DNA of 60,000 nucleotides, taken from positions 808,001 to 868,000 of the forward strand of contig NC_087079.1 of NCBI RefSeq assembly GCF_026151205.1. The letters are read 5' to 3'. Source of the DNA: Bolinopsis microptera (lineage: Eukaryota > Ctenophora > Tentaculata > Lobata > Bolinopsidae). Position 1 is the first letter of the stretch. Each line of letters begins with the position of its first letter. The notes under the pieces were generated by a model. It ran no database searches. It saw only the letters and a list, made by a program, of their open reading frames with translations, and was not told the DNA's origin. Made by a program: the position numbers and the translations under genes. This document shows positions 1 through 60,000 of the stretch, in pieces.

Positions 1-1298
1 TGTAGTGGGATTATCACATTAGACATAATAAAATACACTTTCCAGGGTCGGTCTATAGCCCCGACCAGGGAGTACCTGTAGTGGGATTATCATATTAGAC
101 ATAATAATATACACTATAGACCCGACCAGGGAGTACCTGTAGTGGGATTATCACATTAGACATAATAAAATACACTATAGCCCCGACCAGGGAGTACCTG
201 TAGTGGGATTATCACATTACACATAATAAAATACACTTTCCAGGGTCGGTCTATAGACCCGACCAGGGAGTACCTGTAGTGGGAGTATCACATTAGACAT
301 AATAAAATACACTTTCCAGGGTCGGTCTATAGCCCCGACCAGGGAGTACCTGTAGTGGGATTATCATATTAGTATAGACCAGACCAGGGAGTACCTGTAG
401 TGGGATTATCACATTAGTATAGACCCGACCAGGGAGTACCTGTAGTGGGATTATCACATTAGACATAATAAAATACACTTTCCAGGGTCGGTCTATAGCC
501 CCGACCAGGGAGTACCTGTAGTGGGATTATCATATTAGACATAATAAAATACACTTTCCAGGGTCGGTCTATAGCCCCGACCAGGGAGTACCTGTAGTGG
601 GATTATCATATTAGACATAATAAAATACACTTTCCAGGGTCGGTCTATAGACCCGACCAGGGAGTACCTGTAGTGGGATTATCACATTAGACATAATAAT
701 ATACACTTTCCAGGGTCGGTCTATAGACCCGACCAGGGAGTACCTGTAGTGGGATTATCACATTAGACATAATAATATACACTTTCCAGGGTCGGTCAAT
801 AGCCCCGACCAGAGAGTACCTGTAGTGGGATTATCACATTAGACATAATAATATACACTTTCCAGGGTCGGTCTATAGACCCGACCAGGGAGTACCTGTA
901 GTGGGATTATCACATTAGACATAATAATATACACTTTCCAGGGTCGGTCTATAGACCCGACCAGAGAGTACCTGTAGTGGGATTATCACATTAGACATAA
1001 TAAAATACACTTTCCAGGGTCGGTCTATAGACCCGACCAGGGAGTACCTGTAGTGGGATTATCACATTACACATAATAAAATACACTTTCCAGGGTCGGT
1101 CTATAGACCCGACCAGGGAGTACCTGTAGTGGGATTATAACATTAGACATAATAAAATACACTTTCCAGGGTCGGTCAATAGCCCCGACCAGGGAGTACC
1201 TGTAGTGGGATTATCACATTAGACATAATAAAATACACTATAGACCCGACCAGAGAGTACCTGTAGTGGGATTATCACATTAGACATAATAATACATT
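1..1298. repeat. Tandem satellite, 76-bp unit with shorter variants
   Basis: About 18-20 head-to-tail copies of a roughly 76-bp unit. Each unit contains GTAGTGGGATTATCACATTA followed by an imperfect dyad around GGTCGGTCTATAGACCCGAC. Shorter variants lack about 15 bp (the TTTCCAGGGTCGGTC part) or about 30 bp (for example 361-440). The array runs off the left edge. It lies just beyond the last visible exon of the minus-strand arrestin gene, so it is probably intronic. Stop-free stretches inside it are a by-product of the repeat. Confidence 0.95.
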
Positions 1299-1417
1299 AG
1301 AATTATAATAAAAACACATTTTTCTATCAGACTAATAAGATGAATGGTTCAACAAACAACAACTGATAAATTGTACCATCACATGTACCCAGGTACACTG
1401 TACTCTTAAACACTGAC

Positions 1418-2038
1418 CTAATAAAACCGTATTCTCCTTCAAAAGAAGTGGGCAGGTTTTCTGGTGGGATTTGAAATCTAAACTGATGGACATGCTCTCC
1501 CATACTGATGGTAGCTGAAACATTGAAGAACTATAAGTCACAACAAGTTTACTTGACATATTCAAGATTGTGTTTTAGGTATATACAAGAATTGCGCCCG
1601 TTGTTTCGTTTTCCTCCTAGTAAAATAAGAACTCTGATGTCTACCTGGCCCATAGATGACTTGGGTCTGGACTGGCAATACAAACTCTCGCTTTTTTACT
1701 TGTCCACCTTTCTTTAAACAGTATCCAGCCTCTCCTGAGCAAACATTTGTATTATTACAAAAATTTACAACATAAAACTATAGAAACACATGCTTATAGA
1801 AACATGATAACATTGTTACTGCTTTAATTAATGATAAAAACAAAGAACAGAGTAAGCAATTCAAAGAAGATTTAAGGCACACATGATGTTTTCACATACC
1901 AATTAATCGGATGTTGAACGATTTGATCTTGAGGGCCTCATTGACGACGAGTTTACAGTCACCGCTGACCCATTGTCCAGGATAGAATACTGCTTTGTTG
2001 CCCGTCAATTCAAAGTTGAAAGCTTTAACTTTACCCAT
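1418..2038 (-). CDS. Arrestin-domain-containing protein (ARRDC/alpha-arrestin), first three coding exons, partial
   Basis: Three exons joined by good GT-AG sites: 2038-1900 (starts MGKVKAFNFELTG), 1734-1645 and 1514-1418. Phases agree (a Gly codon is split at the first junction, an Ala codon at the second). The translation follows the arrestin N-domain: a beta-strand start with YPGQWVSGDCKLVV and LKIKSFNIRLIGEA, then HQFRFQIPPENLPTSFEG and GEYGFIR. The last is the usual LP..LPSSFEG..G.IRY signature of alpha-arrestins. These proteins act as adaptors between membrane receptors and ubiquitin ligases or endocytosis (family knowledge). The donor at 1417 (gtcagt) shows the gene continues leftwards, past or through the satellite and out of the window. 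The C-domain and any PPxY motifs are not visible. The start is the first ATG of the homologous frame. Confidence 0.85.
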
Positions 2039-2350
2039 AAACTGGGCCCATTAATAACTTACCTACAGTTATTTATCTGCAGATTAATATTTTTAATAAA
2101 ACAGTCAACAAATAAGAAAACAAATAATGTTGACCGCACAGTCAAACAATAGCAATAGCATATAAGATGCAGCAAATGCAGATATGTATTTTTATTATTC
2201 AGACCAGTGCCGAAGGTGATGCAAATAATTACTGTTTCAACCAAAACTTATTCAACTATTTATTTATATAAAAATCGTCTAAACCATGTGTTTCATAACA
2301 TACGAGAGAGCAGCAGAAATGAAGTTTTGTTAAACCCTGCAATTGTTTGT
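2039..2350. other. No gene seen; upstream of the arrestin gene
   Basis: AT-rich DNA between the arrestin start codon and a hairpin. It should contain the arrestin promoter or 5' UTR, but I recognise no defined element. Confidence 0.4.
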
Positions 2351-2391
2351 AACCTCGATTATGGAGCTTCTGAAGCTCCATAATCGAGGTT
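2351..2391. repeat. Perfect 20-bp inverted repeat with a 1-nt spacer
   Basis: The left arm AACCTCGATTATGGAGCTTC and its exact reverse complement are separated by one T. The hairpin sits directly before the retroelement tail fragment at 2392-2645. Confidence 0.9.
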
Positions 2392-2645
2392 TTTAACAAA
2401 TCAATGACACAACTGGAGGCTTGTCCAAAGAATGTAAACGATTTGTAAATAGATTAGCAGACCTCATTGCCAGGAAAAGGAAAGAGAGGTATTGCGATGT
2501 GGTAAGACATGTGAGGACAAGAATACGATTTGCAATGTTAAGAACCACACTCATTGCTCTACGAGGGTACAGAGGGAAAAAATTGACAGCAAATATGAGA
2601 AACCACTATCAGAAGTCTCTTATAACCTCATCCCTGCCCCTATGA
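2392..2645 (+). pseudogene. Retroelement C-terminal fragment, same family as 4358-5090
   Basis: The open frame includes FVNRLADLIARKRKERYCD and VRTRIRFAMLRTTLIALRG. The same signature (VR.R.RF..LRTT.IALRG.RG) ends the better-preserved copy at 4358-5090. Only the last 70-80 residues remain. The fragment is cut on the left at the hairpin and on the right at the Penelope-like remnant. Confidence 0.6.
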
Positions 2646-2689
2646 TGGAGTAGATGTGTATATATTTGATTTTTGATATTTCATATTAT

Positions 2690-3508
2690 ATAATATTAAC
2701 CAGCAGATTGTACCGCAAGCCGCAACAAAAGGATATTACCCTGCACAACAACTCTTGCCATCCTGAGTCTGTTAAGATTAATACAGTGAAGAACCTATAT
2801 AGCGAGGCTTGCCGTATCTCATCTGGCCCAGCGGAAAAGGAGCACTCTCTCAGACTCCTTGATGATCTATTACAGAAAAACGGTTACCAGAACCCAAGAC
2901 GTTATTGTAACAGTAGTAATTCTAACAGGCGTCAGAGTGTTGAGGATGATTCCAGGACAGTTCTTAATTTAGATTTTATTTCGGACAGTACTAGCAATAA
3001 GATTAGAAATTATGTAAAGCAGAACAATTTACCTATTAAAGTAAACTTTAAACCTACTTCGAAATTGAGAAATATTTTATGTAGTAACAGACCGTATGAT
3101 AAACGTGTGTGCAGTATTAATTCATGTAAAATTTGTCCTTTGATAGTTTGTAATAAAGATTGTGAAGTGAAGAATGTTGTATATAAGATTAAGTGTAAAT
3201 TATGTGACCAGCTGTACGTTGGAGAAACCAGTAGGAAAGTACATGCTCGTGTAGGAGAACACTTACGTTACGCTACCTACCCTGCTACCCCTTCTAATGT
3301 TAGTCAAGCTTTTGCCATACATTATTCGAGCTGTCATGAGGGGTTAAATCCCAGTTTAGAGGTAGATATTTTAAGAATTGAACCCAATACTGTCAGAAGA
3401 AAGATTTTCGAAGCGATGTTTATTATTAATCTGAACCCTACAATTAACAAGAGAGAAGAACTGGATACTATTAAACGTTTTATCATAGCTAGTACTGAAG
3501 AATTTTAG
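2690..3508 (+). mobile_element. Penelope-like element, 5'-truncated: end of the RT plus GIY-YIG endonuclease
   Basis: The open frame begins in the C-terminal part of a Penelope-type reverse transcriptase (SRLYRKPQQKDITLHNNS, then SCHPESVKINTVKNLYSEA). It continues through a Cys-rich linker (CSINSCKICPLIVCNKDC) into a GIY-YIG nuclease: VVYKIKCKLC, then QLYVGETSRKVHARVGEHL, and a downstream Glu in KIFEAMFI. GIY-YIG placed C-terminal to the RT is the known arrangement of endonuclease-bearing Penelope elements. The RT catalytic core is missing, so this copy cannot be autonomous. The first in-frame ATG is at 2654, but the recognisable part starts near 2690. No flanking repeats or target duplication were identified. 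Confidence 0.85.
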
Positions 3509-4357
3509 ATATTTTAGTTTCATTCCCTTTTTATTGCATACAGTTTAAGTTTTCTAGCAGTAGTAAGTTTTAATGGTTTTTCACATCTCGCTCACAATCA
3601 GTAACCACTCACTATATTTTCACTCACATTGTGTATACACCATCTCACATGTATTGTATCTTTTACCTTATCATCTGTTATCACTTACATCTTATCATCT
3701 GTTATCACTGTACATGTCATTCCATCACACGATCACAATCACGTACTTGCTGTTTAGTGGATGTTTTAAGTTTATTGAATAGCAGATCGAGTAGTGTTGT
3801 ATATATATAGATTTTGATTCTAATTTTAGTTGAGTATTTGAACAATTTGTTGTCGTTTAGCCATTTTTGATTAATAAATTTTATGAGACAGTTTTCTCAC
3901 ATATTTACCAATTTTGTCAGCATGAATAAGAAGTTGTTACTTTGAAACGTCGTTTATCCTAACAGTGCAATATCATTTGTCGCAAATCAGAATAATCAGA
4001 AACTATTTGGAAAACCCAAAAACTGTCTAATATTGGTAGCAGTGGACAATTTCCGTTACCTCTGTATTGTGCTCTGCCAATTGCAACACTGGAATTAATT
4101 TATTGTATATATACTGTTTGACACTCTTTTTCATAGTTGTGACAAAAAAAATCAATGACAAAATATTTGCCAAACACAGGTTTTAGATAAATAAAGCACA
4201 GTACATAGAAGTTCGGACTGCGGTATAGAGGGGTTATGATCTACAGTAAAACCTTGATACAGTGATACCCTGATTTACCACTGTGTTTGAGAGAAAGAGA
4301 AAAGCCACAGTATATATACGTATATTGGGGTTTGCAGTAAATCGTGCAAGGTTATGA
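3509..4357. other. No gene seen; AT-rich intergenic or transposon-derived DNA
   Basis: Runs of TCACAT and TTATCATCT from 3600 to 3730 are low complexity. I find no coding, RNA or terminal-repeat signature. Confidence 0.4.
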
Positions 4358-5090
4358 TTGTTTACATTATTTGTTAATGTTGGATTCTGTCTCAACAAAC
4401 AAGAATTCAATGACGCCCTAGCCCTTAGGTACAACTTTGGAATAAAAGATGCTGCAAGAAAATGTGTATGTGGAAGTGACAACTCAATAAACCACTCATT
4501 GATATGCAAAAGGGGTGGGTATGTATCTCTCCGCCACAATTCATTGAGAGATGTGATAGCAGAGCTATTAGAAACTGCTGGCTGTAAAGATGTTACCACT
4601 GAACCTCTCCTCATTCCTGTCAACGGGAGAGAACAGAGAGCAGGGGCCAACAAAGCAGATGGAGCTAGATTAGATGTTAGTGCTAGGAGTGTATGGAACC
4701 CATTGGAAAGGGCATTTTTAGATGTAAGAGTATTTCATGCTCAAGCTCCTTCCAATAAGGCTCTTGGATCTCCAACCACTATGTACAATAGCCACGAGAG
4801 ACAGAAAAAGAATTTATACAATAAAAGGATTGTAGAAGTCGAACATGGGACGTTTACACCGATAGTCCTATCAACCACTGGGGGTATGGGAAGGGAAGCT
4901 AATAAGTTCTTCAAGAAATTAGCGGATATCAGGCCAACGATATAGCGAGGCAATGACATTTATTAGGAAGAGAGTAAGATTTGACTTATTGAGAACAACA
5001 ATCATAGCTCTTAGAGGAGAGAGAGGGTTAAAAAGTAGTAGTGCAGTAAAAATAGCAGAATTAGATATAAATTTGGAGCCAGTTCTTTAA
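4358..5090 (+). mobile_element. Retroelement C-terminal zinc-finger and endonuclease-like module, frameshifted
   Basis: The frame 4358-4945 contains GFCLNKQEFNDALALRYNFG, then CVCGSDNSINHSLICKRGGY with Cys/His spacing like a zinc knuckle. An RHNSLRD motif follows, then ARLDVSARSVWNPLERAF and FLDVRVFHAQAPS, with spaced Asp residues resembling a PD-(D/E)XK-type nuclease, then TFTPIVLSTTGGMGREA. After a frame change near 4945 the tail resumes: FIRKRVRFDLLRTTIIALRG, ending at about 5090. The same tail is found at 2392-2645. I judge it the C-terminal end of a retroelement polyprotein; the exact clade is unknown to me and the nuclease assignment is inference. No RT core is visible upstream. Confidence 0.6.
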
Positions 5091-7204
5091 ACTGGTTTAA
5101 TTATACTACTTAAAGGGTGTTTATAAATTTTATTTAGTTTTCTATTGAATTTCTATTGAATTTTTATATAGGGTAATTGTTATATTATGTGTATATTGTT
5201 TGAATAATTTTGTTCCTTATGTGTTAAGCCCTATTTGGGGGAAGGAAATGACCGCAGTCAGGGTTTGAGGTAAATCTGGGCACGGTTAATTGGGGTATTA
5301 CTGTATACTGAACATGATTTACCACACACCCCGTATGGACTATTTTGTAAATAGTCAAAACACCAAGTTTTTTGCAAACCCCAAACCAAAAATTTGTTTT
5401 CCTAAGAACTGCATCAAAAATAAATACCAAACCAATATTTAAAAGTAGCAAACGTCGAAGAAAGCTTTTGAAGGATTCAAATTTTGAGGGATTTTTCAAT
5501 AAAAATATTGCTTGCTCAATTTTTCTACCAGGTTACTACATAACAACTCCAATACAAGAAGCAAAGCAGTTATATAATAGAGGCTCAAGTTTAAAGACTT
5601 TAACTTAAAGATAGGTGATAGAATAGATCTTGATCTTGACACACGCTACAAACCCTTTTGATCGCGGCCGAGAGAGGTATTATATAAATTGTGTAGCAAA
5701 ATATATCCATAATTGGCTTCATTTCGACCTTTCAAAATAAACCAAATATTCTAAATGTGACATGTAATTGTAAGATCATAGCAATTATTAACGGGTGATA
5801 CTCGTAAAATATTTGTTCCAACTCGGTGCGCGTCCTCGATCCTGGTAGGTTATTTAAAAAATTGGATTTTATCTTGAATAAACCCCGCGTGCGGCGCTTG
5901 CAGCCGCACCTAAAGATTTTTCGACAATGTGTGCATGTGGCTGTGTGCGCGGCGGGCTGTGTATGTGGTTGAATTTATTTATTTATCATTTATGAATATA
6001 ACATAATATGTACTAATTTTTTGTGCACAGGAGGACTATTATGGTGCAAAAACTGCTGCTCACTGCTGCTCACTGCTGCTCACTATTGCTAACTGCTGCT
6101 GTCGCGCGCGCTTCTCGCAACCACACTTCGGTAGATCGGCGAAATGCACCACTGTGCCTCACAGAGCTTCGAAGGATTGAAATAGTGAATCAACAGTTTC
6201 TTTGCACTATAGTCCTCCTGTGTGTGGTAAATACAATTTTTTTCTGTAAAAATATTTTTGAAATATGTTGTAGACATTTTTTAAAAAACCTTTGTTAATA
6301 CTAGCTTACGGCGCTTACTACTTAACCTAACAATTTTTATTAATTTTTTCCATCTTCACTTAAAAGAAATTGCTTAATGCTTGTGCAAAATGCTAAAAAA
6401 TAGTTACCTGGGGACCCAGGCTATTATGTTCATAAACATAGCCTGGCGTAATTGAACCCTCTAAAACGCGCAAATAGGCGCGTTTATGCGATTTTACAAT
6501 CAAATTATCAGATTTTACAATCTAATTCAGCGCGCGGCTCTTGTGTAAGGTAGCGTTCGTGCCCGCCCCTATCACACCTGCACCCTGACTACGCTTACGG
6601 CCTCGAGTCCCTACTATACGACTGGAGGCTAACTCTACGTGTGAAGTTATGCACTTATGAATACTCAGGACTGTATATGTTCACAATGACTCTTAGGCCA
6701 CAATTCCCAGCTCAGTGTGCGATACACAGTATATAACAATCTAGGCTCAACATAGCCGTGGGGAGTAGGAACAAGGAATACGCTTGAATAAACTAAACTA
6801 AAGCTAAAACGGATATATACAATAATTGAATGAATAAATAGATACAATTCAGAGGTAGTTGGAATATAACGGCAAGATACATAATATCTCCAAACAAGAG
6901 TCTATCGATCTAAAGTAAGCTTCTAAAACATATTTAAGTTTAACTGCTAGTCCTGCTCGATACCACACCTCTTGTGCGGTATCTCACGTGTAGCACGAAT
7001 GCTAAAGAAGTATAAAGGGTTTAGGGTGGCTATCCGGTTGGTGTCTCGGGGTACATGGCTATCCAAAGGCTGTTCAAGGTTACTGAGGCGCACCCCTATG
7101 ATCGGTGACACTAAACCAAACTAAAGGCACTCCGGCGTCTTGTTCTCGTTCTTTTATAGGCCTTGTCACCTGACCCGTTTTACACCAATTTATCCATGAC
7201 GTTT
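5091..7204. other. No gene seen; contains a 31-nt hairpin at 6416-6446
   Basis: Mixed AT-rich sequence with short CG-rich islands (5880-5960 and 6100-6130). The CTGGGGACCCAGG-type palindrome at 6408 recurs in related form near 7909 and 17413. Short open frames here show no family signature. Confidence 0.4.
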
Positions 7205-7326
7205 GCCCTCGTGATAACCCATAGTAAGCCAAAGCGATCCATAGTCGTCCATAGCACACCATAGCTACCCATTGTAGCTCATAGTCGTCCATTGCCTTCC
7301 ATAGACAGCCATTGCGAGCCATAGTC
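7205..7326. repeat. Degenerate tandem repeat of about 10 bp
   Basis: About twelve units of the type CCATAGNNNN or CCATTGNNNN, regularly spaced. The reverse strand therefore reads as repeated CNATGG and gives a spurious open frame. Confidence 0.7.
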
Positions 7327-9953
7327 GCTATTAGCGATAACGACCGTACGTTATTGATACTTTGTGCGGATATGATTCATTTAAAGAGCTTCTATAACGA
7401 CTTAAGCGGCTTGAGGTCAGTGGTTGGCATTTGCACTGTTGAGCGCGCGCGCTGTCTATGTACTCCTCACGACAGCTGATGTTAAATTCAATGAAGAATA
7501 TTATCCCTGATTGATTCTGATTTGTGTAAATCTTGCATTTACATATTCGCCCGTCCTTTGATGACTGGCGGTGTGTTGTGCCTATTTGCTGTTGCGCTGT
7601 TGGCTGTTGGCTGAGGGTGTTGTGCGCGCGTCTATTATGACATTTACATATGTAGCGCATACGTCACTTCTTTTTTATTGGTAGTTAGCGTGCACGTGAT
7701 CTTTTGCGCGGCTGTAATTGGTTCTGAACGATCACGTGAATGCGAGTCACGTGCGCTCTAACGTCCAATGAGCATTCGCACTTTTTTCAGGGCGGTGGAG
7801 GTCGTAATTCACTCAGCCCGAATAAAGATTCGGCGGAATGACAGGCTGAGCGCCGCCCAGTAAAAAAATAGCGCCGCGCATACGATTGGTGTCAATTAAA
7901 TTTAAATTGGGGGACCCCCAACCAATGTAGCTGAGACACTTCACAGCAAATGGCTTACATATTATAACCAACATTGCTTATATTCTGCCTTGTAAACAAA
8001 GAGCAAATCTTCTTAATGCCTTCTTCCTGTCCTAAAACTAAAACTTCATCCTATTAAAGTAAAGGCCAGTTGTTACCACAAGCTATTATACCGTCCCTCT
8101 CAAAAACATGCCTCAGCCTCCATCAAAAACAATTTTAGTTTTCAGTCCTTCTAGTTTCCAAAAATCTACCGAGCTAGTGTTCTGGTGTGCACAAAAGCCC
8201 CTAAGCCCGTGCATTCCTTGCCCCTGCTAGCTGCCAGTCCTTGACAAACTTCCAATAGCAAAGATCAACTAGTCATTTACAAATTGAGCACTATACAATT
8301 TTAATTGTTTTAAATATTTGACTTTGTAAAATGAGCTAAAACATTGATTTATTAGTTTCATTGATTTATTAGTTTCATTGGCTCTTGCTTGTGAATGGTG
8401 CGTCAATTACCCGCTGAAGCGGCGGGTTGAGATTTCTCCTGGGATCATTTTGTTGATTGCATACAATCTAAAATAGTATCATAAAATATTTACAAAATTT
8501 GCATAAACAAATCTAAAAGATTTAAAAACTTTTCTTTTGAGGGATGAGGTCAAGTGAAACATTTTGCAGCTCTAGATGCGGGGCCGTTGATATTCCATTG
8601 ATTCTTATTAGTGCAATGAGTGTACTTTTTAACAGATCAAATTTGAATCGTTTTTGAATTGATTTTTGACCTGGCTAATTAGTTACTGTGAAATTGTATA
8701 TTTTAAGCGTGCAAAAAAAGCGTGCAAAAAAATTGTATATGTTTGCTTTTACCAATGACAACTTTAAATATTTCATTTTGTTGGCTGATAAGAAATGGGA
8801 AGAGCCTAATCAAGTAATATTAGTCACGAACAATAGAATCATCAAAAACCAATACAATAAAACATCTTGATCAATAAATGCCTAGCAGCACCAGACAGCA
8901 GCCGTGTACCTTTTTCGACTCCGTGGAGTCCCTGATGGACTCTTGTTTACTTTTGTTAATAATCGGACCAACCTTTCTTTCTCGAAACATGTATCCTATT
9001 GTATTTCATTTATAATTATAGTATTAAGATGTGAAGATATACTAGATATTACAACGAAATAGAGGTATACCAAATTGGCCCTTGATATGAACTATAACCG
9101 TGTTGATGGTTTTCAATTTTGTATGTTGTAAGCACTTTAGTTTGTGAAGCGTTTACTCCTCCCCCTCAGCAAGACAGCTAGATTATAGATTAATGATAAT
9201 AATTGTCAAATGTCGTTATATATTATATAACAGTTATAAATGTTCAATAGTTGTAGAGCGACTTCAGGAGTAGTGGTCCACAGGGGTCCGAAAAAGCCGT
9301 ACAGGCACTTGGGTCCTTATCCTTGTCACTAATCTCAATTGGATTCGGTTTACACAAAGCATGAACATTTAGACGTACACATTGACACGATATTTATTAG
9401 AAAGCAAAAAGTATAAAATAATACGTGCGTGCGCGGCTTGAGCCGCGCCGCATAAGAACGGATGCGTGCAGGGGCTGGAGTACGCTTGTATGTAAATTAA
9501 TGAAATGTTGCATTGTAAATATTTAGAATTGACGATATATTTTGATCTAAAAGTAAATTTTACAAAGCTGGCTTTGGATTTAGGTAAGATTATAATTTAT
9601 TTTTTAAAAAACCACGGATAATTTTAAATTTATTTCTATTTGTCGTTTAATCATAAACAATTTAATCATGTTTTTAAGAATGCGCGGCTTTGGCGGCCAG
9701 TTATTGACTTATACATTAAATTGAATTTTAAATAGAAATGTGAATATATCAAAATTTAAAACTTTCAAAACGGAGGCTTATAAATATTATTATATTATGA
9801 TTGTAAAATAAAGGATAAAATTTTAAATTTGTTTCACTAAATTTGTTTCACTAATATTTCATTTCCTCATCCAGATAAAATTTGTATAAAATTGACCATT
9901 AGCACAATTTCCAGTGCATGTGATCGTTTTGTTAATTAATAATTAATTAATAC
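7327..9953. other. No gene seen
   Basis: Non-coding by eye. It has three CACGTG cores at 7690-7755 and a GC-rich block at 7831-7860 (GGCGGAATGACAGGCTGAGC) that recurs at 17455-17480. Nothing else is recognisable; the 8.4-9.95 kb part is strongly AT-rich. Confidence 0.4.
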
Positions 9954-10808
9954 TAGAGGCTCTTACGGGCATTGTCTGCTCGATACGTTAGGGACCCCAG
10001 ATACACCTTACTAGACGTATTTTTGACCGTAGAATCGATTGAAAGTGGTTTCAAGATGATTGGACTGATTGTTCTGGGGTAAAATCGCAAAAAACCGATT
10101 TTTGGGCCAAAAATAGGCCAAAAAACCATGTTTTTTGATATTTTGAGCAAGTTAATTTTGTTGGCATGTCGGCAAAACTTGCATAAAGATAGCTAAAAGA
10201 CAGCCGCACAAGATTGTATAAAAATAAAACAAATCCCTCTATTTGTTCTGAGGTAAAAATCCAAAAAAGTGGTAAAAATTTTGACTTTTTTGCTTTAAGT
10301 TTGAATAATTTTTTGCAGTTGTATTAAATCAACCCAAAAATAGTCACATCGTGTTTGCCTAAATTTTTCCTTTCCGAGAAGTACCCACTTCATATACTTA
10401 ATCGAAGTTTGAATATTGTCACTCCGCAAGCGTTTTTGCCAAATTTTCGACGCGCACTACGCGCAAAAGCATTTAGTTGTTATCAATTGGCACCTGCGCG
10501 TTCATCATAAATTTCAAACAGCTATAACTCAGCGAGATTATGTCCGTTCTAGCTCATATTTTCACACTAAATAGAAAATAATGTGATCTTATTGCTGACA
10601 AAATATGGATATAATTACTTTATTTGCCTTAGAGTAATAGACTGTCAAAGTTTAAAACGCGCATTGGTATAGCACGTGACTAATAAGGCCAAATTTATAC
10701 TTCTTAACATATTATCGATCCTTAGACATCATACTATTGTGTCCAATTAGCGGTTAGGTCTCTAAACTCGTAGCAGAAAACACGTCTTTTTGCCCGTAAG
10801 AGCCTCTA
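9954..10808. mobile_element. Non-autonomous DNA transposon (MITE-like) with 16-bp TIRs and TA flanks
   Basis: The left end GAGGCTCTTACGGGCA (9956-9971) is the exact reverse complement of the right end (10791-10806). Each end is flanked by TA (9954-9955 and 10807-10808), as expected of a Tc1/mariner-type TA duplication. The 851-bp interior has no transposase frame and is AT-rich. Superfamily assignment rests only on the TA flank. Confidence 0.7.
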
Positions 10809-10857
10809 CCTACTCTTTTAGATAAAAATTATTGGATAAAATTTAAATGTAAGTTCC

Positions 10858-10954
10858 AATGGTGAAAAATGGTTTAAATTGTACCATTTGGAAAGTCGGT
10901 TCACCAGAAAAATCATTCACAATTTTGCACCATTTTACTCCATTTTTCACCATT
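10858..10954. repeat. Short foldback, 15-bp arms
   Basis: AATGGTGAAAAATGG at 10858 is inverted exactly at 10940-10954. The 67-nt interior contains further partial copies of the CCATTT theme. It could be a very small MITE or a chance foldback in AT-rich DNA. Confidence 0.5.
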
Positions 10955-11037
10955 TGAATGTTTTGATTTAGAAATATCAAATTGAAATATTAAATTTGTA
11001 TTCTGGAGCTATATGACGATACCAGATCTCAAGATCT

Positions 11038-11140
11038 CAGTTTTGATGTACCTTACTCGCTGTGTTCACTAAAAGTTACCTGTTTTTGAGTTTTGATTCA
11101 CCTTTTTACTACTTTTTTGTTTTAATACTTTCAACACTAC
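11038..11140. repeat. Dispersed repeat, copy 1 (about 42-nt units)
   Basis: TTTTGATGTACCTTACTCGC followed by TTCACTAAAAGTTACC matches copies at 17220-17312 and 19548-19660. The right part (CTACTTTTTTGTTTT) also resembles 19655-19672. It lies just upstream of the LINE 5' region, and its nature is unknown. Confidence 0.6.
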
Positions 11141-11220
11141 TATATAACAAATAATTTGAGGACCCGAAACCGCTGAGCAGTCTCTATCTTGAACTTGCTC
11201 AACCCCATCTCACTTTGAGA

Positions 11221-13194
11221 ATGGTGGAATCCGGTCAAACCGATCAACAGCCAGTGGGGCTGGGTACCTCAAATTATGTCTTTCAGGAAGATAACAAAGG
11301 AAATGACAATGAAAGGCATGATTTGGGGTCCCAGATTAAAGACAATCAGACATCAGCCCCTGCTGCACCTGAATCCTCAGAAGCTGTTGCAGAGAACAGA
11401 ACCCCTGAGGACTGTGAAGCAGACGTAAGCAGTTTTGTTTCATTTTGTACCAATGCTTCAACACCTTTTGATACAATTCTTTTGGCCCATTCAAAAAACT
11501 TACGATCTGAAGTAGACAATATCAAACTGAACTTTTGTAGTACTTTGAAAGTAGAAGTAGACCAATTTGCAACGTTGACCCCTACAATCATCAAAAACTG
11601 TTCAACACTTAACAAATATACCCTGGCAGACGGCCTTCTGTCCCTACTTTCTCTGTCAGAGAAAGTATGTGCAGTAATAGGGGGTAAAAGGTTGTCTATC
11701 GGTGACAACCCCATCGATGAAGCAGCAGTTGCTTCTTCCGTAGCTGCTGACTCCATTTCTGGAAATGCTACCCTCCATGAATCCCTTCAGGCTATTCAAA
11801 ATAGCATTCTTAAGAGAGATAAGGTGCACAATGACACTCTCAAATCAATCAGTGGCCAGCTTAACACCCTGACTCTCTCCATTGATCAGTACATGAAACC
11901 ATCAGATATGTCAACTCCAGATGTACCACGTAACACTGCATTTCCTTCTTTCCCAATAGGCCTTCCTAATATCAATATCGAAAAACCAGATCCTAAGATT
12001 GACTTACATACAGTGCAAAATCCTATAGACACCTCCATTGGTCACATTGAGTCATTCACACCAGATTTTGTTGCCCAAGAACTTTCGGATAAACTCACTG
12101 AATACCTTGACACATTCAGTGAACAGTTTGATGCAAACTCAGAAAGAGGACATGGTGTCATAAGCTTTGGGGATGCATACAACTATCCAGGAGCCAAAGC
12201 TGCAAAACCTATATCCAAAAACATCCCTGAACCCCTAACTGAACTTGTTTCGCTCATCCAGGCCAAATTCCCTGAAAGTGTCATTAATCAGTGTTTAGTG
12301 AATCGCTACCTTGACGAGAAATCAGAGCTGCCGAAGCATTCGGACAACGAAGCCTCACTAATGTTTGATAGTAACATCTTCACTATATCACTAGGCAGTA
12401 CCTGTGATGTTCTATTCAGTAAAATCGAAGGATCTGAAACCAAAACTGTATCAGCTACTGGAAAAAGTCTATATGTTATGAGTAAGCAATCTCAGTCTGT
12501 TTGGCAACATCAAATAGATCAATCTCCAACCACACGTGAGAAAAGATATAGTGTTACATTTCGTTATGTTACATCTAACAACGAAAATGCGACAATAATA
12601 ATAGGAGACTCCAACACCAGATTCTTGAAATTCGGTAGTGGGAAAGGACGTTTCGGTCATAGAATGCCAGGGAAAAGGGTAGAATGTTTTACTATTGATA
12701 TGATTAACCCAAGTTTGTGTGAAGGTTACAGAAATATTTTTATTCATTGTGGAGTAAATGATATTAAGAAACGGAGCTCAAATATCGAGCAGTGTGCCAG
12801 TGATCTCAAGGTAAAACTTGATGATATATGTCGTAAATGTCCATACTCCAAGGTTACCGTTTCGCCAGTACTACCCACTAAGTTTGGCTGGTTGAATGAG
12901 AAAGCATTATATTTTAACAAACTTATATTTCAATATGTTGACATGAACCCAAGGGTGGGAACTCTAGATTTTAATGAATTTGTTGGTGAAGATGGTAAAC
13001 TAGCTGACCAGTTCGGTCGTTTCAAGGATAAAAGTGATGCCATCCATCTTGGGTCTACTGGTATCTTTAAGTTGTCTAGGCTAATAGTGGATAAAATACA
13101 GCGCAATCCAATAGATGGGCGCCAATTTAGTGATATTGCTAGGAGTAAAGTTGGGATGTTCAATTCACGTGTTCAAAGAGCTCCGAAACCATGA
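11221..13194 (+). CDS. LINE ORF1: coiled-coil-like region, AlkB-like 2OG-Fe(II) oxygenase, SGNH esterase
   Basis: 657 residues from the ATG at 11221. Residues 1-75 are acidic and low complexity. About 185-226 is a helical, coiled-coil-like stretch (LQAIQNSILKRDKVHNDTLK). About 305-450 resembles AlkB: CLVNRYLDEKSELPKHSDNE gives the N-x-Y strand and the HxD pair (His373, Asp375), a distal His430 lies in WQHQID, and RYSVTFR supplies the two Arg (442 and 448) that bind 2-oxoglutarate in this family. About 458-630 is an SGNH hydrolase: GDSN (Ser464), GVND (Asn513) and DAIHLG (Asp606, His609). The esterase is known in CR1-type ORF1 proteins; the AlkB domain beside it is unusual. A role in protecting or repairing alkylated template RNA is inference. 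ORF1 overlaps ORF2 by ATGA. Confidence 0.85.
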   Translation: MVESGQTDQQPVGLGTSNYVFQEDNKGNDNERHDLGSQIKDNQTSAPAAPESSEAVAENRTPEDCEADVSSFVSFCTNASTPFDTILLAHSKNLRSEVDNIKLNFCSTLKVEVDQFATLTPTIIKNCSTLNKYTLADGLLSLLSLSEKVCAVIGGKRLSIGDNPIDEAAVASSVAADSISGNATLHESLQAIQNSILKRDKVHNDTLKSISGQLNTLTLSIDQYMKPSDMSTPDVPRNTAFPSFPIGLPNINIEKPDPKIDLHTVQNPIDTSIGHIESFTPDFVAQELSDKLTEYLDTFSEQFDANSERGHGVISFGDAYNYPGAKAAKPISKNIPEPLTELVSLIQAKFPESVINQCLVNRYLDEKSELPKHSDNEASLMFDSNIFTISLGSTCDVLFSKIEGSETKTVSATGKSLYVMSKQSQSVWQHQIDQSPTTREKRYSVTFRYVTSNNENATIIIGDSNTRFLKFGSGKGRFGHRMPGKRVECFTIDMINPSLCEGYRNIFIHCGVNDIKKRSSNIEQCASDLKVKLDDICRKCPYSKVTVSPVLPTKFGWLNEKALYFNKLIFQYVDMNPRVGTLDFNEFVGEDGKLADQFGRFKDKSDAIHLGSTGIFKLSRLIVDKIQRNPIDGRQFSDIARSKVGMFNSRVQRAPKP

Positions 13195-16100
13195 ATAGAA
13201 CAAATATATGTGAGAACTGTATCTGCTGCAGCAAACCTATTCGTGCTGGACACCCATTTATAAATTGCAATAAGTGTGATTGCATCATTCACAAGAGATG
13301 TAAAACACAGGAAAACATTGCCACTTTTAGAGAAAAAACTTACTGCTCAAATTGTATTCAAAATCATGATATAATTCGTTATAATCCATTCTATCAAGCA
13401 CCTCACTTTTCAAACAACGAACTACTTGACAATGAACCTCACGACTATATAGACTCAATAGGTACAATCTCAAAAACTCTTGAGAACTGTCAATCATATT
13501 CTACTAAAAACTTCAACAACCTCATAAAGCAGATTCCTCAAACAACATCAAAGCGCATATTCTCACACTACTTTCGAAATATTGATGGAAATGGTACTAA
13601 CTTTGACAAATTGGCCTTAGAATTAGCCTGCATAGACCACAAATTTTCTGTGATAGGTTTAGCAGAAACAAACATTGATCCCTGTAATAGTCAGCTGTAC
13701 CAAATTAAAGACTATACTTCATGTTACCAAAAACGCTTCGTTTCTAATAAGACACAACAGGTAAAAAGTAAAGGAAGTGGAGTTTCTCTCTACATTCACA
13801 ACTCCTTTAACTTAAGTGTGATTGAAAAGTTATCTGTTTGTACAGAGCAATTTGAGTCCCTATTCGTAACAATAAGTAATGCTCCAGAACCAGTAACAGT
13901 TGGAGTTGTATACCGCTCACCAAGCAATCCACTTGCTAACTTCAATGCACAGTATAAAGAAGTTCTTACTGCACTGAAAGGACATAAAGCATACATATTA
14001 GGGGACTTCAATGTTAACATAACCAATTTATCAGGCCCAGATGAAGATATATTCGAAGAAGTTATTTATAGTCACGGGTTCACGCCCACAATATCCATTC
14101 CCACACACCAAATGCCCCACTGCTCAAAAACGTGCATTGATAACATACACACTAATGACATTCACTCATCAACTATATCTGGAGTAATTCAGGATAGTGC
14201 TTCACATCACCAGCCCATTTTCTGCCTTCAAGTAATGAATTCTGATACTAGTTCGGAACAGAATAAATCACCTGAAAAAACAACCATTTATTATAACTAT
14301 AGTAATGCAAACCTTGATAAGCTCTGTGAAGAAATTGAAAACGACATAGATACATTTTACCACAGATGTGACTCTTTTGAATCCTTCATGGATCTGTTTC
14401 AAGAAAAGATAGATATATCTTGCAAATTGGCTTCACCAAAAACCACCAAACGAAATAATATAACAAATCCATGGATCACAAACGGCCTTATCAACTCTGT
14501 GGAGAAAAAAGCCAGACTTTATTTTGAATGGAAAAAAACAAAAACATTGTTAATTCCAGATGGGGATCTGGAAAGACATAATGTTTACAAGGACTACTCA
14601 AAATATCTTAAAATTGCCATAAAAACTGCCAAAACCAGGTATTATGCTGAAAAGTTTGAGAAAAATAGCCATAACTCCAAAAAAACCTGGCAAATAATTA
14701 ACGAGCTTCGTGGCAAAAAGAAGAATCAGCTAAAAGATGACTTCATTATAGATGGAACTAGAGTAATTTGTAGGCGGACAATTGCAAACAAATTCAATAG
14801 TTACTTTACATCTTTAGCTAGTAATTTAAATGAGAAGGTTTTGTCCGAGAACCAACTGTCTATCCAACCAATGCAATCATTTGTTGAGTTTATGTCGAAA
14901 TCAGTCAACAGTTCAATACATCTAGAAGAAACTCATCCTGAGGAGATTCTTGAAATAATTCAAGAATTCGTTAACGGAAAAGCCAGTGATATACCAATAG
15001 CAGTTATCAAGAAACCGGCTCATCTCTTATCCAACATATTAGCAATTTTGTATAATACATGTATTCAAAAAGGCACGTTCCCATCCATATTCAAAATAGG
15101 CAAAGTAACTCCTATCCATAAAAAAGATAATAAAGAAAATATTGAAAATTATAGACCTGTGTCAATATTGCCAATCTTTGGTAAAATATTTGAAAAAATA
15201 ATATACAAACGGCTTTATACCTTTTTCACTGCTAATGACATTCTCAGTAATGAACAATTTGGTTTTCGAAAAGGCCACTCAACCTCACATGCACTCCACA
15301 AATCAGTTCATTCAATCACAACATCAACATCCAGTGGTAATCATGTTCTAGGAATCTTTATTGACCTAAGCAAAGCTTTTGATACTCTTGACCATGGCAT
15401 TCTCCTGAGGAAACTGGAAAATTATGGGGTTAGAGGTCTAGCTCTAGGACTTCTAAAAAGCTATTTATCCGATAGATCACAGTATGTTTCATTTCTCAAC
15501 ACTACATCAGAGACTATGAATGTAAAATATGGAGTTCCCCAAGGTTCCATACTAGGCCCTCTACTTTTCTTATTATATATGAACGACATAATAAACTGTT
15601 ACAAAGGCGATGAATGCAAATTTGTGCTCTATGCTGATGACACAAATATATTTATCACTGGACCGTCCAAAGAAGCAACATACTTGAAGGCCAATAAAGT
15701 TCTTGATTTCGTATGCAAATTCATGAGAAGTAATCTCTTACATATAAATATGTCTAAATGCTGCTACATACATTTTCTACCTGCATACGAATCTGATGAA
15801 ACCTGCGCCAGGGTTAGGCCGTATGCCAATGAACATGACAAATCACAAGGAATATTTATAAATGGACACAAAATTGTCAAGGTTAGCAACACCAAATTTC
15901 TTGGTGTAGTAATTGATGAAAAACTTAGCTGGGGCCCACATATAGAATATCTAAGAAAAAAAATTAGATCCACTACAGGAGCACTTAACAGGATTAAACA
16001 TTCAGTTCCAGGGGAACACTACCAAAAAATATACTCTGCATTATTGGAATCACATCTTGCTTACGGAATAAGTGTTTGGGGCTCAGCTCTCAAAGACCAA

Positions 16101-16694
16101 CCAAACGATAAGCTGTTCATAACTCAGAAACGTTGTATAAGAATCCTTTTTGGAGACCTAAATGCATACCTCGACAAACATGCCACTTGTGCACGAGCCA
16201 GACCTTATACAAAACAGAGGTTAGGAGCTGCTTTTTTCGAAAAAGAGCACACCAAGCCCATTTTTAATCGACTAAAATTGCTTACTGTTCAAAACTTGTA
16301 CAAATACCACTGTATATCTGAGATATTTCGAATTATGAAATTTCGCACTCCATACTCGTTGTATTGTACTATAGACTCATCAAAACGTGATACAAGCAAT
16401 GTCATAATCCTCCCAAGAAAAACCAACACTTTTCTTTATATAGCCTCCAAATTGTGGAATAGCATACATAAACGGATTCTAAATGAGAATGGGGAAATCC
16501 TCACTACTTCTGTAGCTTTGGTTAAATTACGCTGTAAAAGTATCATCCTGGGATCTCAATCCATCAACAATAATAACACCTGGACTTACCACAACTTTCA
16601 CATCGCCCCTCACTCAATCACAGACCAAACCATTTCATCACTCACTCACCAAATTGCCGACCCAATATCTATTGAAGTGGCGAAAATTTTCTAG
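13191..16694 (+). CDS. LINE ORF2: PHD finger, APE-type endonuclease, reverse transcriptase
   Basis: 1167 residues. A C4HC3 PHD-type finger opens the protein (Cys10, Cys13, Cys26, Cys29, His34, Cys37, Cys52, Cys55). About 125-350 is an APE/EEP endonuclease: LAETN (Glu159), GVVYRSPS, ILGDFNVN (Asp272) and SASHHQP, where the usual SDH reads SHH. RT motifs follow: KVTPIHKK, NYRPVSILP, QFGFRKGHST, IDLSKAFDTLDH, YGVPQGSILGPLLFLLYMND and LYADD (814-818). The C-terminal part has TCARARPYTKQRLG and FEKEHTKPIFN, typical of CR1/L2-supergroup elements in marine invertebrates. The protein nicks target DNA and primes reverse transcription from it. Its start codon overlaps the ORF1 stop codon, so it is probably translated by reinitiation. 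Confidence 0.92.
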   Translation: MNRTNICENCICCSKPIRAGHPFINCNKCDCIIHKRCKTQENIATFREKTYCSNCIQNHDIIRYNPFYQAPHFSNNELLDNEPHDYIDSIGTISKTLENCQSYSTKNFNNLIKQIPQTTSKRIFSHYFRNIDGNGTNFDKLALELACIDHKFSVIGLAETNIDPCNSQLYQIKDYTSCYQKRFVSNKTQQVKSKGSGVSLYIHNSFNLSVIEKLSVCTEQFESLFVTISNAPEPVTVGVVYRSPSNPLANFNAQYKEVLTALKGHKAYILGDFNVNITNLSGPDEDIFEEVIYSHGFTPTISIPTHQMPHCSKTCIDNIHTNDIHSSTISGVIQDSASHHQPIFCLQVMNSDTSSEQNKSPEKTTIYYNYSNANLDKLCEEIENDIDTFYHRCDSFESFMDLFQEKIDISCKLASPKTTKRNNITNPWITNGLINSVEKKARLYFEWKKTKTLLIPDGDLERHNVYKDYSKYLKIAIKTAKTRYYAEKFEKNSHNSKKTWQIINELRGKKKNQLKDDFIIDGTRVICRRTIANKFNSYFTSLASNLNEKVLSENQLSIQPMQSFVEFMSKSVNSSIHLEETHPEEILEIIQEFVNGKASDIPIAVIKKPAHLLSNILAILYNTCIQKGTFPSIFKIGKVTPIHKKDNKENIENYRPVSILPIFGKIFEKIIYKRLYTFFTANDILSNEQFGFRKGHSTSHALHKSVHSITTSTSSGNHVLGIFIDLSKAFDTLDHGILLRKLENYGVRGLALGLLKSYLSDRSQYVSFLNTTSETMNVKYGVPQGSILGPLLFLLYMNDIINCYKGDECKFVLYADDTNIFITGPSKEATYLKANKVLDFVCKFMRSNLLHINMSKCCYIHFLPAYESDETCARVRPYANEHDKSQGIFINGHKIVKVSNTKFLGVVIDEKLSWGPHIEYLRKKIRSTTGALNRIKHSVPGEHYQKIYSALLESHLAYGISVWGSALKDQPNDKLFITQKRCIRILFGDLNAYLDKHATCARARPYTKQRLGAAFFEKEHTKPIFNRLKLLTVQNLYKYHCISEIFRIMKFRTPYSLYCTIDSSKRDTSNVIILPRKTNTFLYIASKLWNSIHKRILNENGEILTTSVALVKLRCKSIILGSQSINNNNTWTYHNFHIAPHSITDQTISSLTHQIADPISIEVAKIF

Positions 16695-16868
16695 ACAAAT
16701 GATATTTCGATATTATTGCTGCAGCAGATACAAATACCAACATTATTATATTCCCAAACGTTTGAACCTTTAAATTAACTAGGAAAGTCAATCCTCAACT
16801 TGACTTTTACTGTTTTAAACAGATATGATGATATTAACTTAATTTATTATTATTATTATTATTATTTT

Positions 16869-17796
16869 TTTTTACATACTCCTTCTTAGTGTGGTGACTT
16901 GGGGTCCATAAATATAACAATACAAGCTGATAAACCAAAAAGAACAACTGGGGTAGGTAGGTAGCCCTGGTGGGTGCGTAAACTTTACGGTCTGCTCTCT
17001 CCAAGATCAGCCTGCTTCTCCATTTTACCGTGAAGCCTAATTTCTAGTTTTTATAAAATATACAATGCAAGTGCAGGTTTACTAATCTTAATCTACTTAA
17101 CAACTCGATAGCCCAGGTCACCATACCCGTAGTATATTCCATGGTAATAGAAGAGCTTTAAAGTTTTTCAAATTGTTGCTATAATTGATTTAAATAAAAA
17201 TTTGTTGTTTTCTTGACCTTACCCACCATGATCAACAAAAGTTACTAGTTTTGACGTACCTTACTCGCCAAGTTCACTAAAAGTTACCAGTCTTGATTAC
17301 CTTCATAACCATGAATCATGATAACTAACAAGAAATGCGGCCGCTTTTCTTTTGTGGATGGCCGCTCAATTTCCCGATCTGTGATGGAGTATTTGATCAT
17401 ATTCCATACCACCTGGGGACCCCAGTCTTCACTGTTTGTAAGCATGCAGATATGGCGGAGTGACAGGCCGAGCGCCGCCCAGTTGATATAATTCCATATT
17501 TAATTTGAAAATCGTGTATATTTCTATGTAACCATATGTTTATTGTTTATGCAACCTGACACGGATCTGTGCAAAATAGTAATACTAACTCAAAATAATA
17601 ATACTATGCTATCAATTAGTCTCTAGCGGGATGCGTACATGGTGAAATTAACAATGTACTTGAACATTTCAGCACCGCGCGCCAACAATTGTTTAATTCA
17701 GATTTTTGCGCAAAATTAATTTGCGCAGGCAGACACGTGGGCGACACGTACGCAGGCATGCACGGTTGCAAAGCTACCATATCCCAAAAAAAACCT
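16869..17796. other. No gene seen; holds dispersed repeat copy 2 at 17220-17312
   Basis: After the LINE tail the sequence is non-coding. At 17220-17312 lie about two units of the CACCATGATCA / AAAAGTTAC / TTTTGACGTACCTTACTCGC repeat seen also at 11038 and 19548. A CCTGGGGACCCCAG palindrome at about 17411 and the GGCGGAGTGACAGGCCGAGC block at about 17455 echo elements near 7.8-7.9 kb. Confidence 0.5.
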
Positions 17797-18114
17797 CGAT
17801 CGCTAACCCTTGTCCTTGATAAAGCTTTGATAAGACCTCATCTTGAGTATTGTGTCCAATTGTGGAATCCAGTTGTGGCTCATGGAAGTTGGGGGACTGT
17901 TTTGGAGCTGGAGAGCGTCCAGAGGCGGTTTACCCGTCTTGTTGATGAGGTGGGTACTCTTCCGTACAGCTGCAGACTGGATATCCTCAATTTGACAACG
18001 CTGGCAGAGCGGCGAATACGTGGGGACCTTATCGAAGCTTTTAAAGTAACTAGTGGTTTGACTGAATATGGATCGGGTTTGTCACTGACACCATCACCCG
18101 GCAACCAATTTTAA
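17797..18114 (+). pseudogene. LINE RT C-terminal fragment
   Basis: The frame contains LDKALIRPHLEYCVQLWNPV, LELESVQRRFTRLVDEV and TLAERRIRGDLIEAFKVTSG, the usual thumb/C-terminal segment of CR1- or jockey-like reverse transcriptases. There is no catalytic core upstream and the frame breaks after SGLTEYGSG. The matching next part of the protein probably lies at 18946-19316, after about 830 bp of other sequence. Confidence 0.8.
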
Positions 18115-18945
18115 AGTAAAATTTATTATCAATCTGACAACGTTCCCCGTATAGTAGCTCAACGGAGGGGGTAATCAGGGCACGTGTTAATGAAAAATGT
18201 ACGTGTCCTTCCACAATCCCTTCTGTTGGGTCACACGTTATTGGGAACTGAGATCGCTATCGTGTAACTAGAAGCAGTATATGCAAAGTAACTTTGGTGA
18301 TAGGTGATAGGCAATATGAAATTACACATCTTACTTTAACTTTATCCTGTCACCCATGGACTTATTAATTAACGGCTGGTGGTGGTGTCATCGTTCGTCG
18401 TACTCAAAACGTTTCACGGTTGCGAATGCCGGCCCATCGAGGAAAATCTTTTTACTTTGTATTCTAACCATTATAAAGTATGATTAGTCGGATATAGTAC
18501 TGAGTTCAAACAGTCCCCTGAAACGAAAAAGCAATCATTTGATTTTTGTTTCGGCGACTGAATCGTTGATGGGCCGGCAAATATTTGTTGTCGAGTAGTG
18601 TTGAATACTCATATTAACATGATTATTGATTTAATTTAGGAATTGTATATAACTATCTTTGACCAAGTTTAATTGTTAATGAGAATGCACCCCAGCACTG
18701 GTGACTGGGCGCGCGCGCGGCAGCTTTGATGTTAGCGGCTAGAAGCTTGAAGCTAGGCAGCTGCAGAAAAACGCAGCGCGCGTTCACAGTTCAGCGTACG
18801 GCTTTTCGTTTTTGATTTTACAAATGACAAAGCAACTTTTAATGATTATTAATGGAATTATCGGATATTTATAATTCAATATGTATTGATTCTTCTGTGG
18901 AAAATAAAAATTGTATTTTACTTAAAAAAATTGTATTTTACTTGT
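18115..18945. other. Sequence splitting a LINE fragment; possible small inserted element
   Basis: It separates two consecutive parts of an RT C-terminus. Inside, TGCCGGCCCATC (18427-18438) is inverted exactly at 18568-18579, so a short inverted-repeat element may be present; no target duplication is evident. The 18700-18800 part is GC-rich, with CGCGCGCG. Confidence 0.4.
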
Positions 18946-19316
18946 TCAGAATGAGCAGATCTGGTCTTAATCTAGTTTCAACCAATAGGTGTAATAAGAG
19001 TGTAACTAAAGTTAAGAATCTCCAGTCTTCTTTTCTTCCGGAGCGAGTCATTCCTTACTGGAACAAACTCCCTTCAGATGTCAAGAACTGCTCGACAGTT
19101 TTAAGCTTTAAAGTTAGATTGGAAGGATTTAAGAAAGAAATGATTTCTAAAAACAGTGTAAATGATTTTTATTTTTGGAATGTTTCGAATGAAGTTTTAG
19201 GGAAAATTGAAGGACCCAGTTATTTAAGCAATAAGGAGACACATAATGAATATCTTTGGTTTCATCCTTTTGTGGCAAAGAAGCGTTTTATAAATCTTTA
19301 TTCCACTGGGAAGTAT
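18946..19316 (+). pseudogene. LINE RT extreme C-terminal fragment
   Basis: It encodes RMSRSGLNLVSTNRCNKSV and FLPERVIPYWNKLPSDVKNC, followed by STVLSFKVRLEGFKKEM. This is the usual R...FFP.RVI..WN.LP..V..A.S...FK..L ending of CR1/jockey-type RT proteins. It is probably the continuation of 17797-18114. An ATG at 18852 opens the frame, but the homologous part starts near 18946. Confidence 0.75.
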
Positions 19317-19475
19317 TAATGAATTATTTATAGATAATGTATTAGATTTTATTAATTAATAAAATTGAATTTGATAAATTATTAATGTTGATGGAAAAAT
19401 ATATTTATTTAAATTATTTTTTTATTTAGTGCGGTGATATTTTGTAGACACTTGTGATGATGTTATGTCATAATC

Positions 19476-19532
19476 TTTACTTACTTACTTACTTACTTAC
19501 TTGACTCTTTTGTGCCTTCGGCACTTTGAGTC
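19476..19532. repeat. (TTAC)n tract plus 30-nt hairpin at the 3' end of the broken LINE
   Basis: About six TTAC units (19476-19502) are followed by a hairpin at 19503-19532: GACTC and GTGCC pair with GGCAC and GAGTC around a TTC loop. A microsatellite and a 3' stem-loop are common at LINE 3' ends, so this probably marks the end of the 17.8-19.3 kb copy. Confidence 0.5.
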
Positions 19533-19547
19533 ATGGATCGGGAAAAA

Positions 19548-19660
19548 ATAACCAGTTTTGCTGTATCTTATTCACCATGTTCACAAAAAGTTACCAGTTT
19601 TGATGTAGCTTCCTCACCATGATCACTAAAAGTTACCAGTTTTAATGTAAATTTCCTACT
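19548..19660. repeat. Dispersed repeat, copy 3 (about 2.5 units of 42 nt)
   Basis: It repeats CACCATGATCACTAAAAGTT and ACCAGTTTTGATGTAGCTTC. Related copies are at 11038-11140 and 17220-17312. The retroelement at 19686 was inserted immediately downstream. Confidence 0.65.
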
Positions 19661-19685
19661 ATTTTTGTTTCTTTACATCCTCTAA

Positions 19686-21287
19686 TGGTGGGAGTGCTCT
19701 AATGGTGGGAGAGCTCCTCAAGTATGGTGGGAGTGCGCTATGTGTCCATTACGCCAAAATCATCAACACCTGCTCTGAAGAGAACCTGTTCCTTGACGCT
19801 GTCGGAGAATGTTTCATCACCCCTCTTCAAAAGCCTGGCAAGACTCCTGGTGAACTGAAAAGCCTCAGACCCCTGACATTATGTAACTGTGCTCGTAAGC
19901 TGCTATCCCTCATTACACTCAGGAGAATTGAAGCAAAGGTAGATGCTTACACAGCTACAGGTCCATGGCAAGCTGCCTACAAGCAGAAGAGAAGCTGTGG
20001 AGACCTGGTATGGTGTCACCGTATGTTGATCAGCATCGTAAAAGAAAGAGAGTGGTCTTTCCACAAGATGGGCCTAGACATGTCCAGTGCCTTCGATACT
20101 ATCAGTAGGCAGCCTGTGCTCAACGACGCAGGTTGCACAAGAGATGAGATCAGACTAGTGAGATTCCTCCTGAGCAACACCAAGATCAAGGTGCGAGTCA
20201 ACGACGCTACCTCCCTTGAATTCACCAGCACCAATGGAGGACCCCAGGCCCAAGGTGATAGTGTTTCAGGCCTCTGTTTCACACTCACTCTAGCTGGTGC
20301 CTGCTACCACCTGCATGCCGTGATGCTGCGCCCAACCCCTCCTATAAGCCCTAGCGGCATGCCTGAAGAAGATGCCTACTCTGATGACATCGACTATCTT
20401 GGTGCAGACAAATATGCTCTAGAAGCTCTCCTCCCTATCGCTACTAAGGTGTTCAAAGAGTGGAATCTGAATATTAATGAATCAAAGACAGAGTTTGTAC
20501 ACGTCTACATAGCTGGGAAAGATGAGGTCATGGATGATGGTAAACCCCTTAAAATGAATGAAGAATGGTGCAGTAGCAAGTTGTTGGGTTCTCTGCTAGA
20601 AAGTAGGAAAGATGTCACCAGAAGAATCATGTTAGCCAATGTAGCATTCCAGAACTTCAAGAAGGTCTGGTGCCAGAGTAAGATCCCCCTACAGAAGAAG
20701 CTGATGGTCTATGAGGCCCAAGTAGTATCTATTCTCATGTATAACTCTAGTTGCTGGGGAATGCCTAAATCGTACTGGGACAACTTAGATGCATGTCACC
20801 GTAACCACCTCAGAAAGATCATGAATGTCAGCTGGCCACGCAGTATGATGTCCAAAGATACCCTCCACAAACAGAGTAACTCTACCCCTATGTCTGAGCG
20901 TGCTGAGTTATCTAGGTGGAAGATGCTAGGACACATACTGAGGAGCGATGAAAGATCACCAGCTCAAGCTGCGCTGTGTTTTGCTGTCGAGATGTGTAGT
21001 GAAGTTGGTAGACTCGGGGCTCACAGACGTAACCTCCTACACCACCTGAAGGTTGACCTCTGGAAGCGTTTCATCTTGCTGGAGTCGTATGATGATATTC
21101 TCCATTTGAGAGAACTTGCTAGTGACCGTGGTTATTGGAGTAAATTGTTCAATTTTATACTTGAGTACAAGTCAATTTGACTTTTGGGACATATAATCTT
21201 ACAAAGGATCACGTTTCGGTTCTAAATTATTTTAGGATTGTTGACATTTGTAAGATTGACATGTTTGATAATAATAATAATAATAAC
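19686..21287 (+). mobile_element. 5'-truncated LINE (RT domain) with a 12-bp target-site duplication
   Basis: One open frame (19702-21180, 492 aa) covers the RT from before the fingers to the C-terminus: ITPLQKPGKTPGELKSLRPL, LDMSSAFDTISR, GGPQAQGDSVSGLCF and AYSDDIDYLG (a YSDD version of YADD). It ends with SILMYNSSCWG, RHNHLRK-like NHLRKIMNVSWPR and RWKMLGHILRSDE. There is no endonuclease domain. The 3' end is an (ATA)n tract. TACATCCTCTAA occurs at 19674-19685 and again at 21288-21299, a clean target duplication that fixes both ends. The frame is intact, so the insertion is recent. I would place it near RTE/Proto2-type elements, but clade assignment is uncertain. Confidence 0.88.
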
Positions 21288-21299
21288 TACATCCTCTAA

Positions 21300-22889
21300 A
21301 TCGGAGTTAAAAACTAAATATTGTTTTAGAATTATGACATAAGGTCAAAACTGTAGCTAGAAGTCAAATACGTATACTCATTGGAAAATGGCGAATAAAT
21401 AATGAAAAATATAAAAATTTACAATTTTGGACTATTTACAATTTTGCTCATAGAAGAATAAAGTTCTTAAGGTATATTATCATATTGTGACTTTAAGTCA
21501 CAATATTCCTACACACTCCCTCACCCTTTTATATTCCCACCTACTCCCCTACCCTTTTATATATTGAAATACGTCCCCTCCCTGTATTTTCAGACATAAT
21601 GTTATCTAACAATAGTATCGCAATTATGTATCATTACATGTAATTAGATGTATATTATATACACTTTATCTCTCCTAGCCCATGACTCTTAGACTTGCTA
21701 TTGGTTAGCAAAGGACGTTCTTAACCAATAGGCTTAGTAGCACGTTTCTCACGGTAACGACAATAGGTGACACGTGGTAAACTGTATATAACACACATGT
21801 GTGTGAGGTGTTTATAACATGAAAGCTTTACTAGTTATAGAACAATTAACTAGATAACACGTGATAAACTAACTTCCTTGTCGTGACGTCATGTTAGGAG
21901 CAGCGCAAATGCTCGAAACACGTGGCATGCACAATAACCAATGGGGTTGTAGAAACTTACATCGCTGACCAATAGGAACCAATGTTTGTCACGAGGGGCT
22001 CATGTACTCTCTTGGAGTACATACAAAGTAGGTTGAGGAGAGGGAGAGGGAGACAGTTTTTAGTTTTTAGTTTTTACTCGGACAGTTTTGATTAATATTG
22101 AACTCTGTTGTTTCCAATAGTTATAGAATCCATACAATTTGTTTTATTTAGTTACAACACCATCTCAAGTCACCTCACAATATCAACTTATTTCCGAAGA
22201 TAACTTACTAGTTACCTTTTCCAACTTGAAAGTTAAACACATTGGGTTCCTGCAGTACAACAGGTAAGTTACCTGAGCTAACCCACGAGAGGAGTCTAAC
22301 AAAAGGGGCGATCTACTTAGGACGTCAGCCAAAATCGCAGATTTTCAGACCACCCCCTCCCCCTGTCCGGGTGTTTCCGAATTTTCAAAACCACCCCCCC
22401 CTCCCCCGGACGTCCAGATTTCCAGCTACTTTTACGAGTACAAATAAAACCAACTCAAATTCATTGTTAATAAAATGTGTAGTTACTTGAAATATATGCG
22501 AGTTGTGTCTCGGCTCTTATGAGCTGCTCTGGGAATCGACTTCTCGTTCAAAATACAGGGATCTAAACTTACAGAGTAATTGTGCCAAAATTTCCGGACG
22601 TCCGGAATTTCAGAAACAGTGCGTGTGATCTTCTGTCGTATCAAATCAAATTTTTTTCACTATGTTTTTAATAAATAAATCATAATATTATGCAAGTTTT
22701 AATTTTAAAGTTTTTGGTTTAAAAAAAAAGAATAAACAATAAAGGTTGTAACATCATAATTTTCTACTCTCATTTTCACTTAATACTAAATAAAATTATA
22801 TTGTTATATATCACATGATTTTGTAAACATTGGCCGGTGTAACAAAAACCCGAAAAACGTTCCCCAAACAAACTACAAACTCTAACATT
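21300..22889. other. No gene recognised; short palindromes
   Basis: It contains TGTGACTTTAAGTCACA (21486-21502), a CTATTGGTTA...TAACCAATAG foldback near 21700, several ACGTG cores (21740-21925) and TTCCGGACGTCCGGAA (22592-22607). A CAG|GTAAGT donor-like site lies at about 22260. It could be a solo LTR or a 5' UTR exon of an unseen gene; neither can be shown. Confidence 0.35.
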
Positions 22890-23155
22890 CTAGTTTAGAA
22901 CGACGATTTTATCTCGTACTCAGAAAATGTCGTCTAGCTAGAACGACGATTTTATCACGTACTCAGAAAATGTTGTCTAGCTAGAACGACGATTTTATCA
23001 CGTACTCAGAAAATGTTGTCTAGCTAGAACGACGATTTTATCACGTACTCAGAAAATGTTGTCTAGCTAGAACGACGATTTTATCACGTACTCAGAAAAT
23101 GTCGTCTAGCTAGAACGACGATTTTATCACGTACTCAGAAAATGTCGTCTGGCTA
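22890..23155. repeat. 43-bp minisatellite, six copies
   Basis: The unit contains AGAACGACGATTTTATCACG then TACTCAGAAAATGT(T/C)GTCTAGCT. Copies differ at only one to three positions, so the expansion is recent. Confidence 0.95.
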
Positions 23156-23671
23156 AATAAAAAATTCATCCCGTAATGTGAAATGAACAGCTGGTTCAAG
23201 TTTACAAAATTATCCTGTGGAGATAAAAGACATTTTTCAGGAAACATTTTACATGACGTCAATGGGAAGTGTGAAGGTGGATTTCACTGTAATAATTGTG
23301 AGATTCAATAACAGAATTGAGTAAGATAAGTCGGACTCCTTTACAAATACTGTACCCGGTTAGTTACCTGGCAGACACAACTCCTGGTACTACTGTACCT
23401 AATCTTCACCGATCACGTTTTTCCACCTAACCCTGGCAAAAGGCCAGTAGTGGTGATATCATGCCTCAAAGTTCAATTTTGCACCTCATCCGGACCTTTT
23501 TTGCCATGATTTAATTTGTGAGATAATCTCATTCCATAATTGTGTTGGTATTTGCTCCAAAATTGTCCAGTAACTTGCTCCAGAAGGCTCTAGCACATCA
23601 CGTCAAGCGCATGATCAGGCGCATGACACTACCACACGGGGTGGTGAGGGGGTATAAAGAGGACCTCTCCG
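23156..23671. other. No gene seen between two minisatellites
   Basis: Non-coding. A TATAAAGAGG sequence lies at about 23652, just before the next minisatellite, but no gene can be tied to it. Confidence 0.35.
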
Positions 23672-24440
23672 TTCAGAGAGCTTCATTCTGCACACTGCTC
23701 AGCGGGGTCAGCTGCACCCTGTTCAGAGAGCTTCATTCTGCACACTGCTCAGCGGGGTCAGCTGCACCCTGCTCAGATAGCGTCATTCTGCTCCCTGCAC
23801 AGCGGGGTCAGCTGCACCCTGCTCAGCGGGGTCAGCTGCACCCTGCTCAGCGGGGTCAGCTGCACCCTGTTCAGAGAGCTTCATTCTGCACACTGCTCAG
23901 CAGGGTCAGCTGCACCCTGCTCAGAGAGCTTCATTCTGCTCCCTGCACAGCGGGGTCAGCTGCACCCTGCTCAGAGAGCTTCATTCTGCACACTGCTCAG
24001 AGAGCTTCATTCTGCACACTGCACAGCAGGGTCAGTTGCACCCTGCTCAGCGGGGTCAGCTGCACCCTGCTCAGCGGGGTCAGCTGCACCCTGCTCAGCG
24101 GGGTCAGCTGCACCCTGCACAGCGGGGTCAGCTGCACCCTGCTCAGCGGGGTCAGCTGCACCCTGCTCAGAGAGCTTCATTCTGCACCCTGCACAGCGGG
24201 GTCAGCTGCACCCTGCACAGCGGGGTCAGCTGCACACTGCTCAGCGGGGTCAGCTGCACCCTGCACAGCGGGGTCAGCTGCACCCTGCACAGCGGGGTCA
24301 GCTGCACCCTGCTCAGCGGGGTCAGCTGCACCCTGCACAGCGGGGTCAGCTGCACCCTGCTCAGCGGGGTCAGCTGCACCCTGCACTTTAGAGAGCTACA
24401 TTCTGATCCCTGCACAGCGGGGTCAGCTGCACCCTGCACT
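23672..24440. repeat. 24-bp GC-rich minisatellite with a second interspersed unit
   Basis: The unit CAGCGGGGTCAGCTGCACCC plus TGCT is repeated about 30 times, interspersed with a related 26-bp unit containing AGAGAGCTTCATTCTGCAC. A 24-bp period keeps frames open on both strands (AQRGQLHP, SGVSCTLL and so on). I read these as repeat artefacts, because no non-repeat coding flank is convincing. Confidence 0.93.
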
Positions 24441-26160
24441 TTTGTTGAGCTTGTCCAGCTTTTCACACCAAACCTGCTTTAGCTGTAGTAGTGCCGAAAA
24501 TATTTTGTTTGCCATTTTGATGATCCAAAGTAAGGAACAACGAGTTTCTCTTGCCATCTCTGCTATTCCCAATACGGCGAAATGGCGAGAAATTTGAGTA
24601 AAAATTAGATCTGATAATATATGTAATATGTAATATTATGTATTCTTGTATAAATTTCTATTGATCCTGTTGTAAAGGAGAATCAGTAGAATTCTCATGA
24701 ACCTAGTTCACTTTTATTTCTAGCGTCCTATGAAGTTTCAGGAACGTTGCGTTTCAGCCATATAGGACTTTCATTATAAGTTGTTTGAGCCGTTTTAAAT
24801 GCACCGTTACATGTTTCCGGGTAAAACGGTGTATTAAGGTGTAACTGTTTCACAATTGTTTAAATGGAAGGGTTTATTTCAATTTACACATTTGAGTGTA
24901 AGATTGGTTGACTGGCAAACCAACTGTCAGTTTGGAGCCGTCCGCTCACCTTTGCACCTGACTGTCAGCCAGGCCTATTGTTGGTCCTCGCAGCCGCAGG
25001 GTGACTGCTAGTGGAGTGCTCATTGGCGAGACTACGTGTCACGTGGTGCAAGCAGATGCGTGTACCGTCACGCAGTATGGCGTGATAGAATTTTGAGAGT
25101 ACACCCGGAGAGCCGGAAGTGGAGAGCTCACTTCTTGGTTGCCCCTTAATCGTTTTAAGGATCCGATTGACGATAGCCAGTTTGCCTGAACACTATCTTC
25201 TGTGATTAGACACGTCGAGTGATCTATATATCACGTCATTGTTTCTCCATTTCAATTTACTCGTTTCATTTCTACCATACGGTACGCCCTGCTGCTCGTG
25301 TTACGTGACTAGAGCTTGACTAGCATACACTTAACTCCAAGAAACTCGCTTTCCTATAATCCCGTTTGATGCGACAAGGAAAAATCAAATCAAATTCCAT
25401 TTCCAAATAAGAGCATTTTTCCTTGTGGCATCAAACGGGATCAATAGAAATTATAGACATTTATACAAGAATACATTGCAACCATGTGACTCATAAACAA
25501 TATTCCAATCCGGATTTTGCATATAATATTATATTGGTGAGGGTATAAACTATAAATTAACTGGTACACACTAACCCCATCCTGCCTCCCCCTTTAATTT
25601 GATCAGCCTGCATGACATCAGGCTTATATTGAGTTGTCATTAATAACGGCAGGATACAGCTCCATATATGGAATAATTGGACGCTCTAAATAGTTTGCTC
25701 ATTCTCCGAGAGTCATGAGTTGATTTGGCACGAGTCCAGGTAACGGATTATATAGCTCAGTACAGCATCATATGACCATATTGTCAACTTTGTATGGTTA
25801 CTCGTTACTCTCTACTCTCTGTGTTCCTATCGCTGTTGAGTGACGTGCTGTATATATCATTACTAGTGTACGGTTACTATGGTTAAATACTATGGTTACT
25901 TTTGCTGCTGTAGCTCTGGTTTTAACACATCTTATCATCCCATCTTTGTATTCTCTGAACTGTTGTTGTTTTGTTCCGTGTTTGTGTTTCTGGTATAAGT
26001 ATCTAAATCTCACAAATGAGAGTCTCACAGTCTCAACCAACATAAGAGTTATTCTTTGGTTCGATATTTCAATATAACTAAAGTACTAATTATGTTGGTT
26101 TGGCTTCTGTTAATCATTATTTACTTATAATTCAACCCCTCGTAGCGTACTTATAACAAA
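24441..26160. other. No gene recognised; upstream of metallothionein copy 1
   Basis: Mixed sequence with a hairpin at 25359-25441. The last few hundred bases should hold the promoter or 5' UTR of the first metallothionein gene. TCGTAG|CGTACTTATAACAAA before the ATG looks like a splice acceptor and short leader. Confidence 0.4.
25359..25441. mobile_element. 83-bp hairpin, possible miniature foldback element
   Basis: The ends ATCCCGTTTGATGCGACAAG and CTTGTGGCATCAAACGGGAT pair with one mismatch, and pairing extends through GGAAAAAT / ATTTTTCC. This gives about 27-bp arms around a 29-nt loop. No target duplication could be defined. Confidence 0.6.
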
Positions 26161-29100
26161 ATGGCTTGTAAATGTGGATGTGGATGTGCTTGCACTAACT
26201 GTGCCGGAAAGGCTGACTGCTGTGGTGAGTAAAGTAGTGTAGTTTGCTAACAGAGTAACTTTAGTAGCGTTAGTTACTTAGTGTAGTTATTAGTGTAACT
26301 TGCTAATCTTCCTAATCTTCTCAGCTTCTGTATAGTGTATAGTGTATTATCACAATGCTGGCAAGCATAACCGTTGCCCTTATATTCACAACACTATTTA
26401 CCCCCTATACTATTATATCCCCTTTATTGTTTTCCAGGCATTAAGATTCATCGAAAGTAGTTCATCAGGTATATTTAAGTTCAAAACATTCTAATTCAAT
26501 GTTAAAGATGACAGGAATAAGAAATAGTTATGTGGAGGTTTTTAAGAAATTTGCGCAAAATACGCGCCAGCATGTTATACGAAATTAGGTAAAAAACCCA
26601 AAATCGCCATATTCAGGTGCCTTAAAAACCATGTTAAAATTGAGTTAGAGATCTGAAACTTTGCAGGGCGTCTAGACGTTGACCAAATCGAGTGTAAATG
26701 AAATTTCAAGTTTGAGGAGTATCGGGAAGTGGGTTTCCTGGAACCCCTGTTTTACAACAGATTGTCGTGAAGTATAGTATATAATATGTATATATAATAT
26801 AGACGCTTTGGCAGTCAATTGTAGCCTACATTCAAGTATCTGTAGATTCAAAAGTATAAACAATACAGTCATTTCGAACCATAGGTCTTGAAGATAATCG
26901 TTTACACTTCAGTTTACATTACATTAAAAAATAATTTAACGTCATTCTAGAAGCTTACGGCATTCCAGTCAAAATCGTGCAGCTTATACGGCTCATGTAC
27001 GAGAAGACAATGGCCAAAGTCCTAACTCCAGACGGAGAAACTGAATTGTTCGAGATACTTGCAGGTGTGTTACAGGGTGATACCTTAGCACCTTACCTCT
27101 TTGCAATAGTCATCGACTACTGTATGAGGCAAGCCATAGGCGATGATGCGGAGCGACTTGGACTCACCCTCGAACGTAGAAAAAGCAGAAGAGTGGGGCC
27201 CAAGATCATCACCGATGTGGACTTTGCAGATGATATAGCACTTATATCTGAGGACATGGACAAGGCTAACGAGTTCCTGCTCAGAGTAGAATCGGCGGCA
27301 GCAAGCGTGGGACTACACATAAACGAAGGCAAGACCAAGGTCATGACACTGAATATGGAGGATCGATCTAGCGACCTACAAAGTCGATCCGGGGAAGCCA
27401 TAGAAAATGTAGATGATTTCATCTACTTAGGCTCCTGGATTGAGAGCACAGATAGGGAGATAAGGGTTAGAAAGGGAAAAGCGTGGGGTGCCCTACATAG
27501 ACTGAAGGATATCTGGAAATCCAAACTGTCAAAGAGCCTAAAGATTAGATTGTTCATAGCGGCTTGTGAATCAGTACTGCTCTACGGATCAGAAACCTGG
27601 ACACTGACAAAGGCTCAAGAGAAAAGTTTGGACGGGACATACACAAAGATGTTGCGTATGGTGCTGGGTATCTCATGGAAGGACAAGGTCAGCAATATAA
27701 CTTTGTATGGTAGCCTCCCAAGGCTGTCAAACAAGTTACGAAGCAGGAGATTAAAAATGGCGGGACACTGCATCCGACATCCTGAGCTACTTGCCAGTGA
27801 TTTAGTCTTATGGGAACCTACGCACGGTAGAGCACAGCAAGGCCGACCAAGACAAAGCTACTTGTCTATGTTACTGAAGGAAGTTGGGACAAACTCTAAA
27901 GAGGAACTGCGAACCCTGATGCGGGACAGGGATATATGGAGGGGGTTTTCTGGCGTAGATCGGACTTAGCTCCGACATAGTAGTAGTTAACGTCATCATT
28001 AACACTTGATGACGTCATCAAAGTAGGTGTTTTTAAAACTTGATTTTTGACAAAATAACAACTTTTCTAATCGATTTTACACTATTAAGGAGTAATTTTA
28101 TTCAAAATCTGAGGAGATTTTGACCTTAGATAATTGTTCAAGCATTCTGAAAATCTACCGGAAAATTTTCCTACCTTGCTCCTTCATAAAGATATTTGCT
28201 ATTGAAGTTAGTGCTTTTTTGAAGAATAATTTTATAAAAACACAAAAGTTGTGAATTAGTATTCTCTGGTGTTGGGCCATCCCTTGGGTTGTGGAGCTCA
28301 ATTTTGCTTCTGAAAGGTCTAAATTGTGTTATAGGCTAGTTTTAAAGTTAAAAATCAAAAAGTTGCACACGCCCAAAAGTTGCACACGCCCAAATTGATT
28401 TAAAATAGCTAAAATCACTGAAAATTGTTATTTTCATGATTTTTATCAACTTTGGAGTCCCGTTGTGATCCAAGTTCTTTTTAAAATCTTCTGAAACTTT
28501 GGATGCTTATCAAACTATATATCAAATACCACTATGCAAAAAGTTATGGTGATTCAATATTGTATGCGCACGCAACGTCCACTCAAAGTTTGCACGTGCG
28601 AAAGGTGAGAATTTTGCTCATTCGTGATTTCGAATATATTCTGCTTTCCCACGATATTTAAATGGCATTATATATGAATTAAATGCCAACTTGAATGAGT
28701 AAAAAGTACCATTTTTTTAAAAATCTCAACACTTATTTTTACTTCGGACATTCCAACAGCCACATTGTTACACAAGTGTGTAACCAGCCAATTACAGGAA
28801 GCCGAAGGATTCAATTATACATTAGGCCAGTGACGGTTAAGGTAGTGTGTACCATACTTTCTTCGCCCGAGACTTTGCTGCAATGGGCAGCTCCTCATTT
28901 AACCCTCACACCCGATTTCTCGAGTATTTGGCTGAGTGGACCGGGGGGCTGCATAGACAACTCAGGATCCTTAGCTGAGTGTCGACGACGCTCACCCCAC
29001 GGCTAGTGACAGAGTCGGGAATCGAACCTGGTACCTCAAGCAATACCAGGCGGATTAACCAACTGAGCCACTAAACCATATTCAGTGTGTTATCGACAGA

Positions 29101-29679
29101 TATACCTACCTAAACACAAGGAAACGTTTTCAAAGGTAAAATTCCGAAATCGTTGAAATTACCTTCTTCTTAATGACGTTTCGACAGTGTAAATTATCCT
29201 GACATTATAATCAAAAAGAGATGATATTTGACCAAAACCCATCATCATGGGTGGAGTGAACCGCTGCCAGTGTCCCTCTTTTCCAAACAAAAGGAAATGA
29301 TATTAATTTGAATAACCGTCCGCAAATGCAAATTGATACCGAGAATGAAATCGGTCGCTCGCTTTTCCCATTCATTGAAATTCACAGCTTTATACGAATT
29401 GTAATAAAGCTTATTGAATGGAAAAAGCGAGCGACCGATTTCATTCTCGGTATCAATTTGCATTTGCGGACGGTTATTCAAATTAATATCATTTCCTTTT
29501 GTTTGGAAAAGAGGGACACTGGCAGCGGTTCACTCCACCCATGATGATGGGTTTTGGTCAATAGTGTATAGTGTATAGTGTATAGTGTATATGATATCTA
29601 GTGTTACAGGAATATTAACTTATTAACAACAACCTTCTTATTTACAGGAAAGAAGTGCTGTGACAAGTGCAAATGCTAG
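26161..29679 (+). CDS. Metallothionein-like protein, copy 1 (two exons, large disrupted intron)
   Basis: Exon 1 is 26161-26224 and exon 2 is 29648-29679. Both junctions are GT-AG and split a Gly codon. The product is 31 residues with 12 Cys (positions 3, 5, 7, 9, 11, 14, 20, 21, 25, 26, 29, 31), beginning MACKCGCGCACTNCAG and ending GKKCCDKCKC. The C-x-C and CC clusters and the lack of aromatic residues are metallothionein hallmarks: a cytosolic thiolate protein that binds zinc, copper or cadmium. The 3.4-kb intron holds an RTE fragment, a SINE and a large palindrome, whereas copy 2 has an intron of only 166 bp. The first intron bases match copy 2. The usual 3' UTR is replaced by a 24-bp satellite. 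Expression is possible but uncertain. Confidence 0.85.
26946..27969 (+). mobile_element. RTE-type LINE, 5'-truncated RT fragment
   Basis: The open frame encodes EAYGIPVKIVQLIRLMYEKT, GVLQGDTLAPYLFAIVIDY, DVDFADDIALISED (FADD catalytic motif), GLHINEGKTKVM, LLYGSETWTL and LRSRRLKMAGHCIRHPE. This is the C-terminal half of an RTE-clade reverse transcriptase. It lies sense in the intron of metallothionein copy 1. The frame is uninterrupted, but the endonuclease and the RT fingers are lacking. The 3' end is probably shortly after 27969. Confidence 0.85.
28364..28572 (+). promoter_or_regulatory. Metal-response-element-like motifs in the intron of metallothionein copy 1
   Basis: TGCACACGCCC occurs twice, 17 bp apart (28364-28374 and 28381-28391), and TGCGCACG at 28565-28572. 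All fit the MRE core TGCRCNC bound by MTF-1 in other animals. They could instead be part of the transposon-derived sequence that fills this intron. Confidence 0.35.
28780..29080 (-). mobile_element. tRNA-derived SINE
   Basis: On the minus strand, starting near 29080, TGGCTCAGTTGG (29070-29059, A box) and GGTTCGATTCC (29028-29018, B box) match the RNA polymerase III internal promoter, with tRNA-like spacing. The head is followed by a non-tRNA body towards about 28780. The tRNA acceptor arm does not close, so this is a SINE, not a tRNA gene. The right limit is firm, the left approximate. Confidence 0.7.
29228..29561. mobile_element. 334-bp near-perfect palindrome (foldback or MITE)
   Basis: The ends TTGACCAAAACCCATCATCA and TGATGATGGGTTTTGGTCAA are exact inverses. 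Complementarity runs nearly without mismatch for about 145 bp per arm, leaving a central part of about 45 bp. Both strands therefore encode the same spurious peptide. No target duplication is clear. The lack of divergence between arms points to recent origin or ongoing correction. Confidence 0.85.
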
Positions 29680-29693
29680 ACATGTGGCGAGTA

Positions 29694-32322
29694 GTGTGTA
29701 GTGTGTAGTGTGTACTACAGTAGTTATAGTAGTGTGTACTACAGTAGTTATAGTAGTGTGTACTATAGTAGTTATAGTAGTGTGTACTATAGTAGTTATA
29801 GTAGTGTGTACTATAGTAGTTATAGTAGTGTGTACTATAGTAGTTATAGTAGTGTGTACTACAGTAGTTATAGTAGTGTGTACTACAGTAGTTATAGTAG
29901 TGTGTACTATAGTAGTTATAGTAGTGTGTACTATAGTAGTTATAGTAGTGTGTACTACAGTAGTTATAGTAGTGTGTACTATAGTAGTTATAGTAGTGTG
30001 TACTACAGTAGTTATAGTAGTTATAGTAGTGTGTACTACAGTAGTTATAGTAGTGTGTACTATAGTAGTTATAGTAGTGTGTACTATAGTAGTTGTAGTA
30101 GTGTGTACTATAGTAGTTATAGTAGTGTGTACTATAGTAGTTATAGTAGTGTGTACTACAGTAGTTATAGTAGTGTGTACTATAGTAGTTATAGTAGTGT
30201 GTACTATAGTAGTTATAGTAGTGTGTACTATAGTAGTTATAGTAGTGTGTACTATAGTAGTTGTAGTAGTGTGTACTACAGTAGTTATAGTAGTGTGTAC
30301 TATAGTAGTTATAGTAGTGTGTAGTGTGTAGTGTGTACTACAGTAGTTATAGTAGTGTGTACTATAGTAGTTATAGTAGTGTGTACTATAGTAGTTATAG
30401 TAGTGTGTACTATAGTAGTTATAGTAGTGTGTACTATAGTAGTTATAGTAGTGTGTACTATAGTAGTTATAGTAGTGTGTACTACAGTAGTTATAGTAGT
30501 GTGTACTATAGTAGTTATAGTAGTGTGTACTATAGTAGTTATAGTAGTGTGTACTATAGTAGTTATAGTAGTGTGTACTATAGTAGTTATAGTAGTGTGT
30601 ACTACAGTAGTTATAGTAGTGTGTACTATAGTAGTTATAGTAGTGTGTACTATAGTAGTTATAGTAGTGTGTACTACAGTAGTTATAGTAGTGTGTACTA
30701 TAGTAGTTATAGTAGTGTGTACTATAGTAGTTATAGTAGTGTGTACTACAGTAGTTATAGTAGTGTGTACTATAGTAGTTATAGTAGTGTGTACTATAGT
30801 AGTTATAGTAGTGTGTACTACAGTAGTTATAGTAGTGTGTACTATAGTAGTTATAGTAGTGTGTACTATAGTAGTTATAGTAGTGTGTACTACAGTAGTT
30901 ATAGTAGTGTGTACTACAGTAGTTATAGTAGTGTGTACTACAGTAGTTATAGTAGTGTGTACTACAGTAGTTATAGTAGTGTGTACTATAGTAGTTATAG
31001 TAGTGTGTACTACAGTAGTTATAGTAGTGTGTACTATAGTAGTTATAGTAGTGTGTACTATAGTAGTTATAGTAGTGTGTACTACAGTAGTTATAGTAGT
31101 GTGTAATGTGTAGTGTGTACTACAGTAGTTATAGTAGTGTGTACTATAGTAGTTATAGTAGTGTGTACTATAGTAGTTATAGTAGTGTGTACTATAGTAG
31201 TTATAGTAGTGTGTACTATAGTAGTTATAGTAGTGTGTACTATAGTAGTTATAGTAGTGTGTACTATAGTAGTTATAGTAGTGTGTACTATAGTAGTTAT
31301 AGTAGTGTGTACTATAGTAGTTATAGTAGTGTGTACTATAGTAGTTATAGTAGTGTGTACTATAGTAGTTATAGTAGTGTGTACTATAGTAGTTATAGTA
31401 GTGTGTACTATAGTAGTTATAGTAGTGTGTACTATAGTAGTTATAGTAGTGTGTACTATAGTAGTTATAGTAGTGTGTACTACAGTAGTTATAGTAGTGT
31501 GTACTATAGTAGTTATAGTAGTGTGTACTATAGTAGTTATAGTAGTGTGTACTACAGTAGTTATAGTAGTGTGTACTATAGTAGTTATAGTAGTGTGTAC
31601 TATAGTAGTTATAGTAGTGTGTACTATAGTAGTTATAGTAGTGTGTACTATAGTAGTTATAGTAGTGTGTACTACAGTAGTTATAGTAGTGTGTACTATA
31701 GTAGTTATAGTAGTGTGTACTATAGTAGTTATAGTAGTGTGTACTACAGTAGTTATAGTAGTGTGTACTACAGTAGTTATAGTAGTGTGTACTACAGTAG
31801 TTATAGTAGTGTGTACTACAGTAGTTATAGTAGTGTGTACTATAGTAGTTATAGTAGTGTGTACTATAGTAGTTATAGTAGTGTGTACTATAGTAGTTAT
31901 AGTAGTGTGTACTACAGTAGTTATAGTAGTGTGTACTACAGTAGTTATAGTAGTGTGTACTACAGTAGTTATAGTAGTGTGTACTACAGTAGTTATAGTA
32001 GTGTGTACTATAGTAGTTATAGTAGTGTGTACTATAGTAGTTATAGTAGTGTGTACTATAGTAGTTATAGTAGTGTGTACTACAGTAGTTATAGTAGTGT
32101 GTACTATAGTAGTTATAGTAGTGTGTACTATAGTAGTTATAGTAGTGTGTACTATAGTAGTTATAGTTGTGTGTACTATAGTAGTTGTAGTAGTGTGTAC
32201 TATAGTAGTTATAGTAGTTGTAGTAGTGTGTACTATATTAGTTATAGTAGTGTGTACTATAGTAGTTATAGTAGTGTGTACTATAGTAGTTGTAGTAGTG
32301 TTTACTACAGTAGTTTAGATTT
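29694..32322. repeat. 24-bp satellite, about 108 copies, 2.6 kb
   Basis: The unit is AGTGTGTACTAYAGTAGTTA plus TAGT, with Y as the main variable site. Two short interruptions (near 30323 and 31105) read GTGTAGTGTGTAGTG or similar, dividing the array into three blocks. Because 24 is a multiple of three, two forward frames stay open (SVYYSSYS and VCTIVVIV). The array starts 14 bp after the exon 2 stop codon of metallothionein copy 1. Confidence 0.97.
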
Positions 32323-33158
32323 ATTGTAGGAACCACCGTCACACTGCTCTGCGGTATTTCAATAATTGTGTGGTAAATTGGCTCAACTACATTAGAAAGC
32401 AAGCTGTAGACTTCAGAGGTCATTTTTAATTGACAATTAGATAATATTATGGTTACTATGGTTACTGTGATATCATGGTGATAATGTAGTATTCTATTTT
32501 AGTACATATCTAGTTAGCGGTAGGTTTGTTGCTTCGTGGTAGCTGTACAATGTGTTGCGTGGTTACTATAGTTACTATGGTTACTATGGTAATTACATTG
32601 TGTTGCGTGCTCTTGTTTCCCATAAGCTCTAACACTATATCCAGGATAGAAGAAATGCCAGCTGTAAGAGTGAAATCTCGTGATTACAGCGATTACTGAG
32701 GATGTTGTGCATTAAACTTCTGTAGAAAAAAAAACAGTTGAACTGTGATATATATTTTTCTTTTGAAATCTTTTGAAGCCGACTAAATGTTTGAAAAATA
32801 AAATGAAAATGAAATTTGTTAGCTATATTTGTTTTTGAAATTGTATGAATGATATATTATTATAATAACAATATTAAGTGTGACTCGTCACGGTACTTAC
32901 CTATTATTACTCGTTGTTAGCCGAACTATAACATTTGCTTGTTTTAATGTTTCTATCATATTATAATACTCTGACAACTTGTTTAAACTGTTTAAAATCA
33001 TTGCTGAACTGAGAATAATATCCGGTTATGTTGTAATAGTGAAATAATGTATTGTATGATCTTACAGAGACAAGCACAACTATGAGATTTATTTTGTGTT
33101 TGTTAAACCTAACTAATTGTTATTTATATAGCGATAAGCGTGCTGTTACCTGAACAAA
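32323..33158. other. No gene seen between satellite and metallothionein copy 2
   Basis: It includes GTTACTATGGTTACTATGGT motifs at 32445-32590 and an ATTAAA at about 32712. That ATTAAA might be the displaced 3' UTR of copy 1. The last about 50 bp should be the leader of copy 2 (TATATAG|CGATAAGCGTG). Confidence 0.4.
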
Positions 33159-33420
33159 ATGGCTTGTAAATGTGGATGTGGATGTGTTTGTAAGGGCTGC
33201 GCTGGAACAGCTGCCTGCTGTGGTGAGTAAAGTAGTGTAGTTTGCTAACAGAGTAACTTTAGTAGCGTTAGATATAACTAATTTAGTTATTTAAATTTCA
33301 TGATAAATTTAATGAAAAAGGCTTATAATTAAGTTTACAGAAATGACTTTGTTTCTGTTTCACATATTGCTCAACTCTCATGCTTCAGGAAAGAAGTGTT
33401 GTGCCAAGTGTAAATGTTAG
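33159..33420 (+). CDS. Metallothionein-like protein, copy 2
   Basis: Exon 1 is 33159-33222 and exon 2 is 33389-33420. The product is 31 residues with the same 12 Cys as copy 1. It has Val10, Lys12, Gly13 and Ala27 (start MACKCGCGCVCKGCAGTAAC, end GKKCCAKCKC). The 166-bp intron is the shortest of the array and probably the ancestral form; its first 45 bases match copy 1. ATTAAA, about 50 nt past the stop (33471), is a likely polyadenylation signal shared with copies 3 and 4. Confidence 0.92.
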
Positions 33421-33776
33421 ACGATGAGGTTATTAAGGCTGATACTGACAGAAGATGGCCTGCATGGAGTATTAAACTAATGTTAAATTAAAAACTCTTA
33501 CTAATTTGATCTACTAAAATTATAATAAATGACGTAATTATCTAATGTAATATATAATTTCTAATGTAATATATAATATGATATAATGAACTGATTTTAG
33601 TTTATCTTAAATTTCAAACTGCGTATTCTTATTCTGTCGAGAAGTTAATTACAAAAGTTGTAAATACCTGAAATAATCAGACATAATGTGTTTTGTTTAT
33701 AGTATACAGACTGAGATTAATATATTATATTTTTACCTAACCTCCCCAATTTTCATTAGCGTTATACCTGAACAAA

Positions 33777-34653
33777 ATGGCTTGTAAATGTGGATGTGGA
33801 TGTGTTTGTAAGGGCTGCGCTGGAACAACTGCCTGCTGTGGTGAGTAACACTGTTAAACTGTTTTAATGTACCAATGGGGGGGGGGGGGGGGCACTTTCC
33901 TAATGGGGGAAGGGGGGGGGGGGGGGCACTTTCCTAATGGGGGGGGGGGGGGGGGGGTTGGTGCACTTTCCTTAAGGGAGGGGGCACTTTCCTAATGGGG
34001 GGGGGGGGGGGGGGGGGTTGGTGCACTTTCTTTATGGAGGGGGGCACTTTCCTAGTGGGGGGGGGTTGGTGTACTTTCCTTTAGGGGGGGGGGGGGGCAC
34101 TTTCCTAATGGGGGGGGGGGGGGGGCACTTTCCTAATGGGGGGGCACTTTCCTAATGGGGGGGGGGGGGGGTTGGTGCACTTTCTTTATGGAGGGGGGCA
34201 CTTTCCTAATGGGGGGGGGGGGCACTTTCTCAATGGGGGGGGGGGGGGGGGTTGGTGCACTTTCCTTATGGGGGGGGCACTTTCCTAATGGGGGGGGGGG
34301 CACTTTCCTAATGGGGGGGGGGGGGGCACTTTCATTATGGGGGGGGGGGGCACTTTCATTATGGGGGGGGGGGGCACTTTCCTAATGGGGGGGGGGGGGC
34401 ACTTTCCTAATGTTTTAAACTACAGACGTCAACTTTATTACTGATGCTGATTTAGTGAAAGATAGCAAGATCTCCTGTAATAAAGGTGCAGCATATAAAA
34501 GTAACCTGATTGATTGAGGAGCACTACCCGGAGGCACTACTTGGCACTAACCTTAATACGTCTCCAATAATGGGTGAATGTATAGATAGACTTCTCAAGC
34601 TCACTGTTCTATTATTTACAGGAAAGAAGTGTTGTGCTAAGTGCAAATGTTAG
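33777..34653 (+). CDS. Metallothionein-like protein, copy 3
   Basis: Exon 1 is 33777-33840 and exon 2 is 34622-34653. The product is identical to copy 2 except Thr18 for Ala18. Its intron carries a poly-G minisatellite (33880-34411) and then about 200 bp shared with copy 4. Flanks upstream and downstream are nearly identical to those of copies 4 and 5, so these genes arose by recent tandem duplication of a unit of about 1.25 kb. Confidence 0.92.
33880..34411 (+). repeat. Poly-G minisatellite in the intron of metallothionein copy 3
   Basis: Units are G tracts of about 7-24 bases joined by CACTTTCCTAATG or close variants. The G-rich strand is the coding strand. Exact tract lengths are likely unreliable in any assembly. 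Confidence 0.95.
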
Positions 34654-35015
34654 ACGATGAGGTTATTAAGGCTGATACTGACAGAAGATGGCCTGCATGG
34701 AGTATTAAACTAATGTTAAATTAAAAACTCTTACTAATCTTATCTTAATCTACTAAAATTATAATAAATGACGTAATTATCTAATGTAATATATAATTTC
34801 TTATGTAATATATAATATGATATAATGAACTGATTTAAGTTTATCTTAAATTTCAAACTGCGTATTCTTATTCTGTCGAGAAGTTAATTACAAAAGTTGT
34901 AAATACCTGAAATAATCAGACATAATGTGTTTTGTTTATAGTATACAGACTGAGATTAATATATTATATGTGTATCTAACTTCCCCAATTTTCATTAGCG
35001 TTATACCTGAACAAA

Positions 35016-35966
35016 ATGGCTTGTAAATGTGGATGTGGATGTGTTTGTAAGGGCTGCGCTGGAACAACTGCCTGCTGTGGTGAGTAACACCGTTAAACTA
35101 TTTTAATGTACTAATGGGGGGGGGGGGGGCACTTTCCTTAAGGGGGGGGGGGGGGGGGCACTTTCCTAATGGGGGGGGGGGGGGCACTTTCTTAATGGGG
35201 GGGGGGCACTTTCCTTATGGGGGGGGGGTAGTTTCCTTATGGGGGGGGGGGGGGGCAATTTCCTAATGGGGGGGGGGGGGGGGGGGGGGCACTTTCCTAA
35301 TGGGGGGGGGGGGGCACTTTCCTTAATGGGGGGGGGCACTTTCCTAATGGGGGGGGGGGCACTTTCCTAATGGGGGGAGGCACTTTCCTAATGGGGGGGC
35401 ACTTTCCTTATGGGGGGGGCCGGGGGGGGGGGCACTTTCCTAATGGGGGGGGGGCAGTTTCCTAATGGGGGGGGGGCACTTTCCTTATGGGGGGGGGGGC
35501 ACTTTCCTTATGGGGGGGCAGTTTCCTTATGGGGGGGGCACTTTCCTAATGGGGGGGGGGGGCACTTTCCTAATGGGGGGGGGGGGCACTTTCCTTAAGG
35601 GGGGGGGGGGGGCACTTTCCTTAAGGGGGGGGGGGGCACTTTCCTAATGGGGGGGGGGGCACTTTCCTAATGGGGGGGGGGGGGCACTTTCATTATTGGG
35701 GGGGGGGGGGGGCACTTTCCTAATGTTTTAAACTGCAGACGTCAACTTTATTACTGATGTTGATTTAGTGAAAGATAGCAAGATCTCCTGTAATAAAGGT
35801 GCAGCATATAAAAGTAACCTGATTGATTGAGGAGCACTACCCGGAGGCATTACTCCGCACTAACCTTAATACGTCTCCAATAATGGGTGAATGTATAGAT
35901 AGACTTCTCAAGCTCACTGTTCTATTATTTACAGGAAAGAAGTGTTGTGCTAAGTGCAAATGTTAG
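35016..35966 (+). CDS. Metallothionein-like protein, copy 4
   Basis: Exon 1 is 35016-35079 and exon 2 is 35935-35966. The predicted protein is identical to copy 3. The intron has a poly-G minisatellite (35115-35722) followed by the same 3' intron part as copy 3. Leader and upstream block are shared with copies 3 and 5. Confidence 0.92.
35115..35722 (+). repeat. Poly-G minisatellite in the intron of metallothionein copy 4
   Basis: Same theme as in copy 3: G tracts joined by CACTTTCC(T/TA)AATG or CACTTTCCTTATG, but with a different number and order of units. The array has therefore changed since the gene duplication. Confidence 0.95.
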
Positions 35967-36161
35967 ACGATGAGGTTATTAAGGCTGATACTGACAGAAG
36001 ATGGCCTGCATGGAGTATTAAACTAGTGTTAAATTAAAAACTCTTACTAATCTTATCTTAATCTACTAAAATTATAATAAATGACGTAATTATCTAATGT
36101 AATATATAATTTCTAATGTAATATATAATATGATATAATGAACTGATTTTAGTTTATCTTA

Positions 36162-36328
36162 AATTTCAAACTGCGTATTCTTATTCTGTCGAGAAGTTAA
36201 TTATAAAAGTTGTAAATACCTGAAATAATCAGACATAATGTGTTTTGTTTATAGTATACAGACTGAGATTAATATATTATATTTGTACCTAACCTCCCCA
36301 ATTTTCATTAGCGTTATACCTGAACAAA
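36162..36328 (+). promoter_or_regulatory. Conserved block upstream of metallothionein copies 3-5 with acceptor-like leader
   Basis: About 170 bp before the ATG of copy 5 is nearly identical to 33605-33776 and 34848-35015. It ends TTTTCATTAG|CGTTATACCT then GAACAAA and ATG. The TTTTCATTAG looks like a splice acceptor 17-18 nt before the start codon. Copies 1 and 2 have TCGTAG|CG and ATATAG|CG at the equivalent place. This suggests a 5' UTR intron or a trans-splice site; I see no upstream exon or TATA box. Confidence 0.4.
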
Positions 36329-37041
36329 ATGGCTTGTAAATGTGGATGTGGATGTGCTTGTAAGGGCTGCGCTGGAACGGCTGCCTGCTGTGGTGAGTAA
36401 CACTGTTAAACTATTTTAATGTACCAATGGGGGGGGGGGGGGTACTTTCCTTATGGGGGGGGGGGGGTACTTTCCTAATGGGGGGGGGGGGGGGGCACTT
36501 TCCTTATGGGGGGGGTACTTTCCTAATGGGGGGGATACTTTCCTTATGGGGGGGGCACTTTCCTAATGGGGGGGGGGGGGGGGTATTTTCGTTAAGGGGG
36601 GGGGGGGGGGGCACTTTCCTTATGGGGGGGGGGGGCACTTTCCTAATGGGGGGGGGGGATACTTTCCTTATGGGGGGGGGGGCACTTTCCTAATGGGGGG
36701 GAGGTACTTTCCTAATGGGGGGGGGGGGGCACTTTCCTTATGGGGGGGGGGGGGGATACTTTCTTTATGGGGGGGGGGGGCACTTTCCTAATGGGGGGGG
36801 TGCACTTTCTTAGTGGGGGGGGGGGCACTTTCCTTATGGGGGGGGGGGGGGGCACTTTCCTTATGGGGGGGGCACTTTCTTTATGGAGGGGGGGTGGGGG
36901 AGGGGCATCTTCCTAATGGGGGGGGGGGGGGGCACTAACCTTAATACGCCTCCAATGATGGGTGAATGTATAGATAGACTTCTCCAACTCACTGCTTTAT
37001 TATTTACAGGAAAGAAATGCTGTGATAAGTGCAAATGTTAG
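36329..37041 (+). CDS. Metallothionein-like protein, copy 5
   Basis: Exon 1 is 36329-36392 and exon 2 is 37010-37041. The product has 31 residues and 12 Cys, with Ala10, Lys12, Gly13, Ala18 and Asp27. It thus mixes features of copy 1 (Ala10, Asp27) with copies 2-4. Its intron holds a poly-G minisatellite, but the approximately 200-bp 3' intron part of copies 3 and 4 is mostly missing. The 3' UTR differs from copies 2-4, so copy 5 marks the right edge of the duplicated unit. Confidence 0.92.
36427..36934 (+). repeat. Poly-G minisatellite in the intron of metallothionein copy 5
   Basis: G tracts are joined by TACTTTCCTTATG or CACTTTCCTAATG; the TACTTTCC variant is enriched here compared with copies 3 and 4. 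The G-rich strand is again the sense strand. Confidence 0.95.
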
Positions 37042-38530
37042 AAGACGATTATTATATTGATGGAGAGTCATACTGCTACTGAATGAAAGTGGCCTCCATG
37101 GAATTTTAAGAATGCAGTTCAATTAGATAATTCTGACAAACTGAAACTTATGATTTTATTATCTGATGTAGCCGATTTATTTTCTGAAAATATTACTATT
37201 ATGTTATAAAAATATAACTGTTATTATGTTGACAATTTAAAATGTTAAACTGTGTATTTTATTCTTTGTTTGTCAAAAATGTAAGTTCAAAAATTCCAAA
37301 AATTTTGAACTCTTGTCACCATTAGAGACGAAAATACGTCTCTGTAACGAATCAAATAGATTACTGTCACATTCCAAAACAATGCATTCAATCAATTATT
37401 AAAGGTACAACAATTGCACAAATCAGTTTGCCGTCTCGGTGTAACAATTACATAAATAATCAAATAATAGTTAATACGATACACTTAATTGATACAATAA
37501 TTGAAATGAATTCTAACGTCACATAGACTTATAGGGATGGAGACTGATCATGACAAAAGGTTCTGAAAATGAGTAGTGTGTAGAACAATGTCTGAAGAGG
37601 ATGTTCAGGTATTTTTAACTTGAATCATTTAATTATTTGTTTCAATTTTTCTGATTTCTCTTTGTTCAGATCGAGAATTTTTAATATTCAACATTCTCAG
37701 ACTTCAATCGTATAACATCGCTTCTTGAAAACATTTCATATAATGTTCCAAAACCCATCTATAATCTATATTCTATGACTATAACTAACTTAGCCTCCAG
37801 GTAAAATAAAAGAGTTCAACTAATTACTCCAATATTCTAGTTACGGAGCAGCGGCTTTCACTCTAGGCGAATCTGTTCTTGAGACTGAGATTTTATCGTA
37901 TTACATAGCACTCGAGGATCAGCAACATTATCCAGTCTGAGATTAAATGGTCTCGTATTAAATTGTCCGGATCTAACTCTAGTTATCGTTTCACTTTATC
38001 TGAAAAGTAAACTGTCTGAGTGAGATGTGTAAAGCTTGATTCTCCGTACGGCTCTGATTCTACTTTACAAGAGACCGTCTGGTTTCACGTCTGCCTGGCC
38101 CGGAATATAAAGACGAATCTCGCCGGTGTTGGGGATGCATGTGTCCTTCAACCATGTGTTTAGGTATTTCCTGTCTTTTGAGTTTACGAAGTGCTCCTAG
38201 TAGGTACACTAGCTGAAGTGGTCGCTTCATGGTCGGCCCTGTTAATTCTTTTATCCCATGCTCCTCGACGTTTTGGATCTTTTGGGAAAACCATAAAGCT
38301 CTCTGATAGTGACAAGGAAACGTTTAACTAATTTACTTAGTAATTTCATAATTGCAAAGCTCCTACAGTGGGTGCCATATCTTTTCGTCAGAGCCTGCAA
38401 AGTATTCTGATTATGACAATACAAACAGTGTTAAACCGACAATTTTCATTGAACCATATCTCCACTTCCGGACCACCGATTTACAAAATTCAAAAATGGG
38501 TGTTTAGACTTTTCTCGGACGTTAGAAATT
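37042..38530. other. No clear gene; possible 21-nt first exon at 37588-37608
   Basis: The 3' UTR of metallothionein copy 5 is followed by non-coding DNA. At 37588, ATGTCTGAAGAGGATGTTCA plus G is followed by GTATTT, which reads as MSEEDVQ and a donor in phase 0. That is compatible with the phase of the first firm WD-gene exon at 40525, but the link is speculative. Confidence 0.3.
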
Positions 38531-39189
38531 ATGGTCATTCGTGCTTCAGAAGAGACTGGCAGGCCTATAAATAAGGGGTTTGATCGCGATAATGATAATA
38601 TTTATGAAGGAGCACAAGTTTTAATAGCAAGTGACGAATTTCTCTCTACATTGACATTACCATGGAGGTTAAAAAGGAATATCTTTATACTGCATTGTTC
38701 GATTTTGATGAAATTTACATTCCGACGGCTGTATCCTGGAGCTGGAGTCCGGAAATGACTTGAGAAAGTTCGTTAAAGCTGCTTTGAATTGCATAGTAGT
38801 ATAATTATTACTAACCCCACTAGTGAAGCAAGTGTATCGTACTCTAGTACACAGCAGTGTACTGCTGCAATTACTCTAGCCTCTAAAGTAACTGTAATAA
38901 CGACGGAGCAGCAGGCTTATCTCAACAACCAAGATCTCTTTAATCAGCACAATTTTGTAATTTTAGCCTGTGAAGTTATTATAACCTGCAAACAGCAAAG
39001 TCACTGCAGCGTACTGTTCAGCTAATAGCTTTATGTCACAAATCCAGTGTAGAGCTTATAGCAAGCAGTGTGTATTCAGTACCTCGAGACAGTGAATGGT
39101 ATGTGTGTCAAGAGAACAAGCTGCACATGCTCCGGTTAATTAATCTCTCGCTCCTGGGTCCTGCACGCTATTGTTTTTCTGGGAATTAA
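38531..39189 (+). pseudogene. Frameshifted coding remnant of unknown family
   Basis: Several adjoining frames read like one protein broken by frameshifts: EETGRPINKGFDRDNDNIYE, then EVKKEYLYTALFDFDEIYIP, then LELESGNDLRKFVKAALNC, then SSTQQCTAAITLASKVTVIT, then SLQRTVQLIALCHKSSVELI and RDSEWYVCQENKLHMLRLI. The composition looks coding and helical, but I do not recognise the family. It could be a decayed retrocopy or a spurious impression. Confidence 0.35.
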
Positions 39190-39699
39190 GCTGTTTTGTC
39201 GGTAAACAAGGTGAAATAGTGACGGGATAAGCAATAGTGGTTCCTGAAACCTAAATTGTTCTTAATGGTATAGAACCTGTGTTCTATAAATTTGCCATTT
39301 TGAAAGAATGTAACCCCAGGGGATTAAATAGGGAGGAATTTAGGTATATTGAGAAGTATAGAACTAATTGCTTGGGTTTAAATAGATGCAAAGTTGAAAG
39401 ATAAGGTTCTTAGTTTTTAATTCTTCTTTTTTGAAGCTTCATTTTTGAAGCTATATTTTTGTGTAGTTCATCTCCATTTACCTTGTGTATTTTATTTAGG
39501 TTATTTGATTCTCGATTGTTTGAGGCATTTTAGATCTTCGTATATATAGTACTAATAAAACTAACCAACTTAATTCCTTTGTAGATAATGATGTAATTTA
39601 ACGAAGTATACACTACATTTGCGTGTTTCACTGTCTAGCCCACCAACCATAAGATTAGAACCTGTGTTGCTTCATTTGATTGAAGTGGTCCGCTCGAGG
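39190..39699. other. No gene seen; AT-rich
   Basis: Non-coding by eye. It is presumably upstream of the WD-repeat gene or part of its first intron. Confidence 0.35.
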
Positions 39700-39707
39700 C
39701 ATGAGTC

Positions 39708-39969
39708 CAGTGGCGTAACGTTGCCTGTTGGCGCCCCCCGCCGAAAAAGCGCCCCTGTTGGCGCCCCTTCCCCTTTTTGTGCCCCTCCCTAAAATTGAAC
39801 AAATTAGGTGATTTTAGAGGATACGCTGGTAAAATCTCTAAAAAAGTGTGTATCGCGCAGTTTTGCTAGTACTTTAGTTAAGTTTTAGAAATTGTCCCAC
39901 ATTCAAACAACGATTTGGCGCCCCCCCCCCCACAAAGCGGGGCAAGCGGGGCCCTTCGTTACGCCACTG
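39708..39969. mobile_element. hAT-type MITE, 262 bp, with 8-bp target-site duplication
   Basis: CAGTGGCGTAACG at the left end is inverted at the right (CGTTACGCCACTG). The 8-bp CATGAGTC flanks both sides (39700-39707 and 39970-39977). An 8-bp duplication and CAG..CTG ends fit the hAT superfamily. The interior is rich in GGCGCCCC and has no transposase. Confidence 0.85.
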
Positions 39970-40076
39970 CATGAGTCTCGTACGAACTAGAGTTAGTAAA
40001 CTGGGTGAGTGGGTGTTTACTGGGTGTTTATTAGGAACAAGCTCTAAAGTGCGGGAGATATTAATCACTAGGACCT

Positions 40077-40524
40077 TCTCAGGTGTAGTAACCATAGTAC
40101 CTACTCAGGTGTAGTAACCATAGTAACTACTCAGGTGTAGTAACCATAGTACCTACTCAGGTGTAGTAACCATAGTACCTACTCAGGTGTGGTAACCATA
40201 GTAACTACTCAGGTGTAGTAACCATAGTAACTACTCAGGTGTAGTAACCATAGTACCTACTCAGGTGTAGTAACCATAGTAACTACTCAGGTGTACTAAC
40301 CATAGTACCTACTCAGGTGTAGTAACCATAGTACCTACTCAGGTGTGGTAACCATAGTAACTACTCAGGTGTAGTAACCATAGTACCTACTCAGGTGTAG
40401 TAACCATAGTACCTACTCAGGTGTAGTAACCATAGTAACTACTCAGGTGTACTAACCATAGTACCTACTCAGGTGTAGTAACCATAGTACCTACTCAGGT
40501 GTGGTAACCATAGTAACTACTCAG
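40077..40524. repeat. 26-bp minisatellite, about 17 copies
   Basis: The unit is CTCAGGTGTAGTAACCATAG plus TA(A/C)CTA. It runs directly into the splice acceptor of the first recognised WD-gene exon: the final ACTACTCAG|GTGTAC is itself the last repeat unit. Confidence 0.95.
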
Positions 40525-43500
40525 GTGTACCAGTACGGGTTCCAGCAACGAGCCTCGTACCACCAAAGCGTTAAGAGCTCAGATGTCATCAGCATAGCTT
40601 ACAGTCCTTTTTCTGGGGACTTCGCTCTACTGGATGGTGCAGGAATAACACATTGGAATAAAGACACCCAAATAGGTATGAGGGGCATTACATCATTCAA
40701 AATCAACCACAATATTTCCTATTCTCTGAGATTTAACTTTAAGTATTTAGTATTTACAATTATGTCAGATCGTTTCATCGAACTGTCTATTTTAGGAGGT
40801 CTACATTATCGAACTTCAGGAACGCGCGATTGTAAAATTTGTTAATAAGATGCGCATCAGTGGCGCGCATTTGCGCGCGCCACGCGGTTTGCATGTCGAT
40901 TCACATGCATAACATGCTTCAGGTGCTTCTCCAACGGGGTGTTTGTTATTACTTGACGTGCTATCCACTGTTTTATAAATAGTAAAATAAATGCTACGTA
41001 GCAGGCACGTCCACGATGCTATAGTTCTGCCGTCATTCGACATGTATCAGAAAACTCATTTTACCGTTCGAATCACGTGCTGCACCACGCTGATTTGTGC
41101 ATGTCGAAGGATGTTAGGCATAGTTTGTGGATAGCCGTTGAGGCAACAGGTCATAAATTCGGCCTCATTCTGCGTCAGTACGATACATCATACATGCCGC
41201 TGCAAGTATTACAAAATGACATGATTGCAAACAAACGTAACAGATCAACCATGTGGACCCCTATATTTAAATATACAAAAGCGCACACTCATTATGATTT
41301 GCTCCTTTATAAACAAGAATTGCGCCCGTTGTTTCGTTTTGGCGGACGCTAGATTTCCATTTCACAATAACTATTAATATATGCTCTAATCAGCTCACCT
41401 TATAATAATAATATTGAAACATCAGTAGACTACGCGTGCCACATTCAAGTTGGGCTTATTACAAAATACTATACATTACTAGTATTATATACATTAAAAT
41501 ACGCTCGTGCCGCGCATTCATTGACCACAGACTAGCTATACACCACATCTCCGCAAGCAATCCCCGTGCGCGTGCGCGCGGCAAGTTGACATGGTAACGA
41601 ACGGAAGCAAGCAAGTAAGGAACACGACATATATTTGACCCACCTACCGCTATCTCCAAAATCCACGTTTTTCTGCAAAAACGTCCATTCGTAACCTTTC
41701 ACTATTGCCTTTTTTCAAAAGGGTGAAAGGAAAAAATTGTATTGTTTTTTAAAATCAGGACATTATTTTTGAAACACCCTGTATCTTCTTACAGATAAAC
41801 GGCTGCTAACCTACCCATCGAACAAGAAGCAGTTGTTGAAACAGATTATTTTCATACCAAAGTATGGTATTTACTTTGCTCTTGCGAAGGATAATACACT
41901 ACAGGTAAAAACTTAAAATATAGATCAGAAGATTACAAATGAATCATTGGGGATGCAGTTATACATAAAAGCAATTCACATTTCATAATCATCCGCAATT
42001 TAACATTATATTATATATTTCCCCTCAGCTGCTGAATTCAATGCTGCAATGCAGTTTTGTGTTTGACGCGGACAATGGAACAATTCTCTGCATGCTTTAT
42101 GATATGAGAAGAGATATCATAATCACAGCTGGAGTCGGAGGAGTCAAGGTGACTTTATCGTTTATCATTAATTTTCATCATTATTACCTGATATTAATTG
42201 AAAGTCCAGACAAACATAATATCTAAATTGTTATGTATTTTCGAACCCTCCCACATTTCTTCTAATATTTGTCCGTTACTGCGGACATAGTTCACTATGT
42301 GTTTACCGTGTTTGGGTGCCCATCATATTTTACAGATGGGGGCGATATTTTGAACGATTCTATTTTATATTCATCTATTGCTGTACTCTGTAAAATTTGA
42401 AAAGTATTTAATAAAAAATTTTAAAAAAACCTCACTGTTAAACTCTAATAGCTAGTATTGAGCGCGTTTAAAAAGCTTTATTTGTGCAGATGTGGAGGTA
42501 TTTGCACCACAAGTGCGACAGAGACAGTGCGGGAACAGAACAGTTTTTTATCCAGTATAAACGCTACACAGTCACACCCTCTCAGTGGATCACAAGAGTT
42601 CAGCTGGACGATACTAACGACAGGTACTACAAATAGCTGATTAGTTATGGGTAATAAATATTGTACATTGGAGAAATTAACTTGAAGCGTCTGAAGGTGA
42701 GTAAAAAGAAAATTAAACGTTGCGGGGGGGGGGGGGGGGGGGGCGTTGCGGGCATTTAGTTGTAAGTTATAACATACCAAATCGTTCGTGATAAGTCAGC
42801 TTCAGGCTGGTAAATAGTTTCATGAAAGACAGATTTAGTCTTTCAAATAGCCCTTCTATTAGTATAATAATACATTAATACATTAATAAATAGCCTTATT
42901 GTCTCGACAGGCTACTGTGTGTGGCACAGAAGGAGATAATAATCCTAACATCAGACTGTGACTACCTGTTATATGTTACCATGGCATGGTTACTAGTTAT
43001 GTGTTACCATGGTTACTAGTTATTGTTACAGGCTACTGTGTGTGGCACAAAAGGAGATAATAATCCTAACATCAGACTGTGACTACCTGTTATATGTTAC
43101 CATGGTTACTAGTTATTGTTACAGGCTACTGTGTGTGGCACAAAAGGAGATAATAATCCTAACATCAGACTGTGACTACCTGTTCACAATCTCCACCTCC
43201 CCCTGTCTCCCCCTCACAGACTGCTGTTACTGCGCTAAGTTCAAATACTACATCACTGCCAGGTGGGCTATTTATAGAACACTTTTAACATTTTTAGAGT
43301 GATTTCAAACAGTGCGTGACATGTGCAGAAAGCTTTTATTTCATTCATAAGATTACAAAAGAAACTGCAATACTTGTTAAAATTGTATAAAATACTTAAC
43401 AAGTCTGATTTAACAGTATTGACACGGCTCTAAAAGTTTGGTCAGAGCAGGGGACAATGTTACATACCTTCACCTCTCACAGCAAGGTAATATATTGGTA

Positions 43501-46500
43501 GCAGTCTGCCACAAAATCAATGTAACGATTATTATTGCTTTGCGTACCACTGCACTTATCTATTGTTTTTGTGTTTTTTGATATGATTTGTGGCCAAAAA
43601 GCTGTGATTTATAGCTTTAAAACTCAATTATAGCTTTAAGACTGTAATTAGGTTAAAAAGGTAAATAGGTTTAACGAGAAGATGTGGAATTATGAGGTCT
43701 CTATATCTCTATAGTAACTATAGTAACTGTGTGTATATATATAACGCTATATAAAATCAGACGGTAACTATAGTAACTGTGTGTTTCAGGCGGTAACTAT
43801 AGTAACTGTGTGTTTCAGGCGGTAACGAGCGTGTTGATGCACCCTCAGTCAGATCTGATCATGGTCAGCGCCAGTTTGGATAAGAGCGTGAGACTCTGGA
43901 ATTTGGAGACATTCGAGGAGATTTACAAGTCAGTATTTAGAACACAGATACTACTACTATGTAGTAGTGTTTTGCACATACAACATATTTATATGTTAGA
44001 AACGTTTCAATAGTTCATCATGCAACTGGTTAGTGGTTACTGAGTGTAGCAAACAAAATTGTTAATTTTATCATCTGACTTGATTAAAGGGAGATAATCC
44101 GTGTAAACTTCTTCTCACGACCCAAACTTGTAACACTCTAAAACATAACTTAATTTCACGCAGAGGGATACAAAATTGTATCCCCAATAATCACGCTTGA
44201 GATAAACCAAAAATATTCATTAATGAACAAATAACCGTTACATAGATTTGTCTACAACACATGTTCCGATGAGGCCCGTGTATCAATATTAATTACATTC
44301 TTACTATAAGCACGATACACTGCTGTAATTCTCCTAAACACGTCTTTTCGCGCGTCTTTATTGAAATAAAGAAAAACCGCTGGATTAAAGACGGACAAAG
44401 AGTCTGGTATAAAACAAAACAAAACAAAGAGCAAGTTGCCGCCCCTTCTCGCAAGTACTTTAGCGTACCCGGACCCTATGTAGTTATAGACTTTACTCTT
44501 CACTGCGATACTCACTGCAACTATAGAGGATATGAGGATGAGGAAGAAGACGAAGTTTCCAATGTTCATGATGAGGATCACAATACTACTCCCCCTGTTT
44601 CGCTTCTCTGTGTATTTGTTAGAGATCTCACTGTTCTGAGAGAACAGGATCCTCACCGTGAGAAAAGAAGCTGCCACCGCTGACAAAACGTTCACAATGT
44701 AAACCATCGCCAGTCCTAAGTGCCAGAACACGTTCAGCTCTCTCATAGCCATCTGTTGGTATGGGAACCAGGCCGTGTTACCATGGTGACCATTACCCCC
44801 CAGCAAACACCGGAGCAGAATAGCAAATACAACGAGACTGGAAGCGAGCAGATAGAGTGCTAGCCAGGACTTCTTGATAGCAGTGAGGGGTTCTCTTATC
44901 TTGAGGTACCTCGTTACAGAGAGGAGGGTGGTGGTGAAGGAGGAGAGAGCTTGCTCAGTATCGACAACAGGAATATAGTTATCTGAGAGTTGAGGGGGTT
45001 TAAAGTTCTGATATTATCATGGCAGACTTTACCAAACATATTAAAACCATACCATTACATGATTATATCATACACATGAGGTAATGACAATTACCCTGGT
45101 AACCATAACAATAACCCTGGTATTGCTGGTAATCATAACAGCAATTACTCTGGTAACCATAACAATTACTCTGGTAACCATAACAACAATAACTCTGGTA
45201 GTAATCAGATCATTACCTCTAGAGTGTTGGCGGGAAGGACCACGTCCTCCGAATGCTCCTTACTGAGGAGGTTGTAGAGTGTGAAGAAGGATAAGAGACT
45301 GGTGATGAGGTCTGATCCGGACAGAACGAGGAAGAGGAAGGAAGCTGTTCCGCTCCTCCTTCTGTAGTTGTGTCTGGAGGAGATTAGGGAGTTAGGTGAA
45401 ATGAAGGAGTTACGAAATAGGACACACAAAGGGGGACTAAACTACAAATTATACTTTCCAGAAAATGTTCAAACTACTTTATCTTAAGTTTAATAAGATA
45501 GTAAGAATATTGGATCCAACAATAAATTCTAATAAGGGAAGCAGAAAACAAGAAGAAATAAACTCACAGGAAGACGATGGGGTTGAAGAGAAGGGACATT
45601 ATGAGAAGAATAATGTAGATAGTCCCGAAGATGATGTTAACTATCCGACTCTCTAAAGGGTTGCTGTAGAGCAGTACCCTCCCTCTGCCATCAGTGTAGT
45701 TCCAGTATATGTCACCGAATATTGCCATCTAGTAGTTACTATGGTTACTAACACGCTATCTAGTAGTTACTATGGTTACTAACACGCTATCTAGTAGTTA
45801 CTATGGTTACTAACACTAGTAGTAGTAGTAGTTGTAGTCTATAAAGTTATTTTTTATTAAATACTTTTCAAATTTTACAGAGTTCTATACAGAGTACTAT
45901 ACAACAGCAATAAATGAATATAAAATAGAATCGTTCAAAATATTGCCCCCTTCTGTAAAATGAGATGTCGGTAATAACTTGGACCCTAAACATCAAATAA
46001 ATTTAAATCCAAAACTTTATGAAAAATTATTCAAGAATAAACAAAAACAAATCAATGGCGAATAACTGTGGATATAGTATAGACACGGTTATTTAAATCT
46101 TAAACAAAATGTTTACAGAACCCATATACTTTGGAAATAACAGAACCCAATATACTTTGAAGTGGACTACCTGTAAAGGGAGTTCATACCACAGTAGATG
46201 GGTTCTGTAGAAATGTTGTTAAAGTTATATAAACAAAATGCTGGTTTTAGTAGGATCCCATCTCGTTAGCTTTTCTTGTTAAAAGCGATTTCTCGACGGT
46301 TATCACCTCTTTAGATGATGCTTAAAACATTTGGACTCTGTTGCATTTAGTACAGAGTTTCCCTTTCGTCTCGAACTATTTATTTATTATTTAATTTAAT
46401 ATTTTTTATAATCTATGCAGCCCGTCTGAATTGCCAATGAGCAGTGTTTATGAAGGAGCAGTGTTTATGAATTATGTAACCTATGTATGGACGGGGGACG

Positions 46501-49500
46501 TAATAAAAACAAACGGAATCAAGAGGTATTATGCGATGTATAGATAGATAAAGCACGTTTTTGCTAAACAGTGGCCGGCCCGTGAGGAAGGTAAATGATG
46601 TTATTGTGAGAAACGATGCCTTACAGCGAGGGATATTATAGTGTTACCATGGTAAAGATTATAGACGGAAGGTTTTAAGAAAAACTTCCGAACGTGGAGG
46701 TTTTTCCATTCTCCCAAGATGGAGGTAGAGGTACCTAGAGGGAGCAGTCGTCCTGATTCCCGGGATGAGACCGCTGTTACCCTAGAGGGAGCAGACGTCC
46801 TGATTCCCGGGAGGAGACCGCTGTTACCCTAGAGGGAGCAGACGTCCTGATTCCCGGGATGAGACCGCTGTTACCCTAGAGGGAGCAGACGTCCTGATTC
46901 CCGGGATGAGACCGCTGTTACCCTAGAGGGAGCAGACGTCCTGATTCCCGGGAGGAGACCGCTGTTACCCTAGAGGGAGCAGACATCCTGATTCCCGGGA
47001 TGAGACCGCTGTTACCCTAGAGGGAGCAGACGTCCTGATTCCCGGGAGGAGACCGCTGTTATCCTAGAGGGAGCAGACATCCTGATTCCTGGGATGAGAC
47101 CGCTGTTACTCTAGAGGGAGCAGACGTCCTGATTCCCGGGATGAGACCGCTGTTACCCTAGAGGGAGCAGACGTCCTGATTCCCGGGAGGAGACCGCTGT
47201 TACCCTAGAGGGAGCAGACGTCCTGATTCCCGGGAGGAGACCGCTGTTACCCTAGAGGGAGCAGACGTCCTGATTCCCGGGATGAGACCGCTGTTACTCT
47301 AGAGGGAGCAGACGTCCTGATTCCCGGGATGAGACCGCTGTTACCCTAGAGGGAGCAGACGTCCTGATTCCCGGGAGGAGACCGCTGTTAATTCTGTTTA
47401 ATCCAAGGGGAGGCTGTATAACAAGGTGATCACTCTATTGTAGTAGTATTGTGTTGACAAAGTGGGGAAGGGGAGTGCTAAGAGAACGCTGCTAGCAGGT
47501 GCTCAATATAAAAGTTCGTGTAAAGAAGAGTGTGCAAATCTCCTATAGAAGTGATCCCCTAATCCTGAATGAATGATCTGATTAGCAGGCCAGATGTGAT
47601 CACGAGTTGTGCAGTCTTTCTTGAGAAATGACAAACGTGCTAAGTTGTACACATGCGGAGCAGTACATTCACGTTAATCTGCAGTTTTAATCTGCGGTTT
47701 TAACTGGGAGACTAATTACTATCACAGAATAGAACTCTTCTTATTTTAGGCATACAATGGTATTGTAAACATCCGTTGTTCCTTGAAATAAAAATGCTAT
47801 CACATAACCAAGCTAATGTTTTATTTGGAGTAATGGTCCACCAGGTGGTATAGGTATATTCCACCTATACCATTTGGTCCGGTAAGTACCTAAATCACTA
47901 AAGAGCTTTATATAAGGAGATAATAATTTTTATTTCAAAATTCAAATAAACTTTACATCAATGTATTACAGTAATATTTAGAAAAGTCCACAATATCTCC
48001 TGTGAGGCAAAAACATGGAAAAAGAGAGCTAGAAAAATATTCATGAGACTCAACACTACCAGACTGCAGCTGGAGAACATTATGTAAACATCATAGTAAA
48101 ATTTATTTCGGCTGAACCAAAACACGGTGGTAAAAACCATAATTACATTGGTGCCGACCCTACATAAAATCATTAATAAATAATCAAGAGAACAAATTAA
48201 AATGTATACTATACCTTCTTGCTACTACTTCACAGACTTACACAACATAACAACAGAATAACATATTTATATATTATAATATACCAATCTATCTAACCAT
48301 ACCATTGGATCAAAAGAGAAAATAAAGGAGCAGAGGAGAAAATATTATTTTTATACAAGGCGCAGATTAATCAAGTTAACATTACATTACACCATAACGG
48401 GACCATAACATAAAGTTAGTCAGTAATATGTTTTATGATGTGTACAGGATATAATTTTGAAAAGACTTAAAGGTCACAGGGGGGGGGGCTCAGTAAAGTG
48501 GGCAAGCCATAACCTGCCCGGCACGCAGCCCCCCCCCCCCCCCCCCCCTCAACAGTACAACCCGTACCTTATTATAAACATATAATTATAGTTAATGTTA
48601 AATTCGGCATTATTACATCATTTAGTTAAGCAATAGTGGCTAGTATAATAACTCATGACAAGGACTGGCTGGTGGGTATACTGACCATGCAACCTATATC
48701 TCATTATATATAATAATTATACAGCGTCATATAGGGTCTTAACTATTATTAAACTAAAGGGTTCTTAACCAACCTATATAAAAGGTTTTTAGACTAGCCA
48801 TATAATACGTTAATTTATCACATTTGCAATAATTATTTGAATGGTGGATTGTCAGTGGAGCGTACTGCTCAAATTAAACGTTTTTCAATTTATTAAAACT
48901 ATTGTTATATTTTATATTATAATTATAACTTGGTGGTCGGTATGTTACCAGGACGATAACCCTGGTAACCACTCTTGTTACCGTAGCAACTACCCTGGTA
49001 GCCATGGTAACAGTGTGTTCTCCTTCAGGTTGCAGGTGTGCGAGCATGGTATCCAGTGGGTAGGATTAACACGTGACAACTACTTGTACTGTGGAACATC
49101 ACGTGATCTCAGTGTCTGGTCCATCAACTTCCTCGCTCACTTCTTCTCTCAGGTTACCATAGTTACCATAGTTAACATAGTTAACATAGTTAACATAGTT
49201 AACATAGTTAACATAAATAACATAGTTACCATATAGTTACCATAGTTACCATAGTTACCAAAGTAACTTCTTCTGTCAGGTTAGCTGCTCATTTGTATCT
49301 TTTAACTTCCGTTAGAATGTTCCAGATGAAGTATCGCCATGAGTCCCTACTATAATAATTAATATGTTGCAACTTGCAGTTAACAGAGAAGTGAACTTGT
49401 GCACTATTGTTTATCATACGTTAATACTATGGTGCTGATATGATTTCTCAAGAAACTGTGATGATTTCTGTCCTGCCTGCCTACTATTCATTAATTTAAG

Positions 49501-52500
49501 AATCTGTTATTGAATCTGTAATTTGATTAATTAATTTAAGTTAATAAATGTTCCAATACAATACTCCACACAGACACGTGTACCAGTGAGTAAGATCAGT
49601 CCAGTAATGCACTGCAACACTAAGAAGACTCCACGTGTCGTGGTGCTGGGAGAGGACAGCTCAGTTAGACTTCTCTCAGCTCTGAGTGGTAAAGGTATAT
49701 CTACAATACTACCCCCTCCTGACATCAGTCCTCTTAACAAGGTCAGTTTTATATTGTTTATATCTTAGTTACCATAGTTACCATAGTTACCATAGTTACC
49801 ATAGTTACCATAGTTACCATAGTTACTATAGTTACCATAGTTACCATAGTTACTATAGTTACCATAGTTACACTACTAGTTACCATAGTTACTATAGTTA
49901 CCATAGTTACCATAGTTACCATAGTTACTATAGTTACTATAGTTACTATAGTTACCATAGTTACACTACTAGTTACCATAGTTACTATAGTTACCATAGT
50001 TACCATAGTTACCATAGTTACTATAGTTACTATAGTTACCATAGTTACCATAGTTACTATAGTTACTATAGTTACTATAGTTACTATAGTTACTATAGTT
50101 ACTATAGTTACCATAATTAAGCAATAATCTCTCCTCCTGATATCAGTGCTCTTAACAAGGTCAGTTTTATATCGGTTATATCAGACATATATTATATCAT
50201 GGTTACCATAGCTACCATAGCTAGTAGCTACCATTGCATAGTTTCCCTATTTCTACTCAAGTATAAGTTCCGGTAATCTGGTCTCCAATATTCTAAGTAT
50301 AGAGTACTGGAGTAATGAACAATTGTGTAGAAGCTGTTACATGATACTCCACCTAGCGCTGCTATAAATCCTCGCGTAGGAAGTGCAATGCTCATATATG
50401 TCCGACACATTGCTCAATCCTTTTTGTAACAAACATCAACATGTAGTTGATTTTAATTTTAATAATTTGTGTTCCCCGTCAAGTGGTGCCATCGGTTCAA
50501 CTCCATCGAGCAGCGATTCAAATCAGCAGCACCATGAAGACAAACAGCATGACCAAGGGGGAACGGTCATCGTCTCCATTCTACCGACTGGATACGACTA
50601 CAATGAAGAAAACAAAGAATGTCTAGGAACGGGGGACAGTAAATTGCATGATTGTATATATTTTAAGTTAAGTTCTGTTGATAATGTGGCTGAGAAACTT
50701 CTAGGTGGTGAATACGAGGAAATTATCATGGAGGCAACAGTTACACACATAGCAGGTCACAAACGTCCACTTGGATCTCTTAGTAAGGATTACCCACCTG
50801 TTGGTTACCACGCATTTTTGGTCCTAAAGACAAACATTGGAATTTCCCTGACACTAGAAAAATTAGGAGACGGCATCTACATTGGCAAGGGTCCACTGAT
50901 TAACGGCTCGGCTTGTAAAACTTGTGCATTTTCATACAATTCAAAACTCATGATTGAAGATGAATCCAAATATTCTCTTTTAGAGCTGATAGAACTCTTA
51001 AAAAATGAAAAAGATTACTACAATCCGGTAAAAGATAATTGTCAGGATTTTGCAGAAAGATGTTTTGATAAAGTTGCTAGAATGAAGCGTTGGGGGTTCG
51101 TGTCAACTCGAGAATGTCTGAAAAGTTGTTGTATACTTATCCTTATTCTTCTAGTGATTATACTTATTGGAGTGATTATTATCGGGTTTCTTAATAAAAT
51201 GAAATGATATTCTCTTCTATTCAATATTTTTTATAAGTATTCAAACAATATACACATAATATCACTATGAACCTATATAAAATGAAACCTTTAAAAATGC
51301 AATATATTCCCAACTAAAATATTGGCAGAAACATTTCAAATACACCCTTGGCTCCAAGTTCAAATTGAGACTCTCTATTGTAAATCTACAAAGTTCTTTC
51401 TCGCTCCTCTGTCTCCTCGGAGAGAAATCACTGTTCTATTCGATTTACACAGTTAAAATCACCAATGTTAAATGTCTAAAGGTTTTATTTTAAAATATTA
51501 TTAAGCTTTTTAATTTTTAAAAAGGAAAAAAATATTGAAAATTTAAAAAAAAGAAGCTTGGTATGAGAATTAGTGTGGAAATTAGTGTGGAAAAAAAGAG
51601 TTAGTATCGACATGAATGTTACGATTGCAGTTTATTTTTTATTATATTATATTCAATATGTTTATATCACTTTTAGTTTAGCTTTTTACTTACGGAATTC
51701 GTGTTACTTGGTAAAATTGAGAAAATAAGCCATCCATCTGTCCATCATTTTTCTCGCAAAGTTGAGAATTTGTTGAGACAATACGGCACCTTCAGAATAC
51801 GGTACAATCAAGGTAGGTAGGTTACAAAAATGTGAGCTTCAGTAAATCCTACTAACTAAGGTAACTATGGTAACTATTTCAGATTCTAGATGTGAGCTAC
51901 AGCAGATACTACGGTCTTATCTTCCTCCTGATAGACAGTCTCACTATATGGGTCTACACTTCAAGGTAATTACTTACAAAATAATGTTGTCAGTAATAAT
52001 GTGAGAGACATCGTTTAGCGTTTTTAATATTTTATTTCATTATGATCGATATCCCAATTATTCCCACAAGATCCCAATTATTCCCAATTATTCCCACGAG
52101 ATCTCAATTATTCCCAATTATTCCCAATTATTCCCACTCACTCACGGTGATGTCAGATATGGTTTATATTTTCAGCATTTCGTTTTACTACATTTTTCAG
52201 TTGATTATTGAAATTAAAAAGACTTGAACCGTTGCGAATTGTTAATCATTGGTTAATCATCCAGATTCCAGTTAACCGCTCACACTTAACAAATCATTAA
52301 ATTCTTGAAACTCTGAAATCATAATTTGGTTATCAATATTCGAAAATTATTCCAAAAATACTTAATTGGAACCAGAAAATGTATGTGCAGCAACAATTTC
52401 CCACTGTAATTGTTTCTAAGTGCCTTCTCAAAAGTTCACCCATAGTATAGTTTCTTCTTTGTACTTGCCGATCAATTACAGTCTCAAAATCAAGGCTAAC

Positions 52501-54929
52501 TGCACCGCCCCTCTTAATACGGTAGCACACGTGCTGTCTCAAAATCAAGGCTAACTGCACCGCCTCTCTTAATACGGTAGCACACGTGCTGTCTCAAAAT
52601 CAAGGCTAACTGCACCGCCCCTCTTAATACGGTAGCACACGTGCTGTCTCAAAATCAAGGCTAACTGCACCGCCCCTCTTAATACGGTAGCACACGTGCT
52701 GTCTCAAAATCAAGGCTAACTGCACCGCCCCTCTTAATACGGTAGCACACGTGCTGTCTCAAAATCAAGGCTAACTGCACCGCCCCTCTTAATACGGTAG
52801 CACACGTGCTGTCTCAAAATCAAGGCTAACTGCACCGCCCCTCTTAATACGGTAGCACACGTGCTGTCTCAAAATCAAGGCTAACTGCACCGCCCCTCTT
52901 AATACGGTAGCACACGTGCTGTCTCAAAATCAAGGCTAACTGCACCGCCTCTCTTAATACGGTAGCACACGTGCTGGACAGTGTTGTTTGATGAACTTCT
53001 TAGATGGACTCCTCCAGAACCTGACTCCCTCGCTCAACAGATCTAACAGCTGAACCCCTCCTCGGGACCCCTCCCCCAGAACCCCTCCCCCCTCCTCCAC
53101 GCCGTCTCACCTCAGCTGCTGTACTTGGAGAATTCAGCACCCCTACCCTCTCTGCTAACTGTCGGGCTGAAGTGCAGATGAACTCCCTGAAGCTGGTTAC
53201 AGTGAGACTATACACGTAGAAGTTAGCCATGATGTTGAGGTTGGAGATGAAGAGAACAGTTCTCCAGGTGGAGGTACTAGGAGTCACTGCTAGACTGGAC
53301 AAGGTCACTACAAACCAGGGCAGGTTGGACACCAGGTACACCACAGTTGTGGAGACGACTGTCAGCACACCCTGCCACCGGAGACACTTCCCTCTCTCCA
53401 GGGCTAGCTTCCTTGCTTTTAGGAGGAGTAGAGTGGACGTGGTCACCAGCACTAGCATAGCCAGGAGGAGGCCTCCGAACGTGAAGACAGCAGCAGACCA
53501 TTCCAACCAAACAGGAGCAGGTGTCTGCCTGTAACTGCACGTGTAGTCCAGATAGTTGAAGTAGAGATCTTCAGAGCTGCAGAAGAAGATGTGGAGGAGC
53601 TGACCGGGTTGGAGGAGACCCAGGACCCAGAACACAGCACACACCATGTGAACCCGTCTCTCTGTCCAGGAGCCAGCTCTCAGAGGGTGGACCACTATCA
53701 GGAGCTTGTTAGTGGTCAGAACACAGGTTAGACCTGCAGTGGCAGTGATGCACACAATGTTAATATTGGGGTTCAGCAGACAGAACACCTCTCCCAGCAC
53801 CCAGTCCTGTGCTGACAGGGATATTATTTGGGGAACAGTCTCGAACGTGGTGAGAAGAAGATCACTGACTGCTAGGTGGATAATCACTACGACCACGGCT
53901 TTGTGCAGCTTGATGGCCTTGTATCTGGTGATCCCCACTAGGATTACAGTGTCTCCTACCAGGGAGGAGAGGGCTACGAGAATGTTGAAGAAGATCCAGA
54001 GGTGGAGTTCAGTGCTCGTGTGTATCCCGAGCTCTGTGAAGTTGTTTGTGTGTACCATCCTGGCCTGGAGCTAGAGAGTATTGTGTTATATATAACATCA
54101 CAAGAAGAAAACCACAAATAACAGCTGAAAAACCGACAGATGAAAAGATGGTCTGAGACTGACAAAAATTAAGAAAAATTCAAAATTCTGGTCGTCGATG
54201 GTCTCAAAATAGCAGTATAAACGGCCCCAGGTGTCTCGAAACCACTCTTTTTAATCTACCCTCTATACTGTATAGGACCGTGTAGGAATGTAACAGAGTA
54301 ACTACCAAACCACTGGAGCACTGGGTGCAAGTTGTAGTTACGCATATCAGCCTCCGCCAAATCAAACGTGTAGTACGTTTCTTAGGGAGGTCAGGTGCTG
54401 TCATAGGAATTTGAACAATGATCTCATATCAGCTCCATATCTCATAGTTGATGATATCAAATATCAGCCCAACAATCACGATACCAGGTCAAAATGCAGT
54501 TTAGTTATCTACTCATTCGGGTTATTTAACAGCGCAAAGAATCCGGTAAAAAATTAAATAGTTAAATGATGACATATCAGGGTCTAACACGCCTCCCTCC
54601 CTCCCTCCCTCCCTCCCTCCCTCCCTCCCTCCCTCCCTCCCTCCCTCCCCTCCCTCCCTCCCTCCCTCCCTCCCTCCCTCCCTCCCTCCCTCCCTCCCTC
54701 CCTCCCTCCCTCCCTCCCTCCCTCCCTCCCTCCCTCCCTCCCTCCCTCCCTCCCCCTCCCCCTTCCTCCCTCCCTCCCTCCCTCCCTCCCCCCCTCTCTC
54801 CCCTACTAACAGTGAAAATTCAGGACAGACCCCGCATCTCGAGTGGACCATTGGGAGGAAGATGTTTTGAGGCTGATGCTCCATACTGAGGACGTTTCTG
54901 GAACTCTAGGAGTAACCTGTTCTATCCAG
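40525..54929 (+). CDS. WD-repeat protein, WDR97/WDR87-like, 11 internal exons (both ends missing)
   Basis: Exons: 40525-40675, 41795-41904, 42029-42148, 42490-42623, 43125-43262, 43417-43486, 43819-43928, 49029-49152, 49574-49741, 51883-51965, 54824-54929. All have GT-AG borders and matching phases, giving 438 codons without a stop. WD-type blades are visible: SDVISIAYSPFSGDFALLDG, IIITAGVGGVKMWRY, SIDTALKVWSEQG, MVSASLDKSVRLWNLE, YLYCGTSRDLSVWSI, VVVLGEDSSVRLLSALSGKG and LLIDSLTIWVYTSRTDPAS. The TDPA step after the last blade and the overall order resemble large axonemal WD proteins of the WDR97/WDR87 group; that identity is inference. N-terminal exons before 40525 and all exons after 54929 are not found. 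Three other genes lie in its introns. Confidence 0.82.
40676..41794. other. WD-gene intron; no gene recognised
   Basis: It contains a 91-codon open frame ending LLYKQELRPLFRFGGR (41077-41352). A 28-bp piece of it (41313-41340) is identical to 1585-1612 in the arrestin intron, so I treat it as repeat-derived. GC-rich CGCGCGC patches occur at 40850-40890 and 41570-41585. Confidence 0.4.
42911..43124 (+). repeat. Two truncated tandem copies of a WD-gene exon start
   Basis: The first about 65 bases of the exon at 43125 (CTACTGTGTGTGGCACAAAA onward), with its CAG acceptor, occur also at 42911 and 43032. Both copies end at ...TACCTGTTATATGTTACCAT, where the true exon continues TTCACAATC. The pseudo-exons lack the downstream half and a matching donor. 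Confidence 0.85.
44252..45728 (-). CDS. Class A (rhodopsin-like) GPCR, three exons, nested in a WD-gene intron
   Basis: Exons on the minus strand: 45728-45568, 45373-45217 and 44953-44252, in phase with GT-AG borders, giving 339 residues. TM1 is IIFGTIYIILLIMSLLFNPI with the N-P pair; TM2 is FLFLVLSGSDLITSLLSFF. The TM3 end is SSFTTTLLSVTRYLKIREPL, with TRY in place of DRY. TM4 is WLALYLLASSLVVFAILL, and TM5 lies in LAMVYIVNVLSAVAASFL. TM6 is VILIMNIGNFVFFLILISSI. TM7 is FCFIPDSLSVFNPAVFLYFN, with NPAVF where NPxxY is usual. The usual TM3 cysteine is not seen. The ligand is unknown. The start ATG at 45728 is the only one in frame before TM1. It lies antisense in the 5.1-kb WD-gene intron. Confidence 0.85.
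45086..45199. repeat. GGTAACCATAACAAT-type repeat in a GPCR intron
   Basis: About five imperfect units of CTGGTAACCATAACAATTAC lie between the second and third GPCR exons. They belong to the GTTAC/GTAAC motif family that fills this locus. Confidence 0.8.
45729..45815. repeat. 31-bp repeat, three copies
   Basis: The unit is CTAGTAGTTACTATGGTTAC plus TAACACGCTAT. It lies immediately upstream of the GPCR start codon. Confidence 0.9.
45816..46726. other. No gene seen; WD-gene intron upstream of the nested GPCR
   Basis: AT-rich. The bases 45840-45960 resemble 42360-42420 in inverted form (ATACTTTTCAAATTTTACAG against CTGTAAAATTTGAAAAGTAT), so a dispersed repeat is present. A TGTTACCATGGTAAA site lies at about 46640. 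Confidence 0.45.
46727..47391. repeat. 47-bp minisatellite, 14 copies
   Basis: The unit is ACCCTAGAGGGAGCAGACGT then CCTGATTCCCGGGATGAGAC then CGCTGTT. Most differences are GATGAG/GAGGAG and ACGTCC/ACATCC switches. It contains CCTAGAGG and TCCCGGGA palindromes. Confidence 0.95.
47392..48976. other. No firm gene; possible hydrophobic exon on the minus strand at 47958-48159
   Basis: After an acceptor-like TTTTATGTAG, the minus strand 48159-47958 encodes about 66 residues. They include VIMVFTTVFWFSRNKFYYD and LSLMNIFLALFFHVF, then a stop. It could be the last exon of a membrane protein, but no other exons are found. A C-tract sits at 48531-48548. The rest is AT-rich. Confidence 0.3.
48977..49011 (+). 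promoter_or_regulatory. Two RFX X-box-like palindromes
   Basis: GTTACCGTAGCAAC (48977-48990) and GTAGCCATGGTAAC (48998-49011) both fit GTNRCC-NN-RGYAAC, the X-box bound by RFX factors. They sit just before the splice acceptor at 49028. RFX factors control ciliary genes, which fits a WDR97/WDR87-like product, but motif match alone is weak evidence. Confidence 0.4.
49153..49262. repeat. 9-bp GTTACCATA/GTTAACATA repeat at an exon border
   Basis: It begins with the donor itself (CAG|GTTACCATAGTTACCATA), so the splice donor of the exon 49029-49152 lies inside the first repeat unit. Confidence 0.9.
49766..50119. repeat. 9-bp AGTTACCAT/AGTTACTAT microsatellite
   Basis: About 38 units, with TACACTACTAGTTACC interruptions at about 49870 and 49968. 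The open frames inside (SYHSYHSYYS and MVTIVTIV) are repeat artefacts. Confidence 0.95.
50128..50182 (+). repeat. Duplicated end of the WD-gene exon 49574-49741
   Basis: CTCCTCCTGATATCAGTGCT then CTTAACAAGGTCAGTTTTAT repeats the last about 30 exon bases plus the donor and start of the intron at 49741, with a few changes. The 9-bp microsatellite lies between the two copies, so exon end and repeat were duplicated together. Confidence 0.8.
50398..51207 (+). CDS. Tail-anchored permuted-papain-fold (LRAT/PPPDE-like) protein, single exon
   Basis: 269 residues from the ATG at 50398; TATAAA lies 35 bp upstream (50363). Residues 1-60 are low complexity (SSSDSNQQHHEDKQHDQ). The core has VGYHAFLVLKTNIGISLTLE (His138), then YYNPVKDNCQDFAERCFDKV (Cys215). 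A His in an early strand followed by an NC..F helix is the circularly permuted NlpC/P60 arrangement found in LRAT and PPPDE families. These include acyltransferases and deubiquitinase/deSUMOylase-like thiol enzymes. Residues 245-264 form one membrane segment (CCILILILLVIILIGVIIIG) with a short basic tail, so the enzyme domain should face the cytosol. It lies sense in a WD-gene intron and has no introns, as a retrocopy might. The exact activity is unknown. Confidence 0.75.
   Translation: MSDTLLNPFCNKHQHVVDFNFNNLCSPSSGAIGSTPSSSDSNQQHHEDKQHDQGGTVIVSILPTGYDYNEENKECLGTGDSKLHDCIYFKLSSVDNVAEKLLGGEYEEIIMEATVTHIAGHKRPLGSLSKDYPPVGYHAFLVLKTNIGISLTLEKLGDGIYIGKGPLINGSACKTCAFSYNSKLMIEDESKYSLLELIELLKNEKDYYNPVKDNCQDFAERCFDKVARMKRWGFVSTRECLKSCCILILILLVIILIGVIIIGFLNKMK
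51208..51882. other. No gene seen; 3' flank of the nested gene
   Basis: AT-rich DNA. A GGTAACTATGGTAACTATTT sequence runs into the CAG acceptor at 51882. Confidence 0.4.
52050..52140. repeat. 10-bp CCCAATTATT repeat
   Basis: About eight units of CCCAATTATT, some replaced by CCCA(C/A)(A/G)AGAT. Confidence 0.85.
52482..52976. repeat. 55-bp minisatellite, nine copies
   Basis: The unit is GTCTCAAAATCAAGGCTAAC then TGCACCGCCCCTCTTAATAC then GGTAGCACACGTGCT. Copies are almost identical (C/T in GCCCC/GCCTC), so the expansion is very recent. It ends 24 bp before the stop codon of the minus-strand GPCR. Confidence 0.96.
53000..54058 (-). CDS. Class A (rhodopsin-like) GPCR, single exon, nested in a WD-gene intron
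   Basis: 352 residues. The N-terminus has an NFT glycosylation site (Asn6). TM1 is ILVALSSLVGDTVILVGITR, with Asp in place of the usual Asn. TM2 is VVVIIHLAVSDLLLTTFETV (LAVSD motif). WVLGEVFC supplies Cys93, which should pair with Cys174. TM3 ends TTNKLLIVVHPL, with NKL in place of DRY. TM4 is HMVCAVFWVLGLLQPG, TM5 is FTFGGLLLAMLVLVTTSTLL, and TM6 is VSTTVVYLVSNLPWFVVTL. TM7 is NLNIMANFYVYSLTVTSFRE, where NFYVY stands for NPxxY. The tail is rich in Arg and Gly. The lost DRY motif may mean altered G-protein coupling. The ligand is unknown. It lies antisense inside the last WD-gene intron seen here. Confidence 0.92.
   Translation of the reverse strand: MVHTNNFTELGIHTSTELHLWIFFNILVALSSLVGDTVILVGITRYKAIKLHKAVVVVIIHLAVSDLLLTTFETVPQIISLSAQDWVLGEVFCLLNPNINIVCITATAGLTCVLTTNKLLIVVHPLRAGSWTERRVHMVCAVFWVLGLLQPGQLLHIFFCSSEDLYFNYLDYTCSYRQTPAPVWLEWSAAVFTFGGLLLAMLVLVTTSTLLLLKARKLALERGKCLRWQGVLTVVSTTVVYLVSNLPWFVVTLSSLAVTPSTSTWRTVLFISNLNIMANFYVYSLTVTSFREFICTSARQLAERVGVLNSPSTAAEVRRRGGGGRGSGGGVPRRGSAVRSVERGSQVLEESI
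54059..54591. other. No gene seen; upstream of the single-exon GPCR
   Basis: It should include the GPCR promoter on the minus strand. I recognise no motif with confidence. Confidence 0.35.
54592..54800. repeat. (CCCT)n simple repeat
   Basis: About 200 bp of CCCT units with a few slips. On the minus strand it is (AGGG)n, a G-quadruplex-prone purine tract. It ends about 25 bp before the acceptor of the WD-gene exon at 54824, so it may act as a long pyrimidine tract. Confidence 0.95.
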
Positions 54930-55474
54930 GTAATACTATGGCAACCACTTTTGTTAATTTATATATATAATATTAGTTGCCTGTTATATCCATTATCCTT
55001 CTTATTAATATGCTATTTCAATCGGGCACTCGGTGACCTGTGTGTTATTCAGTTATTTTCGTATGATTTTGTACTGTTCAATCACAATTTTAACTGATTT
55101 GGAACTTAAACTTAACCCGAATTACGGGTTTCAACTGGATACCGCAGTGATATGACAAGTTTTGACAATCTAGCGAAATCTCAACTAAACAAGAGCGTAC
55201 TTTGTTTCCGTTACATAAAACATTATATCAGATAGTTTATTGAAGAGAAAGTGAATTAACGAGGCAGACATTGCTCACTCCGATTAAAACACTTGACTTT
55301 TAAATGTTTAATAGTTTAATGAATCTTTAATAATGGTTTAAATAGACACTTACATTTTTTAAAGCTACGACGAATAAAAAAACAAACATTTTCCTTGTCA
55401 GCTAAATCAAGATGAAATCAACAAACGGAATAGTAAATCACTTCCCAAAAAATGGAATAAAACTAGTTAAAAGG
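54930..55474. other. No further WD-gene exon found; AT-rich
   Basis: The donor at 54929 (GTAATA) requires another exon, but none is recognisable before the opposing gene ends at 55475. The bases 55401-55474 are the 3' UTR of that gene and are nearly identical to 58524-58598. Confidence 0.4.
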
Positions 55475-57387
55475 TTAATGTAAAATACTAATGAACTCCT
55501 TTACATTTGCCACAATCTTCTCGTTACTCTGTTTCTTCAGTAGCCACATTGCTGGGGAGACCATGTCTTCAAGAACGTACATCTCCTCATCAAGTGAACT
55601 AGATCTAGCTATCTCCACCATACACTTGGTCACGTTTTGTAGATAGTCCAGCTTGTGAGGGGGTTCTCTTTCAAGGGACTTAGTGATAATGTCAGAAATA
55701 AATTTGAAGATCTTGGCGAGTTCAGTTTTTCCTGGAGCAGTATATTCGACTGACTTGTCGCAAGATAGCTGGCAAAGTTTCTTGAAGACCCGCTTGCAGT
55801 TAGGAAACTTGGCAATCATCCAAAGCAGTTTGAGGAGTGTTGTATCCACAGGGTTCAAACGGAAAGCTGGTTCAATCACCTCGTTCACAAGGACGCACTC
55901 GAGCACTGAGAGGTCCAGAGAACAACAAGACTTAAGGAGTAGAAGCATGACACTGTAGGTGAACTCCAAAGATACTTTCTCCATGTGCTTGGATAACTTC
56001 ATCTTCTTCCAGACGATAGGCATTATCTCTTCCAACTTTTCTTGCGTAAGAAAGTTCAATTCGTGCTGTTTAATCATTGCCTGAAGACCAGTAGTGACAA
56101 TAGTAGAAGCCAGTAAGTGATCTCCAGTCTGTTTTAACACATGTGCGAAGGAAGGGATAATATTGTACTCTTTTTCCATAGCTTCAAGCTGGCCCAGACG
56201 GTCGGCACAAATCGTATCACGGAGGATCTTTATGTTCATCATTAAAACCAAATTTCGGCCTTCCATATCTGCACATGAAAGACCTCGGCGGCCACATTCG
56301 TCTACATGATTTGCGAAAGCAAGACGGTTTATGCACTTGGCAGAGAAGAAAGTAGCCTGCTCTAGAAGCTGTGAGGTATTTTCAAAATCATCAAGAATTC
56401 TAGCGATCACCCTTGACACCAAATAAAAAGAGAACGGATATTTATGACCGAACGATATCAAATTGGAGACGAGCCTATTTTCAGGACTTGAAAACAGATC
56501 TTTGAGTTCATCGGATTTTGAATCTTCTTCAATGACCAATTCGAAAGCAGTCAAACAGAATTCAGCATAGAAAGGACCATCCCCTACTCTCCGGAACAGC
56601 ATATCACTTTTCAAGAAAGCCTCCATCAAATGAAGCAGCACTATTCTATCTTTCTTGGGTAAAGTAGAAGGTCCCACATCATTCTGTAGTAATATAAAGT
56701 AAGTTATTGCATTTCTAATCACATTGCAGGGATCCGACTTAGAATCGCTTGCTACACGTTGTATACCTCTCGTGCCGGCCTGCGCGAGCTCAAAAGGGGT
56801 TACAGCGTGTGTCAAAGAATCGCTCAATGAGCAGAGGTTGGGAGTATTTTGCGGAAATGTGTCCAAAAAGAGGACCAGTCTTTCCATGATTGTGGAGCTG
56901 AGAATTAGTTTCAAGTATGTTTCCTGTGTAGAACAACTTTCTGTTACAGCTAAGGAGGAGAGTGTGCGAGCTATCAGTTGTAGAGCATCCGATTCCACCG
57001 CCTGTCTGCAAATCTGATGGAAAGCTTCTTGACCTCCATCAGAAGAAACCAGCCAGCTTACCGTTTCTGAAATAATTAAAACATTAATTTAAAGTTAGGA
57101 CCATTATCTTGTAACAGGGGCCCGGGCCAGGGTGAAATGTAGGGGCAAAAAAGCAAACCAAATTTAATATGATCCTGATTTTATCAAGAATATAAAATAA
57201 CAAGTACGCTAGTAAAGACGAATTCAGAAAGTTAAAGAGTTTAAATTGCGAATATTATAGTATTTGTACCTTTCAGCAGATTATCTTCTTTATTGATAAG
57301 AGCCAGTAGTTGTGTACAGAGTCTAGTCGCTTCTTCCTTCTCTATTGAACCCTTTAGTCGTATCAGTATCTTCTTTACCGGCTCCAT
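55475..57387 (-). CDS. Helical-repeat (ARM/HEAT-like) protein A, two exons
   Basis: Exon 1 is 57387-57270 (starts MEPVKKILIRLKGSIEKEEA). Exon 2 is 57066-55475. They join in phase at a Glu codon, giving 569 residues. The whole protein is amphipathic helices without membrane segments, in the style of ARM/HEAT solenoids: ETVSWLVSSDGGQEAFHQI, LQLIARTLSSLAVTE, KLILSSTIMERLVLFLDTF, RIVLLHLMEAFLKSDM and LLKLLWMIAKFPNCKRVFKK. The end is MLLKKQ-like AMWLLKKQSNEKIVANVKEF. I do not recognise a named family; a scaffold or cytosolic role is a guess from the fold. A paralogue lies downstream at 58599-60000. The last about 90 residues and the 3' UTR are almost identical between the two, while the rest is much more diverged. 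Confidence 0.85.
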
Positions 57388-58598
57388 CGTTCACTAACGT
57401 ATTCTGTGTAAAATTATATTTATCCCGGTTACTGCGACAAGTAAAAATGCTCTTATTAGGGAAAAGGAGTTTACTCGACCTTTCAATGTAACTACATCGT
57501 ATTCATGATTAGATCTAAAAACAAGTGTTACAAATTCAAAACGTAAAAAACATATATCTGAGGCGAAATTTGTGTACATTAATTCTTTAATTTATTTTAA
57601 TTAATCAACTTTATCCAAAAATGCGATACAAAATTCATAACAAAATTAGTTTATACGACGACAAACTTTTATAGTAAATACCGTACAGTCCTAAAACTAC
57701 TACAAGACAAAATATACTACACATGATTCATAAGCATGGAATGCTACAACGGTGAACAAGTGCATGATGTGAAGTGTGTAGGAATGTATCTAGTGTGGAG
57801 TGAAAATGGTGGGAATGGTACTGACCAATGAGAAGTACGAAACGTGGGAGCCAAATATGGTTTGATTGAGGTAAAGGGTTAGTGTGTTGAATGTGAGGCG
57901 TAAGTGTGCGTGTGTGAGATGTGGTCCCTGTACTCAGAAAGTAAACAAAACCTATAAATATCACTAAATATTATCACTACATGTGTAGACGATCCCTGTC
58001 TGTAAAGTATAAAATATGTTACATTCCTTACAGTAGAACACTGGTTAGAAGTGTAACTTATTTTACTATTTTCTACTTACTAATGAAACTTATAACTCAT
58101 GAAGACAAACGATTACGTAAGAAAGAAAGTCACAATATTCTGAATAAATTGCAAATATCAACGGAGTCCTCAAGTGGAGAAACGACATCAAAACATACAG
58201 AAATTAGCAATGAAAACAGTTATCAAACTACCAGTTATAACGCAGTCAAACCTTCAAGAAATGTGAACCCTTATTAGCAACTAGCTAATCTCGTGATAGT
58301 AATTACACGACGAGTACAAGTACATGTACACGAAATGTACGAAATAAGAGAAGATAATATATTCTCAGCCTCACAACTAATTGGCTCGACCCCATTGTTA
58401 ATCATGATATGATTAGCTTTAATGACAAGCTTGAGGAAAAGGCATCTTACACAATGTTGAGGCTAAGTGACGTATTAGTCGCGATGTAGAATCGAAACAT
58501 AACAAGTTTCCTTACTAAATTAAGCTAAATCAAGATGAAATCAACAAACGGAATAGTAAATCACTTCCCCAAAATATGGAATAAAACTAGTTAAAATG
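57388..58598. other. Intergenic region between the two paralogues; no firm gene
   Basis: A 98-codon plus-strand frame (57981-58277) includes SVTYFTIFYLLMKLITHEDK and a Ser/Thr-rich tail. It has no recognisable domain and I do not call it. The segment 58524-58598 is the 3' UTR of the right-hand paralogue. Confidence 0.35.
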
Positions 58599-60000
58599 TT
58601 AATGTAAAATGCTAATGAACTCCTTTACATTTGCCACAATCTTCTCGTTACTCTGTTTCTTCAGAAGCCACATTGCTGGGGAGACCATGTCTTCAAGAAC
58701 GTACATCTCCTCATCTAGTGAACTAGATCTAGCAATCTCCGCCATACACTTGGTCATGTTTTGTAGATAGTTCAATTTGTGAGGGGGTTCTCTTTCAAGG
58801 GTCTCAATGATAATGTCAGAAATAAATTTGAAGATCTTGGCGAGTTCAGTTTTTCCTGGAGCAGCATATTCAACTGTTTTATTAGAGGACATCTTGCTAA
58901 GCTCGTTGAAGACCAGTTTGTACTTCAAGGGATATCTGGTCATTAGCCAGAGCACTTTAAGAAGGGGTGGATCAAAACAAATAGCCACTCCAATCACATC
59001 GTTAACAAGCATGTGTTCTAGTCTTGATACGTCCAGATTGTGGGACTCTGGGAACACAATTATACTGTTCATGAATATTAAAAAATAATCCATCATGCTT
59101 TTGTGCTTCTCCATCTTCCCCCAGATAATTGGGAGGATGTTTCCTATCTTTTCTAGAGTAAGGAAGTTTAACTTATGCTCACGAATCATAATTATGAATG
59201 TGTAGATAATGACACCGATCAAGTCATGATGGTCAGTACACTGCAAGCCGTGTAATAAAGAGTCCACAGTTTTGAACTTTTTGTCCATATCTTGAAGTTC
59301 ATCCAAAGTGCCGGCACTGATGATGACTTGAAGTGTCTCGAGGCTTTTATGAAAAGCACATTTCTGACTCGAAAAACCCCTTGAGTAAAAGGTCATGCTG
59401 CTAAAATATTTCTCCTGTGTGACAACAAAATGATTTATGTGCGAGGCAGTGAAAGTCATCACCATTTCTAAAAGATGTGAAGTTTTCTCAAAATTCTGCA
59501 GAATTTTCGAAACAATATTTGACGTTGACGAGAGGTAAGATGGATTTCTTTTACTGAACGCCAGCAGTGTCGAAATAATCTCATTTTCGGGACTGGAGAG
59601 GAGATCTCTTAGCTCGTCAGATTTTGCGTCAGCTTTAATAATCGAATAGATAGAACTTAAACATGAACTAGCATGTTCTGGTTTTATTCCAAGTGAGTCC
59701 AAGTGAGTTTTCTTAGTGTACGCACCGAACTGAAAGATCGATCCCGCTTTGAACACTATTTCACTTTTCAAGAAGTCTATTATCAAATGAAGCAGTGCAA
59801 TTCTATCCATCTTGGGTAAACTAGAAGTCGTCACTTGACCCTGCAGTTCTATAAAGCTAGTTATTGCATTTGTTATCAAACAGCAGGGATCCGACTTAGA
59901 ATGGCTAGATGAGCTGGGTTTGGGAGTGTTTTGCGGTAATTTTTCCAAAAAGAGGACCAGTCTTTTCATAATTCTGGAGCTGAGAATTAGTTTCAAGTAT
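58599..60000 (-). CDS. Helical-repeat (ARM/HEAT-like) protein B, partial (5' end beyond the window)
   Basis: The open frame runs from the right edge of the window to the stop at 58599, about 466 codons. It aligns along its length with protein A (LKLILSSRIMKRLVLFLEKL, RIALLHLIIDFLKSEIVFK, HKLNFLTLEKIGNILPIIW, LLKVLWLMTRYPLKYKLVFN). The end, AAPGKTELAKIFKFISDII onward, is nearly the same as in A. It lacks a few short blocks of A and has others of its own (GAYTKKTHLDSLGIKP). There is no internal stop, so it is probably functional. The first exon and start codon should lie just outside the window. Confidence 0.85.
   Translation of the reverse strand, partial: YLKLILSSRIMKRLVLFLEKLPQNTPKPSSSSHSKSDPCCLITNAITSFIELQGQVTTSSLPKMDRIALLHLIIDFLKSEIVFKAGSIFQFGAYTKKTHLDSLGIKPEHASSCLSSIYSIIKADAKSDELRDLLSSPENEIISTLLAFSKRNPSYLSSTSNIVSKILQNFEKTSHLLEMVMTFTASHINHFVVTQEKYFSSMTFYSRGFSSQKCAFHKSLETLQVIISAGTLDELQDMDKKFKTVDSLLHGLQCTDHHDLIGVIIYTFIIMIREHKLNFLTLEKIGNILPIIWGKMEKHKSMMDYFLIFMNSIIVFPESHNLDVSRLEHMLVNDVIGVAICFDPPLLKVLWLMTRYPLKYKLVFNELSKMSSNKTVEYAAPGKTELAKIFKFISDIIIETLEREPPHKLNYLQNMTKCMAEIARSSSLDEEMYVLEDMVSPAMWLLKKQSNEKIVANVKEFISILH

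Follow-up and report, generated by a model that had tools for sequence, protein, structure and literature searches.

In the window, meaning the whole stretch of 60,000 nucleotides of Bolinopsis microptera DNA that was analysed, a LINE encodes an ORF1 protein in which a domain that is near-certainly an AlkB-type dioxygenase, judged from sequence comparison and a predicted fold, is joined to an SGNH esterase and followed by an endonuclease-reverse transcriptase ORF2. LINE ORF1 proteins are RNA-binding and some are esterases; the list of ORF1 modules thereby gains an enzyme, and the AlkB-SGNH pair is found in several diverged LINE families of one animal genome. With a demethylase in ORF1, the question whether retrotransposons counter methyl lesions or marks on their RNA, raised earlier for RNA viruses and for orchid LTR elements, would become open to direct test. 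The element comprises the following features, all on the forward (+) strand:

11120..17216, +, whole element, about 6.1 kb (shared 5' and 3' ends of copies)
11120..11220, +, short 5' UTR of about 100 bases (5'-end alignment)
11221..13194, +, ORF1, 657 amino acids: N-terminal region without a Pfam match, AlkB, SGNH
12037..12576, +, AlkB-type 2OG-Fe(II) dioxygenase, ORF1 residues 273-452 (Pfam, profile against PDB, AlphaFold, Foldseek/VIA)
12337..12345, +, HSD, putative Fe ligands H373 and D375, the latter two residues past H373 (located by script)
12508..12510, +, putative Fe ligand H430 (located by script, conserved across rows)
12544..12564, +, RYSVTFR, with R442 and R448, the R-x5-R arginines (located by script, conserved across rows)
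12577..13140, +, SGNH hydrolase (esterase), S464, N513, D606 and H609 (profile against PDB; located by script)
13191..13194, +, ATGA overlap of the ORF1 stop and ORF2 start (codons located by script)
13191..16694, +, ORF2, 1167 amino acids: Cys-rich PHD-like N-terminus, APE-type endonuclease, reverse transcriptase
15114..15914, +, reverse transcriptase domain, RVT_1 E=5e-40 (Pfam)

The length of the element follows from the ends that its copies have in common. At the 5' side the window copy and eight others are alike to within about 10 bases of 11120 and diverge beyond it, and at the 3' side, where a query of 16700-17700 gave at least 39 matches besides the window copy (40 scored out of 950 candidates), 35 of the 39 end at 17216 (query base 517) and the remaining four at query bases 515, 515, 519 and 522, at 97-100% identity. 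ORF1 runs from an ATG at 11221 to a stop at 13192-13194. The PHD-like N-terminus of ORF2 was recognised by eye, and the ORF2 of a relative, L065, has a Pfam PHD match (E=0.013); endonuclease families match the window ORF2 below their Pfam cut-offs. Pfam finds no RNase H in ORF2 and no integrase in ORF1 or ORF2, and the domain order, endonuclease then reverse transcriptase, is that of an APE-type LINE; the CR1-type assignment proposed earlier would fit this anatomy. Target-site duplications were not obvious by eye at the element, and Rfam has no match within the window. The flanks at 11038-11093 and 17240-17300 look alike by eye, as if the element lay inside a dispersed or tandem repeat.

The sequence-only reading had described one uninterrupted ORF1 frame holding an AlkB-like motif set followed by that of an SGNH hydrolase, and each of the residues listed above was located in it. 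ORF1 residues 318-448 match PF13532 (2OG-FeII_Oxy_2) at E=4e-16, and their score of 60.3 bits exceeds the cut-off, which is 31.2. H373, D375 and H430 line up with the corresponding positions of ALKBH3 and ALKBH2 in a sequence alignment, and R442 and R448 are presumably the 2OG-binding arginines, by analogy with AlkB. The same reading placed the AlkB part at residues 300-450; the domain is there, and the alignment moves its start to near residue 270. A structural model, one of the checks then proposed, gives a predicted double-stranded beta-helix of AlkB topology (pLDDT 78) matched to ALKBH2/3 by Foldseek/VIA, from an AlphaFold input alignment of 31 bacterial AlkB rows that itself favours an AlkB-like outcome.

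The esterase assignment depends more heavily on profiles. PF13472 matches the SGNH part of the window ORF1 weakly (E=0.019, below cut-off), and at E<=0.1 Pfam detects SGNH in seven of nine scanned lineages (A, B, C1, C3, E, G and P, as defined below), always below the curated cut-off, and in neither D nor F. A profile of nine element SGNH domains (families A, B, C1, C3, E, F, F2, G and G2) matches the PAF-acetylhydrolase-like structure 2hsj (2e-12) and 4c1b (5.5e-8), the latter being the ORF1 esterase of the zebrafish LINE ZfL2-1, for which a catalytic triad is described (PMC3905857). A single-sequence structure model of the SGNH domain reached pLDDT 38 and yielded no usable fold. Pfam, the PDB profiles and the AlkB fold match together bear out the earlier proposal of an AlkB dioxygenase and an SGNH esterase within one LINE ORF1, ahead of an endonuclease-reverse transcriptase ORF2.

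Copies of the element were sought in the whole assembly (264.65 Mb in 232 contigs, 13 large contigs making up 97.5%). At least 67 ORF1 matches were found from 930 candidates, and six of the 67 scored, the window copy included, span residues 1-657 with no internal stop, on six contigs and at 99-100% identity, which puts the window ORF1 beyond chance. The element is young, and intact copies have transposed repeatedly. A chimeric assembly, or a host gene for AlkB that happens to lie beside a LINE, has next to no chance of accounting for the arrangement: the domains share a single reading frame, the six full-length copies are on separate contigs with common 5' and 3' ends, and the AlkB-SGNH pair recurs in other families, a copy structure that refutes an artefact. 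The AlkB-like part is thus not peculiar to the window copy, the outcome that the earlier reading had named as fatal to it.

Across the genome PF13532 has at least 151 matches (150 of 587 candidates scored), and all matches listed exceed the cut-off. Inspection of 30 loci from this search and of 13 stretches chosen by position, among which L061 and L066 repeat places among the 30, distinguished three host-like AlkBs by eye among the 30 loci (L031, L032 and L033) and 13 element lineages: A (window), B (L015-L030), C1 (L061), C2 (L053), C3 (L062), D (L047, L064), E (L044), F (L065), F2 (L153), G (L063), G2 (L151), H (L040, other strand) and P (L066). In this survey of AlkB-bearing loci an SGNH-like stretch is in frame with AlkB in 13 of 13 lineages by eye, cut short in H, and in the nine lineages with enough downstream DNA (A, B, C1, C2, C3, D, E, F and G) ORF1 is succeeded by ORF2 or at least its start. 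The 5' UTR is about 600 bases long in family B and roughly 100 in family A. Family P differs in layout: in L066 the order is reversed, SGNH preceding AlkB within one very long frame rich in Pro and Ser. Its repeat-rich frames reach 3388 codons, several closely similar copies exist (also L035, L045, L049, L052, L054, L059 and L060), and no reverse transcriptase was seen in the 8 kb examined at L066, mostly upstream DNA. At L158 (a 521-base stretch, 43-44% ORF2 class) the C-terminal end of AlkB and the first block of SGNH stand upstream of ORF2, the AlkB frame being broken farther upstream. At L033 the AlkB frame (1063-1950) groups with host-like L032, and an SGNH frame (2662-3438) follows about 700 bases on; the two may belong to a host gene that has this domain pair as well.

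Conservation of the predicted active site bears on whether the AlkB domain is an enzyme. Among the 30 rows L001-L030, in which the overlapping L013 and L014 repeat one ORF, H373 and D375 are unchanged in 29 of 29 covering rows, H430, R442, R448 and S464 in 28 of 28, N513 in 27 of 27, and D606 and H609 in 26 of 26. The Fe ligands and both arginines are also kept, by eye, in 7/7 further stretches, and no locus among L031-L066 is without the AlkB motif; invariance in the AlkB alignments A1 and A4 is partly by construction, because their rows were cut out by a motif. Nei-Gojobori dN/dS was estimated in seven comparisons, with values given here for the N-terminal part, AlkB and SGNH in that order. 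L018-L028 gave 0.182, 0.123 and 0.144 and L021-L029 gave 0.175, 0.121 and 0.144, both contrasting the same two subfamilies; L018-L021 gave 0.224, 0.038 and 0.103, and L061-L053 gave 0.197 and 0.119 with SGNH saturated. The window-L018 comparison was saturated and window-L006 had almost no changes, while for window-L009, where synonymous changes number about two, the AlkB value of 0.547 was the highest of the three parts (others 0.402 and 0.208). The ratios between diverged copies indicate purifying selection. A role as a non-catalytic module that binds RNA or DNA and retains only the fold is improbable for the domain, given that the Fe ligands and both arginines persist in all covering rows and in the further stretches, and that dN/dS between diverged copies is low.

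ORF1 modules also move between families. Two loci, L024 (contig C6) and L025 (contig C19), combine a family B ORF1 with a family A ORF2, switching at the ORF1/ORF2 junction: the last 600 bases of their ORF1 are 92-100% identical to L018 per 50 bases, and their ORF2 is 94-100% identical to that of the window. L025 extends to the 5' end common to other B copies, and L024 ends about 410 bases short of it, in unrelated sequence. Because the two are identical across the 288 bases compared, L025 reaches the B 5' end and L024 sits in unrelated sequence, the chimera has transposed. A locus on contig C9 is a third likely chimera by position and identity. That family B shares the family A ORF2 throughout was considered and ruled out, L024 and L025 being the only chimeras among 16 B loci; ORF2 at the other B loci is about 55-64% identical to the window's, with L015 at 63 and 70% over other parts. 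Recombination of ORF1 modules between families has therefore yielded transposing chimeras. In L053 (C2 ORF1) and L061 (C1) the AlkB domains are 67% alike, and the L053 ORF2 start is 91-100% identical to C1 for about 400 bases and then 60%, a pattern probably due to conversion or recombination.

In a tree of AlkB domains, 14 element rows (A, B, C, E, F, G and P) form one clade with support of 99/100, the other rows being three host-like, two of family D and six bacterial, these last retrieved by a search with host-like L032. Family H was too short for this tree and grouped with A and B in another. The element AlkBs share fold and the Fe and 2OG residues with cellular ALKBH2 and ALKBH3, but they constitute a separate clade, are fused to SGNH and fall outside the host ALKBH2/3-like group, and so by that criterion are not orthologues of either; since they form their own clade, their substrate may have changed. 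Family D was placed with host-like and bacterial rows, although its joining the other elements was not rejected by an AU test (p 0.615). Identities between reverse transcriptases are 50% for A-F, 40% for A-G, 34% for A-C1 and 26% for A-D; the D reverse transcriptase scores higher against R2 and L1 in PDB than does the A ORF2, and C1 and C3 are joined in both the reverse transcriptase and AlkB trees. No relatives turned up in scans of viral contigs, whether the query was the complete ORF1 or either of two small AlkB alignments, nor in one prokaryote scan. Host-like L032 has bacterial relatives (best 80 of 243) and none in viral contigs. A broader interpretation, held tentatively, is that AlkB-SGNH is a standard ancient ORF1 type over several LINE clades, exchanged whole between elements at the ORF1/ORF2 junction and captured at least twice, D being the second case, and that it might serve as a general demethylase which, while reverse transcription proceeds, offsets host methylation of RNA or DNA, whether that methylation stems from damage or serves defence.

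The methyl lesions m1A and m3C block reverse transcriptase, and ALKBH2 and ALKBH3 act on both. The best explanation of the fusion, with about an even chance of being right, is a demethylase in ORF1 that removes these lesions from the RNP-bound template or cDNA, and we infer that such demethylation would shield or mend the RNA or cDNA of the element, as had been suggested from the sequence. ORF1p may coat the element RNA, as is thought for other LINE ORF1 proteins; its AlkB, closest to ALKBH3 and ALKBH2, would use Fe(II), O2 and 2-oxoglutarate to strip m1A and m3C from the RNA template and perhaps also from exposed cDNA. With these base-pairing-face lesions removed, target-primed reverse transcription could finish. 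The SGNH domain may meanwhile anchor the RNP on membranes or lipids, a role suggested for ZfL2-1.

Against PDB the element AlkB profile gives 1.3e-31 for ALKBH3/2 and 8e-4 for the m6A eraser ALKBH5, a similarity that does not fix the substrate. The AlkB could instead act in counter-defence, erasing a host m6A mark from the element RNA and so evading silencing or decay, a role proposed for an orchid Ty3/Gypsy AlkB that demethylates m6A RNA in vitro (PMC9289625). This is rather unlikely here, with the element AlkBs far closer to ALKBH3/2 than to ALKBH5 in the profile comparison; in human L1, moreover, m6A is reported to help the element and ALKBH5 to suppress it (PMC7873242), which argues against simple m6A removal as the benefit. 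ORF1p might otherwise act in trans, demethylating host target DNA at the nick, mRNA or tRNA and altering defence or integration. Structures have ALKBH2 and AlkB acting on DNA, and a PHD-like finger before AlkB in the ORF1 of L044 and L065 could direct the protein to chromatin; those Pfam matches (E=5e-4 and 0.007) are below cut-off, however, the window ORF1 has none at E<=1, and action in trans is accordingly a doubtful prospect.

The AlkB-bearing LINE has its nearest known counterpart in the orchid (Phalaenopsis) Ty3/Gypsy element, which likewise encodes an AlkB 2OG dioxygenase with conserved cofactor residues (PMC9289625). That element is an LTR retrotransposon whose AlkB, termed ALKBH5-like and m6A-active, occupies an additional ORF of its own, whereas the window element is non-LTR, has AlkB within ORF1 beside SGNH and is ALKBH3/2-like by profile. 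CR1/L2 LINEs with a type IV esterase ORF1 (ZfL2-1, 4c1b) share the two ORFs, the SGNH domain in ORF1 and the endonuclease-reverse transcriptase ORF2; in the portion of PMC4120745 consulted, however, five ORF1 types are described without an AlkB and the esterase ORF1 is reported in vertebrate groups only, and the word 'dioxygenase' is absent from the text of that paper. Replicases of Alphaflexi-, Betaflexi- and Closteroviridae, to which BFVD fold matches point, also belong to parasitic RNA-copying elements with an AlkB of their own, although there it is part of the replicase polyprotein of an RNA virus and not of a retrotransposon ORF1. Among the open-access matches listed, judged by title and start of abstract, none describes an AlkB in a LINE ORF1; in open-access papers naming AlkB, Repbase and retrotransposon, the passages retrieved concern ordinary ALKBH2 genes.

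Elsewhere in the window two other reverse transcriptase fragments (19702-21180 and 26977-27969) are about 20% and 26% identical to that of the element. The interval 30000-36000 has a strong GC skew (up to 0.64) and long overlapping frames in neighbouring registers, as in low-complexity repeat, and at 53000-54058 on the minus strand a frame without interruption encodes a GPCR of rhodopsin type (Pfam 7tm_1, E=1e-18).
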